A DNA stretch of 64,000 bases, taken from contig NZ_JAABNR010000009.1 of NCBI RefSeq assembly GCF_009925085.1, forward strand, positions 124,001 through 188,000, written 5' to 3'. How positions within the stretch are numbered: the first letter of the stretch is position 1; the number at the start of each line of letters is the position of its first letter. The notes beneath the pieces were generated by a model, which saw nothing but the letters and a program-made list of their open reading frames with translations, was not told where the DNA came from and did no database searches. A program made the position numbers and the translations under genes. Below, in pieces: positions 1 through 64,000 of the stretch. The stretch comes from Stagnihabitans tardus. GTDB taxonomy: Bacteria > Pseudomonadota > Alphaproteobacteria > Rhodobacterales > Rhodobacteraceae.

Positions 1-2
1 TG

Positions 3-1103
3 GAGGTCATTGCCGATTACGGCGAGTTGCTGCTCTTCCTTCTGGTCGCCATCACCTATGTCAACACGCTGGAAGAGCGCCGCGCCTTCGAGGTGCTGCG
101 GGCCGCGCTGGTGCGGGCGGGGCTGGGATATCGGGCGCTTTACTGGCTGACGGGGGGCTTGGCCTTTTGCCTCTCGGGGGTCTTGGACAATCTGACGACG
201 GCCTTGGTCATGGGGGCGGTGGTCATGGCCTTGGGGCGCGATGTCCCGCGTTTTGCGGTGCCTGCCTGCGTCTCCCTCGTCGTGGCGGCCAATGCCGGGG
301 GGGCCTTTACGCCCTTTGGCGATATCACGACGCTGATGGTCTGGCAGAAGGGCAAGCTGGGGTTCTTCGACTTCTTTGCGCTCTTCCTGCCCGCTTTGGT
401 CAACTGGCTGATCCCGGCGGTCTTGATGTCCTTTGGCCTGCCGGGGGGGCGGCCCGTGGCCTCGGAGGCGCAGGTCGTGGCGAAACCCGGCATGTGGGGC
501 GTCGTGGCGCTCTTTGCCGCCACCATTGTCACGGCGGTCATCTTCAAGAACGCTTTGCACCTGCCGCCCGCCATGGGGATGATGCTGGGCCTTGGGTATC
601 TGCAAGTCCTGGCCTATGCGCTGCAACGGCGCGGGGCGCGGGCCGATGACGGGGACATGGTGCTGGACAGCTTCGCCCAGGTGCAGAGGGTGGAGTGGGA
701 CACGCTGCTCTTCTTCTTCGGCATCATCTTTGCGGTCGGCGGACTTGGCGTCATGGGCTGGCTGGGGCTGCTCAGCGCCGGACTTTACGACGGGGTGGGG
801 GCGACGACGGCCAATGTGGTCCTGGGGCTGGCTTCGGCCGTGGTCGACAACATCCCCCTGATGTTTGCCGTGCTGACCATGGACCCGGCCCTGAGCCACG
901 GCCAGTGGTTGCTCATTACGCTCACCTGCGGGGTGGGCGGGTCCATCCTCTCGGTGGGTTCGGCCGCCGGGGTGGCGCTGATGGGGCTGGCGAAGGGGAC
1001 CTATACATTCGGCGCCCATCTGCGCTGGGCCTGGGCCGTCGCTTTGGGCTATGGCGCCAGTGTTATCGTTCACATATGGTGGAACGCAGCGCTGTTCGGG
1101 TGA
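3..1103 (+). CDS. nhaD: NhaD-type Na+/H+ antiporter, 3' part
   Basis: Inner-membrane sodium/proton antiporter of the NhaD branch of the ion transporter superfamily, which exports Na+ (or Li+) in exchange for protons. The reading frame is open to the window edge and continues upstream of the first possible TTG (27), so the gene is cut at its 5' end. About 367 codons are visible. The protein is almost entirely hydrophobic and shows two symmetry-related motifs typical of NhaD: SGVLDNLTTAL with GGAFTPFGDITTLMVW near the visible N-terminus, and VVDNIPLMFAV near residue 285. The paired D-N residues in these half-helices are the expected ion-binding sites. The next gene starts 39 bases downstream on the same strand. 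Confidence 0.92.
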   Translation, partial: EVIADYGELLLFLLVAITYVNTLEERRAFEVLRAALVRAGLGYRALYWLTGGLAFCLSGVLDNLTTALVMGAVVMALGRDVPRFAVPACVSLVVAANAGGAFTPFGDITTLMVWQKGKLGFFDFFALFLPALVNWLIPAVLMSFGLPGGRPVASEAQVVAKPGMWGVVALFAATIVTAVIFKNALHLPPAMGMMLGLGYLQVLAYALQRRGARADDGDMVLDSFAQVQRVEWDTLLFFFGIIFAVGGLGVMGWLGLLSAGLYDGVGATTANVVLGLASAVVDNIPLMFAVLTMDPALSHGQWLLITLTCGVGGSILSVGSAAGVALMGLAKGTYTFGAHLRWAWAVALGYGASVIVHIWWNAALFG

Positions 1104-1142
1104 TTCCGGCGCATGAGGGCGGGTTTGCCGCAAGGGGGGGAG

Positions 1143-2036
1143 ATGTCCTTTTACGAAAGCCATGATCCGCGGTTCGACCGCTATGTCATGTTCAACGCGC
1201 CGCTGAAGCAACTGGCGACGGGCTTCGACTGGGTCGAGGGCCCGGTCTGGTTCGGCGATGCGGGCTGCCTGTTGTTCAGCGATATCCCGAATGACCGCAT
1301 CCTGCGCTATACGCCGGGTCTGGGGATCACGACCTACCGCCAGCCCGCGAACTTCACCAATGGCCATACCCGCGACCGTATGGGGCGGCTGGTCTCCTGC
1401 CAGCATGGCACGCGGTCGGTGACGCGGACGGAACATGACGGCCGGGTCGTGACCCTGGCCGAGGGCTGGGGGGGCAAGCGCCTGAACTCTCCCAATGACG
1501 TCATCGTGGCCTCGGATGGGGCCGTCTGGTTCACCGATCCGCATTACGGGATCGGGTCGAACTACGAAGGCCACCAGGCGGAGCAGGAAATCCCCTGCCA
1601 TGTCTATCGCATCGACCCCGATGGGACGATGCAGGCGATGATCACCGACATGATGTGCCCCAATGGCCTGTGTTTCTCGCCAGATGAGAGCCTTTTGTAC
1701 GTGGCCGATACCGGGCGGATGGGGCATTCCGATCCGACCCATATCAAGGTCTATGACATGGTGGACGGGCGCCCGGTGAATGGGCGTGTCTTCCACGTGA
1801 TCTCTCCCGGGGTGGCCGATGGCATCCGGGCCGACAGCGAGGGCAATATCTGGAGCTCGGCCCGGGATGGGGTCCATTGCATCGCGCCGGACGGAAAGCT
1901 GCTGGGCAAGATCCTCGTGCCGGAAATCGTGTCCAACCTGTGCTTCGGCGGGCGGGAGAAGCATGTGCTTTACATCACGGCGACCACGAGTCTCTATGCG
2001 TTAGCGCTAAACAGGAAGGGAGTGCAGCAACCATGA
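1143..2036 (+). CDS. SMP-30/gluconolactonase family lactonase
   Basis: Six-bladed beta-propeller hydrolase of the SMP-30/gluconolactonase/LRE family, probably opening a sugar lactone in the cytoplasm. About 297 residues. The motifs are VEGPVWF (metal-binding Glu), LNSPNDV (Asn and Asp ligands), DPHYG and PNGLCFS followed by VADTG. The start at 1143 is chosen because a run of GGGGGG lies just before it and homologs begin with a similar short leader. An in-frame ATG at 1113 would add ten unlikely residues. The stop codon overlaps the next ATG as ATGA, so it is translationally coupled to 6-phosphogluconate dehydrogenase. This fits a gluconolactone to gluconate to 6-phosphogluconate route, although no gluconokinase is visible here. 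Confidence 0.88.
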   Translation: MSFYESHDPRFDRYVMFNAPLKQLATGFDWVEGPVWFGDAGCLLFSDIPNDRILRYTPGLGITTYRQPANFTNGHTRDRMGRLVSCQHGTRSVTRTEHDGRVVTLAEGWGGKRLNSPNDVIVASDGAVWFTDPHYGIGSNYEGHQAEQEIPCHVYRIDPDGTMQAMITDMMCPNGLCFSPDESLLYVADTGRMGHSDPTHIKVYDMVDGRPVNGRVFHVISPGVADGIRADSEGNIWSSARDGVHCIAPDGKLLGKILVPEIVSNLCFGGREKHVLYITATTSLYALALNRKGVQQP

Positions 2037-3436
2037 CGGCAAGGATTGGCCTGATCGGTCTTGGCACCATGGGGGCGATGCTCGCCCTGAACATCGCGGA
2101 AAAGGGCTTTCCCATCGCGGTCTGGAACCGGACGACGCAAGTGACCCGGGACTTCGCGGCGGGGGCGGGGGAGCTTTCCTCTCGCATCGTGCCGACCGAG
2201 TCCCTGGAGGAACTGGTGGCGGCCATCGCCAAGCCCCGGGCGATCATCCTGATGGTCCCGGCGGGTCCGGCGGTGGATCAGCAGATCGAGGCATTGAGGC
2301 CGCTCCTCGACCCCGAGGACCTCATCATCGACGCGGGCAATGCGAATTTCCACGACACCGACCGGCGGGCGGCGGCGGCCTCGGGCTATCGCTTCCTCGG
2401 CATGGGCGTCTCGGGCGGCGAAGAGGGCGCGCGGCATGGGCCCTCGATCATGGGCGGCGGCGCGCGGGAGGATTGGGACCGCGTGGCCCCGGTGCTGGAG
2501 GCGATCTCGGCCAAGTACGAGGGCATCCCCTGCGCGACCCATATGGGGCCGGGGGGCGCGGGGCATTTCGTCAAGGCGGTGCACAACGGCATCGAATATG
2601 CCGATATGCAGATGATCGCCGAGATCTATGGCGTTATGCGCGATGGGCTCTCGATGAAGGCCTCGGCGGTCGGTGAGGTCTTCTCAGCCTGGAACGCGGG
2701 GCCCTTGCAGAGCTACCTGGTCGAGATTTCGGCTGCGGTGGCCAAGGCGGTCGATGGCGAGAAGCCGATGCTGGACGTGATCCTCGACAAGGCCGGCCAG
2801 AAGGGCACCGGGCGCTGGACGGTGATCGAGGCGCAGAACCTCTCCTCGCCCATCCCGGTGATCGAGGCGGCGGTGATGGCGCGCAATGTCTCGGCCAGGC
2901 TGGATGAGCGGCGGCGGGGCGAGGCGGAGTTCGGCGCAGCTCCAATGGCGCTGCCCCCGGGGGCTGTGACGGTGGCCCAGCTTGAGCAGGCGATGATCGC
3001 GGGCAAGATCCTGTGCTATGCCCAAGGCTTCGACCTGATCGTGGCGGCGGGGCATGAGTTTGGCTGGGACCTGCCCCTGCCCGCGATTGCGCGGGTCTGG
3101 CGCGAGGGCTGCATCATCCGTTCGAGCATGCTGAATGACATGGCCACCGCGCTGGCCGAGAACCCGGGCCGCAACCTGATGCTGGCGCCCTTCTTTGCGG
3201 CCCATCTGAAGGCCTCGGTCCCCGGGTTGCGCTCCGTGGTGGCGGCGGGTGTGGCCCATGGGCTGGCGATGCCGGCGCTCTCACAGGGTCTGGCCTGGTT
3301 CGACATGATGCGGACGGGGCGCTCGACGGCCAACATGATCCAGGGGCAGCGGGACTTCTTCGGGGCCCATGGGTTCGAGCGGCTGGATCAACCCGGGACC
3401 GGGCTGCATGGGCCCTGGGGTGGGCATATGGCCTGA
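2033..3436 (+). CDS. gnd: 6-phosphogluconate dehydrogenase, decarboxylating
   Basis: Oxidative pentose phosphate enzyme that converts 6-phosphogluconate and NADP+ to ribulose 5-phosphate, CO2 and NADPH. At 467 residues it is the usual full length. An N-terminal Rossmann motif, IGLIGLGTMGAMLALN, is followed by GVSGGEEGARHGPSIM (substrate loop), FVKAVHNGIEYADMQ (catalytic Lys and Asn) and QKGTGRWT. A C-terminal tail contains the His expected to reach the neighbouring subunit's active site. The start at 2033 overlaps the lactonase stop codon by four bases. Its product, ribulose 5-phosphate, is the substrate of the epimerase encoded 1.2 kb downstream, so the region is a small sugar-phosphate cluster. 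Confidence 0.96.
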   Translation: MTARIGLIGLGTMGAMLALNIAEKGFPIAVWNRTTQVTRDFAAGAGELSSRIVPTESLEELVAAIAKPRAIILMVPAGPAVDQQIEALRPLLDPEDLIIDAGNANFHDTDRRAAAASGYRFLGMGVSGGEEGARHGPSIMGGGAREDWDRVAPVLEAISAKYEGIPCATHMGPGGAGHFVKAVHNGIEYADMQMIAEIYGVMRDGLSMKASAVGEVFSAWNAGPLQSYLVEISAAVAKAVDGEKPMLDVILDKAGQKGTGRWTVIEAQNLSSPIPVIEAAVMARNVSARLDERRRGEAEFGAAPMALPPGAVTVAQLEQAMIAGKILCYAQGFDLIVAAGHEFGWDLPLPAIARVWREGCIIRSSMLNDMATALAENPGRNLMLAPFFAAHLKASVPGLRSVVAAGVAHGLAMPALSQGLAWFDMMRTGRSTANMIQGQRDFFGAHGFERLDQPGTGLHGPWGGHMA

Positions 3437-3571
3437 TGGCCCCTGGCGGGCTGGCGCCCTTGGGTCCATCAGGCGGAAGCGGGGGGCTGCCGCCCCCCGC
3501 ACCCCCCGCAATCAGGGGGCTGCCGCCCCCCGAGCCCCCTGCCCAAAAGGGAGCACGCTCCCCTTTGGAAA
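3437..3571. repeat. GC-rich hairpins in the gnd/gap convergent gap
   Basis: This spacer holds two copies of the palindromic core GGGGGCTGCCGCCCCC (around 3482-3497 and 3516-3531) and a further hairpin, AAAGGGAGC/GCTCCCCTTT, at 3545-3566. They can act as factor-independent terminators for the two converging genes. They sit directly beside the stop-linked element at 3572-3606, as in the other copies of that element. Confidence 0.6.
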
Positions 3572-3606
3572 CCCCGTGAGTATTTGAGCCAATATGAAAG
3601 GGGTCA
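3572..3606 (-). repeat. Stop-linked intergenic element, copy A
   Basis: Read on the minus strand this begins exactly at the TGA of the GAPDH-like gene. It continues as CCCCTTTCA, then ATTGG, then CTCAAATA, then CACGGGG, and is followed by a GC hairpin (3545-3566). The same ordered blocks occur at 15781-15815 and 31869-31910, in both cases starting at a stop codon. Related copies without an upstream gene are at 20995-21028 and 8765-8790. It probably acts in 3'-end formation or is a REP-like repeat. Confidence 0.65.
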
Positions 3607-4575
3607 GAGGCGGGTGGCTATGTCCAGCATCCGGTTCGAAAAGCCCCATTCGTTGTCGTACCAGCCGAAGACCCTGAGCATGCCGCCCTTGGTGATGCGC
3701 GTTTCCGGGGTTGCCATGACGATGCTCTCGGGCCTTGCGCGCAGGTCGGAGGAGACCAGCGGGCGATCCGTGGCGCCGATGACGCCGCCCGCCGCGTGGA
3801 AGGCGGCGTTGACTTCTTCGACGGTCGTGGGGCGTTCCAGAATCAACGCGAGGTCCACGGCGGAGACCGAAGCCGTGGGGACGCGGACGGCGGAGCCCTC
3901 GATGCGGCCCGCGATCTCGGGCAGGACCAGGTCGAGGAGCCTTTGGGCGGAGGTCGTGGTGGGGACCATCGAGAGGGCCGCCGCGCGGCTCCGGGCGTAG
4001 TCGGCGGCGGGGGCGTCGGTGGTGGGTTGTGAGCCGGTGTAGCAGTGGATCGTCGTCATCGAACCCGTGACGATGCCCCAGGTCTCGTGGATCAGCTTGG
4101 CCAGGGGGGCCAGGGCGTTCGTCGTGCAGGAGGCGTTGGAGATCAGGCGCTGGCTGCCGATCCGGCCCTCGTTCGCGCCCAGCACCACAGTCAGCTCTGC
4201 CGCCTTGGAGGGGCCGGAGATCAGCACGCGTTTGGCCCCTGCGGTCAGACCGCGCGAGGCGATATCAAGGCTGTCGGCGCGGCCCGTGCATTCCATGACC
4301 AGGTCGATCCGGCCCAGGTCCAGGGTTGAAATGTCGGGCGTGCGGTGCAGGGGAATGGCGTGGCCGTTGACAGTGAGGGTCGAGCCCTCGAGCCGCACGG
4401 TCCCGCGCCAGGGGCCGAAGACGCTGTCATATTCAAAGAGATAGGCCGCCATCTGCGCATCGGTGATGTCGTTGATGCCTGCGATCACCAGGCCCGGCCA
4501 GCGGGTGGGCTCTGCTGCCCAGGCGCGCAGGATCGACCTTCCGATCCGTCCGAAACCGTTGAGGAAAATCTGCAT
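3604..4575 (-). CDS. Glyceraldehyde-3-phosphate dehydrogenase-like, type I
   Basis: NAD(P)-dependent phosphorylating aldehyde dehydrogenase of the GAPDH/erythrose-4-phosphate dehydrogenase family, 323 residues. It has the N-terminal NGFGRIGR nucleotide-binding motif, the active-site SNASCTTN (catalytic Cys), a TIHCYT His and the C-terminal WYDNEWGFSNRM signature. It is slightly shorter than canonical GapA (about 333-340) and diverges in several internal segments. It may therefore be a secondary GAPDH or an erythrose-4-phosphate dehydrogenase serving pyridoxal phosphate synthesis. It is divergently oriented from rpe (ATG 101 bases away) and convergent with gnd. Sequence alone does not fix its substrate. 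Confidence 0.85.
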   Translation of the reverse strand: MQIFLNGFGRIGRSILRAWAAEPTRWPGLVIAGINDITDAQMAAYLFEYDSVFGPWRGTVRLEGSTLTVNGHAIPLHRTPDISTLDLGRIDLVMECTGRADSLDIASRGLTAGAKRVLISGPSKAAELTVVLGANEGRIGSQRLISNASCTTNALAPLAKLIHETWGIVTGSMTTIHCYTGSQPTTDAPAADYARSRAAALSMVPTTTSAQRLLDLVLPEIAGRIEGSAVRVPTASVSAVDLALILERPTTVEEVNAAFHAAGGVIGATDRPLVSSDLRARPESIVMATPETRITKGGMLRVFGWYDNEWGFSNRMLDIATRL

Positions 4576-4675
4576 GAGGGGTCCTCCTGCTGCTTTTGAT
4601 CATATTGTCGCAGCGGGGGCAACGGGCTTGACTCCCGGGGCGCGGGGCGGCAGTCGGAAGAAAAGGGAGGCTCTC

Positions 4676-5359
4676 ATGGAATTTTCTCGCAAGGTAAAGA
4701 TCGCGCCGTCGATCCTTTCGGCGGATTTCGCGAATTTCGGGGCGGAGTGTCGGGCGATCGAGGACCAGGGGGCGGACTGGGTCCATGTCGATGTGATGGA
4801 CGGGCATTTCGTGCCGAACCTGACCTTCGGGCCCGCGATGTGCGCCGCGATCCGGCCGCATATCCGGGGGGTGATGGATGTGCATCTGATGATCTCCCCG
4901 GTGGATCAATACCTTGAGGCCTATGCCAAGGCGGGGGCCGATGTGATCTCGGCCCACCTGGAAGCGGGGCCGCATGTGCATCGGACCTTGCAGGCGATCA
5001 AGGGCCTGGGGAAGAAGGCGGGCCTGGCGATCAACCCGGGGACCGGGATCGAGGCGGTGCCTTACCTGTTGGACCTGGTGGATGTGGTCTGCGTGATGAC
5101 GGTGAACCCGGGGTTCGGCGGGCAGAAGCTGATCGAGAGCGCCTATGACAAGGTCAGGGCCTTGCGGGCGATGATTGGCGACAGGCCGATCCATATCGAG
5201 ATCGACGGCGGGGTGACCAACGATAACGCCGGGGCCCTGGTGAAGGCCGGGGCGGATGTGCTGGTGGCGGGGTCCACGGTGTTCAAGGGCGGTTCGGTGA
5301 TGAAGCCTGAGGTTTACGGCGCCAATATCGCGGCTTTGCGGGCGGCGGCGGAAGGCTGA
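4676..5359 (+). CDS. rpe: Ribulose-phosphate 3-epimerase
   Basis: Metal-dependent TIM-barrel epimerase that interconverts ribulose 5-phosphate and xylulose 5-phosphate, 227 residues. It has IAPSILSADF, VHVDVMDGHFVPNLTFGP (metal His and Asp), MTVNPGFGGQ (phosphate-binding loop) and EIDGGV followed by AGSTVF. The start at 4676 has an AGGGAGG ribosome binding site five bases upstream. The reading frame stays open further upstream, but no other start has comparable support. It shares a divergent upstream region with the GAPDH-like gene. A long inverted repeat downstream (5373-5463) probably terminates transcription. Confidence 0.96.
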   Translation: MEFSRKVKIAPSILSADFANFGAECRAIEDQGADWVHVDVMDGHFVPNLTFGPAMCAAIRPHIRGVMDVHLMISPVDQYLEAYAKAGADVISAHLEAGPHVHRTLQAIKGLGKKAGLAINPGTGIEAVPYLLDLVDVVCVMTVNPGFGGQKLIESAYDKVRALRAMIGDRPIHIEIDGGVTNDNAGALVKAGADVLVAGSTVFKGGSVMKPEVYGANIAALRAAAEG

Positions 5360-5372
5360 GGCCGACACTTTC

Positions 5373-5463
5373 GCCCCGCCGCCCCGGGCTTGAGCCCCTG
5401 GGCCTCGACGGATACGGTGCGCCTTTCGGGTCGAGGCCCCGGTTCAAGCCCGGGGCGGCGGGG
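5373..5463. terminator. Long inverted repeat between convergent genes
   Basis: The left arm (about 5373-5409) and right arm (about 5430-5463) pair over more than 30 bases with a few mismatches, leaving a loop of about 20 bases. Each arm carries CCCCGGGCTTGA or its complement, the same core as the short palindromes at 24834-24852 and 25671-25689. Its position between two converging genes suggests a bidirectional terminator built from a dispersed repeat. Confidence 0.65.
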
Positions 5464-5466
5464 TTC

Positions 5467-6747
5467 TTAGAGGAGCCGAAGAGCGGCTTTGGTCGCGGTC
5501 AGGAAGAGGTCGGCCTGGGCCTCGGTCAGGATCAGCGGCGGGCGGATTTTCAGGACATGGCCTTTCGGGCCGGTGGCCGAGATCAGGACCCTTGCTTCGC
5601 GCAGGAGGTTCACCAGGCGGGCGGCGCGGGCGGCGGAGGGGTGGCCGTCCTCCAGGATGTCAAGGCCGAGGAAGAGGCCGGCTTGGCGGGTCTCTCCAAG
5701 CGCCTCATGGGTCAGGCTGCGCAGGCCCTCGGCCATCAGGGCGCCGATCCTCGACGCATTGGCGAGAAGGTCATCCGTCTCGATGACCTCCATCACCGCC
5801 ATGGCCGTGGCGCAGGCCACCGCATTGCCGCCGAAGGTGTTGAAATAGCGGGCTTTGGTGCCGAAAGGCAGAAGGACCTCGGGCTTGGCGACCAGGGCCG
5901 CGACGGGGTAGCCATTGCCCATGGGCTTGCCCATGGTGACCAGGTCGGGCGTTATGCCGTGGGTTTGAAAGCCCCACCAATGGGCGCCGGTGCGGCCGAA
6001 GCCGGGCTGGACCTCGTCGGCGATCATCAGGGCTCCGGCTTCATGGGTGGCCTGCACCGCCGGGCCGAGGAAGGCGCCGGGGATCACGCCGTCGGAGGAG
6101 AAGATCGTGTCGACCAGGAGCGCTGCGGGTTTCACCCCGTGGCGCGACAGGTCGGCGAAGGCGGCGGCGACATCGGCGGCAAAGCTGGCCGCATCGCGCG
6201 GCGCGGGCACCGTTCGCACATGGGGGCCGAGGTTCACGCCCGGCCCAAGGCTGGGCGAGGCTCCGGCCATCAGATGGGTGACGCCGTGATAGGCGTTTTC
6301 GGTCACCACCAGCCCCGTGCCGCCCGTCGCGGCAAAGCAGATGCGCAGGGCGAGGTCATTGGCCTCGGAGCCGGTGCAGGTGAACATGACCTGGGATAGC
6401 TCGGGCGGGAAATGCGAGAGCAGTTTTTCGGCGCAGTCCAGGACCGTGTCGTTCAGATAGCGCGTGTGGCTGGCATAGATCGCAGCTTGGCGCGCGGTGG
6501 CCTCCAGCACGCGGGGGTGCGCGTGACCCAGCGAGGCCACGTTGTTGTAGCAATCCAGGTAGGCCGCGCCCTGGGCATCGTAGAGCCAGGCACCCTGGGC
6601 GCGGACGAAATGCACCGGGGTCTCGTAGAAGAGCCGGTAGGCCGGGCCCAAGAGACGCTGGCGGCGGGCGACCAGGGCCTCGGTTTCGGGCGGGAGATTT
6701 CCCAGCCCGGGGACAAAGGCATTCACCATGGTTTCGTCGCGGCTCAT
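5467..6747 (-). CDS. Class-III PLP aminotransferase/phospho-lyase
   Basis: Cytoplasmic PLP enzyme of aminotransferase class III, 426 residues, in the branch that holds alanine-glyoxylate aminotransferase 2-like proteins and the ethanolamine-phosphate and phosphohydroxylysine phospho-lyases. It shows CTGSEANDLALR (PLP phosphate loop), NAYHG, a LIADEVQPGFGRTG Asp region and the PLP lysine in TMGKPMGNGYP. Its ATG overlaps the stop of the kinase gene (6744-7715) by four bases. The pairing of an APH-type kinase with this PLP family matches the two-step pathway in which an amino alcohol is phosphorylated and then cleaved to an aldehyde, ammonia and phosphate. A plain transaminase acting on an omega-amino acid is the alternative. 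Confidence 0.8.
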   Translation of the reverse strand: MSRDETMVNAFVPGLGNLPPETEALVARRQRLLGPAYRLFYETPVHFVRAQGAWLYDAQGAAYLDCYNNVASLGHAHPRVLEATARQAAIYASHTRYLNDTVLDCAEKLLSHFPPELSQVMFTCTGSEANDLALRICFAATGGTGLVVTENAYHGVTHLMAGASPSLGPGVNLGPHVRTVPAPRDAASFAADVAAAFADLSRHGVKPAALLVDTIFSSDGVIPGAFLGPAVQATHEAGALMIADEVQPGFGRTGAHWWGFQTHGITPDLVTMGKPMGNGYPVAALVAKPEVLLPFGTKARYFNTFGGNAVACATAMAVMEVIETDDLLANASRIGALMAEGLRSLTHEALGETRQAGLFLGLDILEDGHPSAARAARLVNLLREARVLISATGPKGHVLKIRPPLILTEAQADLFLTATKAALRLL

Positions 6748-7715
6748 CGCGGGCTCCAGTCGAGGTCGATCAATGCAGCAAGCCCGGCGGCGGCGGAGGG
6801 CGTGTTGCGCAGGATATAGGGGGCGTTGTCCGGGTAGCGGGCGGCGCGGGTATGGGCGATGGCCAGGGTGGTCAGCATCCGGGCGCGGGTCAGCAGCGGC
6901 AAAAGGGCCAGTTCCTGCGGCAGAAGCGGCAGGGTGGCATGATAGGCGCGGGCAAAGGCGCCGAGGCTTTCGCCGGGGCGTGCGGGGTCGACCTGGTAGG
7001 AGGCCGCCACCGCCATGTCGCAGATCCGGGCCGTGCGCAGCATGTCGCCAAAGTCGAGGATGCCGGTGACCTGGTCGGGATCATCGCCGACGAGCAGGTT
7101 GTGCGGGTTCAGGTCGTTATGGACCACCTGCCAGGGCAGGGACGGGAGAAGCGGCAGGGCCTGGGTCTCGAAGGCGTCGAGCGTGGCTTCGGCCAGGGGG
7201 CGGAGGTCCGGCGGGATATTGGCCAGAAGCGGCGCCAGCCGGGCGGTGTGGCGGATGTCCCATTGCAGGTCCTGGGCTTCTCCGGGGTGGCGGAAGGGTG
7301 CCAGCGCCTGGGTCAGCCGTGCGTTCAGCCGCCCCATGGCGGCGCGCTGGGCATCGCTGCGCGGAGCAGCGTGCAGTGGCGCTCCCTCGAGATAGGTCAG
7401 GAGCCGCAGGAGCCCATGTTCGGTTTTCACCAGGGTTTGGCCGTCCCGCGCAGGGATAACCCGGGGCACGGGCAGGCCGGAGTTCGAAAGATGCAAGAGC
7501 GCCTGGGTCTGGAAATCGGTGACCTCATGGGGCTCGGCCGGGTTGGCGAGTTTCAGCACATGGCGCGGAGCGCTTTCGACCCGGAAGTTCAGGTCGCGTT
7601 CGGAGGTCAGGGGCGTCAGCTCCGCCTCGATGCCCCAATGGCGGGAGAGAAGCGCCCGGGCCTCGGCCTCGGGCAGGATGGGGGGCGGGGTGGTGAGGTT
7701 GGAACCGAGCGGCAT
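6744..7715 (-). CDS. APH-family phosphotransferase (hydroxylysine kinase-like)
   Basis: Small-molecule kinase of the aminoglycoside phosphotransferase/choline kinase fold, 323 residues. VVHNDLNPHNLLV is the catalytic loop (Brenner motif, near residue 198) and GILDFGDM holds the metal-binding Asp. The N-terminal lobe has HVLKLANP with the expected ATP-binding Lys. It is the first gene of a two-gene operon with the overlapping PLP lyase. By analogy with hydroxylysine kinase and ethanolamine-phosphate lyase systems, the likely substrate is an amino alcohol such as hydroxylysine or ethanolamine. An antibiotic target is unlikely given this partner. Confidence 0.78.
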   Translation of the reverse strand: MPLGSNLTTPPPILPEAEARALLSRHWGIEAELTPLTSERDLNFRVESAPRHVLKLANPAEPHEVTDFQTQALLHLSNSGLPVPRVIPARDGQTLVKTEHGLLRLLTYLEGAPLHAAPRSDAQRAAMGRLNARLTQALAPFRHPGEAQDLQWDIRHTARLAPLLANIPPDLRPLAEATLDAFETQALPLLPSLPWQVVHNDLNPHNLLVGDDPDQVTGILDFGDMLRTARICDMAVAASYQVDPARPGESLGAFARAYHATLPLLPQELALLPLLTRARMLTTLAIAHTRAARYPDNAPYILRNTPSAAAGLAALIDLDWSPR

Positions 7716-7850
7716 GGGGCGATTGGGGGGGAAGGGCGGGGCGGTGTCAATGGGGGCGGTGGAGAAGATGCGGTGGGATCGCGGGGGCGTGTGAACACGC
7801 AGCCCAAGGTCGGGGGACCTCGTTTGGCGTCCTGGGGCTCTCGTCGGGCT

Positions 7851-7879
7851 GCGTAGCCCGGGGTCGTGACCCCGGGTCC
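7851..7879. repeat. Palindromic element GCGTAGCCCGGGGT family, copy 1
   Basis: GCGTAGCCCGGGGT is followed by a few variable bases and then ACCCCGGG. Similar palindromes occur at 20748-20775 (opposite orientation) and 29511-29540. This copy lies 5 bases outside the 3' end of the minus-strand phosphatase gene. It looks like a REP-type dispersed hairpin that may also assist termination. Confidence 0.55.
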
Positions 7880-7884
7880 TGGGG

Positions 7885-8730
7885 TCAGTCCATCTCTACC
7901 CAAAGGGGGAAGTGGTCGGAGGCGATCTCGGGCCTGGTCCAGGCGCGGCGCAGGCGGGGGACGAGTTCGGCCGAAGCGAAGATATGGTCGAGCTGGCGCA
8001 GGCGGAGTTCTCCCGCGATCACCTTCTCATGGGTGTGCAGGCTTTGGCCGAGATGGGCGACCGCATCGACCATCTGACCGGCATAAAGCGCGCCGGGGTG
8101 ATAGGGGGTCTCGCCGGTGATGGCCAGGTATTCTGGCGCGCCGGGTTCCATGTTGAAATCGCCCATCCAGAGCTGGGTCATTGGGCAGGGCGGCTCGGGC
8201 TGGCTGGCGGTCCAGTTGCGGGAAGGCTCGTCGTCCTGGCCGCTCCAGGGGCCGGAGGTCTGGGCGGCGAGGGTCTTCAGGTGCTCGATCTGGGCCAGGC
8301 GCTCGGCCCGGCCGACATGGGCGAGATGCAGGTTGAAGAGGCGCAGGGGGCCCTTGGGCGTCGCAATCACCGCCTCGAGCGCGCAGGTCTGAGTGTTGAT
8401 GGGCTGGATCATGCGGTGAAGGGGCAGGAGATGGGTGCGGCTCCAGAGGATCGGCCAGCGCGACAGGATCAGGGGGCCGAACTGGCGGCGTCTCAGCGGT
8501 TCTTCCGGCGTGGCGGCGTCCATGTCGAAGCCCGCGCCGTAGACGGCAAAGCGCCCCGTGGCGCGGGCGAGGAGGGCGGGCTGGTCGTCGAAGCCCGTGC
8601 GCGACCAGTGGCGGTCGACCTCTTGCAGGGCGGCAATGTCGGACTGTGTCACGATATGAGCGATGCGCGACAGGTCATATCCATTGTCCTGGCCGTAACC
8701 GTATTGGATGTTGTAGCTGAGAAGGCGCAT
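7885..8730 (-). CDS. Endonuclease/exonuclease/phosphatase family protein
   Basis: Metal-dependent phosphoesterase of the EEP (DNase I/exonuclease III) fold, 281 residues. It has an N-terminal LLSYNIQYG (catalytic Asn), ALQEVDRH (metal-binding Glu), LFNLHLAHVGR (His), MGDFNMEPGAPEY (Asp and Asn) and a C-terminal LRQLDHIFAS with ASDHFPL (catalytic Asp-His). There is no signal peptide. Members hydrolyse nucleic acids, inositol phosphates or sphingomyelin, and the substrate here cannot be told. It is divergent from the alpha/beta hydrolase, with 59 bases between the starts. Confidence 0.82.
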   Translation of the reverse strand: MRLLSYNIQYGYGQDNGYDLSRIAHIVTQSDIAALQEVDRHWSRTGFDDQPALLARATGRFAVYGAGFDMDAATPEEPLRRRQFGPLILSRWPILWSRTHLLPLHRMIQPINTQTCALEAVIATPKGPLRLFNLHLAHVGRAERLAQIEHLKTLAAQTSGPWSGQDDEPSRNWTASQPEPPCPMTQLWMGDFNMEPGAPEYLAITGETPYHPGALYAGQMVDAVAHLGQSLHTHEKVIAGELRLRQLDHIFASAELVPRLRRAWTRPEIASDHFPLWVEMD

Positions 8731-8764
8731 CTTGGCTCCAAGGACGGGGGCATCCTGCCACCGG

Positions 8765-8790
8765 ACTCCCTGAGGATATTTGCGAAGAGA
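8765..8790 (-). repeat. Stop-linked intergenic element, divergent copy E
   Basis: The plus strand reads CTCCCTGAGG, ATATTTG, CG, AAGAGATGAA. This resembles the other copies of the element (3572-3606 and others) but lacks the GCC block and has no GC hairpin beside it. Its right end merges with the start codon region of the alpha/beta hydrolase gene at 8790. Confidence 0.4.
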
Positions 8791-9839
8791 TGAATGAGGA
8801 AGCGGGTTTGAACCGGATCGACGGGATGCGTCCGGATGGGCCGGGGTTTGGGGCGCTGGCCGTGGGGGTCAGGACGCTGGAGCTGGTGCATGCCGGGCGG
8901 AAGGATGTGCTGCGGGGCGGGGTCAGGGACAGGCGTCTGACGGTGGAATACTGGTATCCGGCGGTTGCGGGCGGGGGGGCGGAGTACCGCACGCTTCTGC
9001 GCGACGGGCGGCGCGCGGTGGTGTTGCGGGGGCGGGCGGGCCGGGGGGCGGAGGCCTTGGCGGGCGATTACCCCCTGGTGATCCTGAGCCATGGTTTTCC
9101 GGGCAACCGGATCTTGATGAGCCATTTCGGCGAGTTCCTGGCCAGCCATGGCTACCGCGTGGCCTCGATCGACCACGAGGAAAGCACCTATGGCGATGCG
9201 GCCTACCTTGGGGGCAAGGCCTTCCCCTCGACCCTGGTGAACCGGGCGGCGGATACGGGGTTCGTGGCGGGGGAACTGGGCGGGGATTACGCCATCATCG
9301 GCTATTCGATGGGGGGCTATGGGGCCCTGGTGGCGGGGGGCGCGCGGCTGTCGCAGACGGCGCGGGACTGGGCGGCGGGGGAGGGGTTCGACCTGCCCCT
9401 GCCCGAGGTGCCCGCGCGGTTGAAGGCCATCCTGCCCATCGGTCCCTGGGGGCGGCAGCGGGATCTTTGGGATGCCTCGGGCATGGCGGAATTGGCGGTG
9501 CCGATGTTCCTGATGGCGGGGTCGGAGGATCACGTCTCGGATTACCCTTCAATGCGGCGGATCTGGGCGGAGGCGCGGGGGGAGCGGCATCTTCTGACCT
9601 TCCAGGGCGCCGGGCATAATGCGGCGGCCCCGATCCCGGCGCCTTCCGAGGCCTGGGAGCGCACGGAGGGGCTGAGCTTCGTGCCCTTCGAACATTATGC
9701 CGATGCGATCTGGGACACGCTGCGGATGAACAACATCGCCCAGGGCTTTGCGCTTTGGTTCCTGGATCGGCATCTGAAGGGCCTTGCGGCAGAGGCTCCG
9801 GCGGTGCCGCTTGGGGTCACTCTGGAGCACGGACAGTGA
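8790..9839 (+). CDS. Alpha/beta hydrolase, PAF-acetylhydrolase/dienelactone hydrolase-like
   Basis: Serine hydrolase of 349 residues. ILSHGFPGNR forms the oxyanion region, IGYSMGGYGALV carries the nucleophile Ser, FLMAGSEDHVS supplies the acid, and GAGHNAAAP the His. There is no signal peptide, so the protein is probably cytoplasmic. The long N-terminal part (VRDRRLTVEYWYP) resembles predicted dienelactone hydrolases that act like platelet-activating-factor acetylhydrolase. Its 3' end overlaps the convergent allA gene by 23 bases. The substrate is unknown. Confidence 0.78.
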   Translation: MNEEAGLNRIDGMRPDGPGFGALAVGVRTLELVHAGRKDVLRGGVRDRRLTVEYWYPAVAGGGAEYRTLLRDGRRAVVLRGRAGRGAEALAGDYPLVILSHGFPGNRILMSHFGEFLASHGYRVASIDHEESTYGDAAYLGGKAFPSTLVNRAADTGFVAGELGGDYAIIGYSMGGYGALVAGGARLSQTARDWAAGEGFDLPLPEVPARLKAILPIGPWGRQRDLWDASGMAELAVPMFLMAGSEDHVSDYPSMRRIWAEARGERHLLTFQGAGHNAAAPIPAPSEAWERTEGLSFVPFEHYADAIWDTLRMNNIAQGFALWFLDRHLKGLAAEAPAVPLGVTLEHGQ

Positions 9840-10290
9840 AGGGGCGCGGGTAGCTGAACTCTTCCAGGTTGGGCGTCGTGCCGATGCGGTCGACCACGGC
9901 AAAGAGGCCGGGGGCGTGGAGCGGTGTCAGCACGCCGTGCCAGACCCCGCGATGCAGGTTGATGCCCTGGGCGCCGTTGGTGAGGAAGGCCTGGGGCGTC
10001 GCCTCGGGGCCTTTGGAGACGATGACCAGGAAAGGGTTCTGGTGCATCGGGAGGAAGGCTTGGGAGCCCTCGGGGTGGCGCTCGATCAGGGAGAAGTCGT
10101 AGGGCAGGGCGCGGGGCTCGGCCAGGAAGATCGAGATGCCGGGGCGGGCATCGGCCACGTCGATCAGGGCGCGGTCGTGGTGGCGGCGGCAGAGACCTTC
10201 GTTGATCAGGCGGAAGTCTCCGGTCGCCTCCAGCACATCGCCGAAGGGGGCGAAGGCTTCAGGGGTCAGGGGGAGGGCTTGGATATGCAT
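9817..10290 (-). CDS. allA: Ureidoglycolate lyase
   Basis: Cupin-fold lyase that splits ureidoglycolate into glyoxylate and urea at the end of the purine/allantoin pathway, 157 residues. It begins MHIQALPLTPEAFAPFGDVLE. The motifs MHQNPFLVIVS, GINLHRGVWHGVLTPL and FAVVDRIG are typical of the AllA family. Start 10290 is the only ATG that gives the family length and overlaps the upstream hydrolase by 25 bases, so the genes are probably cotranscribed. It lies three genes from puuD, consistent with a urate degradation locus. Confidence 0.92.
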   Translation of the reverse strand: MHIQALPLTPEAFAPFGDVLEATGDFRLINEGLCRRHHDRALIDVADARPGISIFLAEPRALPYDFSLIERHPEGSQAFLPMHQNPFLVIVSKGPEATPQAFLTNGAQGINLHRGVWHGVLTPLHAPGLFAVVDRIGTTPNLEEFSYPRPFTVRAPE

Positions 10291-10925
10291 GGGGGCCTCG
10301 TGGGGGTTTTGCGGCGACCGCCCGCCTGGGAGACAAGGCGCAGGAAGCGGCGGCGGTCGGTGAGTGCGGCCTCGATCAGGCCGGGCATTGCGGGTTTCAG
10401 ATGGGCGGCCAGGGTGGAATGGGTCTGGTCGGGGAAGAGGATCTGGTCGGCTTCCGTGAAGCCCTGCGCCTGGGCCAGGTCGTCGGCGGCGTGCAGGATA
10501 TAGGTCTGGCGGGCGCGGGATGGGGGCGCGGTCAGGTCCCTGGGCAGGGCATCGGTATGGGCGCGCCAGCGGGTCTCCCAGTCTGCGGCGGGCTGGTGCT
10601 GGGGGCCTATGGCGATCACCGCGTCGATGGGCAGGTGATGGGTGGCTTGCAGCGCCAGGAAGCCGCCCATCGAGGCGCCGAGGGCCAGGGTTTGGGGGTG
10701 TTTCGGCGCCAGGGCCAGGGTCTCGGCCAGGCCCGGCGCGGTGCCCCAGGAGCGGGTCACATCGATCAGGAAGAGGGTCGGATGGGGTCTTGTGCTGCGG
10801 GCCCATTCGGGGACCGGGGGGCGGGAGGGATCATGGCCGATCGAGGCGCAGGTGAGGATCAGGGTCTCGGTCGTGCCGGGCAGGTAGAGGAGGTGGTAGT
10901 TCCCCTCGGCCACCAGGGGCGTCAT
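10266..10925 (-). CDS. Alpha/beta-fold hydrolase in the ureide cluster
   Basis: Predicted alpha/beta hydrolase of 219 residues. LALGASMGGFLAL holds the nucleophile Ser, YILHAADDLAQ the acid region and DQTHSTLA a likely His. Its ATG overlaps the LysR stop codon by four bases and its end overlaps allA by 25. It is therefore the middle gene of a tightly packed lysR, hydrolase, allA operon divergent from puuD. A role in purine or ureide breakdown is inferred from this context only. No substrate can be assigned. Confidence 0.7.
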   Translation of the reverse strand: MTPLVAEGNYHLLYLPGTTETLILTCASIGHDPSRPPVPEWARSTRPHPTLFLIDVTRSWGTAPGLAETLALAPKHPQTLALGASMGGFLALQATHHLPIDAVIAIGPQHQPAADWETRWRAHTDALPRDLTAPPSRARQTYILHAADDLAQAQGFTEADQILFPDQTHSTLAAHLKPAMPGLIEAALTDRRRFLRLVSQAGGRRKTPTRPPCISKPSP

Positions 10926-11836
10926 AACAGCGCCATCCTTGCCGCAAGGTCGGTCTTGATCCGGGCGATCATGAAATCGCAGAAGAGCCTGATCTTGCTG
11001 TCTTTCTGGCTGCGCGACTGCGAGAGGAGCGAGAGCTGCACCGGCAGGGGCGGCGTGGCCTCGGCCACGGGAACCAGGGCGCCCGAGGCCAGGTGCTCGG
11101 CCACTTCGAAGGCGGGTTTCAGGACGATGCCATGGCCCTCCAGCGCCCATTGGGTCAGGACGTCGCCGTCGTCAGATTCGAAGGGGCCGGAGATCTCGAA
11201 GCGGCGCAGGCCCTCGGGGGTCTGAAGGGTCCATTGGAACTCTTTCGCGCCGGGGAAGCGGAGGTTCAGGCAGTCATGGGTCGCCAGCGCCGCGCCGTCC
11301 AGGGCCATGCCGCGCCGGGCGATATAGGCGGGGGCGGCGCACAGGAGCCTTGGGCATTCGGCGATCTGGCGGACCTTCAGCGTCGAGTCCTCCAGTTGGC
11401 CGAGGTGGAAGGCCACGTCCAGCCCCTCGGCGGTCAGGTCGATGACGCGGTCCGAGAGGCGCAGGCGGATGTCGATCAGCGGGTAAAGCGCGGTGAAGGC
11501 GGGCACATGGGGCGCGATGAAGCGGCGACCGACACCCAGGGGGGCGGCCACGAAGATCACCCCGCGCGGGTTCTGCGCCACATCCATCACGGCGGCCTCG
11601 GCCTCTTCGATGGCCTCGAGCACGCGTTTGGCGCCGTCATAGAAGAGCCGCCCGTTCTCGGTCGGCTGCAGGCTTCGGGTCGTGCGGTTGAAGAGCCGGA
11701 CGCCCAGGTGCTTCTCCAGCTCGGAAATCCGGGCCGAGGCCACGGCCGGAGAGGTGCGCTGATCGCGGGCCGCGGCGGACATCGAGGCGAGCTCGTAGAC
11801 CCGCACGAACATTTTCAGGTTGTTCACATAGGACAT
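10922..11836 (-). CDS. LysR-type regulator divergent from puuD
   Basis: LysR-type transcriptional regulator of 304 residues. The N-terminal winged helix-turn-helix (YVNNLKMFVRVYELASMSAAA, then SPAVASARISELEKHLGVRLFNR) precedes a periplasmic-binding-protein-like effector domain. Start 11836 gives the usual LysR length and leaves room for an intergenic operator. An upstream in-frame ATG at 11902 is rejected because the peptide it adds overlaps the perfect palindrome at 11873-11891. The position between puuD and allA suggests control by a purine catabolite. Confidence 0.85.
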   Translation of the reverse strand: MSYVNNLKMFVRVYELASMSAAARDQRTSPAVASARISELEKHLGVRLFNRTTRSLQPTENGRLFYDGAKRVLEAIEEAEAAVMDVAQNPRGVIFVAAPLGVGRRFIAPHVPAFTALYPLIDIRLRLSDRVIDLTAEGLDVAFHLGQLEDSTLKVRQIAECPRLLCAAPAYIARRGMALDGAALATHDCLNLRFPGAKEFQWTLQTPEGLRRFEISGPFESDDGDVLTQWALEGHGIVLKPAFEVAEHLASGALVPVAEATPPLPVQLSLLSQSRSQKDSKIRLFCDFMIARIKTDLAARMALL

Positions 11837-11872
11837 TGCCCAAGCCTTCAGCTTGTCGGAGGTTTTTGAAAG

Positions 11873-11891
11873 TCCTGCGACATTCGCAGGA
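11873..11891. promoter_or_regulatory. Perfect inverted repeat, probable LysR operator
   Basis: TCCTGCGA, CAT, TCGCAGGA is an 8-base perfect inverted repeat with a three-base spacer. It contains a T-N11-A LysR-type core and lies 36 bases upstream of the LysR start and 51 upstream of puuD. It is immediately before the TTAACA element of the puuD promoter, a typical position for an activating LysR site. Confidence 0.65.
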
Positions 11892-11919
11892 TTAACAGAC
11901 AAGTGCCCCCCGGTATAGG
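11892..11919 (+). promoter_or_regulatory. Predicted sigma-70 promoter of puuD
   Basis: TTAACA (11892-11897) and TATAGG (11914-11919) are separated by 16 bases and lie 23 bases upstream of the puuD ATG. The -35 box abuts the palindrome at 11873-11891. Assigned by eye. Confidence 0.45.
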
Positions 11920-11942
11920 GTCAGCCAAAAGGGGAGACCGCG

Positions 11943-13169
11943 ATGTATGACTGGATCGTCCTGTGGGATTTCGCGCAAGTTGCGGTGCGCTGGCTGCATG
12001 TGATCACGGCCATGGCATGGATCGGGTCGAGCTTCTACTTCGTGGCCCTGGACCTTGGCCTGCGCCAGGCGCCCGACCTGCCGCCCGGAGCCCATGGCGA
12101 GGAATGGCAGGTCCATGGCGGCGGCTTTTACCATATCCGCAAATATCTGGTGGCTCCGGCTGCCCTGCCCGAACACCTGACCTGGTTCAAATGGGAGAGC
12201 TATTCCACCTGGCTCTCTGGCTTTGCGCTGCTGTGCCTGGTCTATTACCAGGGCGCGCAGATGTTCCTCATCGACCCCGAGGTGATGGAGCTTCAGGTCT
12301 GGCAGGCGATTGCCATCTCGGTCGCCTCGCTGGCCTTTGGCTGGCTGGCCTATAACGCCATCTGCAAGGTCTTTGTGAACGCGAACCAGACCCTGGTCAT
12401 GGTGGCGCTCTTCGTGGTCCTGGTGGGGATGAGCTGGTTCTACACCCAGGTCTTCTCGGGCAGGGCGGCGCTGTTGCACCTGGGCGCCTTCACCGCCTCG
12501 ATCATGAGCGGGAATGTGTTCTTCATCATCATGCCCAATCAGCGGGTGGTGGTGGCCGATCTGAAGGCGGGGCGGAAGCCCGATCCGAAATATGGCAAGA
12601 TCGCCAAGCAGCGCTCGACCCATAACAACTACCTGACGCTTCCGGTCGTCTTCCTGATGCTGTCCAACCACTATCCCTTGGTGTTTGCTACGGAATACAA
12701 CTGGATCATCGCGGCGCTCGTCTTTCTGATGGGCGTGACGATCCGCCATTGGTTCAACACCCTTCACGCCCGCAAGGGGCGGCCGATCTGGACCTGGGCT
12801 GCCACGGCGCTTCTCTTCCTCGCCATCTGCTGGCTGGCCACCGCGCCGATGCGCCATCCGCCTGAAGAGGCCGCCCTGACCGGGCCAGAGATCACCCTGG
12901 CCGCCGCCCCGGGCTTCGAGGACGTGGTCTCCATCGTCCAGGGCCGCTGCTCCATGTGCCATGCCCGCGAGCCGGTGCAAGAGGGCATCCACTGGGCGCC
13001 GAAGGGGGTCCTGCTGGAGACGCAATCGGATATCCTCCGCGAGGCGCAGCGCATCTACGAACAGGCGGGCCTCACCCGCGCCATGCCGCCCGCGAACCTG
13101 TCGTACATGGAGCCCGAAGAGCGCGCCGCCATCGTTGACTGGTTCCGCTCGAGGGGTGAGGCGCTTTGA
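11943..13169 (+). CDS. puuD: Membrane urate oxidase/hydroxylase with cytochrome c domain
   Basis: Integral-membrane urate oxidase of the PuuD type, which oxidises urate to 5-hydroxyisourate and passes electrons into the respiratory chain. At 408 residues it has about eight hydrophobic segments in the first 300, with conserved WLHVITAMAWIGSSFYF, YHIRKYLVAP and PNQ. A C-terminal class I cytochrome c domain has the heme motif CSMCH at residues 336-340 and a later Met (MPPANLSYM) as probable axial ligand. The start has a GGGGAG ribosome binding site. The hydrolysis and decarboxylation enzymes that should follow (HIU hydrolase, OHCU decarboxylase, allantoinase) are not in this window. Confidence 0.93.
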   Translation: MYDWIVLWDFAQVAVRWLHVITAMAWIGSSFYFVALDLGLRQAPDLPPGAHGEEWQVHGGGFYHIRKYLVAPAALPEHLTWFKWESYSTWLSGFALLCLVYYQGAQMFLIDPEVMELQVWQAIAISVASLAFGWLAYNAICKVFVNANQTLVMVALFVVLVGMSWFYTQVFSGRAALLHLGAFTASIMSGNVFFIIMPNQRVVVADLKAGRKPDPKYGKIAKQRSTHNNYLTLPVVFLMLSNHYPLVFATEYNWIIAALVFLMGVTIRHWFNTLHARKGRPIWTWAATALLFLAICWLATAPMRHPPEEAALTGPEITLAAAPGFEDVVSIVQGRCSMCHAREPVQEGIHWAPKGVLLETQSDILREAQRIYEQAGLTRAMPPANLSYMEPEERAAIVDWFRSRGEAL

Positions 13170-13229
13170 CCCTGTCATAGGCCCGTCACGCAATTGCACC
13201 ATAGGTTTCGCAAAAGCGTGGAGGCGATG

Positions 13230-14135
13230 ATGACGGAAGATGTGGCGGGTCTCCTGGTGGACTATCCCGAGCCGGAGGTGGCTGACCCCGGACCGCTCTT
13301 CACCTATTCCAGCCCGGACATGCCCTGGCTGCGCCGCACCGTGATTCGGGTGGTGGAGCGTTTGTCGGGCAGCGGCCGCTTCGAGAAGCTTTACCGCCAC
13401 TGGCAGGCGACCCGCGACCCCGATGCGCCGATCTTCTCGGAGGCGGTGCGGATCCTGGGCTTCGACCCCCAGGCCTCGGAGGCGGACATGGCCCATATCC
13501 CCGCCACGGGGCCATTGCTGATCGTGGCGAACCACCCGTTCGGCATCGCGGATGGGCTTTCCATCGGCCATCTGATCGCCAAGGTGCGCCCCGATGTGAA
13601 GCTGATCTGCCACTCGCTTCTGTGCAAGCCGCATGAGGCGCGGGGGGTCTTGATGCCCATCGACTTTGGCCCCGGCCCCGAGGCGCGGCGCACCTCGGCC
13701 GAGACGCGGCGGCAGGCGGTGGAGTGGCTCGATCAGGGCCATGCGCTGATCATCTTCCCGGCGGGCGGGGTTGCGACCTCGGTGACGCCTTTCGCGCGCA
13801 ATGCCTCCGATTTCCTCTGGCATCCCTTCGTCGCGCGGCTGGCGCGGCGGGCGGGGGTTCAGACCCTGGCGATCTATGTCCAGGGGCGCAATTCGCGGCT
13901 TTTCCAGCTGGCGAGCCATCTGTCTTATGCGCTGCGCGTCTCGCTGATCTTCCACGAGACCCGGCGGCGGCTGAACCGGACCCTTTGGATGCGCATCGCT
14001 GCGCCGGTCGAGTGCGGGGCGATGGAGAAGGGCAATGTCGTGGCCTGGCTGCGGGCGCGGTGCTATGCCATGGCCGAAGAGGGCGGTCCGGTGGCGGAGG
14101 ACGAGTTCACCTTCCCCGCGCGGATTCAGGTCTGA
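13230..14135 (+). CDS. 1-acylglycerol-3-phosphate-type acyltransferase
   Basis: PlsC-like acyltransferase of about 301 residues that probably acylates a lysophospholipid or ornithine-lipid precursor at the inner membrane. The catalytic NHPFGIADG block (NHxxG form) is near residue 105, followed by VLMPIDFGP and IIFPAGGVAT, typical of the hemolysin/OlsA-like subfamily. Two adjacent ATG codons (13227 and 13230) are possible. The second has the better spacing to GGAGG. The 3' end overlaps the convergent LysR gene by 10 bases. Confidence 0.8.
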   Translation: MTEDVAGLLVDYPEPEVADPGPLFTYSSPDMPWLRRTVIRVVERLSGSGRFEKLYRHWQATRDPDAPIFSEAVRILGFDPQASEADMAHIPATGPLLIVANHPFGIADGLSIGHLIAKVRPDVKLICHSLLCKPHEARGVLMPIDFGPGPEARRTSAETRRQAVEWLDQGHALIIFPAGGVATSVTPFARNASDFLWHPFVARLARRAGVQTLAIYVQGRNSRLFQLASHLSYALRVSLIFHETRRRLNRTLWMRIAAPVECGAMEKGNVVAWLRARCYAMAEEGGPVAEDEFTFPARIQV

Positions 14136-14992
14136 AGACTGCGGGCCTCGCGCCGCAGGGCGCGGGTCAGGGGGGCCAGGGCCTCGGCGGTCAAGCGGTT
14201 GAATTGCCAGTACAAAGGCACCCTCAGCCCGGTGTGGGGAATGAGTTCCACCAGGGCGCCTGAGGCGAGATGGGCGCGGACAAGCTGGACCGGGTTCATC
14301 CCCCAGCCGAGCCCCGAAAGGCAGGCATCGACGAAGCCCTGCGAGGAGGCGATGCGGTGGCATTGCAGCGCCAGCCTCCGCCCGGTCTGCGCCGCGACCC
14401 AGGCCTCTTGCAGCCGGTCCTTGTCGTTGAACCTCAGCGCCGGGGCGCGGGAGAGGCTGGCCGCGTCGACCGTTGCGAACCAGCGCGCGGCAAATTCCGG
14501 GGCGCAGGTCGCCAGGTAATGCAGGGCGCCCAGGGGGATCGTGTCGCAGCCCTGCAAAGGCCCGGGATGCGAGGTGATGGCGCCGACGACCTCGCCCGAC
14601 TTCAAGAGCTCCTGGCTGTGGTCCTGGTCGTCGATCACCACGTCGAACAAAAGCCCTTCGACGCTGGCCAGCGCGGGCATGACCCAGGTCGCCAGGCTGT
14701 CGGCATTCAGCGCGATGCGGGTGACGGCGGGGCCCGAGGTCAGCCGCAGCTCCGCCGCAAGCGATTGATGCAGAAGCGAGATTTCCTCGTGGTGGCGCAC
14801 CAGGCGCAGGCCGGTCACCGTGGCCTCGCAGGGCTGGCCGCGGCGGATCAGCAGCGTCCCCGTGGCCTCCTCCAGCGCCTTGATCCGCTGCGAGATGGCC
14901 GAGGGCGTGACGCCAAGATCCGCCGCCGCGAGGTCGAAGGCGCCCCTTCGGTGGACGGCAGCAAGGGCGGCCAACTGGGCGGGGTCGAACAT
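14126..14992 (-). CDS. argP: LysR regulator of the ArgP/LysG type
   Basis: Transcriptional regulator of 288 residues that pairs with a divergent LysE-family exporter. The N-terminal helix-turn-helix (LAALAAVHRRGAFDLAAADLG, TPSAISQRIKALEE) and effector domain match ArgP (IciA)/LysG, which activate basic amino-acid exporters when lysine or arginine accumulates. The start (ATG 14992) is 188 bases from the lysE start. A partial inverted repeat at 15018-15036 is a likely binding site. Confidence 0.88.
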   Translation of the reverse strand: MFDPAQLAALAAVHRRGAFDLAAADLGVTPSAISQRIKALEEATGTLLIRRGQPCEATVTGLRLVRHHEEISLLHQSLAAELRLTSGPAVTRIALNADSLATWVMPALASVEGLLFDVVIDDQDHSQELLKSGEVVGAITSHPGPLQGCDTIPLGALHYLATCAPEFAARWFATVDAASLSRAPALRFNDKDRLQEAWVAAQTGRRLALQCHRIASSQGFVDACLSGLGWGMNPVQLVRAHLASGALVELIPHTGLRVPLYWQFNRLTAEALAPLTRALRREARSLQT

Positions 14993-15017
14993 TAGCCTCT
15001 CTTCATCGGCGGCAGAA

Positions 15018-15036
15018 GGTTTAATTTGATTGAACC
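15018..15036. promoter_or_regulatory. Inverted repeat between argP and lysE
   Basis: GGTTTAA, TTTGA, TTGAACC forms a 7-base inverted repeat with one mismatch, located 26 bases upstream of the regulator's start and within the divergent region. It is a candidate ArgP/LysG operator, called by position and symmetry only. Confidence 0.45.
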
Positions 15037-15180
15037 CGCAAGGCAGGGCAGGTCAAGGGAAAAGGAGACAAGCTTGACCCCAGCCGCGATGACCCATCCC
15101 GCCATGGCCCCATACCCTCGGCTCAGCCTTGCCCGGGAGCGTGCCGCCTCGCTCTCCCGATTGACCCCGAGGGCAATCCC

Positions 15181-15783
15181 ATGCTGACCCCGCTGATCCA
15201 GGGTTTCTTCACCGGGCTCAGCCTGATCCTGGCCATCGGGGCGCAGAATGCCTTCGTGCTGCGCCAGGGCATAAGGCGCGAGCATGTCCTGGCCGTGGTT
15301 GCGGTCTGCGCCATCTCGGACGCCCTGCTGATCGCGGCGGGGGTGGCGGGCTTCGGCACGGTGACCCAGGCCTTGCCCTGGCTCGTCCCCGCCATGCGCT
15401 GGTTCGGAGCGGCCTTCCTGGCCTGGTATGGCTGGCAGCGCCTGCAAGCCGCGCGCAAGGGGGGCGAGGCGCTCCGCCCCGCCGACGCCGCCCCCGCGCC
15501 GCTCCGCCAGGTCCTGGGCACCTGCCTCTTGCTCACTTGGGCCAATCCCCATGTCTACCTCGATACGATGGTTCTCCTCGGTTCGATCTCGACCCAGCAC
15601 ACCCCGCACGAGGCCACCTTCGGCCTCGGCGCCGCGATTTCCTCCCTGACCTTCTTCGCCGCCCTGGGCTTCGGCGCCCGCCTCCTGGCCCCCCTCTTCG
15701 CCAAACCCCGAGCCTGGGTCATCCTGGAACTCATCGTCGGCCTGACCATGTGGACCATCGCCGCCAGCCTGCTTTTGGGCTGA
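15181..15783 (+). CDS. lysE: LysE/ArgO-type basic amino-acid exporter
   Basis: Inner-membrane exporter of lysine and/or arginine, 200 residues with about six hydrophobic helices. The N-terminal SLILAIGAQNAFVLRQG and LLTWANPHVYLDT are diagnostic of the LysE/ArgO subfamily. It is divergent from the ArgP-like regulator, the classical arrangement for effector-dependent activation. Its TGA stop is the first base triplet of a stop-linked intergenic element followed by a long hairpin (15818-15843). Confidence 0.93.
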   Translation: MLTPLIQGFFTGLSLILAIGAQNAFVLRQGIRREHVLAVVAVCAISDALLIAAGVAGFGTVTQALPWLVPAMRWFGAAFLAWYGWQRLQAARKGGEALRPADAAPAPLRQVLGTCLLLTWANPHVYLDTMVLLGSISTQHTPHEATFGLGAAISSLTFFAALGFGARLLAPLFAKPRAWVILELIVGLTMWTIAASLLLG

Positions 15784-15815
15784 TCCTTTCAACTTGGCCC
15801 AAATATCCACGGGGA
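15781..15815 (+). repeat. Stop-linked intergenic element, copy C
   Basis: It starts at the TGA of lysE and reads TGATCCTTTCA, ACTTGG, CCCAAATAT, CCACGGGG. It is followed two bases later by a perfect 12-base-pair hairpin (15818-15843) and more G/C-rich palindromes to about 15875. Block order and distance from the stop match copies A and D. Confidence 0.65.
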
Positions 15816-15817
15816 TT

Positions 15818-15843
15818 TTCAAGGGGGGCGTGCCCCCCTTGAA
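15818..15843 (+). terminator. Hairpin downstream of lysE
   Basis: TTCAAGGGGGGC, GT, GCCCCCCTTGAA is a perfect 12-base-pair stem with a two-base spacer. It lacks a strong T-tract, so it may act in mRNA 3'-end protection as much as in termination. Confidence 0.55.
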
Positions 15844-15969
15844 GCGGGGGTGCGGGGGCGGCAGCCCCCGCTTTCCCCCGTTGCCCCCCCCACCGCACGC
15901 AATGGTTACCAGACCTTTAACCCTTTTCCCCATCCTCCCCGGTCAAAGCGATTTCCCCCGGAGGTTTCG

Positions 15970-18900
15970 ATGGCGAACAAGACGTCCCTGCAACTCCTGC
16001 CCTATCTGGCGCCCTCCCAGGCCCAGAAGCATGTGACCTATAACGCGGCCATCCAGCTTCTGGATGTGCTGGTCCAGACCTCGGCCGAGAGCCGTTTCCT
16101 GACCTCTCCGCCCGTGGCCCCGGTCGCGGGGGACAGCTATATCGTGGGCGCGGGCGCCAGCGGGGATTGGACGGGAGAGGACAATTCCGTCGCCGTCTAC
16201 AACGGTTCCTTCTGGGACTTCTACGAGCCCAAGACCGGCTGGCGCGTCTGGGTTCAGGGCGAGGGCGCCGAGGCGGTCTATGACGGCACCGACTGGACGA
16301 CCTCGGCCGACCGGCCCGAGCGCGTCGCGCGGCTGGGCATCGCCGCCGACAGCGATGACACCAACCGCCTGGCCCTGTCGTCCGACGCCAGCCTCTTCAA
16401 CAACGCGGGCACCGGCCACCAGCTGAAGATCAACAAGGCGGGCTCGGCCAACACCGCCTCGATCCTCTTCCAGACCGGCTTCTCGGGCCGGGCCGAGATG
16501 GGGACCGTGGGCAATGACGACTTCGTCCTGAAAGTCTCGCCCGATGGCACGACCTTCCTGAACGGCATCACGATCGAGGCCGCGACCGGGCGCCTGGTCG
16601 CGGCGCGGGGGATCAAGGTCTCCCCGGTCGCAGGCGACCCCTCCGCGCCCGAGAACGGCGACATCTGGTACAATTCGACCACCGGCAAGCTGCGCATCCG
16701 CCAGGGTGGCACCACGGTGGACCTGGTCGACCTGGCCCTGGGCTCGGAGCAGCTGGTGAACAAGGGCCTGCCCAATGGTTATGCGGGGCTCGATTCCGCG
16801 GGCCGCGTGCCTGCCACGCAGCTGCCCTCTTACGTCGATGACGTGCTGGAGTTCACCAATTTCGCCGCCTTCCCCGACTCGGGCGAGCTTGGCAAGATCT
16901 ATGTCGCGCTCGACACCAACAAGACCTGGCGCTGGTCGGGTTCGGCCTATGTCGAGATCTCGCCCGGGCCCGGCAATACCGACCAGCTGACCGAGGGTTC
17001 GACCAACCTTTACTTCACCGCGCCCCGGACGCTGGGCACCGCGCTGACCGGCTTTGTCGCGGCGGGCAGCCGGACGGCCATCACCGCCTCCGATACCGTG
17101 CTGACGGCGCTGCAGAAGACGCAGAAATACCATGCCGACCTTTCGGCCGTGGCCTTTGGCGGCAGCTTTGCCGATCTGACGGCCAAGCCCACGACCATCG
17201 CGGGCTATGGAATCACCGATGCGGTGGATCTGGGCTCGACGCAGACGATCAGCGGGACCAAGACCTTTTCCGGCACGGTGACCTTCTCCGGCCCCCTGAC
17301 CTCGGTGGACAGCAACTTTACCGTCCGCGACAATGCCGATGCCAACAAGAAGGCGCGGTTCGAGCTTTCCGGCGTGACCACCGGGACGACCCGTGTCCTG
17401 ACCGTGCCGGATCTCGACGGCGAGCTGGTCCTGTCCGAGGAGGATTTCCCGACCCGCGCCGCCTTCGTTGCCTGGGCCCCGGGCAAGACTCCCTCGATTG
17501 GCCGCGTCATCACGGCAGAGGGCTATCGCTATCGCTATATCGGCAGCGGCACGGCGATTTCGGACCTGCCGGGCTGGGTGCCCGATGGCACGGCCACGGC
17601 GGTGCATTTCGGCGCCGACCTGACCGGCGTGGTCTCGGCCATCCCCGATGTCTCGGCCCTGATCGACTATGTCCAGGCCCAGGGCGGCGGCATCGCCAAG
17701 CTTCCGGCGGGCACCTATCACTGGCCGGGGTCCTTGCAGAAAGAGGGCCTGACCAACGTCATCCTTGAAGGCGAGGGCAACCGCACGCGCCTGGTGCGCC
17801 AGGGCAACCAGACGGCGGCGGCGCTGCGGTTTTACGCGGGCACCAACAACCGCATCCGCTCGATGCTTCTGGAATGCGGCGGCTATTCGGGGCGCGGCTT
17901 CGTCATCCAGGACCGCTTCACCGGGATCGAGGATGTCGAGTGCAACAACTGCCCCGACCGTCCCTTCGGCATGCAGGGCGGCGGCGACACGTCCTGGGGG
18001 ATCGACAGCGAGGGCCGCACCTCGGATGACGGCGCCTTCACCACGGCGACCTTCTTCCCCATGGGCTGCTGGCTGGAGGAATGCCGGGTGACCCGCGCGG
18101 GCAACACCGCCTTCAGCCAGAAGCAGATGCACCATTCCCGCATCACGCGCTGCGTCTGCCAGAATGTCTTCTCTGAGGGCATCACGATCGACAAATGCGA
18201 CTGGTCGGTGGTGACGGGCAACACGCTTCTGGACGTGTCCAAGGTCAGCGTGACGGAGTTCCCCGACCTGGACGCCGGGAGCGGCTTCCTGACGGCGGGC
18301 GGCGGCGGGGTCGGCGGCGTGGGGATCGACGGGGCGACCGGCTCGCGCTTTGCCAAGAACACGATCATCGGCGTGAACACCGATATCACGGTGCGCAACA
18401 ACCGGATCAAGGCGGCGATCAACCTGGTCAACAACATCCAGGCCTCGAACGGGATCCAGATCGAGGGCAACTATTTCTCGGATGCCAAGGCCGGGATCTG
18501 GCTGAAGGGGACGGTGTCGGGCGCGTCGGACAACAACTATCGCCATGTGATCACGGACAATGTCTTCGACACGATGGGGACGGGGCCGGGGACCTCGACC
18601 GCCCAGTTCGGAGCGATCTGGATCGACGCGGGCTGCACCGACAACGTGATCTCGGGCAACACCCAGATCGGAGGCGCGACCCTGATCACCGGAGGAGTCT
18701 CGACCAATGTCATCGACGCGACGGCCGCGGCGGTGCCCTGGCTGACGCCGCCCGCTGGGGAATATGTCTTGACCACGATCGGCGCGGGCGCAGCCGCCAC
18801 GACCTCGGCCGGAGCGGCGGGGCGCATTGAACTCTTCCCCTTTGCGCCGCGCACCGATCACTTCGCCACGGGCCTTGCGATCAACGTGACCACCGGCGTG

Positions 18901-19260
18901 GCCGCCGCGCTTGCGAAGTTCGTGATCTATGACAGCGACCAGTTCAGCCGCCCGGGCTCTCTCGTCTACGAATCCGGCGACATGAACCTGGCGACCACCG
19001 GGGTCAAGACCGTGACGATCTCGCTGACCTTCCGGCAGAACCGGACCTACTGGATCGGCGCCCGCCATCCCTCGACCGCGACGATCTCGGTCTGGAACAT
19101 CAATGCGACCCCCGACCTGAACGGGGGAGCGCCGGTCGCCTCCGCCCGCAAGACCCCGCGGCGGACCCTGGCCTATGCCACGCCCGCAACCACGACCTGG
19201 GGCTGGAACAGCGGCGAGATCTCGAACGGCCTGCCCCCGGCGATCTGGCTGAAAGTCTGA
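15970..19260 (+). CDS. DUF2793 / beta-helix tail-spike-like protein
   Basis: Large 1096-residue protein. Residues 1 to about 110 (LLPYLAPSQAQKHVTYNAAIQLLDVLVQ, then GDSYIVGAGASGDW) match DUF2793, found in Rhodobacterales prophage and gene-transfer-agent fibre or spike proteins. Next come segments typical of phage tail fibres: a GTGHQLKINKAG block, an ISGTKTFSGTVTFSG collar repeat near 425-440 and a YGITDAVDL motif. Residues of roughly 560-900 look like a right-handed pectate-lyase-type beta-helix (PDVSALIDYVQAQGGGIAKLPAGTYHW and N-rich coils). A C-terminal jelly-roll-like domain follows. No other virion gene lies nearby. It is probably a receptor-binding spike supplied in trans or a cell-surface protein. 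Confidence 0.72.
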   Translation: MANKTSLQLLPYLAPSQAQKHVTYNAAIQLLDVLVQTSAESRFLTSPPVAPVAGDSYIVGAGASGDWTGEDNSVAVYNGSFWDFYEPKTGWRVWVQGEGAEAVYDGTDWTTSADRPERVARLGIAADSDDTNRLALSSDASLFNNAGTGHQLKINKAGSANTASILFQTGFSGRAEMGTVGNDDFVLKVSPDGTTFLNGITIEAATGRLVAARGIKVSPVAGDPSAPENGDIWYNSTTGKLRIRQGGTTVDLVDLALGSEQLVNKGLPNGYAGLDSAGRVPATQLPSYVDDVLEFTNFAAFPDSGELGKIYVALDTNKTWRWSGSAYVEISPGPGNTDQLTEGSTNLYFTAPRTLGTALTGFVAAGSRTAITASDTVLTALQKTQKYHADLSAVAFGGSFADLTAKPTTIAGYGITDAVDLGSTQTISGTKTFSGTVTFSGPLTSVDSNFTVRDNADANKKARFELSGVTTGTTRVLTVPDLDGELVLSEEDFPTRAAFVAWAPGKTPSIGRVITAEGYRYRYIGSGTAISDLPGWVPDGTATAVHFGADLTGVVSAIPDVSALIDYVQAQGGGIAKLPAGTYHWPGSLQKEGLTNVILEGEGNRTRLVRQGNQTAAALRFYAGTNNRIRSMLLECGGYSGRGFVIQDRFTGIEDVECNNCPDRPFGMQGGGDTSWGIDSEGRTSDDGAFTTATFFPMGCWLEECRVTRAGNTAFSQKQMHHSRITRCVCQNVFSEGITIDKCDWSVVTGNTLLDVSKVSVTEFPDLDAGSGFLTAGGGGVGGVGIDGATGSRFAKNTIIGVNTDITVRNNRIKAAINLVNNIQASNGIQIEGNYFSDAKAGIWLKGTVSGASDNNYRHVITDNVFDTMGTGPGTSTAQFGAIWIDAGCTDNVISGNTQIGGATLITGGVSTNVIDATAAAVPWLTPPAGEYVLTTIGAGAAATTSAGAAGRIELFPFAPRTDHFATGLAINVTTGVAAALAKFVIYDSDQFSRPGSLVYESGDMNLATTGVKTVTISLTFRQNRTYWIGARHPSTATISVWNINATPDLNGGAPVASARKTPRRTLAYATPATTTWGWNSGEISNGLPPAIWLKV

Positions 19261-19264
19261 AAGG

Positions 19265-19297
19265 AAAGACCCGGCACCGCGAGGCGCCGGGTCTTTT
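19265..19297. terminator. Bidirectional terminator between spike gene and rpmB
   Basis: AAAGACCCGGC and GCCGGGTCTTT pair perfectly over 11 bases around a 10-base loop and are followed by T-rich sequence on both strands. It lies directly after the spike gene and 23 bases beyond the end of the convergent rpmB. Confidence 0.85.
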
Positions 19298-19319
19298 CAT
19301 TTCGTCACAAGCCCTTGGC

Positions 19320-19607
19320 TCAGGCAGCGGCCTTGGCCTTCAGGATGTCCTTCTTGATCGCCAGGGCGTCCGACGACAGCTCGTCGTCCTTGGCCTTCAG
19401 GAGGAAGGCATCCAGACCGCCCCGGTGATCGACCGACCGCAGCGCGGCGGCGGTGATGCGCAGCTGGAAGCTGCGGCCCAGGATGTCCGAAATCAGCGTG
19501 ATCTCGTTCAGGTTGGGCAAGAACCGACGACGGGTCTTGTTGTTGGCGTGGCTGATCTTGTTGCCAGACATCGGGCCTTTGCCCGAGAGTTCGCAGACGC
19601 GCGACAT
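19320..19607 (-). CDS. rpmB: 50S ribosomal protein L28
   Basis: Ribosomal large-subunit protein of 95 residues. [29 protein letters not shown] is the standard L28 N-terminus, followed by [21 protein letters not shown]. The CxxC zinc pair found in some L28 proteins is absent, with only one Cys. It is transcribed alone towards the strong terminator at 19265-19297. Confidence 0.97.
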
Positions 19608-19679
19608 CGTGGTGTTCCTTCGTGTGTCAAGACGAGAACACCGCCCACAAGGCGGCGTCCGAATTCGATTGACGTCGCT

Positions 19680-20696
19680 TTAGGTGGAATCGCCCGGAAG
19701 GTCAAGCGGGGAACGGGCCCCGCGTGGCGAACCCGGGGCGATCTCTTGCAGAAGCGCGCGCGCGGCCTCCTCCGCCCCGCGCCCCTGGGCCACTTCGGCC
19801 CCCAGGGCCTCCATCCGCGCCCGGATCCTGGGCTCGGTCAGCACCGCCAGAAGCCCCTGGCGCAGCTCCTCTTCGAACCAGTGCCGCGCCTGGTCCGCCC
19901 TTGTCCGCGCCCAATGTCCCTGGGTCCGTCGCCAGTCGACCAGCCCCCGGATCGCCTCCCAGGCCTCCGCCAGCCCCCGCCCCTCGGCCGCCGAGACCGC
20001 CAGGGCCAGAGGCCCGCCCTCCGGGTCCTGGGGCCGGTGCCGCATCAGCCGCAGGGCGCCCTTGTAATCGGCCAGGGTCCGCTCCGCCTGGGCCCGCAAG
20101 GCGCCATCGGCCTTGTTGACCAGGATCACATCCGCCATCTCCATGATGCCGCGCTTGACGCCCTGCAGCTCATCCCCCCCCGCAGGCGCCAAAAGCAGGA
20201 CGAAAACGTCACAAAGCGCCGCCACCACGGTTTCCGACTGGCCCACCCCCACCGTCTCGATCAGCACCACGTCAAAGCCCGCCGCCTCGCAAAGCGCCAC
20301 CGCCTCCCGCGTGCGCCGCGCCACGCCGCCCAGCTCCGACCGGCTGGGAGAGGGCCGGATAAAGGCGCGCGGATCGCGGGAAAGCCGCTCCATCCGCGTC
20401 TTGTCCCCCAGGATCGAGCCCCCGGTCCGCGCCGAGGACGGGTCCACCGCCAGGACCGCGACCTTCAGCCCCTCTCCGGTCAGCATCAGCCCAAAGGCCT
20501 CGATGAAGGAGGATTTCCCCACACCGGGCGTCCCCGTCAGCCCGATCCGCAGCGCCTGGCGCCGGGGCAGGGCGGACATCAGCTCCAGCGCCTCGGCCCG
20601 GTGATCGGGCCTTTGGCTCTCGACCAGGGTGATGGCACGGGCGAGCGCCCGGCGGTCGCCTTGAGAAAGGGCTTCAGAGAGTTGGGCGATATCCAT
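19680..20696 (-). CDS. meaB: Methylmalonyl-CoA mutase-associated GTPase MeaB/ArgK
   Basis: G3E-family P-loop GTPase, 338 residues, that protects and reloads adenosylcobalamin on methylmalonyl-CoA (or ethylmalonyl-CoA) mutase. The Walker A is LTGTPGVGKSSF near residue 55. VDPSSARTGGSILGDKTRM is the MeaB switch signature, ETVGVGQSE the G3 region and LVNKADG the GTP-specificity NKxD motif. Start 20696 (MDIAQLSEAL) gives the usual length. No mutase gene is in the window. Upstream lies the 459-base spacer with tandem hairpins. Confidence 0.93.
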   Translation of the reverse strand: MDIAQLSEALSQGDRRALARAITLVESQRPDHRAEALELMSALPRRQALRIGLTGTPGVGKSSFIEAFGLMLTGEGLKVAVLAVDPSSARTGGSILGDKTRMERLSRDPRAFIRPSPSRSELGGVARRTREAVALCEAAGFDVVLIETVGVGQSETVVAALCDVFVLLLAPAGGDELQGVKRGIMEMADVILVNKADGALRAQAERTLADYKGALRLMRHRPQDPEGGPLALAVSAAEGRGLAEAWEAIRGLVDWRRTQGHWARTRADQARHWFEEELRQGLLAVLTEPRIRARMEALGAEVAQGRGAEEAARALLQEIAPGSPRGARSPLDLPGDST

Positions 20697-20747
20697 GCGC
20701 CCTTTGTGGCAAAAGCCGGGGCAGGGGGGAAGGGGGCAGGGCGTCGC

Positions 20748-20775
20748 GGGTCCCGGGGTGTACCCCGGGCTACGC
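20748..20775. repeat. Palindromic element GCGTAGCCCGGGGT family, copy 2
   Basis: The reverse complement reads GCGTAGCCCGGGGTA, then CACCCCGGGACCC. It is the inverted-orientation partner of the copies at 7851-7879 and 29511-29540, here upstream of meaB. Confidence 0.55.
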
Positions 20776-20850
20776 GGCGGCGAGAGAGCGAGGACCCTGC
20801 GGAGGTCGCGCTGGTGGGGGGCTTGGCGCGCGCGCCGGGCAGGGATCTCC

Positions 20851-20990
20851 CGCACCCAGGACAAGAAGCGGGGGTTTCACACCCCCGCACCCAAGACAAG
20901 AAGCGGGGGTTTCACACCCCCGCACCCAGGACAAGAAGCGGGGGTTTCACACCCCCGCACCCAGGACAAGAAGCGGGGGTTTCACACCCC
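20851..20990. repeat. Four tandem 35-bp repeats, each a hairpin
   Basis: Units start at 20851, 20886, 20921 and 20956 and are identical except for one base (CCCAGG/CCCAAG in unit 2). Each unit contains the perfect stem GCGGGGGT, TTCAC, ACCCCCGC. The array runs directly into copy B of the stop-linked element at 20995. On the minus strand the element precedes the hairpins, exactly as in copies A, C and D, but here the hairpin has been amplified fourfold. Confidence 0.9.
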
Positions 20991-20994
20991 CGCA

Positions 20995-21028
20995 CCCCCG
21001 TGGGATATTTGAGCCAATGTGAAAGGGG
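20995..21028 (-). repeat. Stop-linked intergenic element, orphan copy B
   Basis: The plus strand reads CCCCCGTGGG, ATATTTGAGCC, AATGTGAAAGGGG. In the other full copies this element begins at the stop of a gene, and here no minus-strand gene ends to its right. Instead the restriction-modification operon begins 128 bases away. This may mark the left edge of an insertion. Confidence 0.6.
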
Positions 21029-21063
21029 AAGGGCGCGGGTTCGGGCCGCAGCGCTGGGTCGGG

Positions 21064-21079
21064 TGCGTGATCTCACGCA
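21064..21079. promoter_or_regulatory. Palindrome upstream of the restriction gene
   Basis: TGCGTGA, TC, TCACGCA is a perfect 7-base inverted repeat with a central GATC-containing core. A second perfect repeat, GCCTCA, CGC, TGAGGC, lies at 21104-21118. Both precede the restriction endonuclease start at 21156 and could bind a regulator of the restriction-modification operon. Confidence 0.45.
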
Positions 21080-21103
21080 TCTTGGTGTCTGGCTTTTGCG
21101 CTT

Positions 21104-21118
21104 GCCTCACGCTGAGGC
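21104..21118. promoter_or_regulatory. Second palindrome upstream of the restriction gene
   Basis: GCCTCA, CGC, TGAGGC is a perfect 6-base inverted repeat with a 3-base spacer, 38 bases upstream of the predicted endonuclease start. It could be an operator or a leader hairpin that limits endonuclease expression. Confidence 0.4.
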
Positions 21119-21155
21119 GCTACATAAGCTTTGAGTCACCCTTGGGACCCACAAT

Positions 21156-21749
21156 ATGTTGCAGAAACGACTGCCCCCCTTCGTCGCAGAGAACTACGAA
21201 TGCCACGAGTGGAAACATGCCAGCGCCATCCTTTCGCAGGATTTTCCGCAAGAATGGGCCGATATCATGGCTGTCCTGACAGCTTTGCGGCTGAAGAAGT
21301 CATGGATCGCGGTGGGCGGCGGCAACAAGTCGAAGCTGGCCGGGTTCTTTGACGCCTTTCTGGGGGCCCGAGGATGGCAGGAGAAGCAGTTCCAGACCGC
21401 CATCATTGTCGATGACCAACGGGTGGATTCTCCGACCCACAAGATCGATTGCTATCGGAACGGGGTCGCGCTTGAAATCGAGTGGAACAACAAGGATCCC
21501 TTCTTTGACCGGGATCTGAACAACTTCCGCCTCTTGTTTGACCTGCGTGCCGTCAGCGTCGGGGTGATCGTGACGCGCGCCGACGAGCTGCAAGATATTT
21601 TTAACCATCTTGGACGAGGATCGTCCTATGGTATGTCGACGACCCATATGTCAAAGCTCCTGCCTCGGATCGAAGGTGGCGGCGGTGCTGGCTGTCCACT
21701 GTTGGTCTTCGGGATACGGAAATCGCTTTATGAAGAGGACGACGCATGA
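21156..21749 (+). CDS. BglII/BstYI-family type II restriction endonuclease
   Basis: Predicted DNA endonuclease of 197 residues. The region HKIDCYRNGVALEIEWNNKD places D98, E107 and E109 with the spacing of the BglII catalytic residues (Asp84, Glu93, Gln95, from memory). The last acidic residue replaces Gln. Downstream, DRDLNNFRLLFDL, VGVIVTR and STTHMSKLLPRIEGGGGAGCPLLVFGI are the conserved family core. It overlaps the following MT-A70 methyltransferase by four bases (ATGA), giving a complete two-gene system. Codon and base composition are visibly more A/T-rich than in neighbours, which suggests horizontal transfer. No clear Shine-Dalgarno precedes ATG 21156, so the start is uncertain. Confidence 0.8.
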   Translation: MLQKRLPPFVAENYECHEWKHASAILSQDFPQEWADIMAVLTALRLKKSWIAVGGGNKSKLAGFFDAFLGARGWQEKQFQTAIIVDDQRVDSPTHKIDCYRNGVALEIEWNNKDPFFDRDLNNFRLLFDLRAVSVGVIVTRADELQDIFNHLGRGSSYGMSTTHMSKLLPRIEGGGGAGCPLLVFGIRKSLYEEDDA

Positions 21750-22411
21750 CCACGGCTGCTGACGATCTTCGGGCCAAAGTGGCGGGGCGGAAGTTCCGGA
21801 CGATTCTGGCGGATCCGCCGTGGCAGTTCGAAAACCGGACGGGCAAGATGGCGCCCGAGCACAAGCGTCTGTCGCGGTATCCGACGATGACGCTGGAGGA
21901 GGTCTGCGGGCTTCCGGTGCGCGAGGTCGCAGCCGATACGGCGCATCTTTACCTTTGGGTGCCGAACGCGCTTTTGCCGGATGGTCTGCGTGTCATGCAG
22001 GACTGGGGTTTTTCTTATAAAAGCAACATCATCTGGTACAAGATCCGCAAGGATGGCGGACCCGATCGGCGCGGCGTCGGATTCTATTTCCGCAATGTGA
22101 CCGAGGTTTTGCTGTTCGGGGTGCGCGGCAAGAATGCACGCACCTTGGCGCCGGGGCGCAGTCAGGAAAACATCATCTCGTCGCAAAAGCGCGAACACAG
22201 CCGCAAGCCGGATGAGCAATATGGTCTGATCGAAAGATGCAGCCCCGAAGACCGGCTGGAGCTTTTTGCGCGCGGTCCAAGGGCCGGGTGGGAGGTCTGG
22301 GGCAATCAGGCGGACGAATACACGCCCACCTGGAACACCTATGCGAACCATTCACAGGCGGGACGGACGCCTGACGAGGTAGTCGTTCCCGGGGCGGTCG
22401 CTGCGTCCTGA
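21746..22411 (+). CDS. MT-A70-family DNA adenine methyltransferase
   Basis: N6-adenine methyltransferase of 221 residues. The catalytic DPPW motif is at residues 23-26 within RTILADPPWQFENR. HLYLWVPNALLPDGLRVMQDWGFSYKSNIIWYK and EVLLFGVRG are characteristic MT-A70 blocks. It overlaps the endonuclease gene by four bases and presumably protects the same recognition sequence. BglII/BstYI relatives cut GATC-centred hexamers, so a site such as RGATCY or AGATCT is plausible but not shown. A regulatory MT-A70 protein unrelated to restriction is unlikely given the coupling. Confidence 0.85.
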   Translation: MTTAADDLRAKVAGRKFRTILADPPWQFENRTGKMAPEHKRLSRYPTMTLEEVCGLPVREVAADTAHLYLWVPNALLPDGLRVMQDWGFSYKSNIIWYKIRKDGGPDRRGVGFYFRNVTEVLLFGVRGKNARTLAPGRSQENIISSQKREHSRKPDEQYGLIERCSPEDRLELFARGPRAGWEVWGNQADEYTPTWNTYANHSQAGRTPDEVVVPGAVAAS

Positions 22412-22609
22412 GCCTTTGCGGCCCTCCGGGGGATTGGGCCTTCGCCATGGGGCAGGGCTTTGGTGATGTTTGCCGCCCTCACCCATCCATTCCCTAACAA
22501 CTCCTTAACCCGCCCGACCAAGCCCTTGTTGTCGCTAAGTTATCCCCCCTTTGCACGCGTGCAAAGCCCCCACCTTTCCCGCCCCGCTCTCTTCCGGTAT
22601 AAGCCGGGC

Positions 22610-23992
22610 ATGTCCCAGAACCCGCCCAATCTCCGCCCCGACCTCGCGCCCCGTGCGCTGATCACCGATGCCCCCCGCCCGGGCCAGCCGACCATCGGCA
22701 TGGTCTCCTTGGGCTGCCCCAAGGCCCTGGTGGACTCAGAACGCATCCTGACCAGGCTCCGGGCCGAGGGCTACGCGATCTCGCCCGACTACCAGGGGGC
22801 CGAGGCGGTCATCGTCAACACCTGCGGCTTCCTGGACTCGGCCAAGGCCGAGAGCCTGGCCGCCATCGGCGAGGCCCTGCAGAACAACGGCAAGGTCATC
22901 GTCACGGGCTGCCTCGGGGCCGAGCCGGAGTATATCACCGGCGCCCATCCCAAGGTCCTGGCCGTGACCGGGCCTCACCAGTATGAGCAGGTCCTGGACG
23001 CCGTCCACAAAGCGGTTCCCCCCGCGCCCGATCCTTTCATCGACCTTCTCCCCGCCACCGGCGTGACCCTGACGCCGCGCCATTACAGCTACCTCAAGAT
23101 CTCCGAGGGCTGTAACCACAAATGCAAGTTCTGCATCATCCCCGACATGCGCGGCCGCCTGGTCAGCCGCCCCGCCCATGCCGTCCTGCGCGAGGCCGAG
23201 AAGCTGGTCGAAGCCGGGGTGCGGGAGCTTTTGGTGATCTCCCAGGACACTTCCGCCTATGGGGTGGATATCAAGCATGGCCTGTCCCCCTGGAAGGGTG
23301 CCGAGGTCCGGGCCCATATCACCGACCTCGCCCGCGAGATGGGGGCGCTCGGTGCCTGGGTGCGGCTCCACTACGTCTACCCCTACCCCCATGTCCGCGA
23401 CCTGGTGCCCCTGATGGCCGAGGGCCTGATCCTGCCCTATCTCGACATCCCCTTCCAGCACGCCCACCCAGATGTGCTTCGCCGCATGGCGCGGCCTGCG
23501 GCGGCGGCCAAGACCCTGGACGAGATCGCCGCCTGGCGGAGGGATTGCCCCGATATCATCCTGCGGTCGACCTTCATCGTGGGCTATCCGGGAGAGACCG
23601 AGGCGGAGTTCCAGACCCTGCTCGACTGGCTCGACGAGGCGCAACTCGACCGCGTCGGCGCCTTCCAATATGAAAACGTGGCAGGCGCGCGGTCGAATGA
23701 CCTCCCCGACCATGTGCCCGACGAGGTCAAGCAAGACCGCTACGACCGCTTCATGGAGAAGGCGCAAGCCATCTCGGAGGCCAAGCTGGCGGCCAAGGTG
23801 GGGACCACGATCCAGGTCATCGTGGATGAGGTGGACGAGGACGGCGCCACATGCCGGACGAAGGCGGATGCGCCCGAGATCGACGGGAATTTGTTCATCG
23901 ACGAGGGCTTCGAGGCGCTGAAGCCGGGGGATATCGTGACGGTCGAGGTGGACGAGGCCGGGGAGTATGATCTGTGGGGAAAATTGGTCTGA
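22610..23992 (+). CDS. rimO: Ribosomal protein S12 methylthiotransferase RimO
   Basis: Radical-SAM enzyme of 460 residues that methylthiolates Asp of ribosomal protein S12. The N-terminal methylthiotransferase domain has Cys36, Cys72 and Cys101 for one iron-sulfur cluster. Cys168, Cys172 and Cys175 (CNHKCKFC) bind the SAM cluster, and a C-terminal TRAM domain follows. Start 22610 is preferred to 22460, since the extra 50 residues lack family similarity. The 3' end overlaps the next gene by 19 bases. Confidence 0.95.
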
Positions 23993-24813
23993 TCGCAGCG
24001 GGGCTGGCCCTTTGGCCAGCCCTTGCCTTCGCAGAGGACACCAGCGCCGTCTTGCAACGCATGGACCGCGTCATTGCGACCCTGCCTTGTGTGGCCTCCG
24101 TCGAAATGGTCGAGACGGCCCTTGATGTGCGCGATTGCCACGGCAATCAGCTTCGCTTCATGCCCAACAACCTCAAGGTCGATCTCGATGCGGCCGAGGG
24201 CGAAGCAGAGAAGGACCGGATCACACGGGACTTCTTGGAAAAAGGCCTGGCTGCGATGGCGGGCATCACCATGCCGGCCCTGGATCAGCTGGAGGCCAGC
24301 CTGGTCCCGGTGCTACGCCCGGCCGGGTATTTCACGGCGGCCGGAGATGGCCCGGACCGGATGGTCTTTCAGCCCTTCATGGCGGGGCTCGACCTGGGCT
24401 ATGCGCTGGACAAGCCCGGCAGCCTGGCCTTCCTGTCGCAATCCATGGCCGATGAGCTGGGGCTTGGCCTGCCCGAGGTGGACGCACTGGCCCGCAAAAA
24501 CCTGGCCGCACGACTGCCCGAAGTGATCTGGGAGGTGGCGCAAGAAGACCCCTGGATCGGCTGGGCCTATCTGGATGAGACGCTGGAAGGCAGCCTGCTA
24601 ACCGTACCCGAGGCTTTCACCGATCTGGCGAAGGCCCGGGGCGACCTGGTGATCATGCATCCCGAAAAGGGCATTCTTCTGGTCATGGCCCGGGAGGATG
24701 CGCCTTTGGAACAATTGCGCGCCCTTGCATTGGAAAAGTTCAAGTCCTCGGGACATGGCATCACGCCCGAACTCTTCCTTTGGCACGCGGGCGCCATCCT
24801 TCCGCTTCCCTGA
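23974..24813 (+). CDS. Exported protein of unknown function
   Basis: Protein of 279 residues beginning at a GTG (23974) inside the end of rimO. Residues 1-21 ([21 protein letters not shown]) form a clear Sec signal peptide with an AFA cleavage site, so it is periplasmic or outer-membrane associated. The mature part is acidic with few Cys residues. It contains [27 protein letters not shown] and a C-terminal [18 protein letters not shown], which faintly recall the DUF1444/YtpQ group, but I do not claim membership. Translational coupling to rimO is likely from the 19-base overlap. Confidence 0.65.
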
Positions 24814-24833
24814 GCCACCCCCTCTCCGCCGCG

Positions 24834-24852
24834 CCCCGGGCTTGACCCGGGG
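24834..24852. repeat. Palindrome CCCCGGG-CTTGA-CCCGGGG, copy 2
   Basis: Perfect 7-base stem around CTTGA, located 21 bases after the exported-protein stop. The same 19 bases recur at 25671-25689, followed each time by CCTCG, and form part of the long inverted repeat at 5373-5463. It is a dispersed REP-like hairpin and probably a terminator. Confidence 0.7.
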
Positions 24853-25209
24853 CCTCGACTTCTGCGCGAGGCGGCGGGGTGAACCCCGCCCTGCCGCTTC
24901 GCCCTTAAGGGATGCACGAACCAAGGCGCGTGGAACGGGTCGATCGTGCCGCTTCCGTCTCGCGGCTCGGCTACACAAGCCCCCCTGGATCCAGTCTTCG
25001 AGCTGTGATTTCAAAGTCACTGAGGACCCGAGGTCCGGCGCGGAAAGTCAAAGTGGCATTCTCGTCGTCCCCAAAGCCACCGGTGAACGGTTTCGGCCGT
25101 GAGGTCATCCTTGTCCAGCCGAAGCCGCAAGATTCCTATCCGCCCCTTCCCCCACCCATGCTACCCTCCCCCCCGCGAACGGGAACCCGTCGCCTTTGGG
25201 AGGGACACC
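24853..25209. other. Intergenic stretch before the oxidase-like gene
   Basis: About 360 bases without a credible gene. Apart from the palindrome at its left edge I see no tRNA, repeat array or strong sigma-70 promoter. Short open frames here lack homology-like features. Confidence 0.5.
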
Positions 25210-25578
25210 ATGAACATTTCGAAAGCTTTCTTCATCACCGGAGCGCTCTGGCTCCTCTTCGGCATGGGCCTCGGCATGCATATGGGGGCGTCCGAGAACT
25301 TTACGCTTGCCCCCGTGCATGCCCATGTCAACCTTCTGGGCTTCACGCTCATGACGCTCTTTGGCCTCTCTTACCGGCTGGTGCCCAAGCTCGCCGAGGG
25401 GCTCTTCGGGAGGCTCCATTTCTGGGGCCACCAGATCGGCACCCTGGTCACGCTGGCGGGGCTTTACCTGCTCCTTTCGGGGACCATGCCGGCGATCGTG
25501 CCGGTCATGGCGGCGGCCGAGGGGGTGGTCTTCCTCGCGACCCTGGCCTGGCTCGTCAACCTGATCCGCAACCTCTGA
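25210..25578 (+). CDS. Small heme-copper-oxidase subunit I-like membrane protein
   Basis: Membrane protein of 122 residues with four predicted helices. VHAHVNLLGFTLMTLFGLSYRLVPKLA resembles a heme-copper oxidase/NorB-like His helix, with HxH followed by N-L-x-G, and EGLFGRLHFWGHQIG gives two further His residues. Full-length subunit I has twelve helices, so this is a stand-alone two-to-four-helix relative seen in marine alphaproteobacteria as a short putative cytochrome-c oxidase protein. Heme binding is plausible but catalysis is not. The start has a GGGAGGGAC ribosome binding site. It appears monocistronic. Confidence 0.65.
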   Translation: MNISKAFFITGALWLLFGMGLGMHMGASENFTLAPVHAHVNLLGFTLMTLFGLSYRLVPKLAEGLFGRLHFWGHQIGTLVTLAGLYLLLSGTMPAIVPVMAAAEGVVFLATLAWLVNLIRNL

Positions 25579-25670
25579 GGCGCTTGGGCGCGCCAGCGCG
25601 AAGGCCGGACAGTCTCTTGCCATGGGAGCGGGGGCCCAAGCTGCCCCCGGCCCCAGATGTCACCGCGCTG

Positions 25671-25689
25671 CCCCGGGCTTGACCCGGGG
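25671..25689. repeat. Palindrome CCCCGGG-CTTGA-CCCGGGG, copy 3
   Basis: Identical to 24834-24852 and followed by CCTCGCTTTTT. The trailing T-run makes this copy a good factor-independent terminator for the oxidase-like gene on the plus strand. Confidence 0.7.
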
Positions 25690-25781
25690 CCTCGCTTTTT
25701 CTGCCCCCCCTTATGGCCACCCGCCGCAGCCCGGACCTCGGCGCCTTGGAATTGAACGCCGGGATTCAACTGTTCCGTTGC

Positions 25782-25796
25782 GCACAGTCACTGTGC
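25782..25796. promoter_or_regulatory. Perfect 15-bp palindrome
   Basis: GCACAGT, C, ACTGTGC is a perfect 7-base inverted repeat about 214 bases upstream of the first small exported gene. It may be an operator. No regulator gene is adjacent. Confidence 0.4.
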
Positions 25797-25830
25797 TGAG
25801 CCAGAAGTAGCCTATTGAAATCGCAAGGTT

Positions 25831-25879
25831 TTCACCCTTTATCACGCGAGGGTGAAGCCCCTTGCGGGCGCTTTCACCC
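25831..25879 (+). promoter_or_regulatory. Three-arm alternative hairpin in a long leader
   Basis: TTCACCC (25831-25837), GGGTGAA (25850-25856) and TTCACCC (25873-25879) let the middle arm pair with either flank, giving mutually exclusive hairpins. It lies 131 bases upstream of the tandem exported genes, in the position of an untranslated leader. Confidence 0.35.
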
Positions 25880-26009
25880 GCCCCCAGATCGGTTGGGCAA
25901 GGCAGGGAGATGCCGGACCTGATGAGGTCGACACGACATCTCCAGACTGCCCCGCTGACCGCCGTGCCCCAAACTGAACCAGGGGACGGCACCCTAAGGA
26001 GACGACAAC

Positions 26010-26267
26010 ATGATCCGCAAAAGCATCCTCTTCGTGGCCTTGGCCTCGACCCTCGCCGCTGGCACCGCCTTCGCCGGAACCCAGGTTTCGGGCACCGTCG
26101 CCAAGGTCGACGCCGCCCAGGGCTATGTCTGGCTGGACAACGGCGTGAAGTATGACGTTGGCACCGACTTCGCCCATGGCGTCCTGCCGGGCAACGGCGT
26201 CTCGCTGGTCGTGGTGCAGAACGGCACCGGCTTCGACGTCGTCTCGGCCCAGCCCGCCGGCCTGTAA
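26010..26267 (+). CDS. Small exported DUF1344-like protein, first tandem copy
   Basis: Protein of 85 residues with a Sec signal peptide (MIRKSILFVALASTLAAGTAFA) and a mature domain of about 63 residues. This domain looks like a small beta-barrel: VSGTVAKVDAAQGYVWLDNGVKYDVG. The pattern resembles DUF1344 proteins, whose function is unknown. A strong ribosome binding site, AAGGAGA, precedes the start. The next gene, 39 bases downstream, is a paralog whose signal sequence is nearly identical at the DNA level. Confidence 0.75.
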   Translation: MIRKSILFVALASTLAAGTAFAGTQVSGTVAKVDAAQGYVWLDNGVKYDVGTDFAHGVLPGNGVSLVVVQNGTGFDVVSAQPAGL

Positions 26268-26306
26268 CCCAACCTTCCAATCCCTGAAAACACAAAGGAA
26301 AACATC

Positions 26307-26561
26307 ATGATCCGCAAAAGCATCCTCTTCGTCGCCCTCGCCGCCTCCCTGGCCTCGGGTGCCGCCTTCGCCGCCAACAAGGTCTCGGGCAGCGTGACCC
26401 AGATCGATGGGCCGAACGGCTATGTCTGGGTCGAGGGCGTGCGCTATGACGTGGGCACCGACTTCGCCACCGGCCTGACGCTGGGCAACCAGGTCGAGCT
26501 GGTGACCGTGCAGAACGGCACCGCGCAAGACGTGGTCCACGCCTCGCACGCGGGCTTCTGA
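26307..26561 (+). CDS. Small exported DUF1344-like protein, second tandem copy
   Basis: Protein of 84 residues, paralogous to the preceding gene. It has the same signal peptide (MIRKSILFVALAASLASGAAFA) and the same core, KVSGSVTQIDGPNGYVWVEGVRYDVGTDFATG. The first 40 bases are nearly identical to the upstream copy, while the mature regions have diverged to roughly half identity. This indicates an old duplication with conserved export signals. The ribosome binding site is AAAGGAAA. No Cys is present in either product. Confidence 0.75.
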   Translation: MIRKSILFVALAASLASGAAFAANKVSGSVTQIDGPNGYVWVEGVRYDVGTDFATGLTLGNQVELVTVQNGTAQDVVHASHAGF

Positions 26562-26615
26562 GCGCTCCCAAGGCGTTCCTCGTGACGACGCCCAGGGGTC
26601 CCTTCGGGGGCCCCT

Positions 26616-26975
26616 TTACTGTTTCGCCGCCTCGGCCAGCCAGAGCCGGACCGAGGTCACGACATGGGCAAAGCGGTCGCCGCCGAGGTTGACCCCGCCA
26701 TACCAGCGCGTGACCACGACGATGCGGCCCCGCCTGCCCTCGCGCTCCAGCATCTTGAGGATCACGGCCGAGGCGCCGCTTTCGCCGTCGTCATCCTTCA
26801 GCGCCGTGCCATCGGGCAACAGGGCGGCCCAGGTGTTATGCGTGGCTTTGGCGAATTTCTTCTGGGATTTCAGGGCGGTCAGAAAGGACTTGATCGCGGC
26901 CGCGTCGGCCACCTCTCCCCCTGAGGCGGCATAACGCGAGCCCCGATCCCGCACGGTGTCCATGATCTGCAACAT
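26616..26975 (-). CDS. IMPACT/YigZ (UPF0029) N-terminal-domain protein
   Basis: Protein of 119 residues matching the UPF0029 domain of YigZ and eukaryotic IMPACT. It has an AAIKSFLTALKSQKKFAKATHNTWA start, the DDDGESGAS block and VVTRWYGGVNLGGDRFAHV. Usual YigZ proteins have a second C-terminal domain, and this is the single-domain form. The fold is thought to bind RNA or a translation component, but the exact role is unknown. It is convergent with the small exported genes. Confidence 0.82.
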   Translation of the reverse strand: MLQIMDTVRDRGSRYAASGGEVADAAAIKSFLTALKSQKKFAKATHNTWAALLPDGTALKDDDGESGASAVILKMLEREGRRGRIVVVTRWYGGVNLGGDRFAHVVTSVRLWLAEAAKQ

Positions 26976-27029
26976 CGCGCCAGCCTAGCAGGCGCTTGCG
27001 CGGGCCGGAACCCCCGGCCATAAGGCGCC

Positions 27030-29435
27030 ATGCTGCCCATTCACGCCATCCTGCCAGAGCTTCGCGCGGCCCTGACCTCGGGCCAGGCTGTCTTGCAGGC
27101 GCCCCCGGGGGCGGGCAAGACCACGATCGTGCCGCTGGACCTGCTGGATCGGGTCCAGGGCCGCATCCTGCTTCTCGAGCCCCGCCGCCTTGCCGCCCGC
27201 GCCGCGGCCGAGCGCATGGCCGAAACGCTTGGGGAAAGCTGCGGCCAGACGGTCGGCTACCGCATAAGGGGCGAGGCCAAGGTCAGTGCCCAGACCCGCA
27301 TCGAGGTCGTGACCGAGGGCATCTTGACCCGGATGATCCAGTCGGACGCCGAGCTTCCCGGCATCGGCTGCGTCATCTTCGACGAATTCCACGAACGCAG
27401 CCTCCATGCCGACCTGGGGCTGGCTCTGACGCTCGAGATCCGGGGCGCGCTGCGGCCGGACCTGGTCATCCTCGTGATGTCGGCCACCCTGGATGCCGCC
27501 CCGGTCGCGGCGCTGATGGGGGCGCCCGTCGTGACTTCCGAGGGGCGCGCCTTTCCGGTCGAGACCCGCTGGCTGGGCCGCTCGCCGGAGCGTTTCGAGC
27601 CCGCCATGGCCGGGTTGATCCGGGAGGCGCTGGAGGAGACGGAGGGCGGGCTTCTGGCCTTCCTGCCCGGCGAGGGCGAGATCCGGCGGGTCCAGGGCCT
27701 TCTCGGAGACCTGCCGGGCTGCACGGTGCTGCCGCTTTATGGTGCCATGGATTTCGCGGCGCAGCGGGCGGCCTTGGGGCCGGTGCCGGGGCGCCGCGTG
27801 GTGCTGGCGACTTCGATTGCGGAAACCTCGCTGACCCTGCCCGATATCCGCGTCGTGGTCGATGGCGGCAAGTCGCGCCGCGCCCGCTTCGACCCGGCCT
27901 CCGGCATGGCGCGGCTGGTGACCGAACGGGTGACCAAGGCCGAGGCCGAACAGCGCCGGGGCAGGGCGGGGCGTGTGGCGCCCGGCATCTGCTACAGGCT
28001 TTGGACAAGGGGAGAGGAGGGCGCCCTCGCCTCCCATCCCCCGGCCGAGATCGAAAGTGCGGACCTTGCGCCGCTTGCCCTGGAGCTGGCGCTTTGGGGG
28101 GAGGAGGCTCTGCCCTTCCTGACGCCCCCGCCCGCCGCACCTTTGGCCGAGGCCAAGGCGCTTTTGGAAAGCCTCGGCGCCGTGGAGAAGGGCCGGATCA
28201 CCGCCCATGGCCGCGCCCTGGCCGCGCTGCCTGTACATCCGCGCCTGGGCCATATGCTGATGATCGCCGGGCCCTCCGCCGCCCCCTTGGCCGCCCTGAT
28301 GGAGGACCGCGACCCGCTGAAAGGCGCGCCGCCTGACCTGGCCCTGCGGGTCAAGGCACTGGAAAACCCCGGGGCCTTTGCGCGCGAACATCCCTATGAG
28401 ATCAACCGGCTGGCCCTGGACCGCATCCGGCTCGAGGCGAAACGGCTCTCCCGTGCCGTGCCGGGGCAGGACCGGGGCCAGGACCGGGAGCCCAGCCTGG
28501 GCCAGATGGCGGCCCTGGCCTATCCGGACCGCGTGGGGCTGCGCCGCAAGGGGGATCAGCCGCGCTGGCTGCTCTCTGGCGGCAAGGGGGCGGCGATGCC
28601 CCCCGGCACGCCCCTGTCCGAGGCGCGGCTCCTGGTCGCCACCGACCTGGATGGCGACCCGCGCGAGGCCACGATCCGCCAGGCCGTGACCCTGACCGAG
28701 GCCGAGCTGCGTGCCGTCCATGGCGCCCGGATCGCCTGGCGCGAGACCTGCGCCTATAGCCGCCGCGAGGGCCGCATCCTGTCGCGCCGCCAGGAGTGTT
28801 TCGGCGCCCTGGTGCTGGAGGACCGCATCTGGGAGGCCCCGCCCGAGGCGATCTCCCGCGCTGCCTTTGACGGCCTGCGCGAGTTGGGCCTGCCCTTCAC
28901 CCCCGCCGCCCGCCGCCTGCGCGCCCGCATCGCCTTGACCCGCGGCGAGGGCTGGCCCGAGGTGACCGATGCCGCGCTCTTGGCCGAGCCCGACTGGCTT
29001 CTGCCCTGGCTGGCCAAGAGCAAGACCGATGCCGACCTGCGCGGCCTTGACCTGACCGAGGCCCTCTTGGGGCTCTTGTCCTGGGAGCAGAGGGCCGAGC
29101 TCGACCGCCTGGCGCCCGCGCATTTCGAGACGCCCTTGGGCCGCAAGGTGCCCATCGACTACGAGGGCGAGAACCCGGCCATCGAAATCCGCCTGCAAGA
29201 GATGTTCGGCGTGACGGTCCATCCCGTGGTGGGCGCCGCGCGCAGGCCCTTGCGCGTGACGCTCTTGAGCCCGGGGCAGAAGCCCATCCAGGTGACGATG
29301 GATATCCCCGGCTTCTGGCGGTCGTCCTATGCCGATGTGCGCAAGGACATGCGCGGCCAATATCCGCGCCATCCCTGGCCCGAGGACCCGACCGAGGCCG
29401 AGCCCACCCTGCGGGCGAAACCGCGCGGGACGTGA
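27030..29435 (+). CDS. hrpB: ATP-dependent helicase HrpB
   Basis: DEAH-box RNA helicase of 801 residues. Walker A APPGAGKTT is near residues 24-32, DEFHERS near 117 and MSATLD near 150. Helicase C, the HA2 (winged helix) region and the C-terminal HrpB domain follow (VTVHPVVGAARRPLRVTLLSPGQKPIQVTMDIPGFW). It is full length. Its cellular role in bacteria is poorly defined and probably concerns RNA metabolism. It is divergent from the YigZ-like gene with 54 bases between them. Confidence 0.95.
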   Translation: MLPIHAILPELRAALTSGQAVLQAPPGAGKTTIVPLDLLDRVQGRILLLEPRRLAARAAAERMAETLGESCGQTVGYRIRGEAKVSAQTRIEVVTEGILTRMIQSDAELPGIGCVIFDEFHERSLHADLGLALTLEIRGALRPDLVILVMSATLDAAPVAALMGAPVVTSEGRAFPVETRWLGRSPERFEPAMAGLIREALEETEGGLLAFLPGEGEIRRVQGLLGDLPGCTVLPLYGAMDFAAQRAALGPVPGRRVVLATSIAETSLTLPDIRVVVDGGKSRRARFDPASGMARLVTERVTKAEAEQRRGRAGRVAPGICYRLWTRGEEGALASHPPAEIESADLAPLALELALWGEEALPFLTPPPAAPLAEAKALLESLGAVEKGRITAHGRALAALPVHPRLGHMLMIAGPSAAPLAALMEDRDPLKGAPPDLALRVKALENPGAFAREHPYEINRLALDRIRLEAKRLSRAVPGQDRGQDREPSLGQMAALAYPDRVGLRRKGDQPRWLLSGGKGAAMPPGTPLSEARLLVATDLDGDPREATIRQAVTLTEAELRAVHGARIAWRETCAYSRREGRILSRRQECFGALVLEDRIWEAPPEAISRAAFDGLRELGLPFTPAARRLRARIALTRGEGWPEVTDAALLAEPDWLLPWLAKSKTDADLRGLDLTEALLGLLSWEQRAELDRLAPAHFETPLGRKVPIDYEGENPAIEIRLQEMFGVTVHPVVGAARRPLRVTLLSPGQKPIQVTMDIPGFWRSSYADVRKDMRGQYPRHPWPEDPTEAEPTLRAKPRGT

Positions 29436-29510
29436 AGGGGACCCGGGGTATGCAACGGGCAACGCAGACCCGGCCGAGCGCCCCTTGGCCCGACTGTCGC
29501 TCTGCTTCAG

Positions 29511-29540
29511 CCGCGTAGCCCGGGGTATACCCCGGGGATC
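29511..29540. repeat. Palindromic element GCGTAGCCCGGGGT family, copy 3
   Basis: GCGTAGCCCGGGGT, AT, ACCCCGGGG sits in the convergent gap between hrpB and gcrA, next to the gcrA terminator. It is the third member of the family with 7851-7879 and 20748-20775. Confidence 0.6.
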
Positions 29541-29544
29541 AAAC

Positions 29545-29573
29545 GAAAAAGGCCCGCCGATGGGGCGGGCCTT
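29545..29573 (-). terminator. Terminator of gcrA
   Basis: On the minus strand AAGGCCCGCC and GGCGGGCCTT pair around CCAT and are followed by TTTTT. It is 22 bases past the gcrA stop codon. Confidence 0.85.
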
Positions 29574-29595
29574 GGGTTGGGTTTCGAGGGCGCGC

Positions 29596-30219
29596 TTAGC
29601 GGCGGCGGTCGCGCCGGGCAGACATCGGCTGGAAGGCCACGCCGACATGGGCCTCGCAATAGGGCTTGCCGGCCACGGAGGGCAGGCCGCAGAACCAGAA
29701 ATCCTCGGTCGCGGGGTCGCCGATCGGCCATTTGCAGGTCCTTTCGGTCAGCTCCATCAGCGTCAGCTTGCGGGCGCGCTTTTCCACCTCGCGCACCGAG
29801 GCCAGGGCCTCGGGCGAGATCTCGTTGGCGGAAGGCTGCGGCGGCAGGGGCTGGCCTGCCGGGATGATGACCTTGCGCGCGGGCATCGGCACCACGGCGG
29901 GCACATCGGCCACCGGGGCGGCCGCGGCGGGGGCGGGTTGCGGCGCCGGGGCGGGGGCCGGGGCGGGCTTGGGCGCGGGCTCGGCCTTGACCGGCTCGGG
30001 CTTGGGCGCGGGGGCAGGGGCGGCGGGGGCTGCGACCGGGGCGGCCTCCTCGGCCTCTTCCTCGCCCGGTCCCACGCGGTTGGACAGGCCCAGGCGATGC
30101 ACCTTGCCGATCACGGCATTGCGCGTCACGCCGCCCAGTTCCTTGGCGATCTGGCTGGCGGATTGACCCTCGCCCCACATTCTCTTGAGCGTCTCGACGC
30201 GCTCGTCGGTCCAGGACAT
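29596..30219 (-). CDS. gcrA: GcrA cell-cycle regulator
   Basis: Alphaproteobacterial transcription factor of 207 residues that binds sigma-70 RNA polymerase and controls genes with CcrM-methylated GANTC sites. The N-terminal helix-turn-helix MSWTDERVETLKRMWGEG, SASQIAKELGGVTRNAVIGKVHRLGLS is unmistakable. A long Ala/Pro-rich linker (residues about 55-115) leads to the C-terminal CKWPIGDPATEDFWFCGLP Cys motif that contacts RNA polymerase. It is longer than Caulobacter GcrA (173) because of the linker. It ends in a strong terminator. Confidence 0.97.
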   Translation of the reverse strand: MSWTDERVETLKRMWGEGQSASQIAKELGGVTRNAVIGKVHRLGLSNRVGPGEEEAEEAAPVAAPAAPAPAPKPEPVKAEPAPKPAPAPAPAPQPAPAAAAPVADVPAVVPMPARKVIIPAGQPLPPQPSANEISPEALASVREVEKRARKLTLMELTERTCKWPIGDPATEDFWFCGLPSVAGKPYCEAHVGVAFQPMSARRDRRR

Positions 30220-30395
30220 GGGCTCACCTCTTTCCGCTGATCTGCCCGTCCATCGTCATTAAGGAGGGGCCATGGGTCAATACAAGGCCGGGGGGGCAGA
30301 ATCAAGGCGCGAATCGTTTGATTGCGAATCAGCGTCGGGAGGCAGGGGCAAGGGAAGGGGTGGCAGGGGGCGGGAAATGGCGCCATGATGGGCCC

Positions 30396-31040
30396 ATGTG
30401 CGGACGCCTGACCCTGACCCATCCGAACGAGGCGCTGGCGGCGCTGTTCGCGGCCACGCCCTCGAACGATCTGCCGCAGGGGCCGATCTACAACCTCTGC
30501 CCGACGGAGCAGGTACCCGTGGTGACCTCGGACGGGGGCAGGCGGCTGCGACCTATGCGCTGGGGGCTGGTGCCTCCGTGGTACAAGACGCCGACCGATG
30601 GGCCGCTGATCATCAATGCGCGGTCCGACACCGTGGCCGAGAAGCCCGCCTTCCGCGAGGCGATCCGCCAGCGGCGCTGCATCCTTCTGGCGAGCGGGTT
30701 CTATGAATGGAGCGCCGGAGAGGGGAAGGAGCGGCTGCCCTGGCATATCACGCGCAGCGATGGCGCTCCGCTGGCGCTGGGGGCGCTGTGGAGCCAATGG
30801 GGGGAGATGGCAACCTGTGCGGTGGTGACGCTGGAGGCGGGGCCGAACCTTGAACATATCCACGACCGCGAGCCCTTGATCCTGGAGCCTGAGGACTGGC
30901 CCCTGTGGCTGGGCGAGGCGGGGCATGGGGCGGCACGGTTGATGAAGGCGACAGCGCCGGGGGTCTTGCAGAGCCACAGGGTGGGCAAGGCGGTGAACTC
31001 GAACCGGGCCAGCGGGCCCGAGCTGATCGAAAGGGTCTGA
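30396..31040 (+). CDS. SOS response-associated peptidase (SRAP/YedK)
   Basis: Homolog of YedK and human HMCES, 214 residues, which forms a covalent thiazolidine crosslink through Cys2 with abasic sites in single-stranded DNA. MCGRLTL places the catalytic Cys at position 2 after Met removal. RPMRWGLVPPW, IINARSDT, CILLASGFYEW (active-site Glu) and a downstream HDREP-type His (IHDREPLIL) are conserved. The start at 30396 is required for Cys2. No SOS box is obvious upstream. Confidence 0.93.
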   Translation: MCGRLTLTHPNEALAALFAATPSNDLPQGPIYNLCPTEQVPVVTSDGGRRLRPMRWGLVPPWYKTPTDGPLIINARSDTVAEKPAFREAIRQRRCILLASGFYEWSAGEGKERLPWHITRSDGAPLALGALWSQWGEMATCAVVTLEAGPNLEHIHDREPLILEPEDWPLWLGEAGHGAARLMKATAPGVLQSHRVGKAVNSNRASGPELIERV

Positions 31041-31436
31041 GGGGGCGCTCCTGACCGGCCCTGTCCTTGGGCGGGCTCTGCCGACTGCGGCCCTGGCGCT
31101 CTTGCGGTGACCTGGGCCCTGCCGACTGCGAGGCTGGGTGATTGCGGTGGGGTGGAGCGCTGGCGGGGGGCTCTGCCGACCCTGGCCGCGACGCGCCTTC
31201 GGGACCGGGGCCCTGCCGACTGGGCCGGTTCAGCGGTGACAGCGACCCGGTTTCCCGCAGGGCGGATGGCGTCTCGGCAAAGGCCTCTTCCGGCTGCCCT
31301 GCGTCCGCTTGCCAAGACAGGTTTGCGACCTTCGGGTGAGGCCGCCCAAGGACCTTGCTTGACAGGGCAGAGGGTGGCGGCCCAACGTCAGGTCAGGTCA
31401 GGTCAGGTCAGGTCAGGTCAGGTCAGGTCAGGAATC
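31041..31436. other. Repeat-rich spacer before the small secreted gene
   Basis: About 400 bases without a convincing gene start. It contains degenerate copies of GGGCCCTGCCGACTG at 31073, 31114, 31168 and 31208, plus the GTCAG array at its right end. A frame is open through part of it and into the secreted gene. Its composition (Trp-, Arg- and Gly-rich low-complexity translation) argues that it is non-coding. Confidence 0.6.
31387..31431 (+). repeat. Pentanucleotide microsatellite (GTCAG)9
   Basis: Nine perfect GTCAG units end five bases before the ATG of the small secreted gene. The last AGGA can serve as its ribosome binding site. Five-base units change the reading frame and the spacing of upstream signals whenever a unit is gained or lost, as in known slipped-strand phase-variable loci. 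Confidence 0.95.
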
Positions 31437-31871
31437 ATGCGCCAAGTGCTGTGGCCGCTCCTCTTGCTTATCTCCCTTTCGGCTGGGGCCCAGGAGATCG
31501 GGGCCCAAGACCTCGGGGCCCAGGAGATCGGGGCCGAGGAGGTCGCAGCCGGTCTGCTCGAACGTGCCTGGGCGGCGGCGCTTCTGTCTGGAGATGATCC
31601 GAGGGCCTGTCCCGAGGTGATCGGCAAAGGCCTCGCGCGGCGTCTGAGCCAGTATTGCCTTTACTGGAGCGGGTCCGCTCATCCGACTTGCGCGGGCGAC
31701 CTCGACTGCCATTTCATAGCGGCGACCATTGCTATGAATTGTCCCCCCTTTGATGGAGAGGATCCGCTTCCCGTGACGGACGTGCCCTGTATCAGCAAGA
31801 TGGATGCGGAGGACTGGGAAAACCTGCGCGGTATCTCGACCATCGGCCCAAGGATCATCATCAAGGGTTGA
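31437..31871 (+). CDS. Small secreted Cys-containing protein behind a microsatellite
   Basis: Protein of 144 residues with a Sec signal peptide (MRQVLWPLLLLISLSAGAQ). It continues with four tandem pentapeptides of the type GAQEI (residues about 17-36) and then a globular part with five Cys residues (ACPEV, SQYCLYW, PTCAGDLDCHF, MNCPP, VPCIS give six sites including the first). I do not recognise the family. The start at 31437 follows AGGA from the GTCAG array. Its stop codon is the first triplet of stop-linked element D. A longer frame through the microsatellite would encode RSGQV-type repeats, so translation from an upstream start would depend on repeat number. Confidence 0.62.
   Translation: MRQVLWPLLLLISLSAGAQEIGAQDLGAQEIGAEEVAAGLLERAWAAALLSGDDPRACPEVIGKGLARRLSQYCLYWSGSAHPTCAGDLDCHFIAATIAMNCPPFDGEDPLPVTDVPCISKMDAEDWENLRGISTIGPRIIIKG
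31485..31544 (+). repeat. Four 15-bp coding repeats (GAQEI)
   Basis: Units start at 31485, 31500, 31515 and 31530. Units 1 and 3 are identical (GGGGCCCAGGAGATC) and units 2 and 4 differ at a few bases. They encode GAQEI, GAQDL, GAQEI and GAEEV just after the signal peptide. Unit-number change would keep the frame. Confidence 0.9.
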
Positions 31872-31910
31872 CCCTTTCCCTTTCAACTTGGCGCAAATAT
31901 TCCGGTGGGG
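31869..31910 (+). repeat. Stop-linked intergenic element, copy D
   Basis: It starts at the TGA of the secreted gene and reads TGACCCTTTCC, CTTTCA, ACTTGG, CGCAAATAT, then CCGGTGGGG. It is followed by a perfect 10-base-pair hairpin at 31912-31934 (CCGGGGAGGC, AGC, GCCTCCCCGG). The layout is the same as copies A and C. Confidence 0.65.
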
Positions 31911-31911
31911 T

Positions 31912-31934
31912 CCGGGGAGGCAGCGCCTCCCCGG
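31912..31934 (+). terminator. Hairpin after stop-linked element D
   Basis: CCGGGGAGGC and GCCTCCCCGG form a perfect 10-base-pair stem with loop AGC. There is no T-tract. It probably defines or protects the 3' end of the secreted-protein mRNA. Confidence 0.5.
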
Positions 31935-32087
31935 GGGTGCCGCTGGGCCGACCCTTGGGCCCTGCCGACTGTCCTGTTCCACCGGGCTGCCCGACTTCGG
32001 CCCTGCCGACTGTGAGACCTGCGTTGCAGCGCTTCTCGCCAAAGGGGTGTTGAGCCCGCCGCGCGGCGGTGCTATCAAGCCCCCAGC

Positions 32088-32161
32088 GCGGGCGTTGTGT
32101 AATGGTAAGACCTTAGCCTTCCAAGCTAAAGACACGGGTTCGATTCCCGTCGCCCGCTCCA
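32088..32161 (+). tRNA. tRNA-Gly (anticodon UCC)
   Basis: Cloverleaf found by eye. The acceptor stem is GCGGGCG/CGCCCGC and the D-arm contains TAATGGTAAG. The anticodon stem is TTAGC/GCTAA with loop CTTCCAA (anticodon TCC), and the T-arm is CGGGTTCGATTCCCG. Discriminator T is followed by an encoded CCA (32159-32161). It reads GGA and GGG codons. No integrase or attachment duplication is seen beside it. Confidence 0.93.
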
Positions 32162-32239
32162 ATCCCTCCGACGATCGACGCAATGTGCCGAGAGGCCTGG
32201 CCCCTGGGCTTGCCGGGCGCAAGGCCCTGGATGCGCCCG

Positions 32240-32743
32240 TCATCCCAGGCGCTTGGCGGCGTCCTTCAGCTTGAAGCCCTTGCCGCCCATCGGCTCCCAC
32301 AGCCATTGCCCCATCCAAAGCGCAAAGAGCATCGCTGCGCCCTCGCCCCTTGTGGAAAGCGCCGTCTCCACCCTCTGGCGCCAGTCCTGGGCCCTCTGGC
32401 GCAGGCCCGCGTCGCGCTGGCTCAGCGCCAGGATCGCGCAAAGCGGCAGGTCGGGCATCTCCTCGGCCAAGAGCTTCAGGAAGCCATGGCCCGTGCGCTC
32501 TTCGATGCCCTGGGGCTTGGAGACCGTCCGCTCCAGCGCGGCCTCGAACTCGGTCCAGCCCCAGGCGAGAGAGGCCGCCATCATCCCGTCAAGCCCGCCG
32601 TAGCGCTGCACCAGGGAGGCCCCGGCCAGGCCCGTCTTGCGCGACACCGAGGAAAAGGTCACGCCCTTTTCGCCATCGGCTGCCAGGAGCGACAGGACGG
32701 CGGCGAAGACTTGGGAATCGGGAAGCAAACGAGGTCTGGCCAT
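32240..32743 (-). CDS. TetR-like transcriptional regulator
   Basis: Short TetR-family-like repressor of 167 residues. The N-terminal helix-turn-helix LLPDSQVFAAVLSLLAADGEKGVTFSSVSRKTGLAGASLVQRYG lies within the first 50 residues. The ligand domain is short (normal TetR about 190-210), with a WMGQWLWEPMGGKGF tail. Target and inducer are unknown. It stands alone between the tRNA and the DUF1501 gene on the same strand. Confidence 0.75.
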   Translation of the reverse strand: MARPRLLPDSQVFAAVLSLLAADGEKGVTFSSVSRKTGLAGASLVQRYGGLDGMMAASLAWGWTEFEAALERTVSKPQGIEERTGHGFLKLLAEEMPDLPLCAILALSQRDAGLRQRAQDWRQRVETALSTRGEGAAMLFALWMGQWLWEPMGGKGFKLKDAAKRLG

Positions 32744-32833
32744 GGATCAAGCGTATGCCTGTTTGAGAACTATACAAGGTCAATGATGTGGACCAAGCCG
32801 CAGGACAGCGCTGCGCCCTGCGACAAAACCGCG

Positions 32834-34003
32834 CTAAAGCAGGAAGCCCGGGTCGGAGCCAAGGTCGAGACCGGGGAAGACCGTGGCTTCAAGGCCCGCT
32901 GCCTCCAGCCCGAACATCGACCGCAGCGCCCAGGCCGGAAAGGCGCGGACATCGGCGGTGGGCAGAAGATCGCGGTTCTCGAAGAGGTCGCTTTCGCCCA
33001 GGCCCGGCCATTTGCCATAGACATGGCCCCCTTTCAGCGCGCCACCTGCCAGGACCGCCAGACCGCCCGTGCCGTGATCCGTCCCCCCCGTGCCATTCTC
33101 GCGCGCGGTGCGGCCGAATTCGGTGATGCCGATGACCAAGGTGGTGCCCCAGGCACGGCCGAGGCCCTCTTTCATCGCAAGGATCGCATCGGACAGGCCC
33201 TTGAGCTGGCCCGCCATCGACCGCACCTGGTCGCGGTGCATGTCCCAGCCGCCCAGCGAGAAGCTGGCGATGCGCGAAGGCCCCATCAGGCGCTGGGCCA
33301 CATAGGTCCCAAGCTGGGCATATTGCATCTTGCCGCGCGGCACGCCGCCCGTCATCCCGTCGCTGGTATCGGCCAGGCGCTGGGCCTCGGCGAAGGGTTC
33401 GGCAAAGAGAGGGTCGGCGGCGTTCAGGGCGGCGATCAGCTCGGCGCCCTGGCCCGAGAGCTGGCTTTCCTCGACCGGGAACCAGTGGTCGCTTGGCGCA
33501 TCGCCCTCCAGCACCAAGAGCCGCTGCTGACCCACCGAGACCCCGGTCTCGGGCGTGGCGTCCTTCATCAGGCCGATGGCACGGTTCAGCCAGCCGTCAT
33601 GGGCCGAGGTCATCGTGCCGTCGGTCTGGTCGGTGCCGTTTTCCAGCGCGTCCTGGCCGATGAAATGGCTGCGGCCCTGGCGATAGGGGGTGGCCACGGC
33701 ATGGGCGAAGCCAAGCTCTCCGGATTTCCACAGCGGCATCAGGCTTTCGGCCGCCGGATGCAGGGTGAAGAAGTCGTTCAGCGCCGGGCCCGGGTTGGCC
33801 GAAAGGGTCGGGCGCAGGCCCGCAAAGGCCGTGTCCCCCACCGGGCGCACCACGTCCAGCCCATCCATCGCCCCGCGCAGGACGATGACCACCAGCCGGT
33901 TCTCGCCCGAGGCCGAGGCAAAGCTGACCGGGGTCACCAGGGGAGAGGCCGCCACCGAGCAGCCGATCAGGAAGGCACGGCGGGAAAGAAGCAGGTCGGT
34001 CAT
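32834..34003 (-). CDS. DUF1501 exported protein
   Basis: Protein of 389 residues of the DUF1501 (sulfatase/alkaline-phosphatase-like) family. The N-terminus MTDLLLSRRAFLIGCSVAASPLVTPVSFA is a twin-arginine-type signal, so it is exported folded. The core has VIVLRGAMDGLDVV, SHFIGQDALENG, FSLGGWDMHRDQ and GITEFGRTARENG with a following GTDHGTGG. Downstream of, and two bases from, a DUF1800 gene, the pair forms the widespread two-gene operon of unknown function. Possible roles are export or modification of a surface glycopolymer or phosphoester hydrolysis. Confidence 0.85.
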   Translation of the reverse strand: MTDLLLSRRAFLIGCSVAASPLVTPVSFASASGENRLVVIVLRGAMDGLDVVRPVGDTAFAGLRPTLSANPGPALNDFFTLHPAAESLMPLWKSGELGFAHAVATPYRQGRSHFIGQDALENGTDQTDGTMTSAHDGWLNRAIGLMKDATPETGVSVGQQRLLVLEGDAPSDHWFPVEESQLSGQGAELIAALNAADPLFAEPFAEAQRLADTSDGMTGGVPRGKMQYAQLGTYVAQRLMGPSRIASFSLGGWDMHRDQVRSMAGQLKGLSDAILAMKEGLGRAWGTTLVIGITEFGRTARENGTGGTDHGTGGLAVLAGGALKGGHVYGKWPGLGESDLFENRDLLPTADVRAFPAWALRSMFGLEAAGLEATVFPGLDLGSDPGFLL

Positions 34004-34005
34004 GA

Positions 34006-35352
34006 TCACCTCCGGCTGAAATCGGGAGAGGAGAGAAGGACGGTCACGCCCTCCCATCTTTGCTCGGCGCCCGCCACGGCGCGGCGCAGGATCGGGCTGG
34101 CCAGGTCGCCCAGGGCAAAGTCGGCCATGGCCACCGGATCGGCGCGTTCGCCCACCGCCCGGCCAAGGTCGATCGACCAATCCACCCGGGCCGAGACCAT
34201 CGGCGGGGTCAACCAGGCCTCCGAGACTTCGGGCCAGCCATCGGGGCGGGCGGGCAGATAGACCGGCTGGCCCATGATCTTGAGCCGGTCGATCAGCTTC
34301 ATCCCCTCTTTGCGAAAGCCGCGCAGACCGGTTTCAAGGCCCGTCAGGCCCGTGAGGCGCAAGGAGGCCACGACCAGCTCATGGGGCGTGCGCAGCTTCT
34401 GGCGCTCCCGCGACCGGGCGGACTTGTGGGTCAGCATGGCGCGGTAAAGCGCGGTCAGGTCGGTGTCATGGTCCAGGTAAGCCTGGGCCATGGTGGCGAC
34501 AAGGTCCTCGGGCGGGGCATCGGCGATGAAATGCCGCGCCATGAAGAAGGCGGTGGCCCGAGCGGTTTCGGGGCGGCGGGCCACGGTCTCGACCAGGCGG
34601 TCGATTTCGTCGCGGCCCGGGTCATAGCTTGTGCCGAGGATGGTCTTGCGCCCCGGCTCGGCGCGGTTGTCCTCGACCCTTGGCCCCTCGGCGTCGTTCT
34701 TCATCCCCGCCAGAAGCCGCGCCAGTTCGGTCACATCCTCTTGGCTATAGCCCGAGCCCATGGTGTGCAGCTCGAGAAACTCGCGGGCGAGGTTCTCGTT
34801 CAGCCCCTTGCCCTGGCGTTTGCCAAGTTTCGAATTGGGCCCGACCGACTGGGTCTGGGTCAGGTAGGTCTGCATGGCCGGATGCCAGAGCGTCGCCTTC
34901 AGCATCTCGGTCAGGCGGCCGGTGACATGGGGGCGGATCGCCTCGTCGCGATAGGACTGGATGAGGTGGCGCAGAATCTGGCCGGAGGCCGCCACCGTGA
35001 TCCGGTTGGCCCAGAAGTTCACCAGGCGCTCACGAAAGCCGCATTGGGCGACGGCGGGGCGGCTGATGAAGCTCTGGGCGTCCTCTTCCTCGATCTGGAT
35101 CAGCTTGCGCGAGCGGGGATCGGCCTCTTTGGCGCCCTGTCTCAGAAGCCCGGCCTTGCGGTCCTGGGCATAGATCTCGATCAGGTTCCAGCGCTTGGCC
35201 AGGGGCGGGCGGTCCCATGTCGCGGCCGAGGCGTCGGGCGCGGCAAGCTGGGCCAGCACGCGGTCAGGGTCGATCCCGCCTTGACCCGGCGTGCGACCGG
35301 CCAGGGGGCCATAGCCGAAACGGATGTCCTCGAGCAGGCTGGGGGCTTCCAT
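34006..35352 (-). CDS. DUF1800 family protein
   Basis: Protein of 448 residues of DUF1800. Conserved blocks are RERLVNFWANRITV, LKATLWHPAMQTYL, NENLAREFLELHTMG with YSQEDVTELAR and RPDGWP. There is no obvious signal peptide in the N-terminal MEAPSLLEDIRFGYG, although partners are often exported. It is coupled to the DUF1501 gene, whose ribosome binding site lies in the last codons of this one. The biochemical function is not known. Confidence 0.88.
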   Translation of the reverse strand: MEAPSLLEDIRFGYGPLAGRTPGQGGIDPDRVLAQLAAPDASAATWDRPPLAKRWNLIEIYAQDRKAGLLRQGAKEADPRSRKLIQIEEEDAQSFISRPAVAQCGFRERLVNFWANRITVAASGQILRHLIQSYRDEAIRPHVTGRLTEMLKATLWHPAMQTYLTQTQSVGPNSKLGKRQGKGLNENLAREFLELHTMGSGYSQEDVTELARLLAGMKNDAEGPRVEDNRAEPGRKTILGTSYDPGRDEIDRLVETVARRPETARATAFFMARHFIADAPPEDLVATMAQAYLDHDTDLTALYRAMLTHKSARSRERQKLRTPHELVVASLRLTGLTGLETGLRGFRKEGMKLIDRLKIMGQPVYLPARPDGWPEVSEAWLTPPMVSARVDWSIDLGRAVGERADPVAMADFALGDLASPILRRAVAGAEQRWEGVTVLLSSPDFSRR

Positions 35353-35498
35353 CTGGGTCTCCGCTTGTTACCGGTCTGCCCTGTCAGTTGGGCAGTGGGG
35401 CCGTGGATTGCAATCGGTCTTACGCCCCGGGACGGCGCTTCCGTCGGCGATCGGCAGAAAATCCCGCCGCAGCGGGCGGGACACAGGCTGGAACCTGC

Positions 35499-35954
35499 TC
35501 AGGCCGGCTTGAACGGCGCCATGCCCGCCCGGGCCAGCTCGTCGGCGCGCTCGTTCTCGGCATGGCCGGCATGGCCCTTGATCCAGGCCCATTTCACCTT
35601 GTGCCGCGCCTGGGCCGCCTCCAGCCGTTGCCAGAGGTCCACATTCTTGACCGGACTGCCGCCCGCCGTCCTCCAGCCCTTGCGCTTCCAGCCGTGGATC
35701 CACTCGGTCACGCCGTTCTTCACATAGGCTGAATCGGTGACGATGGTCAGCTCGGACGGGCGCGAAAGACATTCCAGCGCCGAGATCGCGGCGAGCAGTT
35801 CCATCCGGTTGTTGGTCGTCATCTGCTCGCCGCCCTGAAGCGTGCGTTCCTTGACGACCGTGGCCCCGTCGCGGGCGAGAAGCAGGACCCCCCAGCCGCC
35901 AGGGCCCGGATTGCCCGAACAGGCGCCGTCGGTATAGGCGAAAAGATCGGGCAT
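35499..35954 (-). CDS. rnhA: Ribonuclease HI
   Basis: Endoribonuclease of 151 residues that degrades the RNA strand of RNA-DNA hybrids. [18 protein letters not shown] supplies the first catalytic Asp (D9), [13 protein letters not shown] the Glu, and [12 protein letters not shown] the second Asp. [18 protein letters not shown] carries the His and last Asp. Its ATG overlaps the stop codon of the upstream exported-protein gene by one base. The order ispH, exported protein, rnhA suggests one operon. Confidence 0.97.
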
Positions 35955-36451
35955 CAGGGGGCTTTCGCCTTGGTCTCGGCCTTTTGGACAAGGCGCGGCG
36001 GCGTGTGCTCCTGCAAGACCCGCAGCATGGCCGCGACCCTTGCGGCATCCGTCTTGCGCGGCTGGCCGGGAAGGTCGAACTTCTCATCGCCCAGCCAGAT
36101 CCAGCCAAAGGTCGAGCCGCCGCCGATCGCCATCTCCTCGGGCGAGACCGGCTTGGGCGGATGGGCCTTCATATCCTCGGCCAAGGCAAGGACGGCGGCA
36201 TCCAGCGCGTCGATCTCGGCGTCGGAAAGCTGCTTGGTCGAGGTCGCACAGCCCGGCGCCTCGTCGGCATAGCCCTTGCAGTATTCGGCCCGCACCAGGC
36301 CATCGAGCTGGAACGAGACCGTGTAGCTCCAGGCATATTCCGGCGCGACGCTGCCGCTGTGCTCTCCCCACAGCGCGACGACATCCGTTGTATCGGCGAG
36401 GGCGGGGAGGGCGGCGGCGCCCAGGGCCAGGGCAATCAGGGTCGGTTTCAC
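35954..36451 (-). CDS. Small exported protein in the ispH-rnhA operon
   Basis: Protein of 165 residues with a Sec signal peptide ([19 protein letters not shown]) and a mature part of about 145 residues containing two Cys (YCKGY, GCATST). It ends in a Lys/Ala-rich tail. The family is not recognised. The gene is two bases from ispH upstream and overlaps rnhA downstream, so it is translated as part of that operon. Confidence 0.7.
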
Positions 36452-36453
36452 GA

Positions 36454-37404
36454 TCAGGCTCCAATCGGGTCGCGGAGGATTTTCGGGACTTTGAATTCCA
36501 CGTCTTCAACGGCGGTTTCCACCTGTTCCAGCGTCACGACATAGCGGGCGCGGAAGGCTGCGACGACCTCGTTCACCAGCTCTTCGGGGGCCGAGGCGCC
36601 TGCGGTGACGCCCACCGCTTTCGCCGTCGCCAAGGCGCGCCAGTCGATGTCGGCGGCCCGTTGCACCAGTTGGGAATAGGCGCAACCCGCCGCGCGCCCG
36701 ACCTCGACCAGCCGCATGGAGTTCGAGGAGTTGGGCGCTCCGATCACCAGAAGCGCGTCGATCTTGCCCGCCACGGCCTTGACCGCCGCCTGGCGGTTGG
36801 TCGTGGCGTAGCAGATGTCCTCCTTGTGCGGCCCGAGGATCGCGGGAAACCGCGCCTGCAAGGCCGTCACGACCTGCGCCGTGTCATCGACCGACAGCGT
36901 CGTCTGCGTGATCCAGGCCAGCTTGCCCGGGTCGCGGACTTGCAGCGTCGTCACGTCCTGCGGGGTTTCGACCAGGAGCACCTCGCCCGGGGGGAGCTGT
37001 CCCATGGTGCCGATGACCTCGGGGTGGCCCTTGTGGCCGATCATGATCATCTGCAGGCCGTTCTCGTGGTGGCGGGCGGCCTCGTTGTGGACCTTGGTGA
37101 CCAGGGGGCAGGTGGCATCGACGGCGATCATGTTGCGGGATGCCGCCTCGGCGGGGACCGACTTCGGCACGCCATGGGCCGAGAAGATCACGGGCCGGTC
37201 GGCGGGGCAGTCGGAGACCTCTTCGACGAAGATGGCGCCCTGGGCGCGCAGGGCATCGACCACGTATTTGTTGTGAACGATCTCGTGGCGGACATAGACC
37301 GGCGCGCCCCATTTCTGCAACGCCAGTTCGACGATCTTGATGGCGCGGTCGACACCGGCGCAAAAGCCGCGCGGGGCGGCGAGGTAAAGGGTCAGGGGGT
37401 GCAT
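36454..37404 (-). CDS. ispH: 4-hydroxy-3-methylbut-2-enyl diphosphate reductase
   Basis: Iron-sulfur enzyme of the last MEP-pathway step, making IPP and DMAPP, 316 residues. The three cluster Cys lie in [25 protein letters not shown] and [31 protein letters not shown] and [10 protein letters not shown] are also conserved. Start 37404 has a GGAG ribosome binding site at good spacing, and the ATG at 37416 overlaps that site and is less likely. First gene of the ispH, exported protein, rnhA operon. Confidence 0.95.
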
Positions 37405-37727
37405 CGGCCTCTCCATTTGCGCCGCAGGTTAATCCGGCGCGGAGGGAAGGTCCACCGCCCGCGCCACCCAAGGCAGGGGGCCGGGCGTTTTCCCCGTAAC
37501 GCGCGAGGGGCAGGGCGCGACCGGTCGGAAAAGGTGCGGTTCAGGGCGAGGGTGCGGCCGTCGGAGGAAGGTTTCCCGCGATCTTCGACGCGGCAGGGCC
37601 ATCTCTTGGCGCGAGGCCGAAAAGGATCAGGTCCCGATGCGGGAAAAGCGGCTTGCGATTTCAGGCCAAGGGAGCGGCGGGGGCTTGCGAGCGACGGACA
37701 AGGCCGCCCGACGCAGCCGCGACAAGG
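37405..37727. other. Intergenic spacer between ispH and the NYN gene
   Basis: About 320 bases with no convincing gene, tRNA or repeat. It must hold the ispH promoter, but no clear -35/-10 pair stands out to me. Short open frames are likely chance in this GC-rich DNA. Confidence 0.5.
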
Positions 37728-37757
37728 GGAAAGGGCCAGCCTCTCGGCCGGCCCTTC
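37728..37757 (-). terminator. Probable terminator of the NYN-domain gene
   Basis: On the minus strand AAGGGCC-GGCC and GGCTGGCCCTT pair around GAGA and are followed by TTTCCCC, six bases after the gene's stop. The T-tract is short, so strength is uncertain. Confidence 0.55.
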
Positions 37758-37763
37758 GATCAG

Positions 37764-38348
37764 TTACTTGCTCTCGACCGGTTCCGCCGTCGGCACCGTG
37801 TCCATCAGGGGACGCGGCTCGCGGGGCGGGCGGCCGATGACTTCGCGGAGTTCATCCAGCTCGATGAAATTGTCGGCCTGGCGGCGGAGTTCATCGGCGA
37901 TCATCGGCGGCTGCGAGCGGATCGTCGAGACGACCGAGACGCGAACCCCTTGACGTTGCAGGCTTTCCACCAGCGGACGGAAGTCGCCATCGCCCGAGAA
38001 CAGGACCGCGTGATCCATGCGCGGGGCCAGTTCCATGGCATCGACCGTCAGTTCGATATCCATGTTGCCCTTGACCTTCCGGCGGCCCTGGCTGTCGGTA
38101 TATTCCTTGGCGGGCTTGGTCACCATGGTGAAGCCGTTGTAGTTCAGCCAGTCGACCAGCGGGCGGATCGGCGAATAATCGTCGTTCTCCAACAGCGCAG
38201 TGTAGTAGAAGGCGCGCAGGAGCCGACCCCGGCGCATGAACTCTTGCCGCAGGAGCTTGTAGTCGATGTCGAAACCCAGCGCCTTGGCGGCCGCGTAGAG
38301 ATTTGAGCCGTCAATGAACAGCGCCAGACGCTCGTCCTTGTAAAACAT
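37764..38348 (-). CDS. NYN domain (LabA/DUF88-like) protein
   Basis: PIN-like NYN-domain protein of 194 residues, a probable RNase or RNA-binding factor. ALFIDGSNLYAAAK gives the first acidic site, KGNMDIELTVDAM the second, and VLFSGDGDFRPLVESLQRQG the third and fourth. A C-terminal LRRQADNFIELDEL helix is typical of LabA-like proteins. Start 38348 has GAGGGG seven bases upstream. It is divergent from folK. The target RNA is unknown. Confidence 0.85.
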   Translation of the reverse strand: MFYKDERLALFIDGSNLYAAAKALGFDIDYKLLRQEFMRRGRLLRAFYYTALLENDDYSPIRPLVDWLNYNGFTMVTKPAKEYTDSQGRRKVKGNMDIELTVDAMELAPRMDHAVLFSGDGDFRPLVESLQRQGVRVSVVSTIRSQPPMIADELRRQADNFIELDELREVIGRPPREPRPLMDTVPTAEPVESK

Positions 38349-38471
38349 GATGTTTCCCCTCAATTTCTGCCCGGCGCGGGCATCTGGTAATGCGGTGCCT
38401 ACAGGCGCGTTGGATCACGTAGCAGCCGGAAAGTCCGGCAACAAGGCCACCTATACGGAAGTGTATCGCCC

Positions 38472-39047
38472 ATGACGCAAGGGAAAGTCCAAATCCTGGT
38501 AGCACTTGGAAGCAATCTTCCATGGCAAGGTAAAGCATCCGTTAACATCCTACACGAAGCCTTGAGCGCCTGTGAAGAGGCGGGTATGGCCCGTGTCGCC
38601 CAAAGCCGGATTTTCGCCACACCCTGTTTCCCGGCGGGGGCTGGACCTGACTATGCCAATGCTTGCGCTCAACTGGAAGTAGAAAAGACGGCCGAAGGGA
38701 CACTTGCGCAACTTCACGCCATCGAGGCCGCCTTCGGGCGGAAAAGGATCAGTCGCTGGGCGGGGCGGACGCTGGATCTTGACCTCATCGCCATGGGCGA
38801 CCGCGTCCTGCCCGACCGCGCCGCCTGGAGCCACTGGCACAGGCTCCCGCCCGAGGCCCAGGCGCAGGAGGCGCCCGACCGCCTGATCCTGCCCCATCCG
38901 CGGCTTCAGGACCGTGCCTTTGTGCTGGTTCCCCTGGCCGATATCGCGCCCGATTGGACCCATCCGGTCCTGGGCCTGACCGTCCGCCAGATGCTGGGGG
39001 CGCTGCCGCAGGCGGAAATCGACGCGGTCCGCCCGATTTCAACTTGA
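38472..39047 (+). CDS. folK: 2-amino-4-hydroxy-6-hydroxymethyldihydropteridine pyrophosphokinase
   Basis: Folate pathway enzyme (HPPK), 191 residues, transferring pyrophosphate from ATP to 6-hydroxymethyl-dihydropterin. It has VALGSNLPWQG, EAAFGRKRISRWAGRTLDLDLIAMG (metal-binding Asp pair) and LILPHPRLQDRAFVLVPLADIAPDW. A small inverted repeat, GCCGGA, AAG, TCCGGC (38425-38439), lies in the divergent promoter region shared with the NYN gene. The rpoZ promoter begins just past its stop. Confidence 0.93.
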   Translation: MTQGKVQILVALGSNLPWQGKASVNILHEALSACEEAGMARVAQSRIFATPCFPAGAGPDYANACAQLEVEKTAEGTLAQLHAIEAAFGRKRISRWAGRTLDLDLIAMGDRVLPDRAAWSHWHRLPPEAQAQEAPDRLILPHPRLQDRAFVLVPLADIAPDWTHPVLGLTVRQMLGALPQAEIDAVRPIST

Positions 39048-39053
39048 TTTCGC

Positions 39054-39082
39054 TTGTCAAGTTTTTTTCGCGGGCCTATGAG
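39054..39082 (+). promoter_or_regulatory. Sigma-70 promoter of rpoZ
   Basis: TTGTCA (39054-39059) and TATGAG (39077-39082) are separated by 17 bases, 34 bases upstream of the rpoZ ATG. The -35 matches five of six consensus positions and the -10 four. A T-run fills the spacer. Confidence 0.6.
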
Positions 39083-39116
39083 AGCCTTTCCCGTGCCCCC
39101 ATCGTTTGGAGTTCCC

Positions 39117-39470
39117 ATGGCCCGCGTGACGGTTGAAGATTGCGTTGACAAGGTTCCGAACCGGTTCGAACTGGTGATGATCGCGGCCCATCGGGCACGC
39201 GAGATCCAGGCCGGCTCGCCGATCACCATCGACCGCGACAACGACAAGAACCCCGTGGTGGCGCTGCGCGAAATCGCGGACGAGACCCAGATCGCATCCG
39301 TTCTGCGCGAGCGGATGATCGAAAGCTACCAGACCCAGATCGAGGTCGACGAGCCGGAAGAAGACCAGATGGCGCTTCTGATGTCGGGCGAGATCGACCG
39401 TCCGATGCAGGACGACATGTCCGAAGAAAAGCTTCTGCGCGCGTTGATGGAAGCCCAGGGCGACAACTGA
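39117..39470 (+). CDS. rpoZ: RNA polymerase omega subunit
   Basis: Omega subunit, 117 residues, that chaperones beta-prime and forms part of the ppGpp site. [30 protein letters not shown] and [13 protein letters not shown] are diagnostic. The acidic C-terminal extension is longer than in enterobacteria. Linkage with the (p)ppGpp synthetase/hydrolase just downstream is conserved in many bacteria. The last codons and stop are part of a short direct duplication (39458-39486). Confidence 0.96.
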
Positions 39471-39486
39471 TCTGGGCGACAACTGA
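39458..39486 (+). repeat. Direct duplication across the rpoZ stop
   Basis: GGGCGACAACTGA occurs at 39458-39470, including the rpoZ stop, and again at 39474-39486. Loss or gain of a copy would leave the protein end unchanged. Confidence 0.8.
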
Positions 39487-39500
39487 AGGCCTGATTGCGG

Positions 39501-41624
39501 ATGATCGACGTCGAAGACCTGATCGCACTCGTCCGCAATTACAATCCGCGCAGCAATGCTGATCTGATCCGGCAGGCCTATGCCTACGGAATGCAGATGC
39601 ACGAGGGTCAGTGGCGGAAGTCGGGGGAACCCTACTTTACCCATCCCGTGGCTGTCGCGGCGATCCTGACCGAGCAGAACCTGGATGACGCCACGATCGT
39701 GACGGCGCTTTTGCACGACACGATCGAGGACACCAAATCCACCTATACCGAAATCGAGCGGCTCTTCGGCCATGAGGTGGCCGAGCTGGTCGATGGCGTG
39801 ACCAAGCTGACCAACCTTCAGCTCTCCTCGGCCCAGAACGAACAGGCCGAGAACTTCCGCAAGCTCTTCATGGCCATGTCGCGCGACCTGCGCGTGATCC
39901 TTGTGAAGCTCGCCGACCGTCTGCACAACATGCGCACGATCAAGAGCATGAAGCCGGAAAAGCAGGTCCAGAAAAGCCGCGAGACCATGGATATCTATGC
40001 GCCGCTCGCCGGCCGCATGGGTATGCAATGGATGCGCGAAGAGCTCGAAGACCTCGCCTTCAAGGTCCTGAACCCCGAGGCGCGCAATTCGATCATGCGC
40101 CGCTTCCTGACGCTTCAGAAAGAATCGGGCGACGTCGTCCACCAGATCAGCGCCGACCTGCGCGCCGAACTGGACCGCGAAAAGCTGGATGCCGCCGTCT
40201 ATGGCCGCGCGAAAAAGCCCTATTCGATCTGGCGCAAGATGCAGGAGAAGGACCTGGCCTTCTCCAGCCTCTCGGACATCTACGGCTTTCGGGTGATCTG
40301 CGCCTCGGTGGCGGATTGTTACCGGATCCTGGGGGTCATTCACCAGCGCTGGCGGGCGGTGCCGGGGCGGTTCAAGGACTATATCTCGCAGCCCAAGGGC
40401 AACGGCTATCGGTCGATCCACACCACGGTCTCGGGCCGGGATGGCAAGCGCGTCGAGGTCCAGATCCGCACCCGTGACATGCATGAGGTCGCGGAAGCCG
40501 GCGTGGCCGCCCACTGGTCCTATCGCGAGGGCGTGCGGGCGCGGAACCCCTTCGCCGTGGACCCGTCGAAATGGATTTCGACGCTGACCGAGCGCTTCTT
40601 CGAGGGCGACCAGGACGAGGGCGAGTTCCTGGAAAACGTCAAGCTCGAGATGTATTCCGACCAGGTCTTCTGCTTTACGCCGAAGGGCGACGTGATCCAG
40701 CTGCCGCGCGGCGCGACGCCCCTGGACTATGCCTATGCGATCCATACCCGCATCGGGAACTCTTGCGTTTCGGCCAAGGTCGACGGCATCCGCGTGCCTT
40801 TGTGGACGCGGCTGAAGAACGGCCAGTCGGTCGAGATCATCACGGCGGAGGGCCAGCGGCCGCAGTCTTCCTGGATCGACATCGTGACCACGGGCCGCGC
40901 CAAGGCGGCGATCCGGCGCAGTCTGCGCGAGGAAGACCGCAGCCGTTTCGTCAAGCTCGGCCAAGAGCTTGCCCGCGCGGCCTTTGACCATGTCGGCCGC
41001 AAGGCCTCTGACAAGGCCCTGCGCACGGCGGCCAAGATGCTGGGGCTGGCGGATGAGGACGACCTTCTCGCGCGGCTGGGCTCTGCCGAACTCACCGCCC
41101 GCAAGGTGCTGGAGACGCTCTACCCCGAGCTCTCCACCGGCAAGCCCGATGTGGTCGATGCGCAGCGCCCGATCATCGGGCTCGGCGCCGATCAGACCTT
41201 CAAGCGCGCGCTCTGCTGCCAGCCGGTGCCGGGCGAGCGAATCGTCGGCATCACCTATCCGGGCCGCGGCGTCATCGTGCATGGCATCGACTGCCGCGCG
41301 CTGGAGGAACTGGAGGAACAGCCCGCCCGCTGGGTCGATCTGCACTGGCAGCCCGGACGCCATGCGGCGGCTTACAGTGTGACGCTGGAGCTTGCGATCT
41401 CCAACGATGCCGGGGTCCTGGGGCGGGTCTGCTCGGTCGTGGGCGATCAGAAGGCCAATATCAGCGACCTGAAGTTCACAGAACGTAAACCAGATTTTTA
41501 CAGACTTCTGGTCGATGTGGAATTGCGCGATGTCGAACATCTGCACATGGTGATGACGGCCCTCGAAGCCGAGACCGATGTGGCCCAAGTCTCGCGCGTG
41601 AGGAATGTCTCGCTGAAACCTTGA
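39501..41624 (+). CDS. RelA/SpoT homolog, bifunctional (p)ppGpp synthetase/hydrolase
   Basis: Stringent-response enzyme of 707 residues. The N-terminal HD hydrolase keeps the catalytic HD at residues 72-73 (LLHDTIEDT). The synthetase domain contains YSIWRKM, DIYGFRVI and PKGNGYRSIHTTV. TGS (VFCFTPKGDVIQLPRGATPLDYAYAIHT) and a C-terminal ACT domain follow. Retention of HD indicates a bifunctional Rsh as usual in alphaproteobacteria, which have a single long RSH. ATG 39501 is preferred over TTG 39495. It is cotranscribed with rpoZ. Confidence 0.95.
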   Translation: MIDVEDLIALVRNYNPRSNADLIRQAYAYGMQMHEGQWRKSGEPYFTHPVAVAAILTEQNLDDATIVTALLHDTIEDTKSTYTEIERLFGHEVAELVDGVTKLTNLQLSSAQNEQAENFRKLFMAMSRDLRVILVKLADRLHNMRTIKSMKPEKQVQKSRETMDIYAPLAGRMGMQWMREELEDLAFKVLNPEARNSIMRRFLTLQKESGDVVHQISADLRAELDREKLDAAVYGRAKKPYSIWRKMQEKDLAFSSLSDIYGFRVICASVADCYRILGVIHQRWRAVPGRFKDYISQPKGNGYRSIHTTVSGRDGKRVEVQIRTRDMHEVAEAGVAAHWSYREGVRARNPFAVDPSKWISTLTERFFEGDQDEGEFLENVKLEMYSDQVFCFTPKGDVIQLPRGATPLDYAYAIHTRIGNSCVSAKVDGIRVPLWTRLKNGQSVEIITAEGQRPQSSWIDIVTTGRAKAAIRRSLREEDRSRFVKLGQELARAAFDHVGRKASDKALRTAAKMLGLADEDDLLARLGSAELTARKVLETLYPELSTGKPDVVDAQRPIIGLGADQTFKRALCCQPVPGERIVGITYPGRGVIVHGIDCRALEELEEQPARWVDLHWQPGRHAAAYSVTLELAISNDAGVLGRVCSVVGDQKANISDLKFTERKPDFYRLLVDVELRDVEHLHMVMTALEAETDVAQVSRVRNVSLKP

Positions 41625-41633
41625 AGGAAGCCC

Positions 41634-42269
41634 ATGTTTCGCCGTCGCAATCCGCTGTCCTGGGCCCAATGGGCGAAGGAACAGGTCTATCCCCGCGGCG
41701 GCTTCAAGCGGGCCACGACCTATCTATGGCACCGGCTGCGCCGCCTGCCTGACCCGCCGCACCGCATCGCACGCGGGGTCTTTGCCGGAACCTTCGTGAA
41801 TTTCCCGCCGATCCTTGGGGTTCAGGTCCTTTCGGCCCTGGGCCTCGCCTGGGTCATGCGCGGCAACCTTTTGGCGGCGGCCCTGGCCACGCTTCTGTCC
41901 AACCCCGTGACGACGCCTGTCATCGCGGTCGTGTCGCTGAAGATGGGGTACTGGATGCTGGGGGTCGAGGCCGACTTCACGCTCCACACCGTCTTTGCCG
42001 CCTTCAGCGCGGCGGGCCATGACCTGTGGCAGAACTTCCTGGCGATCTTCACCAAGAAGGAAGCCCATTGGGATGGCCTGATCGAGTTCTGGAACAACAT
42101 CTACCTGCCCTACCTCGTGGGCTCGATCATCCCGGGGCTCATCACCTCGAGCGTGCTTTACAAGCTGACGATCCCGGCCCTGACCGCCTACCAGGCCCTG
42201 CGCCACCGCGCCTTGCTGAAGCGCGTCGCGGCGCGTCGCGAGGCGGCGGAGCGCGACCGCAGCAAATAG
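41634..42269 (+). CDS. DUF2062 membrane protein
   Basis: Inner-membrane protein of 211 residues with DUF2062 and three to four hydrophobic segments. DPPHRIARGVFAGTFVNFPPILGVQ and LSNPVTTPVIAVVSLKMG are the family signatures. The C-terminus is basic (Arg/Lys rich) and probably cytoplasmic. Function unknown. It lies nine bases after the RelA/SpoT gene and 63 before pdxJ, a conserved order in Rhodobacterales. Confidence 0.88.
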   Translation: MFRRRNPLSWAQWAKEQVYPRGGFKRATTYLWHRLRRLPDPPHRIARGVFAGTFVNFPPILGVQVLSALGLAWVMRGNLLAAALATLLSNPVTTPVIAVVSLKMGYWMLGVEADFTLHTVFAAFSAAGHDLWQNFLAIFTKKEAHWDGLIEFWNNIYLPYLVGSIIPGLITSSVLYKLTIPALTAYQALRHRALLKRVAARREAAERDRSK

Positions 42270-42332
42270 GGGCAGGGGGCCTTCCCCCCGGCGCTCCAAG
42301 GCCCTAGAACAGGGCAAACGGGGATGAGAGCC

Positions 42333-43085
42333 ATGAAAAACCTTGGAAAGCTGCGTCTGGGCGTGAACATCGACCATGTGGCCACCGTGCGCAATGCACG
42401 CGGCTCGGCCTGGCCCGATCCGCTGCGGGCGGCGCTTCTGGCCGAGGCTGCGGGGGCCGATGGCATCACCGCCCATCTGCGCGAAGACCGCCGCCACATC
42501 CGCGACGCCGATATGTCGGCCTTGAAGGCGGGCATCGGCATCCCGCTGAACTTCGAATGCGCCGCCACCGAGGAAATGGCGCGGATCGTTCTGGAAACCC
42601 GTCCCCATGCCGTCTGCCTGGTGCCGGAAAAGCGGACCGAGCGGACGACTGAGGGCGGCCTCGATGTCGCGGGCGACGAGGCGCGGCTGCGCGATTACAT
42701 CGCCCCCCTGCGCGAGGCCGGGGCTCGGGTTTCCATGTTCATCGGCCATGATCCCCGCCAGATCGAGGCCTCGGCCCGGATCGGCGCGGCGGTGGTCGAG
42801 CTTCACACCGGCCACTACAGCGACCTTCACGCCGAGGGCCGCGAGGACGAGGCTGCGGCCGAGCTTGCGGCGCTCGCCCGGGGCGCGGCCCTTGCCCATT
42901 CGCTTGGCCTCGAGGTCCATGCCGGCCATGGGCTCACCTATGACAACGTGGCCCCCATCGCCGCGCTGCCCGAGGTGATGGAGCTGAACATCGGCCATTT
43001 CCTGATCGGCGAGGCGATTTACCTCGGCCTTGAAGAGGCCATCCGCGAGATGCGCCGCCGCATGGACGAGGCACGCGGGTCGTGA
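42333..43085 (+). CDS. pdxJ: Pyridoxine 5'-phosphate synthase
   Basis: TIM-barrel enzyme of 250 residues that condenses 3-amino-2-oxopropyl phosphate with deoxyxylulose 5-phosphate to pyridoxine 5'-phosphate. [50 protein letters not shown] and [12 protein letters not shown] are conserved. An ATG nine bases earlier (42324) is possible, but 42333 has better spacing to GGGGA. Stop overlaps the acpS start. Confidence 0.95.
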
Positions 43086-43534
43086 TCCTCGGCATCGGCT
43101 CGGACCTGTGCAACATCGAGCGGATCGAGGCGACGCTGACCCGCCACGGTGACCGGTTCCGCAACCGCGTCTTCACGCCCGAGGAACAATCCCGCGCCGA
43201 GGGCCGCCCGCGCACGGTGGCGGCCACCTATGCCAAGCGCTGGGCGGCGAAAGAGGCCTGCTCCAAGGCGCTCGGCACCGGGCTGCGCATGGGGATCGCC
43301 TGGAAGGACATGGCCGTCTCGAACCTCTGGACCGGCCAGCCCGTCATGGCGCTGACCGGCTGGGCGGCCGAAAGGCTCGCCCAGATGACCCCGCAGGGCC
43401 ACCGCGCCGTGGTTCATGTGACCCTGACCGATGACCACCCCTGGGCCCAGGCCTTCGTCGTGATCGAGGCCCTGCCCGAGACGACCCCCCCGCCTCCCGG
43501 CGAGTTGACCCCGGATCAAGCGGCCCCCGCTTGA
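43082..43534 (+). CDS. acpS: Holo-[acyl-carrier-protein] synthase
   Basis: Phosphopantetheinyl transferase of 150 residues that activates ACP with Co[20 protein letters not shown] (Mg-binding Asp) and [18 protein letters not shown] are diagnostic. It uses a GTG start that overlaps the pdxJ stop as GTGA. The C-terminal 15 residues are Pro-rich and longer than usual. Confidence 0.95.
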
Positions 43535-43589
43535 CACAAGCCCCGCCGCGCGCCAAGAGCGCGAGGGTCCATAGGCAAGGAACACAGGC

Positions 43590-44396
43590 ATGGCATCGAA
43601 AGACGGCGGCATCGTCGAAACCCTCAAGACCCTGTTCTGGGCGGGCGTCATCGCCGTGGGCTTCCGCTCGCTCTTGTTCCAACCCTTCTTCATCCCCTCC
43701 GAGTCGATGAAGGACACGCTTTTGGTCGGCGACTTCCTCTTCGTGAACAAGATGGCCTATGGCTATTCCTCGGTCTCTTGCGAGATCCCCTTCACCAAGA
43801 TCAGCCTGTGCCCCTGGTCGGGCCGGGTCGAGCTGCCGCTCTTGTCGGGAAAGCCCGAGCGTGGCGATGTCGTGGTCTTCCGCCACCCGGTCTCGGGTCA
43901 GGACTATATCAAGCGGCTGATCGGCCTGCCGGGCGACAAGATCCAGATGAAGCTGGGCGTCCTGTACATCAACGGCGAAGAGGCCCCCCAGACGCCGGAC
44001 GGCGTCTTCGAAGAGGTCTTCGAACCCCAGGGCTCGATGGACTCGACCCCGCGCTGCTCCAATGCCCCGGTCGGCGTCGGCGGCATCTGCGAGAAGGAAC
44101 GCGCGATCGAGACCCTGCCGGGCGGGACCAAGCATTCGGTCCTGAACATCGACACCAACGGCCATGCCGACAACACCGATGTCTTCACCGTGCCCGAGGG
44201 CGAGTATTTCTTCATGGGCGACAACCGCGACAATTCGATGGACAGCCGCTACAGCCAGACGGCGGGCGGGGTGGGCTTCGTCCCGGCCGATCTCTTGGTG
44301 GGTCGGGCGGATCGGATCATGTTCTCGTCGGCGGGCTCCTCGCTCTTCTACTTCTGGACCTGGCGCGGCGACCGGTTCTTCAAGGCGGTGGAATGA
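43590..44396 (+). CDS. lepB: Signal peptidase I
   Basis: Membrane-bound serine protease of 268 residues that removes Sec signal peptides. One N-terminal transmembrane helix precedes [12 protein letters not shown], where Ser39 is the nucleophile. [12 protein letters not shown] provides Lys108 as general base, and [13 protein letters not shown] is the C-terminal signature. Unusual Cys residues occur in the [21 protein letters not shown] and GGICEK insert. The stop overlaps the rnc start. Confidence 0.96.
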
Positions 44397-45073
44397 AGCT
44401 GGCTGCCGATATCCAGGCCTTTGCGGCCCGGATCGGCCATGACTTCGGCCAGCCTGCGCTTTTGACCCAGGCGCTGACCCATGCCTCGATGTCCTCGGCC
44501 ACAAGGGCCGACAACCAGCGGCTGGAGTTCCTGGGCGACCGGGTCCTGGGCCTGGTCATGGCCGAGGCGCTTCTGAAGGCCGACAAGAAGGCCGCCGAGG
44601 GGGCGCTTGCGCCGCGCTTCAACGCCCTGGTGCGCAAGGAGACCTGCGCCGAGGTGGCGCGCGACTGCGGACTTGGCGAGGTGCTGAAGCTTGGCCGGTC
44701 CGAGATGATCTCGGGCGGGCGCAAGAAAGAGGCTCTGCTGGGCGATGCGATGGAGGCGGTGATTGCCGCCGTCTACCTGGATGCCGGTTTCGATGCCGCG
44801 CGGGCCCTGGTGCTGCGGCTGTGGGGCGAGCGCATCGCCAAGGTGGAAAGCGACGCCCGCGACCCCAAGACCAGCTTGCAGGAATGGGCCCAGGGCCGCG
44901 CCATGCCGCCTCCGGTCTATGAAGAGACGGGGCGCGAGGGGCCGGATCACCAGCCGGTCTTCACCGTGCGGGTGACCTTGGCCAATGGCGAGACCGAGGC
45001 GGCCAAGGCGGGCTCGAAGCGCATCGCCGAACAGATGGCGGCGCGGGCGCTTCTCTCCCGGCTGTCAAGCTGA
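44393..45073 (+). CDS. rnc: Ribonuclease III
   Basis: Double-strand-specific endoribonuclease for rRNA and mRNA processing, 226 residues. The catalytic helix is [15 protein letters not shown] (the usual ERLEFLGD with Asn-Gln before Arg), with [22 protein letters not shown]-terminal dsRNA-binding domain begins near [12 protein letters not shown]. The ATG overlaps the lepB stop. The usual next gene, era, does not follow. A minus-strand cupin does. Confidence 0.95.
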
Positions 45074-45089
45074 GGTCCGACCGGCGCGC

Positions 45090-45443
45090 TTACTTCAGCT
45101 TGATGCAGAAATGCTTGCGGACCGGCTTTTCGATCTTCCAGGTCCCCTTGAAGCCCGGCTCGACCACGAAGCCATCGCCGGGGTGCAGCGTGACGGGGTC
45201 CGCGCCCTCGGCGGTGATGGTGATCTGGCCCTCGATCAGGTGGACGAATTCGTAGAATTTATAGGTCGTAGACCAGGTCCCCAGCGTCGCCTCCCAGGTG
45301 CCGCTGATCACGCTGCCGTCGATGGAAGTGTGCTGGACCCAGGTCTTCATCGTGGGATTGCCCTCGATCTTGACCCAGCCATCGAGGTCGGTCAGCAGGG
45401 GCTCGGGCCCCGGGGCGGGAAAGCGGAAAACCATATCGGCCAT
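45090..45443 (-). CDS. Cupin protein (EutQ-like/DUF861)
   Basis: Single-domain cupin of 117 residues. WSTTYKFYEFVHLIEGQITITAEGADPVTLHPGDGFVVEPGFKGTWKIEKPVRKHF spans both cupin motifs and matches the cupin_3/DUF861 group, in which ligands are poorly conserved. Start 45443 has an AAAGGA site upstream. The substrate is unknown. It interrupts the expected rnc-era linkage. Confidence 0.8.
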   Translation of the reverse strand: MADMVFRFPAPGPEPLLTDLDGWVKIEGNPTMKTWVQHTSIDGSVISGTWEATLGTWSTTYKFYEFVHLIEGQITITAEGADPVTLHPGDGFVVEPGFKGTWKIEKPVRKHFCIKLK

Positions 45444-45562
45444 GTTTTGTCCTTTCGGGTGGCGGTCTGGCCCCGTGGTAGGACGCGCGGCCTTTCCTGA
45501 CAAGCGGGCTGCTTGCAGGGCGCCGGGCTTTCTGCTTTGAACGCGACCAAAAGGAGACCCAG

Positions 45563-46138
45563 ATGCTGATCCGCGAAGCCAAGGCCTCGGATGCCGCCGA
45601 TCTCGTGCGGTATATCAACATGGCCGCCGATGACCTGCCCTTGCATTTCTGGAAGAGGTCCGTGGGGCCCGAGGGTGACCCCTGGGCCTGGGGCCGCGAA
45701 AGGGCCATGCGCGAGACGGGCGGCTTTTCCTATCGCAACGCCTGGCTGGCCGAGGTCGAAGGCCAGGTGGCCGCCTGTCTCCTCGGTTATCCGGCCGAGG
45801 ATGAACCCGGCCCCATCGACCCCGATACCCCGCCGATCTTCGTGCCTCTGTTGGAGCTCGAGGCCCTGGCGCCGGGGTCCTGGTATCTGAACGTCCTGGC
45901 CACCGATGGCGCCTTTCGCGGCAAGGGCTGCGGCTCGGCGCTTCTGGCCCATGCCGAGGCGGTGACGCGGGCCACGGGGCGCCAGGTGGTCAGCCTGATC
46001 GCCGCCGATACCCATCTGGATGCCCTCCGGCTTTACCGCGCCAAGGGCTATCAAGAGGTGGCCCGCCGCGCCGTGGTGAAACAGGATTGGGATGTGGCGG
46101 CGACGGAGTGGATCCTTTTCACCAAGCGCCTCGGCTGA
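45563..46138 (+). CDS. GNAT-family N-acetyltransferase
   Basis: GCN5-related acetyltransferase of 191 residues. WYLNVLATDGAFRGKGCGSALLAHAEA contains the acetyl-CoA pyrophosphate-binding R-G-K-G-C-G motif, and LRLYRAKGYQEVARR is the C-terminal motif B. The start at 45563 follows AAAGGAGA. Target unknown. Confidence 0.85.
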   Translation: MLIREAKASDAADLVRYINMAADDLPLHFWKRSVGPEGDPWAWGRERAMRETGGFSYRNAWLAEVEGQVAACLLGYPAEDEPGPIDPDTPPIFVPLLELEALAPGSWYLNVLATDGAFRGKGCGSALLAHAEAVTRATGRQVVSLIAADTHLDALRLYRAKGYQEVARRAVVKQDWDVAATEWILFTKRLG

Positions 46139-46144
46139 AAAAGG

Positions 46145-46170
46145 CCCGGCCCCCCGGGAAGGGGGCCGGG
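46145..46170 (-). terminator. Terminator of the RTX gene
   Basis: A perfect 10-base-pair stem CCCGGCCCCC/GGGGGCCGGG with a 6-base loop. On the minus strand it is followed by CCTTTTT (46138-46144), a good T-tract. It also lies directly after the convergent GNAT stop. Confidence 0.8.
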
Positions 46171-46218
46171 AGAGCCCGGCATTGGGGACGGGCCGGGCTC
46201 CAGCGGGTCGAGGCCTGG

Positions 46219-47796
46219 TCAGATCAGCCAGATGTCACCCGCATCCAACAGCGGCTTGGTGGTCAGAAGCGCGACATGCACCGCCGCCGCCCCGCCCTTG
46301 CCATCTGCATCGTAAAGCAGAACGCCGGTGGTCGCGTTGTAGATCAGGTGCTGGTCGGGCGTCTGCGTATGGGTGCCCGCCACGAAGGCCAGGGGGGCCA
46401 GCGCTCCGGCCGGGTCTGCGGCAAAGGCCGTGAAGACCGAGCGGTCCAGCACGATCATGTCGATCCCATGCATGAAATCTGTGATCCTGTCGCGCTGGGC
46501 GCTGGTTTCCAGCGTGTCGAAGACGAAACTGTCCGGCCCGGTGCCGCCATTGAGCAGGTCACTGCCCGCCCCGCCCTTCAGCCTGTCCGATCCGACCCCG
46601 CCCGTCAGCGTGTCGCGCCCCGCGAGCCCTGACAGCACATTGTCCGCGCCATTGCCGGTCAGGACATTGTCCAGCCCATTGCCCATGCCCGACACGGCGG
46701 TCCCCGTCAGGAGCAGGTTCTCGATGCTGTTCATCATCGGCCAGGCGCTGAGGCTGTAATCGATCCCGGTGCGCACCGTGTCGATGCCTCCGGTGTCGCC
46801 GACATAATCCCCCAGGCTGTCGACGATATAGACATCGTTTCCGTCGTAACCTGCGAAGTTGTCATTGCCAGACCCGCCATCCATCGTGTCGTTGCCGTCA
46901 TCGCCATAAATGGAATCGTTGCCCGCTCCGCCCTGCACGAGGTCATGGCCCGGCCCGCCGAACAGCACGTCATGACCATCGCCGCCATGGACGCTGTCGT
47001 TGCCAGCGCCTGCCTCCAGGTAGTCGTCGCCGCCGTTGCCGATCAGCGTGTCGTTGCCCGCATCGCCGTTCACCTGCTCGGACCCATCGCCGCCCGAGAT
47101 ATAGTCGTTGCCGTCCCAGCCGCGATAGAGGTTCTGCGCCAGGACCCCGTTGACCAGCGTGGCCGTGTTGACGGTATAGGCCCGGCCCACGATGATCGTA
47201 TCATCCCCGGCCCCGCCCTGGATGCCGTTCAGGGCCTCGAAGCCGCGGACACTCGAGCCGCCGACAATGCCGACCCCGCCGCCCCACATCCGCGACAGAT
47301 CCACCAGGTAGGCCGAGCGGTCCAGCGTGCCATCGGTGTGGTAATATCCGCCAAGCTTGATCTGCAACTTGTCGGTGTCGGCACCTCCGGTCACCGTGGC
47401 CCCGGTCGAAAGCCCGTATTCGTCCAGCTGGACCATGTCATTGCCCGTGCCGCCATTGACGACATCGCTGCCGCCCTCGGTGGCGCCATCGCCGTTGAAG
47501 ACCCAGATGAAGTCATTGCCCGCGTCGCCCATCAGGGTGTCGTCGCCCGCATTGCCGGACAGGAAGTCGTCCCCCAGTCCACCATAGATCGTGTCGAGCC
47601 GGTTTCCGCCCGTCGTGTTGTCGTTGCCCTGACCGCCATAGATCAGGTTGTTGCCGCCGCCCCCGTTGATGAAATCATGGCCTCCAAGGCCGTAGATCGT
47701 GTCGTCGACATCCCAGGAGACATTGCCCCCGCCGTCGATCGTGGCGGAGCCGCGCGGGATGATGTCGTCGCCCGAAGTGCCTGTCATGATCGGCAT
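46219..47796 (-). CDS. RTX-type calcium-binding secreted protein
   Basis: Protein of 525 residues with many glycine/aspartate nonapeptides of the GGxGxDxLx type (for example GGLGDDFLSGNAGDDTLMGDAGNDFIW and GGDGHDVLFGGPGHDLVQGGAGNDSIYGDDGNDTMDGG). These form Ca2+-binding parallel beta-rolls. There is no Sec signal. The C-terminal about 100 residues resemble the type I secretion end of serralysin-like proteins. There is no protease or lipase domain in the rest. No type I secretion genes are nearby. A GGTTAAC sequence is present upstream. Confidence 0.88.
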   Translation of the reverse strand: MPIMTGTSGDDIIPRGSATIDGGGNVSWDVDDTIYGLGGHDFINGGGGNNLIYGGQGNDNTTGGNRLDTIYGGLGDDFLSGNAGDDTLMGDAGNDFIWVFNGDGATEGGSDVVNGGTGNDMVQLDEYGLSTGATVTGGADTDKLQIKLGGYYHTDGTLDRSAYLVDLSRMWGGGVGIVGGSSVRGFEALNGIQGGAGDDTIIVGRAYTVNTATLVNGVLAQNLYRGWDGNDYISGGDGSEQVNGDAGNDTLIGNGGDDYLEAGAGNDSVHGGDGHDVLFGGPGHDLVQGGAGNDSIYGDDGNDTMDGGSGNDNFAGYDGNDVYIVDSLGDYVGDTGGIDTVRTGIDYSLSAWPMMNSIENLLLTGTAVSGMGNGLDNVLTGNGADNVLSGLAGRDTLTGGVGSDRLKGGAGSDLLNGGTGPDSFVFDTLETSAQRDRITDFMHGIDMIVLDRSVFTAFAADPAGALAPLAFVAGTHTQTPDQHLIYNATTGVLLYDADGKGGAAAVHVALLTTKPLLDAGDIWLI

Positions 47797-47985
47797 GTGC
47801 TATTCCCTTTGTTCAATCTGCGCAGGGCCTGAAGACCGCCCCCTTCTGCAAACAGGTTAACGGTGCGGGGCAGGGCGGCCTATCGGCCAGATGGCCGAGG
47901 CGATGGCCTAGGCCGGATGGCCCATGCCATCGCAGAGGGGGCCTCGCCGATTGCCAAGCCTGCCCCCGGCATGGGAACATGGGCC

Positions 47986-49314
47986 ATGTTCACCAGCCCC
48001 TCCCCCTTCGAGGATGCCGACCGGGACTTCGCGGTCTCCCATCCCTTGCGGCCCCTGCTTCTGGCCGGGGTCGTGACGCTGCTCGCCTATGGCTGCGGCG
48101 TGGTTGTGGTCTGGTTCATCGCGCGGGGACTTCAGGGCTTCGGACTCTGGATCGGCGCGGCCCTGGTCTTCCTGGCCTCCTGGGCCGCCCTGGTGTCCGT
48201 CATGGCCTGGCGCCGCCCCGGCCCGCGTGAAACCGTGCTGATCTGGGGCAAGGCCTCGGTCTATATCATCCTGGTCTCGCAGCTCTTGGTGGCCTGGGCG
48301 ATCTGGGGCTTCTTCCCGGCGCTGGAGCCTGCGCCGCGCATGATGCTGGCGGGGATGTTCCTGATCTGCTCTCCGGCGCAGCTGATCGCCGCGCCCGAGA
48401 ACGTGGCGGCCAACCGCTTCGGCATCCTGGCCAGCGCGGGGTCGCTGGTGGCCTGGTTCGCGCTGCGGGGCGGGGGGCTGGATCTTGCCATGGCGGCATT
48501 CAGCTTCGGGGTCGGGGGGATGTTCTTTGTCCTCGCGGGCTATCTGCCCGGCACGGTGATCGAGACGGTGGCCGCCCGCCGCGCCGCCGAAGAGGCCCGC
48601 GCCCGGCTGGAGATCGCGCTGCAAGCCGTAGCCGAAGAGCGCGACGCCAAGACGCGCTTCATCGCGGCGGCGAGCCATGACCTCGGCCAACCCCTGCAAG
48701 CGGCGGGGCTCTTCTTCGACCAGGTCCTGCGCGCCCCCGATCCGGCGCAAAGGGCGCGGGCCGAGGATGGTGTCCGCCGCGCCTTTGCCGCCGCCGACCA
48801 GCTGATCTCCCATATGCTGAACCACCTGCGGCTCGAGGCCGATGCGGTCGATCCCTATCTGGTGACGCTGGAGCTTGGCCCGGTCCTGGCCCGCGTCGCG
48901 GCGCAATTCGCGCCCTCGGCCGAGGAGGCGGGGGCGCGGATCACGGTCCTGCCCAGTCGGGCAAGGGTGCGGGTCGACCGGGTGCTCTTCGAGCGCGCCC
49001 TGGGCAACCTGGTCGCCAATGCCATCACCCATGCGCGCGCCGCGCGCATCCTGGTGGGGGTGCGCCAGGCGGGCGGCCTGGTCCGGGTCTGGGTCATCGA
49101 CAATGGCGCGGGCATCGCGCGGGTCGATATGGGCCGGGTCTTCGACGACTACTACCGTGGCGACAGCGGGGCGCGGGTCAAGGGCGGCTTCGGCCTCGGC
49201 CTCGCCTCGGTGCGGCGGATCGCGCGGCTCATGGGGGGCTCTGCGGGGCTGGAACCCGCCTGGACCCGAGGCGCCGCCTTTTACCTGGAATTCCCCGGCC
49301 TGAAGGAGGAGTGA
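47986..49314 (+). CDS. Membrane sensor histidine kinase
   Basis: Two-component sensor of about 442 residues. Five to seven hydrophobic segments (residues 20-190) precede a coiled-coil (ARRAAEEARARLEIALQAVAEERD). FIAAASHDLGQPLQAAG is the HisKA phospho-acceptor box, and NLVANAITHA, VIDNGAGIARV and GFGLGLASV are the N, G1 and G2 boxes. The start may be 47971 or 47986. It is coupled to a LuxR-type response regulator whose ribosome binding site is inside the last codons. Confidence 0.88.
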   Translation: MFTSPSPFEDADRDFAVSHPLRPLLLAGVVTLLAYGCGVVVVWFIARGLQGFGLWIGAALVFLASWAALVSVMAWRRPGPRETVLIWGKASVYIILVSQLLVAWAIWGFFPALEPAPRMMLAGMFLICSPAQLIAAPENVAANRFGILASAGSLVAWFALRGGGLDLAMAAFSFGVGGMFFVLAGYLPGTVIETVAARRAAEEARARLEIALQAVAEERDAKTRFIAAASHDLGQPLQAAGLFFDQVLRAPDPAQRARAEDGVRRAFAAADQLISHMLNHLRLEADAVDPYLVTLELGPVLARVAAQFAPSAEEAGARITVLPSRARVRVDRVLFERALGNLVANAITHARAARILVGVRQAGGLVRVWVIDNGAGIARVDMGRVFDDYYRGDSGARVKGGFGLGLASVRRIARLMGGSAGLEPAWTRGAAFYLEFPGLKEE

Positions 49315-49316
49315 CG

Positions 49317-49949
49317 ATGCGCTTTCTGATCTGCGACGACCATGCCCTGGTGCGCGAGGCCCTGGGCGGCACGGTCTCGATGGGCTGGCCCGGGGCGGTG
49401 GTCGATCTTGCCGGGGATTTCCCCACGGCCTGGGCCAAGGCGGCCTTGGGCCATGACCTGATCCTGTGTGACCTGGTGATGCCCGGGGCCGCGCCCCTGG
49501 CCGGGATCGACGGGCTGATCCGGGCGGCGCCGGGGGTTCCGGTCCTGGTGGTGACCGGGACCGAGGATGACGCGCTTCTCCTGGACCTTCTGGCGCGGGG
49601 CGTGGCGGGCTTTGCGCCCAAGTCCGCCAGCGGCGCCATCATCGAGGCGGCGATGCGGCTGATCCTGGCGGGCGGGCGCTACCTGCCGCCGCGCCTGGCC
49701 GATATCGCCACCTCGCGCAGTCAAACCCTCCAGCGCGACGATGTGGCGCAACTGACCGCCCGGCTGACCGATCGGCAGATGGATGTGTTGCACCTGATCG
49801 CCAAGGGCCAGTCCAACAAGGAGATCGCCCGGGCTCTGGACCTCTCGCCCTCGACGGTGAAATCCCACATCAGCCATGTGCTGACCTGTCTTGGCGCCGC
49901 CAACCGGACCGAGGCCGCGATCAAGGCGCGGCTGTTGGACCTGGTCTGA
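49317..49949 (+). CDS. NarL/FixJ-type response regulator
   Basis: Response regulator of 210 residues. The receiver has CDDHALVREAL acidic pocket, DLILCDLVMPG phospho-acceptor Asp, VVTGTE Thr and PKSA Lys. The C-terminal LuxR-type helix-turn-helix is LTDRQMDVLHLIAKGQSNKEIARALDLSPSTVKSHI. Start ATG 49317 follows AAGGAGG. An overlapping GTG at 49311 is also possible. It is the partner of the preceding histidine kinase. Target genes are unknown. Confidence 0.92.
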   Translation: MRFLICDDHALVREALGGTVSMGWPGAVVDLAGDFPTAWAKAALGHDLILCDLVMPGAAPLAGIDGLIRAAPGVPVLVVTGTEDDALLLDLLARGVAGFAPKSASGAIIEAAMRLILAGGRYLPPRLADIATSRSQTLQRDDVAQLTARLTDRQMDVLHLIAKGQSNKEIARALDLSPSTVKSHISHVLTCLGAANRTEAAIKARLLDLV

Positions 49950-50004
49950 GCCTTGCGGGCGGGGCCCTCTTGGGGTCAACTGGCGCGCGACAGAGGGGGA
50001 TATG

Positions 50005-50727
50005 ATGACGAAAGTGGCAGTGGTGACGGGGGCGGCGGGGGGCCTGGGGCGGGCGATCAGCGCGCGGCTGATGGCCGATGGCCTGCATGTCGTGGGCATG
50101 GATATCGACGCTGCGGGGCTGGCAGAGATGGCCGCGCCGGGCTTCACCGGGCTGCGGGTCGACCTGATGGACGCGGAGGCGATTGCCTCGGCCTTTGCCG
50201 AGGTGGGGGCCGCTCACGGCGGGGTGGATGCGCTGGTGAACAACGCGGGCACCTGTTTCATGTCGGACTTCCCGCATATCCCGGCGCAGGAGCTGGAGGC
50301 CCAGATGCGGCTGAACTTCTCGGGCGCCTTTCATTGCTGCCAGGCGGCGATCCCCTTGATGGAGGGCCGCCCGGGCGTGCGCAAGATCGTCAATATCTCC
50401 TCGAACGGGGCCTATAACTTCGAGGTCTTCGACCCGCCGCATTACCGGGCCTCGAAGGCCGCTTTGGACACGCTGACCAAGGACCTCGCCCGCCGCTATG
50501 CCCGCGAGAAGATCGCGGTCAATTCCATTGCCCCCGCCATGACGGAAACGCCGCTCTTCAAGGTCCTGACCGAGGATGTCCTGGCCCGCGCCATCTCGGC
50601 CATGCCGCATGGCCACGCGATGCAACCCTCTGAAATCGCGGCCTGGGTGGGGTTCCTGATCTCTTCGGCCGGGGATGTCTCCAGCGGCAATGTGATCATC
50701 CTGAACCAGGGCCGCGACGTCAGGTGA
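50005..50727 (+). CDS. Short-chain dehydrogenase/reductase
   Basis: Classical SDR of 240 residues. VVTGAAGGLGRAISARL is the NAD(P)-binding glycine motif and DALVNNAGT the stabilising NNAG. VNISSNGAY supplies the catalytic Ser and HYRASKAAL the YxxxK. The site after beta-2 (MDID) suggests NAD preference. GAGGGGGA precedes adjacent ATGs at 50002 and 50005. The 3' end overlaps the convergent MBL gene by eight bases. Substrate unknown. Confidence 0.85.
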   Translation: MTKVAVVTGAAGGLGRAISARLMADGLHVVGMDIDAAGLAEMAAPGFTGLRVDLMDAEAIASAFAEVGAAHGGVDALVNNAGTCFMSDFPHIPAQELEAQMRLNFSGAFHCCQAAIPLMEGRPGVRKIVNISSNGAYNFEVFDPPHYRASKAALDTLTKDLARRYAREKIAVNSIAPAMTETPLFKVLTEDVLARAISAMPHGHAMQPSEIAAWVGFLISSAGDVSSGNVIILNQGRDVR

Positions 50728-51478
50728 AACAGCGGGGCGCCTTGGGCAGGTCGGGCCATTGCGCGGGGCAGTGGCCATAGATCACCCGGGCGCCGCGCGC
50801 CCGCGCAAGCGCCATGATCCGCGCGCCGTGGTGAATGGCGAGGGGGACATTCCACGATCCCGCAAAGCCCTCGTCGATCTCTGCCGGGCGGCTGATCGCG
50901 TCCGAGGTCAGGAGCATCCAGCCGGTCTGGGGAAGGCGCAGAAGGAAGGCCAGCTGGCCCGGCGCATGGCCGGGGCAAAACAGCACCTCGAAATCCGGGC
51001 CAAGGGTCAGGTCCTCGGTCACCAGCCGGTAATCGGCCTCGGGCCAGTCCATCTTCTGCCCGCCCGACCAGTAGAGCGGCTTGGGCAGGTCGCGCTCGGC
51101 CTTGGCGATCAGGATGGGGGCCGGGGCGAAGGCGCCCATATGGCCCAGGTGGTCGATATGGGTGTGGCTTTGGATCATCAGCGTGACATCGGAAGGCCGC
51201 AGCCCCAAAAGCGCCAACTGGGCCTGGGGTGTGTTTTGTGGGCCGATTTCCAGAAGCTCTCCAAAGGCGCCGAGCCCGTCCTCCCCCGTCGCGGCCTGGG
51301 GGTCGGTCACATATTTCCCCGGAAAGCCCGTGTCGATCAGCACCAGTTCCCCGGCGTCGGTCCGGATCGCAAAGCCGCAGATGCCGATGATGCGCGGCCC
51401 GGAATGGACCTTGAAGAGCCCGTAATCCAGCACGGCCAGAGAGAGGGGTTTCCCCCGCAGCGCAAACTGTTCCATCAT
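50720..51478 (-). CDS. Metallo-beta-lactamase-fold hydrolase, lactonase-like
   Basis: MBL-fold protein of 252 residues. SHTHIDHLGHMG (HxHxDH) near residue 105, a later FCPGHAPGQL His, LLTSDAI Asp and YGHCPAQ His complete a binuclear zinc site like that of AHL lactonases (AttM/AiiA type). Lactone hydrolysis is plausible but not established. It is divergent from the aminotransferase, with 24 bases between the starts. Confidence 0.8.
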   Translation of the reverse strand: MMEQFALRGKPLSLAVLDYGLFKVHSGPRIIGICGFAIRTDAGELVLIDTGFPGKYVTDPQAATGEDGLGAFGELLEIGPQNTPQAQLALLGLRPSDVTLMIQSHTHIDHLGHMGAFAPAPILIAKAERDLPKPLYWSGGQKMDWPEADYRLVTEDLTLGPDFEVLFCPGHAPGQLAFLLRLPQTGWMLLTSDAISRPAEIDEGFAGSWNVPLAIHHGARIMALARARGARVIYGHCPAQWPDLPKAPRCFT

Positions 51479-51502
51479 GGGCCGATCAAGAGGGGCGGGG
51501 CC

Positions 51503-52633
51503 ATGAAAGTCAAGATACACACGCTGTTCCAGTATCTTCTGGAAACCACGCAATCCGCGCCCGAGGCTATCGTCGGCTTTTCGCTCTCGGCCTCGCCCAA
51601 GCTGGGGGAGTTCCTGGCCGACCTTGACCCCGACCTGAGCCTGGACTGGAACGGCCGCGATTTCCGCGGCCTGCCGGAGTTGCGCGACCATGTGCTGACC
51701 CAGGCCGGGCTGGTGGGGCTATGCGCCCCCGAGGATGTGCTGATCACCGCAGGGGCGGCGGAGGCGAATTACCTCGTCTTGATGCAGTTTCTCCAGCCCG
51801 GTGACCGGATCGTAATCGAGGCCCCGGGCTGGCCGCAAGCCGAGGTCATCGCCAAGGCCAAGGGGGCCGAGATCGTCAAGGTCTGGCGCGAAGAGGCCCT
51901 TGGCTGGCGTCTGCCCTTGGACCGGCTGGCCGAGGCGGTGACGCCCGGCACGCGCCTGGTCTTCCTGACCAATCCGAACAACCCGACCGGGGCTTTGATG
52001 CAGGCGGAGGAGCTTGCCGAGGTGGTCGCCATCGCCGACCGTGTGGGCGCCTGGCTTCTGGTCGACGAGGTCTATGCGGGACTCGAATGGGACGCCCCGC
52101 GCGCGCCTTCGGTGGCGGGGCTTTACGCTCGGGGGATCACCACGGGCTCGGTCTCCAAGGCCCTGGGGCTGCAGGGGTTGCGGACCGGCTGGCTGATCTG
52201 CCGCGATGCGGGGCTGATGCGGGATGCGCTGATCCTGCGCGAAAACGCCAGCGAGATCATGAACATCATGGGTGAGGTCATCGCCGAGGTGGCCCTCCGC
52301 CCGGCCCGCTACGCCCCCGCCCTGGCGCGGGCCAGGGCCGAGGGCAGGGCCAACCTGGCCGAGATTGCCTCTTGGGTCGCAGCGCAAGATCGGGTGACCT
52401 GGGTGCCGCCGCGTGCAGGCCTCATCGGCCTTGGCCGCCTGGCCCCGGGGATGGACAGCGAGGCCTTTGCGCGTTTCCTCTTGGCGCCGCCCTACCGGAC
52501 TTTCCTTCTGCCCGGCAGCGCCTATGACCTGCCGGGCCATATCCGCCTGGGCGTCGGTGGCGGGGCAGGGGTCAAGCTGCAGGACGGGCTTTCCCGCCTT
52601 GCAAGGGCCTTGAACGACTGGCCAGGAGCATAG
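51503..52633 (+). CDS. Class I/II PLP-dependent aminotransferase
   Basis: Fold-type I aminotransferase of 376 residues. ITAGAAEANYLVLMQFLQPGD, FLTNPNNPTGALM, LLVDEVYAGLEW (Asp-Tyr) and TGSVSKALGLQGLRTGWL with the PLP Lys are clear. The N-terminal domain is shorter than in aspartate aminotransferases. Substrate is unknown, though neighbours (SDR, lactonase-like MBL) suggest small-molecule catabolism. Confidence 0.85.
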   Translation: MKVKIHTLFQYLLETTQSAPEAIVGFSLSASPKLGEFLADLDPDLSLDWNGRDFRGLPELRDHVLTQAGLVGLCAPEDVLITAGAAEANYLVLMQFLQPGDRIVIEAPGWPQAEVIAKAKGAEIVKVWREEALGWRLPLDRLAEAVTPGTRLVFLTNPNNPTGALMQAEELAEVVAIADRVGAWLLVDEVYAGLEWDAPRAPSVAGLYARGITTGSVSKALGLQGLRTGWLICRDAGLMRDALILRENASEIMNIMGEVIAEVALRPARYAPALARARAEGRANLAEIASWVAAQDRVTWVPPRAGLIGLGRLAPGMDSEAFARFLLAPPYRTFLLPGSAYDLPGHIRLGVGGGAGVKLQDGLSRLARALNDWPGA

Positions 52634-52643
52634 GCGGGGCAGC

Positions 52644-53291
52644 CTAAGCCCGCAACCGGCTGCCGTCCTGCGCGAAGTGTCGGGGGAAGCACAGCGCGAG
52701 CGCCGTCATGACCGTGCGCCGCGCCTCGTCGACGGCATAGGGCGTGTGCAGGGTCATCAGGTCAAGCCAGGTGCCCTCGATCACCACCCGCAGGATGCGC
52801 GCCGCGATCACCGGGTCCAAGGGATAGGACCTTTGCCGGATCAGCGCCGCGCAGATGGTCTCCATCTTGGCGACATAGGAGGCGTCCTTTTCCCCGCAGG
52901 CCGTTTGGTAATCCGGGCGGCTCTGCGCCTCGCCCCAAAAGGCGCACCAGGCCCCAAGCCGGGCTTGGGTCGTCAGCGCGGGGGCGAAATCCACCGCGAT
53001 CAAGGCGAGGATCTGGTCCGCCGGGTCCTCGCCCGCCCCGTCCAGCGCGGCCTGCCAATGGGTCTGATACTCCTCCGCCAGAAAGGCCAGGGTCTCGGCC
53101 AGAAGCTTTTCCTTGCTGTCGAAATGAAAGAGCACCAGGCCATGGCTGATCCCCGCCGTCCGCGCCACCTCGGTCAGGGTGGTGCGCGCATGGCCCCTTG
53201 CGGCAAGCGTCGCAATCGTCGCCTCGATCACCTGAAGGCGGCGGGCTTCGCGGGCCAGGGTGCGTGGGGGTTTTTCGGGATCGGCGGTCAA
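52644..53291 (-). CDS. TetR/BetI-like repressor of the Rieske-ABC operon
   Basis: Repressor of 215 residues resembling BetI. The N-terminal helix-turn-helix RRLQVIEATIATLAARGHARTTLTEVARTAGISHGLVLFHFDSKE is followed by a ligand domain with WCAFWGEAQSRPDY. The first start is TTG at 53291, supported by AGGAG six bases upstream. Its promoter (53318-53345) overlaps an inverted repeat also overlapping the divergent promoter, so autoregulation and control of the oxygenase operon are likely. A choline- or betaine-like inducer is plausible by similarity to BetI. Confidence 0.82.
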   Translation of the reverse strand: MTADPEKPPRTLAREARRLQVIEATIATLAARGHARTTLTEVARTAGISHGLVLFHFDSKEKLLAETLAFLAEEYQTHWQAALDGAGEDPADQILALIAVDFAPALTTQARLGAWCAFWGEAQSRPDYQTACGEKDASYVAKMETICAALIRQRSYPLDPVIAARILRVVIEGTWLDLMTLHTPYAVDEARRTVMTALALCFPRHFAQDGSRLRA

Positions 53292-53317
53292 GACGGGCTC
53301 CTGCGAGGGACGGGCTG

Positions 53318-53346
53318 GTTATAATCTGATTGACAAGTCAGTCAAT
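53318..53346. promoter_or_regulatory. Divergent promoter/operator of the Rieske operon
   Basis: ATTGACAAGTCAGTCAAT (53329-53346) is an inverted repeat ATTGAC, N6, GTCAAT. On the minus strand TTGACT (53340-53345) and TATAAC (53318-53323), spaced 16 bases, form the repressor promoter. On the plus strand a perfect TTGACA (53330-53335) lies 44 bases before the oxygenase ATG, with only a weak -10. Binding of one TetR dimer would block both. Confidence 0.65.
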
Positions 53347-53379
53347 GGCGGGAAATCCTGTGCCAAGGAGGAGCCGCCC

Positions 53380-54588
53380 ATGACCGCGCAACTGCCCTTT
53401 CCGACCGAAGCCACGCCGAACGACTGGGACCGCAGCGGGTTGCCCGCCTGGACCTATCACTCGCCCGCCATCTTTGACCTGGAGCGCGAGGTTTTCCTGA
53501 ACCATTGGCAGGTCGTGGGCCATGCCAGCGACATTCCCGCGCCGGGGGATTGGCTGGCCTTCGACATCCTGGGCGAGCGCGCGGTGGTGATGCGCGGCCA
53601 GGATGGGGTGGTGCGGGCGTTCCATAACCTGTGTCGCCATCGCGGCGCGCGGGTGGTGGACGGGGTGCAGGGCAACTGCCGGGGCGCGGTGGTCTGCCCC
53701 TTCCACGGCTGGGTCTATAACCTGGACGGCACCCTGCGCGGTGCGGCGCGGCCCGAGAGCTTCGGGGCTCTCGACCGCGAGAAATTCGGCCTGAAACCCA
53801 TCGAGATGGAGTGTTTCCACGGCTTCCTCTTCCTGCGCTTTCACCCCGGCCCGCAGCCCTCGGTCGCCGAGCTTCTGGCGCCCTTCGCCGAGGATTTCGC
53901 GGCCTATCGCGCGGCGGGGCTTCTGGCGGTGGGGGAATCGAGCTGGCTGACCGAGCTGCCGGTGAACTGGAAATCGGTGCGCGATGTCGACAACGAGGGC
54001 TATCATGTGGCGCTGGCCCATCCTTCGCTGCAAGAGCTTTACGGGCGCGATTATGCCGACCACCAGCTTCAGGGCGGCATCAACTTCTCGCGCGGGGGTT
54101 TTGGTGACAAGCCGGGGCGGCGCTGGTCGGTGAAGGAATATGTCAAGCTGTCGGAGGACCCGCCGGGCCTGCCTGACCACCTGAAGAAGACCTGGACCTA
54201 TTACGGGATGTTCCCCGCCATCGTCTTCGCCTTCACCCCCGAGGGCGCGCAATTCTACCATGAAATCCCGATCGGTCCCGGCCAGACCCGCCTGACGGGC
54301 CGCCAATACCGTTACCCCGAGGAGACCCGCCGCCAGCGCCTCGCCCGCTACCTGGCGATGCGGATCGACCGCGACACTTCGGCCGAGGATCAGCAGCTGA
54401 CGATCTGGTCGAACGAGTCGATGAAGTCCCAGGCCTTCGAGGGCTTCCACCTCTCTGACCTGGAATACGGGCTCCGCGCCCATCACGACCGCTTGCGCGC
54501 CCTTATCCCGGTCATGCGCCTGGCCAAGGCCCCGCCTGAATCGGAAATCGCGCGGCTCAATGCGGAAATGCTTGGCAAACTCCCCTGA
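53380..54588 (+). CDS. Rieske non-heme iron oxygenase, large subunit
   Basis: Ring-hydroxylating-type oxygenase alpha subunit of 402 residues. The Rieske motif is C85-R-H87 and C106-P-F-H109, and the mononuclear iron site includes H209 and H214 within DNEGYHVALAHPS. Full length with a C-terminal SRPBCC-like fold. The subfamily resembles enzymes that demethylate or hydroxylate quaternary amines (GbcA, stachydrine or carnitine oxygenases) as much as aromatic dioxygenases. No reductase or ferredoxin gene is next to it. Strong CAAGGAGGAG site upstream. First gene of the operon. Confidence 0.85.
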   Translation: MTAQLPFPTEATPNDWDRSGLPAWTYHSPAIFDLEREVFLNHWQVVGHASDIPAPGDWLAFDILGERAVVMRGQDGVVRAFHNLCRHRGARVVDGVQGNCRGAVVCPFHGWVYNLDGTLRGAARPESFGALDREKFGLKPIEMECFHGFLFLRFHPGPQPSVAELLAPFAEDFAAYRAAGLLAVGESSWLTELPVNWKSVRDVDNEGYHVALAHPSLQELYGRDYADHQLQGGINFSRGGFGDKPGRRWSVKEYVKLSEDPPGLPDHLKKTWTYYGMFPAIVFAFTPEGAQFYHEIPIGPGQTRLTGRQYRYPEETRRQRLARYLAMRIDRDTSAEDQQLTIWSNESMKSQAFEGFHLSDLEYGLRAHHDRLRALIPVMRLAKAPPESEIARLNAEMLGKLP

Positions 54589-54641
54589 CCGGGGACAGAC
54601 TTCGCAAAAGCCCAGCAGAGGCGACACCCAGGGAGATCACC

Positions 54642-55745
54642 ATGCGTCCGAACCGCCGTTCCGCCCTTCTTGGCCTTGGGGCCGGTCTTGCTGCGCCTTG
54701 GGTCCGCCCCTCCTGGGCCGCCTCTGGCGTGGTCAATGTCTATAACTGGTCGGACTATATCGGCGAGACGACCTTGGCCGATTTCACCTCTGAGACCGGG
54801 GTCGAGGTCGTCTATGACCTTTACGCGAGCTCCGAAGAGGCCGAGGCCAAGATGCTGGCGGGATCGACCGGCTATGACCTGGTGATCCAGTCGGGGATGA
54901 AGCTGCAGCGCATGGTGGCGGCCGGGGTCTATCAGAAGCTCGACCGCGCGCGGTTGCCCAATTGGAAGAACCTGGACCCCGCCATCCTGAAGATCGTCGA
55001 GGGCTTCGACCCCGGCAATGCCTATACCTCGCCCTATATGTGGGGATCTACGGGCATCACCTATAACCTGGACATGGTGCGCGAGCGGCTGGGGGATATC
55101 GACCTGAACAGCCTTGACGTGCTGTTGAAGCCGGAAAATGCCGAGAAGCTCGCCGATTGCGGGATCTCGCTGCTCGATAGCCCGACGGATTGGGGCTATA
55201 TGGTGCTGAAGTATATCGGGCTGGACAGCAATACGGCCGGAGAGGCCGAATATGCCAAAATGGCCGAGGCCATGGCGCCCCTGCGGCCTTTCGTGGCCAC
55301 CTTCGACAATGCCAACTACCTGACGACGCTGCCCAACAAGGAGCTTTGCGTGGCGAACACCTGGTCGGGCGATTACGGCGTGGCCAAGGCCCGGGCGGCC
55401 GAGGCGGGGATCGAGTTGAACCTCGCCTATTTCGTGCCCAAATCCGGCGCCCCCGCCTGGTTCGACCTCTGGGCCATCCCCTCGGATGCTCCGAACCTGG
55501 AGAACGCCTATCTCTTCCTGGATTACATGATGCGCCCCGAGGTCGTGGCGGCCTGTTCCAACTTCACCGGCTATGCCAATGCCAACAAGGCGGCGACCGC
55601 CTTCGTCGACGCCGCCATCGCCAGCGATCCGGCGATCTATCCCGATGCCGAGACCCTGGCGCGGATGTATACCCCCGCCCCCCTGACCGATGCCCAGGAA
55701 GAGGCCATCACCCGCATCTGGACAGAGATCAAGACCGGTGGCTGA
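54642..55745 (+). CDS. PotD/PotF-like ABC substrate-binding protein
   Basis: Periplasmic binding protein of 367 residues for polyamines or related amines. NRRSALLGLGAGLAAPWVRPSWA is a twin-arginine-like signal. VVNVYNWSDYIGETTLADFTSETGVEVVYDLYASSEE is the PotD/PotF start, with YMWGSTGITYN and YANANKAA later. The ligand cannot be inferred precisely. The gene overlaps the ATPase gene by eight bases. Confidence 0.88.
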   Translation: MRPNRRSALLGLGAGLAAPWVRPSWAASGVVNVYNWSDYIGETTLADFTSETGVEVVYDLYASSEEAEAKMLAGSTGYDLVIQSGMKLQRMVAAGVYQKLDRARLPNWKNLDPAILKIVEGFDPGNAYTSPYMWGSTGITYNLDMVRERLGDIDLNSLDVLLKPENAEKLADCGISLLDSPTDWGYMVLKYIGLDSNTAGEAEYAKMAEAMAPLRPFVATFDNANYLTTLPNKELCVANTWSGDYGVAKARAAEAGIELNLAYFVPKSGAPAWFDLWAIPSDAPNLENAYLFLDYMMRPEVVAACSNFTGYANANKAATAFVDAAIASDPAIYPDAETLARMYTPAPLTDAQEEAITRIWTEIKTGG

Positions 55746-56817
55746 GTTCCTGCAAATCGAGGGGGTCTCCAAGAGTTTCGGCCCCTTCCAGGCCGTCCGA
55801 AATGTCTCGCTTTCGGTTGCCAAGGGCGAGATCTTCTCGCTTCTGGGCGGGTCGGGCTGCGGGAAAACCACGTTGTTGCGCATGCTGGCGGGCTTCGAAG
55901 AGCCAAGCGCGGGCCGCATCCTGATCGAGGGCCGCGACATGGCGGGCGTCCCCCCCTGGGCGCGCCCGGTCCACATGATGTTCCAAAGCTATGCGCTTTT
56001 CCCCCATATGACGGTCGAGGCGAATATCGGCTATGGGCTGAAGCACGAGCCGCTTTCGGTGGCGCAGCGCAAGGACCGCGTCCGCGAAATGCTGGACCTC
56101 GTGCAGCTGACCCCCATGGCGACCCGCAAGCCGCACCAGATCTCGGGCGGGCAGCGGCAGCGGGTGGCGCTGGCCCGGGCGCTTGCGCGGCAACCCAAAC
56201 TGCTTCTCTTGGACGAACCCCTTGCCGCGCTGGACAAGAAGCTCCGCGAACACACCCAGTTCGAGCTGATGGAGATCCAGGAACGCATCGGCGTCACCTT
56301 CGTCGTCGTGACCCATGACCAGGAAGAGGCGATGACCCTTTCCGACCGCATCGCCGTCATGGACAAGGGCCAGGTCCAGCAGGTGGGCAGCCCGACCGAG
56401 ATCTACGAATACCCGGTCAACCGCTTTGTCGCCTCCTTCATCGGCGCCATCACTTCGTTTGAGGCCGAGGTCACCGCCCGCGCGCCCGGCACCCTGACCC
56501 TGCATGTCCCGGCCTTCGGGCAAGAGGTCACCACCCGCGAGGCCGATTTCGCCCCCGGCGCCAAGGTGACCCTGGCGCTGAGGCCGGAAAAGCTGGTGAT
56601 CTCCAAGACCCGCCCCCCGGGCAATGCGGTGCAGGGCGTGGTCAAGGACCTGGCCTATTTCGGCAAGGACAGCCTTTACCGCATCACGCTCGCCTCGGGC
56701 GCCCTGGTCCAGGCCCATGCGGTGAACCAGGCCCGCGGCGTGGCCATGGTGGCCGATTGGGACGACCAGGTCTGGCTCTCCTTCGACCCTTCCGCCGCCA
56801 TCGTGCTGGGAGGCTAG
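55738..56817 (+). CDS. PotA/PotG-like ABC transporter ATPase
   Basis: Spermidine/putrescine-type ATP-binding subunit of 359 residues. Walker A is GGSGCGKTT (residues about 37-45), with the Q-loop in FQSYALFPHMT, signature SGGQRQRVALARAL, Walker B LLLLDEPLAALD and H-loop VVTHDQ. A C-terminal TOBE domain (VTLALRPEKLVIS) follows. A GTG start at 55738 inside the end of the binding-protein gene gives translational coupling. Confidence 0.93.
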   Translation: MAEFLQIEGVSKSFGPFQAVRNVSLSVAKGEIFSLLGGSGCGKTTLLRMLAGFEEPSAGRILIEGRDMAGVPPWARPVHMMFQSYALFPHMTVEANIGYGLKHEPLSVAQRKDRVREMLDLVQLTPMATRKPHQISGGQRQRVALARALARQPKLLLLDEPLAALDKKLREHTQFELMEIQERIGVTFVVVTHDQEEAMTLSDRIAVMDKGQVQQVGSPTEIYEYPVNRFVASFIGAITSFEAEVTARAPGTLTLHVPAFGQEVTTREADFAPGAKVTLALRPEKLVISKTRPPGNAVQGVVKDLAYFGKDSLYRITLASGALVQAHAVNQARGVAMVADWDDQVWLSFDPSAAIVLGG

Positions 56818-56818
56818 G

Positions 56819-57715
56819 ATGAACTGGTTCCACCGCAGGGGCTGGCGCGACCTGATCATCGGATTGCCCTATCTCTGGCTGGCCCTCTTCTTTCTGGTGC
56901 CCTTCCTGATCGTCGTCGCCATGTCGGTCGCGACCAAGACGCCGACCGCGCCGCCCTTCTCCTTTGGCGGGGAGCACCCCTGGGTTAACCTGGAAACCTA
57001 CCAACGCCTGGTCTCCGAGCCCCTGTACCTGCGCGCCTTCCTGATCTCCTTGATGAATGCGGCGGGGACGACGGTCTTTTGCCTTCTGCTTGGCTATCCC
57101 ATGGCCTTGGGCCTGACCCGGGTGTCGCGCTCCGCCCGCAACATCCTGTTGATGCTGGTGATCCTGCCCTTCTGGACCTCGTTTCTGCTCAGGGTCTATG
57201 CCTGGATGGGGCTGATGGGCAAATCCTCCTGGTTCAACCAGGGGCTGACGGATGCCTGGAACTGGCTGGTGCCTGCCGATTGGGCGGTGAAATCCCTGCC
57301 GATGATGCATTCCAACTTCGCCGTCATCCTGGTCATGGTCTATACCTATCTGCCCTTCATGATCCTGCCGCTTTACGCCAGCCTGGAACGCCTCGACCCC
57401 ACCCTGGACGAGGCCGCGCTGGACTTGGGCTCCCGCCCCTGGCAGGTCTTCCTGGACGTCACCCTGCCGCAATCCGTGCCCGGCATCATCGCGGGCGGGC
57501 TTTTGGTCTTTATCCCCGCCGCCGGAGAGCTGGTGATCCCGACCCTGGTGGGCGATGCCTCTACCCCCATGATCGGGCGGGTGATCTCGGACCAGTTCTC
57601 CCAGGCCCGCGACTGGCCCATGGCCTCGGCGGTGGCGGTGGCGCTCCTCGCGCTGATGGTCGGCCCCACGATGCTTTACAGCCACTACCAGGCAAGGGCG
57701 GAGGGCAGCAAATGA
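56819..57715 (+). CDS. PotB-like ABC permease
   Basis: Inner-membrane permease of 298 residues with about six helices. VNLETYQRLV and the EAA-loop region LDEAALDLGSRPWQVFLDVTLPQSVPGIIAG are typical of PotB/PotH. One base separates it from the ATPase stop. Its stop overlaps the next permease start. Confidence 0.92.
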   Translation: MNWFHRRGWRDLIIGLPYLWLALFFLVPFLIVVAMSVATKTPTAPPFSFGGEHPWVNLETYQRLVSEPLYLRAFLISLMNAAGTTVFCLLLGYPMALGLTRVSRSARNILLMLVILPFWTSFLLRVYAWMGLMGKSSWFNQGLTDAWNWLVPADWAVKSLPMMHSNFAVILVMVYTYLPFMILPLYASLERLDPTLDEAALDLGSRPWQVFLDVTLPQSVPGIIAGGLLVFIPAAGELVIPTLVGDASTPMIGRVISDQFSQARDWPMASAVAVALLALMVGPTMLYSHYQARAEGSK

Positions 57716-58551
57716 ACCGCCGCCCGACATTCCTCATCACCATGCTGGGCTTTGGCTTCGCCTTCTTCTACGTCCCCATCCTGTCGATGGTGGTCTATTC
57801 CTTCAACGCCTCCCGGCTTGCTACCGTCTGGGGCGGGTTTTCGACCAAGTGGTATGTCTCGCTCTTCTCGAACAAGCAGGTGATCGAGGCCCTGACCCTG
57901 TCGCTGAAAATCGCCCTCGTCTCGGCCACGCTCGCCACGATCCTTGGGACGCTCGCGGGCATCGCCTTGGTAAGGTTCACGAAATTCCGGGGGAGGACGC
58001 TCTTCTCCGGCCTCGTTACCGCCCCCCTGATCATGCCAGAGGTGATCACCGGCGTCTCCTCGCTGATCTTCTTCCTGCTTCTGGCCAACTGGATCGGCTG
58101 GCCCGCCCAACGCGGCTTCACCACGATCACCCTGGCCCATATCACCTTTTCCATGGTCTTCGTGACGACCATCGTCCAGGCAAGGCTCCTGCAATCCGAC
58201 CGCGCCATCGAGGAGGCCGCGATGGACCTGGGCTCCCGTCCCTGGCAGGTGCTCTGGGACATCACCCTGCCGGTGATCTCTCCGGCGATCCTGTCGGGCT
58301 GGCTTCTGGCCTTTACGATATCGCTGGATGACGTGGTGATCACCTCCTTCACCACGGGGCCCGGCAGCACGACCCTGCCGCTCCTGATCTGGTCCAAGGT
58401 GAAACTCGGCGTCACGCCGGATATCAACGCCTTGGCGACCCTGATGGTCCTGGTCGTGGGCCTTGGCGTCGTCATCGCCGGTATCGCGATGAACCGGGCC
58501 GAGGCGCGGCGCATGGCGGACGAGCGCCTGGCCTATAGGGCGCAAGGATGA
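57712..58551 (+). CDS. PotC-like ABC permease
   Basis: Second permease of 279 residues with six predicted helices. FFYVPILSMVVYSFNASRL and the EAA motif IEEAAMDLGSRPWQVLWDITLPVISPAILSG match PotC/PotI. It overlaps the previous permease by four bases and the DMSP-lyase-like gene by four, so all are one transcript. Confidence 0.92.
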   Translation: MNRRPTFLITMLGFGFAFFYVPILSMVVYSFNASRLATVWGGFSTKWYVSLFSNKQVIEALTLSLKIALVSATLATILGTLAGIALVRFTKFRGRTLFSGLVTAPLIMPEVITGVSSLIFFLLLANWIGWPAQRGFTTITLAHITFSMVFVTTIVQARLLQSDRAIEEAAMDLGSRPWQVLWDITLPVISPAILSGWLLAFTISLDDVVITSFTTGPGSTTLPLLIWSKVKLGVTPDINALATLMVLVVGLGVVIAGIAMNRAEARRMADERLAYRAQG

Positions 58552-59378
58552 GCCTCCTCGGCATCCCCCCCGCCCCCGGCGCAGGCCGCGCGCGCTATGC
58601 CCGCGCCATGGCGCTTTACGCGCAAGGCGCGCTCAGCCCCGCCCAGCTCGAGGCCTACCGCGTCGCCGCCGCCCATGACGGGCCGCCCAATGCCACCTTC
58701 GCCGATCGAGGACTGCCCTTGCCGCAAGACTCCTGGCCTGACGACCCGATCCTGACAGCGGTGGATGAGGCCGACCGCTACCTCGCGACGCTCCAGGGCC
58801 CCGGCCTGGCCGAGGTCCGCGCCGGGATCGCCGCCCACCGCGCGGCACCCCTCCCGCCGGACCCGCAGTCCCATCCGGTGGTGGAGACGCACCTCCCCCC
58901 AGCCCTGAAAGCCCTGCACGAAACCCATCCCGCCCTGGCCCAGGCCCTGGCCCAGGTGGCGCCCCTCCTGCACTGGCACCCCTATGACCGCTACCCGGCC
59001 GAGACCATCGGCGCCGATTTCCTGCACGGCAACGCCTATGCCCTGCTGATCGGCGAGGGCGCCCCGATCCCCGCGCCCGACTTCCACCTGGGTCTCTTCC
59101 TGATCGCGCCCCATGTGGTCTACCGCGACCACAACCACCCCGCGCCCGAGCTTTACGCGCCGCTCACCGGCCCCCACGGCTGGCGCTTTGACCCCAAGGC
59201 GCCCTTGGTGATCAAACCCGCCCACCAGCCGGTCTGGAACCCGTCCCTGCAGCCCCACCTGATCAAGATCGGCCCCATGCCCTATCTTTGCCTTTACGGC
59301 TGGACCCGAGACACCGACAAACCCGCCCTCGTCATCCCTGCCGATGACTGGCCCGCCCTGGAAACCCTGCGCCTGTAA
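58548..59378 (+). CDS. DMSP-lyase-family (DddQ/DddL-like) cupin protein
   Basis: Protein of 276 residues with a C-terminal cupin of the dimethylsulfoniopropionate lyase family. VVYRDHNHPAPELYAPLTG puts H197, E201 and Y203 in the order and spacing of DddQ metal and catalytic residues His125, Glu129 and Tyr131 (from memory). QPHLIKIGPMPYLCLYGW gives H237 for the fourth ligand. The N-terminal about 150 residues are an added helical domain; DddQ is nearer 200 residues. It ends a transporter operon. Many relatives are not proven lyases, so DMSP cleavage is a hypothesis. Confidence 0.72.
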   Translation: MSLLGIPPAPGAGRARYARAMALYAQGALSPAQLEAYRVAAAHDGPPNATFADRGLPLPQDSWPDDPILTAVDEADRYLATLQGPGLAEVRAGIAAHRAAPLPPDPQSHPVVETHLPPALKALHETHPALAQALAQVAPLLHWHPYDRYPAETIGADFLHGNAYALLIGEGAPIPAPDFHLGLFLIAPHVVYRDHNHPAPELYAPLTGPHGWRFDPKAPLVIKPAHQPVWNPSLQPHLIKIGPMPYLCLYGWTRDTDKPALVIPADDWPALETLRL

Positions 59379-59387
59379 GGAGCCCGC

Positions 59388-59747
59388 ATGACCTTCTCTG
59401 ACGACGACCGCAAGATCGCCAATATCCATGAGGCCACCTTTACCCCCTTCGTCTATCCCGACGGTGTGGCCTTGGGCGACGATATCCTGCAACTCGACCC
59501 GACGACGCCGCTCGGAGAGGGCTTTCACGTCTACCGCATGCCCGCCGGCATGACGACGCGCCGCCATATCCACAACGGGCATGAGCAGTTCCTGATCCTG
59601 GAGGGCGAGCTGATCGAGGACGATGGTCGCGTCCTCAAGGCGGGCGACCTGGTCTTCTACCGCGACGGGACCGAGCATCACTCCTACACCCCGAACGGCT
59701 GCCTTCTGGCCGTGCATATCGCGGGGCCGGAGATTTCGACCCGCTAA
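59388..59747 (+). CDS. Small cupin-2 domain protein
   Basis: Cupin of 119 residues. HVYRMPAGMTTRRHIHNGHEQFLILEGELIEDDGRVLKAGDLVFYRDGTEHHSYTPNG spans motif 1 (HxH and E) and motif 2 (H). Start has AAGGAG. It is the last gene of the Rieske-ABC operon. Its stop region is repeated (59736-59747 and 59758-59769). An isomerase or sensor role in the same catabolic path is possible. Confidence 0.82.
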   Translation: MTFSDDDRKIANIHEATFTPFVYPDGVALGDDILQLDPTTPLGEGFHVYRMPAGMTTRRHIHNGHEQFLILEGELIEDDGRVLKAGDLVFYRDGTEHHSYTPNGCLLAVHIAGPEISTR

Positions 59748-59769
59748 GGCAAGGATCTCGACCCGCTAA
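59736..59769. repeat. Direct duplication across the cupin stop
   Basis: TCGACCCGCTAA occurs at 59736-59747, covering the cupin stop, and again at 59758-59769. In the second copy the minus-strand reading supplies the TAG stop of the convergent GNAT gene (59766-59768). Confidence 0.8.
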
Positions 59770-60473
59770 AGCGACAGGTGATAGACCCGGGCGCTGCGGT
59801 CAAAGCCCACGATGCGGCGGCCTGATGCAAAGGCCGCCTCGAGCGCCGCGCGCAGGGCTTGGCGCAGGGCTGCGGCCTGGTCGGGGTCCTGGGCGGCCAG
59901 GGCCGCGATATCTTCGGGCAGGGGGAGCGCCAGGGGTTCGGAGGCCACCGCCGGGGCCTGACCGCCAAGCCGGGCGGAGACGCCGGGGGAGGCCAGCTCC
60001 CAATCGGCCAAGAGCCGGTCAGAGCCCAGGCCCCGGTTGATCCCCGCCATCTCGCCGTAATAATCGCGCAGATAGACCCCGGCCTCGGCGCCCAGGCGGT
60101 CGATGTTCAAAGTCGCATTGACCACCCGCAAAGGGTCGAAGGTCCAGCGCACCCTTGCGATCCCCCGCGCCAGGCACCAGCCGCGCTGGTAAAGCTTCAG
60201 CCGCACCCCAAGCCCCAGACCCCGCGCCTGGGGCAGGACCGCCAGGCGGTGCGAGTACTGGACTGTGGCCTCCCGCGTCGGAAAGCCGAAGACATAGCCC
60301 ATCAGCCGCCCCTGAACGAAGGCGCCGCCCACCAGCCCGCCCGCGGCCTGGATCGCCAGCATCAGGTCGGCGGGGTCGGGTTGGTCGCCCTCGCCCCAGA
60401 CCGCGCGCTGGAGGGCCTCGGCCTCTTGCAGCTCGGCCATGCCGTGCAAATCGCGGAAGGTGACGTCGGTCAT
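59766..60473 (-). CDS. GNAT acyltransferase coupled to an enolase-family racemase
   Basis: Acyl-CoA-dependent N-acyltransferase of 235 residues in the COG3375-like group. LAVLPQARGLGLGVRLKLYQRG is the CoA-binding motif. The central VRWTFDPLRVVNATLNIDRLGA block is characteristic. It overlaps the racemase-like gene by four bases. In Geobacillus a GNAT N-succinyltransferase partners N-succinylamino acid racemase to convert D- to L-amino acids, and a similar role is inferred here. Confidence 0.75.
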   Translation of the reverse strand: MTDVTFRDLHGMAELQEAEALQRAVWGEGDQPDPADLMLAIQAAGGLVGGAFVQGRLMGYVFGFPTREATVQYSHRLAVLPQARGLGLGVRLKLYQRGWCLARGIARVRWTFDPLRVVNATLNIDRLGAEAGVYLRDYYGEMAGINRGLGSDRLLADWELASPGVSARLGGQAPAVASEPLALPLPEDIAALAAQDPDQAAALRQALRAALEAAFASGRRIVGFDRSARVYHLSL

Positions 60474-61585
60474 GCGGAAAAATCCTCAAGCGAGATTGTG
60501 GCATGGGGCAGGTAATCCAGATCCAGCGTCACGCCAATCCCCGGGCCCTTGGGCACCGGCATCCGGCCCGCCGTGGTTTCCAGCTTTTGTTCCACGATGT
60601 CGCGGGTGAAATAGCGGCTGGCCGAGGAGGTGTCGCCGGGCTTGGTGAAGCCGGGGAGCGTCGAGATATGGATGTTATGGGCGCGGCCCACGCCTGATTC
60701 CAGCATCCCCCCGCACCAGACCGGCACCTGGAAGGCGGAGCAAAGGTCATGGATGCGCCGTGCCTCGACATGGCCTCCGACGCGGCCCACCTTGATGTTG
60801 ATGACCCGCGCCGCATCGGTTTGCAGCGCCTTGCGGGCGTGGTCGAGGGTGCGGATGCATTCATCGAGGCAAAGCGGCGTCCTGATCCGCCGCTGCAAGG
60901 TCGCGTGGTCGTGGATGTCGTCCCAGGCGAGCGGCTGTTCGATGTAATCGAGCCCAAAGTCATCCATCGCCGCGATCAGCCCGCTGTCGGCCAAGGTATA
61001 GCAGCAATTGGCGTCCACCGTCAGATGGGCGTCCGGATACTCCGCCCTCACCGCCCGCAGAAGCCCCAGGTCATGGCCCGGCTTCACCTTCAGCTTGATC
61101 CGCTTGTAGCCCTGGTCCAGGTGGCTGCCCACCCGCTCCAGCGTCTGCGCAATCGGCCCGATCCCCAGCGAGACGCCCACGTCGATCGCATCCCCCTCAC
61201 CGCCCAGTAGCGTCTGCAAGGGCAGGCCAAGGCTCTTCGCCCAAAGGTCCCAGAAGGCCATCTCGACCGTCGCCTTGGCCATGTGATTGGCCCGCCAGGG
61301 CGCCAGAACCCGAGCCAGCGCCTCGGGGTTGGCGAAACTGCGGCCGAGGACCTGCGGCAGAAGCACCTTCTCCAACAGGTCCATGGCCCCTGCCACGGTC
61401 TCTTCCAGATAGTCGGGCAGCGGGTCCATCACCCCCTCGGCATAGCCCTCGAGCCCCCCCGATTTCAGCGTCAGCAGAGGAAAGACCTTCTCGGTCAAGG
61501 TCCCCGTCGCAATCGTGAAGGGCGTGACCAGCGGCAGGCGCACCAGGCGCAGGGTGGCGGCCTCGATCTTCAAGGGTGCTGTCAT
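60470..61585 (-). CDS. Enolase-superfamily N-acylamino acid racemase/OSBS-like
   Basis: Muconate-lactonising subgroup enolase of 371 residues. Catalytic Lys pair K164/K166 (KLKVK) and K265 (NIKVG), and metal ligands D191, E216 and D241, are all present. WCGGMLESGVGRAHNIHIS is typical of OSBS/NSAR proteins. No menaquinone genes are around and a GNAT is fused by overlap, so N-acylamino acid racemase is more likely than o-succinylbenzoate synthase. First gene of a two-gene operon divergent from an RpiR regulator. Confidence 0.8.
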   Translation of the reverse strand: MTAPLKIEAATLRLVRLPLVTPFTIATGTLTEKVFPLLTLKSGGLEGYAEGVMDPLPDYLEETVAGAMDLLEKVLLPQVLGRSFANPEALARVLAPWRANHMAKATVEMAFWDLWAKSLGLPLQTLLGGEGDAIDVGVSLGIGPIAQTLERVGSHLDQGYKRIKLKVKPGHDLGLLRAVRAEYPDAHLTVDANCCYTLADSGLIAAMDDFGLDYIEQPLAWDDIHDHATLQRRIRTPLCLDECIRTLDHARKALQTDAARVINIKVGRVGGHVEARRIHDLCSAFQVPVWCGGMLESGVGRAHNIHISTLPGFTKPGDTSSASRYFTRDIVEQKLETTAGRMPVPKGPGIGVTLDLDYLPHATISLEDFSA

Positions 61586-61640
61586 TTTGGGCTCCTGTCC
61601 CGGAGGGTTCGTTTCAGCTTACTTGCAAGATTGACCGATT

Positions 61641-61649
61641 GAAAGTTTC
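61641..61649. promoter_or_regulatory. Candidate RpiR operator
   Basis: GAAAGTTTC is a perfect short palindrome, and GAAAG (61641-61645) with CTTTC (61658-61662) gives a wider inverted repeat. It lies between the racemase-like gene and the RpiR gene, 34 bases before the latter. Confidence 0.4.
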
Positions 61650-61682
61650 CTGTCACTCTTTCTTTAACCAAGGGAGATCAGG

Positions 61683-62579
61683 GTGGACGACGGGTCCGAC
61701 AGCACCAGCGATCTGCGCAACCGCCTGGCCCAGGCGCAGGACGCGGGCACGCCCTCCGAACGCGCGATTGCGCATTACCTGCTGACCAACCTCTCGGCGC
61801 TCCCTTTCGAGACGGCGGCCACCGTGGCCGCCAAGGTGGGCGTGTCGGAGGCCTCGGTGGGGCGGTTTTGCCGGTCGATCGGTTATCGGCATCTGAAAGA
61901 GCTGAAGGGGTCCTTGCAGGCCGACCTTGGCGACAAGGCCTGGCTGATCGGCGACCGGTTGAAGGAATTCCACGCGCGCTCGCGCGACGGCCATGAACTC
62001 TCCCGCGCGCTTGAGCGTGAGATTGCCGCCCTGGTCACGGTCTATGAACTGGCCGCCAGCGCGCCCTTTGCGGCGGCGGTGCAAAGGCTGGCCCGCAGGC
62101 GGCATGTCTTTGTCGCGGGCTTTCAGACCGAGCGGGGCCATGCGGCAGAGTTGGTGCATAACCTGCAATACCTCCGCCCCGGGGTGCAGCTGGCCGATGT
62201 CGCGGGCGGGCATTTCGCCGAGGTCCTGCTGTCGGACCCCGAGGAGACCACCCTCGTCCTGGTCGACGGCCGCCGCTATTCCCGCCTGACCCGCGACCTG
62301 GCCCTTGCTGCTCGGGACGAGGGCATCCCGGTTACCCTGATCACCGATCCCTATTGCGACTGGGCGCCCGGCCTTGTGACCGAGGTCTTCCCGGTGCCCA
62401 CCGACCTCAACCACTTCTGGGACACGACCTCTGCCATGTCCTCCTTGATCGGGCTCCTGGTCAACGGGGTCTTTGCCGAACTCGGCGCCGAGGTCGAGGA
62501 CCGCATGGCCCGCGTCTCGGCGCTTTACAGCGACTTCATCGGACATACCGCCCCGGGGCGCAACCCGGGCAAACCCTAG
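61683..62579 (+). CDS. MurR/RpiR-family regulator
   Basis: Transcriptional regulator of 298 residues. The N-terminal helix-turn-helix (TPSERAIAHYLLTNLSALPFETAATVAAKVGVSEASVGRFCRSIGY) precedes a SIS domain with HVFVAGFQTERGHAAELVHNLQYL, which normally binds phosphosugars. It uses a GTG start with AAGGGAG upstream. It is divergent from the racemase operon and 16 bases from an ABC binding protein, so it probably controls both. Confidence 0.88.
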   Translation: MDDGSDSTSDLRNRLAQAQDAGTPSERAIAHYLLTNLSALPFETAATVAAKVGVSEASVGRFCRSIGYRHLKELKGSLQADLGDKAWLIGDRLKEFHARSRDGHELSRALEREIAALVTVYELAASAPFAAAVQRLARRRHVFVAGFQTERGHAAELVHNLQYLRPGVQLADVAGGHFAEVLLSDPEETTLVLVDGRRYSRLTRDLALAARDEGIPVTLITDPYCDWAPGLVTEVFPVPTDLNHFWDTTSAMSSLIGLLVNGVFAELGAEVEDRMARVSALYSDFIGHTAPGRNPGKP

Positions 62580-62595
62580 CAACAGTGAGGATATC

Positions 62596-64000
62596 ATGAC
62601 CTTTTCCTTCAAAAAGACCCTTCTGGCCGCCTCGGTCAGCTTGGCGGCCCTGATGGGCGCGGCCAAGGCGCAAGAGGCGGTCTTCGTGCTGGCGACCTCC
62701 GAGGTCGGCACGCCGACCTATAACCCGATCAAGGCGGGGAACCTGAACAAGGCCACGACGCTGATCTTCGACCGCATGGTCTCTCAGGCCGCCGACCTCT
62801 CCTATCACCCCTGGCTGGCGGAAAGCTGGGAAGAGGCCGCCGACGGCATGTCCTGGACCTTCCACCTCAAGCCCGGGGTGACGTTCCACAATGGCGAGCC
62901 CTTCAACGCCCAGACGATCAAGGACTGGATCCCGCTCTTTGCCGGGTCCGACAACGCCTATATGGTCGAGGCCATTGCCGAGGTTCAGGTCGTCGATGAC
63001 CTGACCGTCAAATTCGTCATGTCGCGGCCCGAGCCGAACATGCTGTACAACCTCTCCTCCAGCTTCATGTCGGTGGTGGAGCCCAAGGCCTTCGTGGCGC
63101 TGGGCGACAACTACGGCGTGACCGAGGTCTATGGCACCGGCCCCTTCAAGCTGGAGAGCTTCACCATCGGGCAAGAGACGGTTCTGGTGCGGAACGACGA
63201 CTACACCTGGGGCTCGCCCCTGGCCAAGAACCAGGGCCCGGCCAAGATCGCGCGGCTGACCTTCCGCGAGATCCCCGAAGACAGCACCGCCTTCCTGGAG
63301 CTGAAGACCGGCGGCGTCGACATGCTGATGACGGTGCCGGCCGACCTGATGGGCGAGGTCCAGAAGGAGGCCAACCTGACCCTCCTGACCATGCCCGGCC
63401 AGGACGTCTATTACATGCCGATGAACGTGACCAAGGCGCCTTTCGACGACATCAAGGTGCGCGAGGCCGCGGCCAAGGCGATCAACCAGGAGGAAATCCT
63501 GGCCTCGGTCTTTGGCGGCGTGGGTTCGGTGGCCAACACCTTCCTGATCTCGGCCCTGCCGGAAAGCCATGTCTCGGACACGTCCAAGATCTCCTATGAC
63601 CCGGCCAAGGCCAATGCGCTGCTGGACGAGGCCGGTTGGGTGATGGGTGAGGGCGGCGTCCGCATGAAGGACGGCCAGCCCCTGAAGATCACCCTCTGGA
63701 CCCAAAGCGACAGCGTCTTCCGCCGCCTGACCGAGGTCGTGCAGGCCCAGCTGAAAGCCGTGGGGATCGAGGCCGAGATCACGACCTTCGACAGTTCCAT
63801 GATCCGCGACCAATACAAGACGGGTGAGCAACAGGCCGCCGTCCGCTCCTACAACTGGGACAATGCCGATATCGTCGACTGGTTCTTCGGTGGCGACCGT
63901 CTGGGCTATCCCAATGTCTCGATGTTCAACGATCCCAAGGCCGAAGAGCTGCGCGCCAAGGCCATGACCGGCTCCAAGAACATGGAAGAGCGGGTGGCCA
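62596..64000 (+). CDS. Peptide/nickel-type ABC substrate-binding protein, 5' part
   Basis: Periplasmic binding protein of family 5, with 468 codons visible before the window ends with no stop. MTFSFKKTLLAASVSLAALMGAAKA is a Sec signal peptide. WEEAADGMSWTFHLKPGVTFHNGEPFNAQTIKDW and YGTGPFKLESF are the SBP_bac_5 signatures. It follows the RpiR gene by 16 bases. Presumably permease and ATPase genes lie beyond the right edge. Ligands of this family include oligopeptides, D-amino-acid-containing peptides and muropeptides. Confidence 0.92.
   Translation, partial: MTFSFKKTLLAASVSLAALMGAAKAQEAVFVLATSEVGTPTYNPIKAGNLNKATTLIFDRMVSQAADLSYHPWLAESWEEAADGMSWTFHLKPGVTFHNGEPFNAQTIKDWIPLFAGSDNAYMVEAIAEVQVVDDLTVKFVMSRPEPNMLYNLSSSFMSVVEPKAFVALGDNYGVTEVYGTGPFKLESFTIGQETVLVRNDDYTWGSPLAKNQGPAKIARLTFREIPEDSTAFLELKTGGVDMLMTVPADLMGEVQKEANLTLLTMPGQDVYYMPMNVTKAPFDDIKVREAAAKAINQEEILASVFGGVGSVANTFLISALPESHVSDTSKISYDPAKANALLDEAGWVMGEGGVRMKDGQPLKITLWTQSDSVFRRLTEVVQAQLKAVGIEAEITTFDSSMIRDQYKTGEQQAAVRSYNWDNADIVDWFFGGDRLGYPNVSMFNDPKAEELRAKAMTGSKNMEERVA

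Follow-up and report, generated by a model that had tools for sequence, protein, structure and literature searches.

Gene content of the locus

The window, a 64,000-nucleotide stretch of the Stagnihabitans tardus genome to which all coordinates refer, contains eight open reading frames between positions 52644 and 59747, confirmed where a sequence-only reading had placed them. A TetR-type repressor gene lies on the minus strand, and the seven others, on the plus strand, encode a Rieske non-haem iron oxygenase (Rieske1), a four-subunit ABC importer, a DddQ-like cupin protein and a small single-domain cupin (Cupin2). Four-bp overlaps join the two permease genes to each other and the second permease gene to that of the cupin protein. 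All eight genes have Pfam support and seven have NCBIfam matches; the NCBIfam search gave no match for the cupin protein. In the six genes measured (TetR, Rieske1, PotF, PotI, cupin protein and Cupin2), dN/dS was 0.04–0.50 against four relatives, so these six are not chance reading frames. Against L053 and L054, Cupin2 had the lowest values of the measured genes (0.08 and 0.04). The genes of the window are real and under purifying selection.

For comparison we used 80 loci among the matches listed, of 475 relatives; gene content was counted in the 51 loci with full flanks.

The repressor and its operator

The repressor gene (52644..53291, minus strand) encodes a BetI-like TetR protein that matches PF13977 (49.9 bits, cut-off 27) and PF00440 and has an orthologue in 45 of the 51 fully flanked loci. 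An operator, ATTGAC-N6-GTCAAT (53329..53346, no strand), lies between this gene and the Rieske gene. Its core, TGAC-N6-GTCA, was found in 48 of 60 TetR-side regions, against 0.2 expected from letter shuffles; the half-sites were 6 bp apart in 48 regions, 2 bp in 6 and 10 bp in 7, with some regions counted twice. This recurrent divergent operator supports the earlier view of one regulated unit with the repressor facing the operon. The 20-base operator pattern, with at most two mismatches, had a single site in the host genome, at the window locus, and a regulon search of that genome for missing pathway genes by means of the operator returned only the same site.

Like BetI, the choline-responsive repressor, the window protein has a TetR_C_6 domain, and its operator half-sites, ATTGAC and GTCAAT, are identical to those in the betI box of R. 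pomeroyi (ATTGACG*CGTCAAT; PMC12442346). It differs from the BetI system in half-site spacing (6 rather than 2 bp) and in its score against the BetI model TIGR03384, which was 90.8 bits and thus under the cut-off of 201.3.

Importer and binding protein

The importer comprises a PotF-like periplasmic binding protein (54642..55745, plus strand), a PotG-like ATPase (55738..56817, with an alternative start at 55690, plus strand), a PotH-like permease (56819..57715, plus strand) and a PotI-like permease (57712..58551, plus strand). The ATPase passes TIGR01187 (383.5 bits, cut-off 355.6), both permeases match PF00528, and PotG, PotH and PotI are the best named families of the respective subunits. 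The importer had been described as PotDABC-type; its closest counterpart is instead the putrescine system PotF/PotG/PotH/PotI, of which all four subunits are present, although every score is below the equivalog cut-off (PotF PRK10682 362.6 of 636, PotG 425.9 of 613, PotH 283.2 of 489 and PotI 333 of 476 bits).

Across 72 binding proteins, W37, Y40, W244, W276 and Y314 are invariant, and D39 and D278 (71 each) and D247 (70) nearly so; Y40 and Y314 are positions that we take to belong to the PotF pocket. The predicted pocket is of polyamine type, and the binding protein retains most of it. It differs from that of PotF in that E185 is always Asp (72 of 72), A182 always Ser and F276 always Trp, L348 is Pro in 64 of 72, and positions 38 and 85 are variable. 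The roles of the pocket residues, Y40 and Y314 apart, are those given in PMC8666671. We considered the change of E185 to Asp as a special mark of the distal pocket and dropped it, as 7 of 13 unrelated binding proteins from the same search also carry Asp.

Rieske oxygenase and its constant partner

Rieske1 (53380..54588, plus strand) matches PF00355 and PF00848 over their cut-offs. Its nearest solved relative is the carnitine monooxygenase CntA, and its nearest named family is CntA/GbcA; it scored 120.2 bits against the GbcA model, short of the cut-off of 670. The residues D204-N-E206, H209, H214 and D360 are kept in all 80 orthologues, in a register taken from the alignment with CntA. According to PMC7948474, CntA binds the quaternary ammonium through Tyr203 and uses Glu205 as the bridging residue. 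The bridging Glu is present in Rieske1 (E206, 80/80), whereas Tyr203 is replaced by Asp204, again in 80/80. A second Rieske oxygenase of the relatives (Rsk2), in contrast to the D-x-E of Rieske1, has the CntA pattern Y203-x-E205 in 61 of 61 sequences.

Rieske1 also differs from CntA and GbcA in having no recognised adjacent reductase of the CntB/GbcB kind. In line with the sequence-only reading, no local reductase was recognised: none of the eight window genes was so named by Pfam or NCBIfam. Two PF00970 proteins and one PF14759 protein turned up when the whole genome was searched, each on a contig other than that of the window; a PF00970 protein on contig 54 and the PF14759 protein on contig 11 are candidate reductases.

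The cupin protein begins with a three-helix domain outside its Pfam match (residues 1-72; 58548..58763, plus strand), here called Ndom. Together with Rieske1, this domain of about 70 residues is the constant part of the cluster, both being present in 51/51 fully flanked loci. In Shinella and Rhizobium, Ndom stands alone as a gene of 81-83 aa directly after GcvT, and in two Tabrizicola genomes (L058 and L059) it is fused to Cupin2. A Pfam search with one standalone copy gave no match, and a fold search against the PDB gave none under E 0.001. Among 385 sampled Alphaproteobacteria genomes Ndom was found in one, the window's own, but at most 15 candidates were scored per genome, so that a miss says little. 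A speculative reading that we considered for Ndom is the small subunit of sarcosine oxidase. Ndom is a new helical domain, fused to one or the other of two different cupins.

The DddQ-like cupin

The gene of the cupin protein (58548..59378, plus strand) combines Ndom with a DddQ-like cupin domain (58863..59288, plus strand; PF16867, 71.1 bits, cut-off 27). An AF2 model (pLDDT 93.1) had its best fold matches in DddQ (5cu1, 4b29 and 4la2), at 18-22% identity in the fold alignments. Y192, H195, H197, E201, Y203 and H237 align with Y120, H123, H125, E129, Y131 and H163 of DddQ, a set named in PMC4437653. The metal and Tyr residues are therefore intact, as had been claimed; they are not diagnostic of DddQ, because 15 of 17 other family members sampled also have the complete Y-H-H-E-Y-H set.

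In a cupin tree in which DddQ represented the DMSP lyases, all 11 sampled rows of this group formed one clade (support 96/96), with both solved DddQ sequences elsewhere. The sequence-only reading had named as counter-evidence a cupin far from the DMSP lyases that had lost its ligands; this one is apart from DddQ, the one lyase in the tree, and has kept them. The cupin shares its fold and active-site set with DddQ, and differs in its separate clade, its extra N-terminal domain, its dispensability (it is missing in 8/51 fully flanked loci) and the polyamine-type importer in its operon. DMSP, among the candidate compounds of the sequence-only reading, is thus unlikely as the substrate and finds no backing in the tree, the loss of the cupin or the polyamine-type importer and pocket, and the same observations weaken DMSP lysis as the purpose of the operon. 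The DddQ-like cupin is probably an accessory relative of the DMSP lyases, and its presence does not indicate DMSP breakdown.

These data bear on a broader alternative, the one put forward by the sequence-only reading: a zwitterionic osmolyte of betaine or sulfonium type (glycine betaine, carnitine, stachydrine or DMSP) would be the substrate of the pathway, and the cupin would free a leaving group such as DMS. The BetI-like repressor, the closeness of Rieske1 to carnitine monooxygenase, the CntA-like second Rieske of the relatives and the DddQ-like fold all fit such a pathway, as do replacement binding proteins in some relatives, which have an aromatic box and few acids. We still regard it as unlikely: the window binding protein retains the PotF amine-binding acids, odd for a zwitterion, the Tyr with which CntA binds the quaternary ammonium is Asp in Rieske1, the scores fall under the GbcA and BetI cut-offs, and the cupin clade is apart from DddQ and can be absent.

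The second cupin, Cupin2 (59388..59747, plus strand), matches PF12973 and PF07883 over cut-off and is present in 15 of the 51 fully flanked loci, of which one has GcvT and none has MT.

The cluster in related bacteria

Fuller copies of the cluster add two CrtO-like flavoproteins (FADa and FADb), a GcvT-like demethylase, the CntA-like second Rieske (40/51 loci), a class-III aminotransferase and an amidohydrolase. In no locus does one of FADa, FADb and GcvT occur without the others: all three are present in 27/51 loci and all absent in 24/51. For Cupin2 as a possible replacement of the FADab-GcvT unit, there were just four independent pairs on well-supported branches. Among solved structures, the GcvT-like subunit is nearest to TMAO demethylase, followed by aminomethyltransferases, sarcosine oxidase and dimethylglycine oxidase. 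The full clusters have this subunit in common with TMAO demethylase, dimethylglycine oxidase and sarcosine oxidase, and differ in pairing it with two CrtO-like flavoproteins; the window lacks it. The window genome has no orthologue of GcvT (best match 34%), FADa (30%) or the aminotransferase AT3 (32%). Judged by gene content, the copy in the window is a trimmed version of this conserved alphaproteobacterial cluster.

In Shinella, Ensifer and Parasedimentitalea, the same core occurs with a polyamine-type importer and a class-III aminotransferase that are both non-orthologous, a combination that indicates an amine as the substrate. Cultured relatives include Fuscovulum ytuae and Shinella zoogloeoides ATCC 19623, the latter with the core but lacking the cupin. 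In Shinella, Parasedimentitalea and L116, the replacement binding proteins have lost D39, D247 and D278, although the aromatic box and D185 remain; a primary amine is therefore not required everywhere.

Ordinary polyamine catabolism, with uptake and oxidation of putrescine or spermidine and no N-methyl chemistry, would explain the PotFGHI-type importer with W37, D39, W244, D247 and D278 kept, and the class-III aminotransferases that adjoin the importer in relatives. It appears quite unlikely to us, since the GcvT and flavoprotein unit and the CntA-like Rieske of the relatives suggest N-methyl groups and the repressor is BetI-like; the invariant Asp at E185 adds a weak objection, as other family members also have it.

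Guanitoxin-pathway enzymes were the best or near-best named families for three neighbours. The aminotransferase of full clusters matched GntE (422 bits, cut-off 525), and a kinase that some relatives have next to TetR matched GntI (about 138 bits, cut-off 357). For a PLP enzyme adjoining TetR in the window, GntC (194 bits, cut-off 415) ranked behind a generic aminotransferase model. These matches might indicate breakdown of a cyclic guanidine or an arginine-derived amine, which is nonetheless very improbable: all three scores are sub-cut-off, the Gnt proteins are perhaps just the closest members with a name in large families, and no relative of the PLP enzyme of the window turned up in the other 80 loci.

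A proposed route for a methylated amine

The presence of Rieske1 with a Pot-type importer upholds the earlier idea of a catabolic operon for import and oxygenation. Of the betaine-type or sulfonium osmolyte proposed as its substrate, the sulfonium DMSP has lost ground, while a betaine keeps some credit from the BetI-like repressor and half-sites, the CntA-like Rsk2, GcvT and the replacement binding proteins without acids. We favour a cationic N-methylated amine as the better fit. With a probability of close to one half (0.48), the locus would be an operon, induced by its substrate, whose products take up such an amine, most likely of methylated di- or polyamine type, and break it down by oxidation. 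Against this reading stand the loss of acids in the replacement binding proteins and the scores for the BetI, GbcA and PotF models, all under cut-off. The argument for N-methyl groups rests on the relatives, because the window genome is without GcvT, FADa and AT3 orthologues.

In the proposed scheme, the BetI-like repressor would bind the ATTGAC-N6-GTCAAT operator and keep the operon silent when substrate is missing. The PotF-type binding protein and ABC importer, to judge by their family and pocket, would take up the amine. Rieske1, as a member of its family, may hydroxylate the carbon adjoining the charged nitrogen, leading to N-dealkylation, with electrons presumably from a reductase encoded elsewhere. 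Ndom, given its constancy, is a putative dedicated partner of this chemistry. In full clusters, the CntA-like Rieske, class-III aminotransferase and amidohydrolase would handle the product, and the two-flavoprotein and GcvT unit would hand the methyl carbon to tetrahydrofolate; the genome of the window would employ other enzymes. The DddQ-like cupin may act as an accessory metal-dependent lyase, probably eliminating an amine from an intermediate.

A more specific and decidedly doubtful version joins three proposals: the cluster as a new route for methylated di- or polyamines such as algal or plant ones; Rieske1 as a new oxygenase subfamily that would hold the cationic substrate through Asp204 and work with Ndom, which would also couple to the two cupins by way of its fusions; and the cupin as a C-N lyase acting on a nitrogen analogue of DMSP (e.g. 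beta-alanine betaine) to yield trimethylamine and acrylate.

We found no paper in the open-licence literature that describes this gene set, in agreement with the earlier reading, which knew of no pathway with it; homarine catabolism, followed as a lead, likewise gave no paper with this gene set there. Within that literature, the conserved cluster is apparently undescribed.

The label "DMSP lyase family" invites the inference that a bacterium produces DMS. A family motif alone is insufficient for this, as the cupins of the present clade lie in an amine-type operon and have been lost without loss of the operon. Should the amine reading be true, an undescribed methylated-amine route would be common to many Rhodobacteraceae and some rhizobia, and its Rieske oxygenase subfamily and small partner protein are both ready for testing.

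A candidate operon for amine uptake and oxidation

By the ORF list, eight genes lie at positions 52644–59747 of the window: a TetR gene and, divergent from it, seven on the plus strand. By both Pfam and NCBIfam, these encode a BetI-type TetR repressor and, on the plus strand, a Rieske oxygenase alpha subunit (Rieske1), a polyamine-type ABC importer and a small cupin (Cupin2); a further plus-strand protein with a DMSP_lyase domain (PF16867) was recognized by Pfam only. The sequence-only reading had called the importer PotDABC-type: the polyamine type stands, but the nearest NCBIfam families are PotF, PotG, PotH and PotI. We read the operon as a system for regulated uptake and oxidation of a cationic N-methylated amine, with a probability of roughly 0.48. 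The basis is the gene families, a recurrent operator, a conserved binding pocket and the constancy of the cluster; the ligand, the Rieske1 reaction, the cupin reaction and the role of the cupin's N-terminal domain (Ndom) are what we infer.

Pairwise dN/dS (Nei-Gojobori) between the window and four relatives (L053, L054, L056 and L061) was 0.11–0.25 for Rieske1, 0.21–0.36 for PotF, 0.08–0.17 for PotI and 0.16–0.37 for TetR, with 0.04–0.13 for Cupin2 (three comparisons) and, in two comparisons, 0.30–0.39 for the cupin protein as a whole. The maximum, 0.50, is that of Ndom compared with L053, a comparison of just 68 codons.

The motif TGAC-N6-GTCA occurred in 48 of 60 TetR-side regions, one from the window and 59 from other loci, where simple letter shuffles predict 0.2; the same half-sites at spacings of 2 and 10 were found in 6/60 and 7/60. 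A 20-base operator pattern, allowing up to two mismatches, had a single site in the host genome, at 53326–53345 of the window. The window's half-sites match the R. pomeroyi betI box as given in PMC12442346, at a wider spacing. Neither the Rhizobiales copies of the cluster nor Parasedimentitalea yielded the motif; TetR identity is ~43% in the Shinella and Ensifer copies.

A larger cluster, present in the window in reduced form

Scanning named genomes with a Rieske1 alignment gave 475 relatives, of which 80 were compared. By record title these 80 are mostly Rhodobacterales (Rhodobacter, Tabrizicola, Pseudorhodobacter, Cypionkella, Gemmobacter and one Roseovarius), with a few Hyphomicrobiales such as Aestuariivirga. 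Gene content was tabulated for the 51 of 81 loci, window included, with at least 8 kb to the left and 8.5 kb to the right of Rieske1, and the 30 loci with shorter flanks were excluded. Rieske1 and Ndom were present in 51/51, PotF, PotG, PotH and PotI in 49/51 each, TetR in 45/51, and a second, CntA-like Rieske oxygenase (Rsk2) in 40/51. The DddQ-like cupin domain was present in 43/51 and missing from 8/51 in which the remainder of the cluster stays. Two CrtO-like flavoproteins (FADa, FADb) and a GcvT-like demethylase (GcvT) occurred in 27/51 each, all three together or all absent in 51/51. Less constant were a class-III aminotransferase (AT3, 27/51), an amidohydrolase (23/51), a SAM methyltransferase (18/51), Cupin2 (15/51), a kinase (5/51) and an MttB-family protein (3/51). 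Among the 15 Cupin2 loci GcvT was also present in one and the methyltransferase in none, a pattern with too few independent changes on the Rieske1 tree to be called significant.

On that tree the window falls in a four-row clade without FADa, FADb, GcvT, Rsk2 and AT3, three rows of which also lack the DddQ-like domain. The best matches in the window's genome to GcvT, FADa and AT3 are only 34%, 30% and 32% identical, so no orthologue of these three was called there. The window is thus a reduced copy.

Shinella, Rhizobium, Ensifer and Parasedimentitalea share the same core, with Rieske1 48–60% identical and, as measured in Shinella, Ensifer and Parasedimentitalea, FADa 60–71% and GcvT 49–57%. 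There the core stands with a different importer and a different class-III aminotransferase. In the Shinella and Parasedimentitalea copies, PotD was the only named-family match of the importer's binding protein, and PRK07036 matched the aminotransferase above its cut-off. That the same core is accompanied by other genes of matching function in these independently assembled copies suggests an amine substrate.

Binding pocket and oxygenase sites

The binding protein aligns with PotF structures over its length. At the pocket positions whose roles are described in PMC8666671, at least 70 of 72 sequences retain the proximal acids D39 and D247, the aromatic box W37/W244/W276 and D278. Positions 38 (Ala in 38/72, Ser in 33/72) and 85 (Ala in 37/72) are not conserved. 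The distal E185, whose conservation in polyamine binders is reported to be at least 96%, is Asp in 72/72. We do not take this change as the mark of a special ligand, since 7 of 13 distant binding proteins from relatives of the window likewise have Asp there. Ordinary polyamine uptake and oxidation, with no N-methyl chemistry, would fit the PotF-like pocket; three replacement importers in other cluster copies keep the aromatic box and D185 and have lost D39, D247 and D278, which argues against a strict need for a primary amine and leaves room for quaternary amines. Discounting Asp185 makes the polyamine alternative slightly likelier, though still improbable, and the N-methylated amine slightly less likely, somewhat short of an even chance.

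All 11 aligned Rieske1 rows have the Rieske ligands as well as the H-H-D site, and the bridging Glu205 of CntA is matched by Glu in 80/80 orthologues. In CntA the quaternary ammonium group is bound by Tyr203 (PMC7948474); this position is likewise Tyr in 61/61 Rsk2 sequences, whereas Rieske1 has Asp in 80/80. Judged from these residues, Rsk2 may handle quaternary ammonium and Rieske1 a carboxylate-bound cation. As candidate electron donors, only two PF00970 proteins were found in the genome, one of them next to a different Rieske gene on contig 54; contig 11 adds a single ferredoxin reductase (PF14759). Within the region 240000–258000 of contig 3, a second Rieske gene lies near an OYE-family flavoprotein and an amidohydrolase. 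The flavoprotein shares 45% identity with an OYE protein of the Parasedimentitalea cluster, the amidohydrolase 30% with its counterpart in the full clusters.

The cupin and its N-terminal domain

The AF2 model of the cupin (mean pLDDT 93.1) has DddQ as its best fold match. In an alignment of 41 of the 61 fused Ndom-cupin frames plus the window, all six residues that PMC4437653 gives as essential in DddQ are present in 37/42 sequences, the window included; the exceptions are from loci L071, L078, L080, L095 and L102. They are also present in both solved DddQ sequences and in 15 of 17 distant Rhodobacteraceae members drawn from the best matches of a search, so the set does not indicate DMSP cleavage. 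The intact residues noted in the sequence-only reading are therefore real, but fail as a sign of that activity. In the cupin tree, 11 sampled rows of the window's group form one clade (96/96 support), and both DddQ sequences lie elsewhere, with that of locus L026.

A close relative (49% over query residues 53–276) on a Mesorhizobium plasmid adjoins genes annotated as ferredoxin and FAD-dependent oxidoreductase. A search of the plasmid found no Rieske1; the cupin can therefore exist apart from the cluster. At L095 (8105–8956), a member of the window's clade has a changed active site, L-H-H-T-Y-L, and keeps its fusion to Ndom. The clade's closest cousins, at L017 and L018, belong to another cupin group and lie, by eye, between CoA-ligase-like and beta-oxidation-like genes.

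Ndom, the first ~72 residues, is a separate unit. It shares a frame with the DddQ-like cupin in 61 of the 80 fetched loci and stands in a frame without it in 13: nine standalone copies, two fusions to Cupin2, L090, where the cupin's frame overlaps that of Ndom, and L100, where the Ndom frame runs into the contig end. The other six have neither arrangement, and in all of them the sequence covered extends no more than 4.0 kb to the right of Rieske1. In the fusions, both from Tabrizicola (L058 15204–15776; L059 5639–6211), the DddQ-like cupin is not the partner, and over 119 residues the Cupin2 part shares 86–87% identity with that of the window; the same small domain thus has two different cupins as fusion partners. 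As a gene of its own, of 81–83 residues, Ndom directly follows GcvT in Shinella and Rhizobium, and it takes the same place in Ensifer. One standalone copy had no Pfam match. The AF2 model, of moderate confidence with a mean pLDDT of 76.7, shows three helices and had no PDB fold match below E 0.001. Across 385 Alphaproteobacteria genomes, a profile search that scored up to 15 candidates in each matched only the window's own genome. Ndom is not universal, since Parasedimentitalea keeps the other core genes with no detectable Ndom.

Neighboring genes

Two genes lie at 50723–52630 of the window. One encodes a metallo-beta-lactamase of lactonase-like type, resembling AiiA below cut-off; the other, convergent with TetR, encodes a PLP enzyme that comes closest to a generic aminotransferase, GntC and capreomycidine synthase among named families, in each case below cut-off. 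Neither had relatives in the other 80 loci. Downstream (59766–61585, minus strand; 61683–62579, plus strand), a GNAT acetyltransferase overlaps an o-succinylbenzoate-synthase-family enzyme (TIGR01928, 303 bits against a cut-off of 200.65) and adjoins an RpiR-type regulator (SapR-like, below cut-off). We presume that these three may be a separate unit of N-acylamino acid racemase type. By eye in the ORF list, a membrane histidine kinase and then a LuxR-type response regulator occupy 47863–49949.

Among the relatives, MttB-family (trimethylamine methyltransferase-like) genes were seen in four loci, L085 (2079–3617), L116 (17409–18986), L117 (3–734) and L076; the best match of those in L085 and L116 was TIGR02369, below its cut-off. 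The cluster copy of L116 adjoins genes (3389–8784) that we take to be a beta-hydroxyaspartate cycle set. If so, their position beside the cluster would suit glyoxylate as a product.
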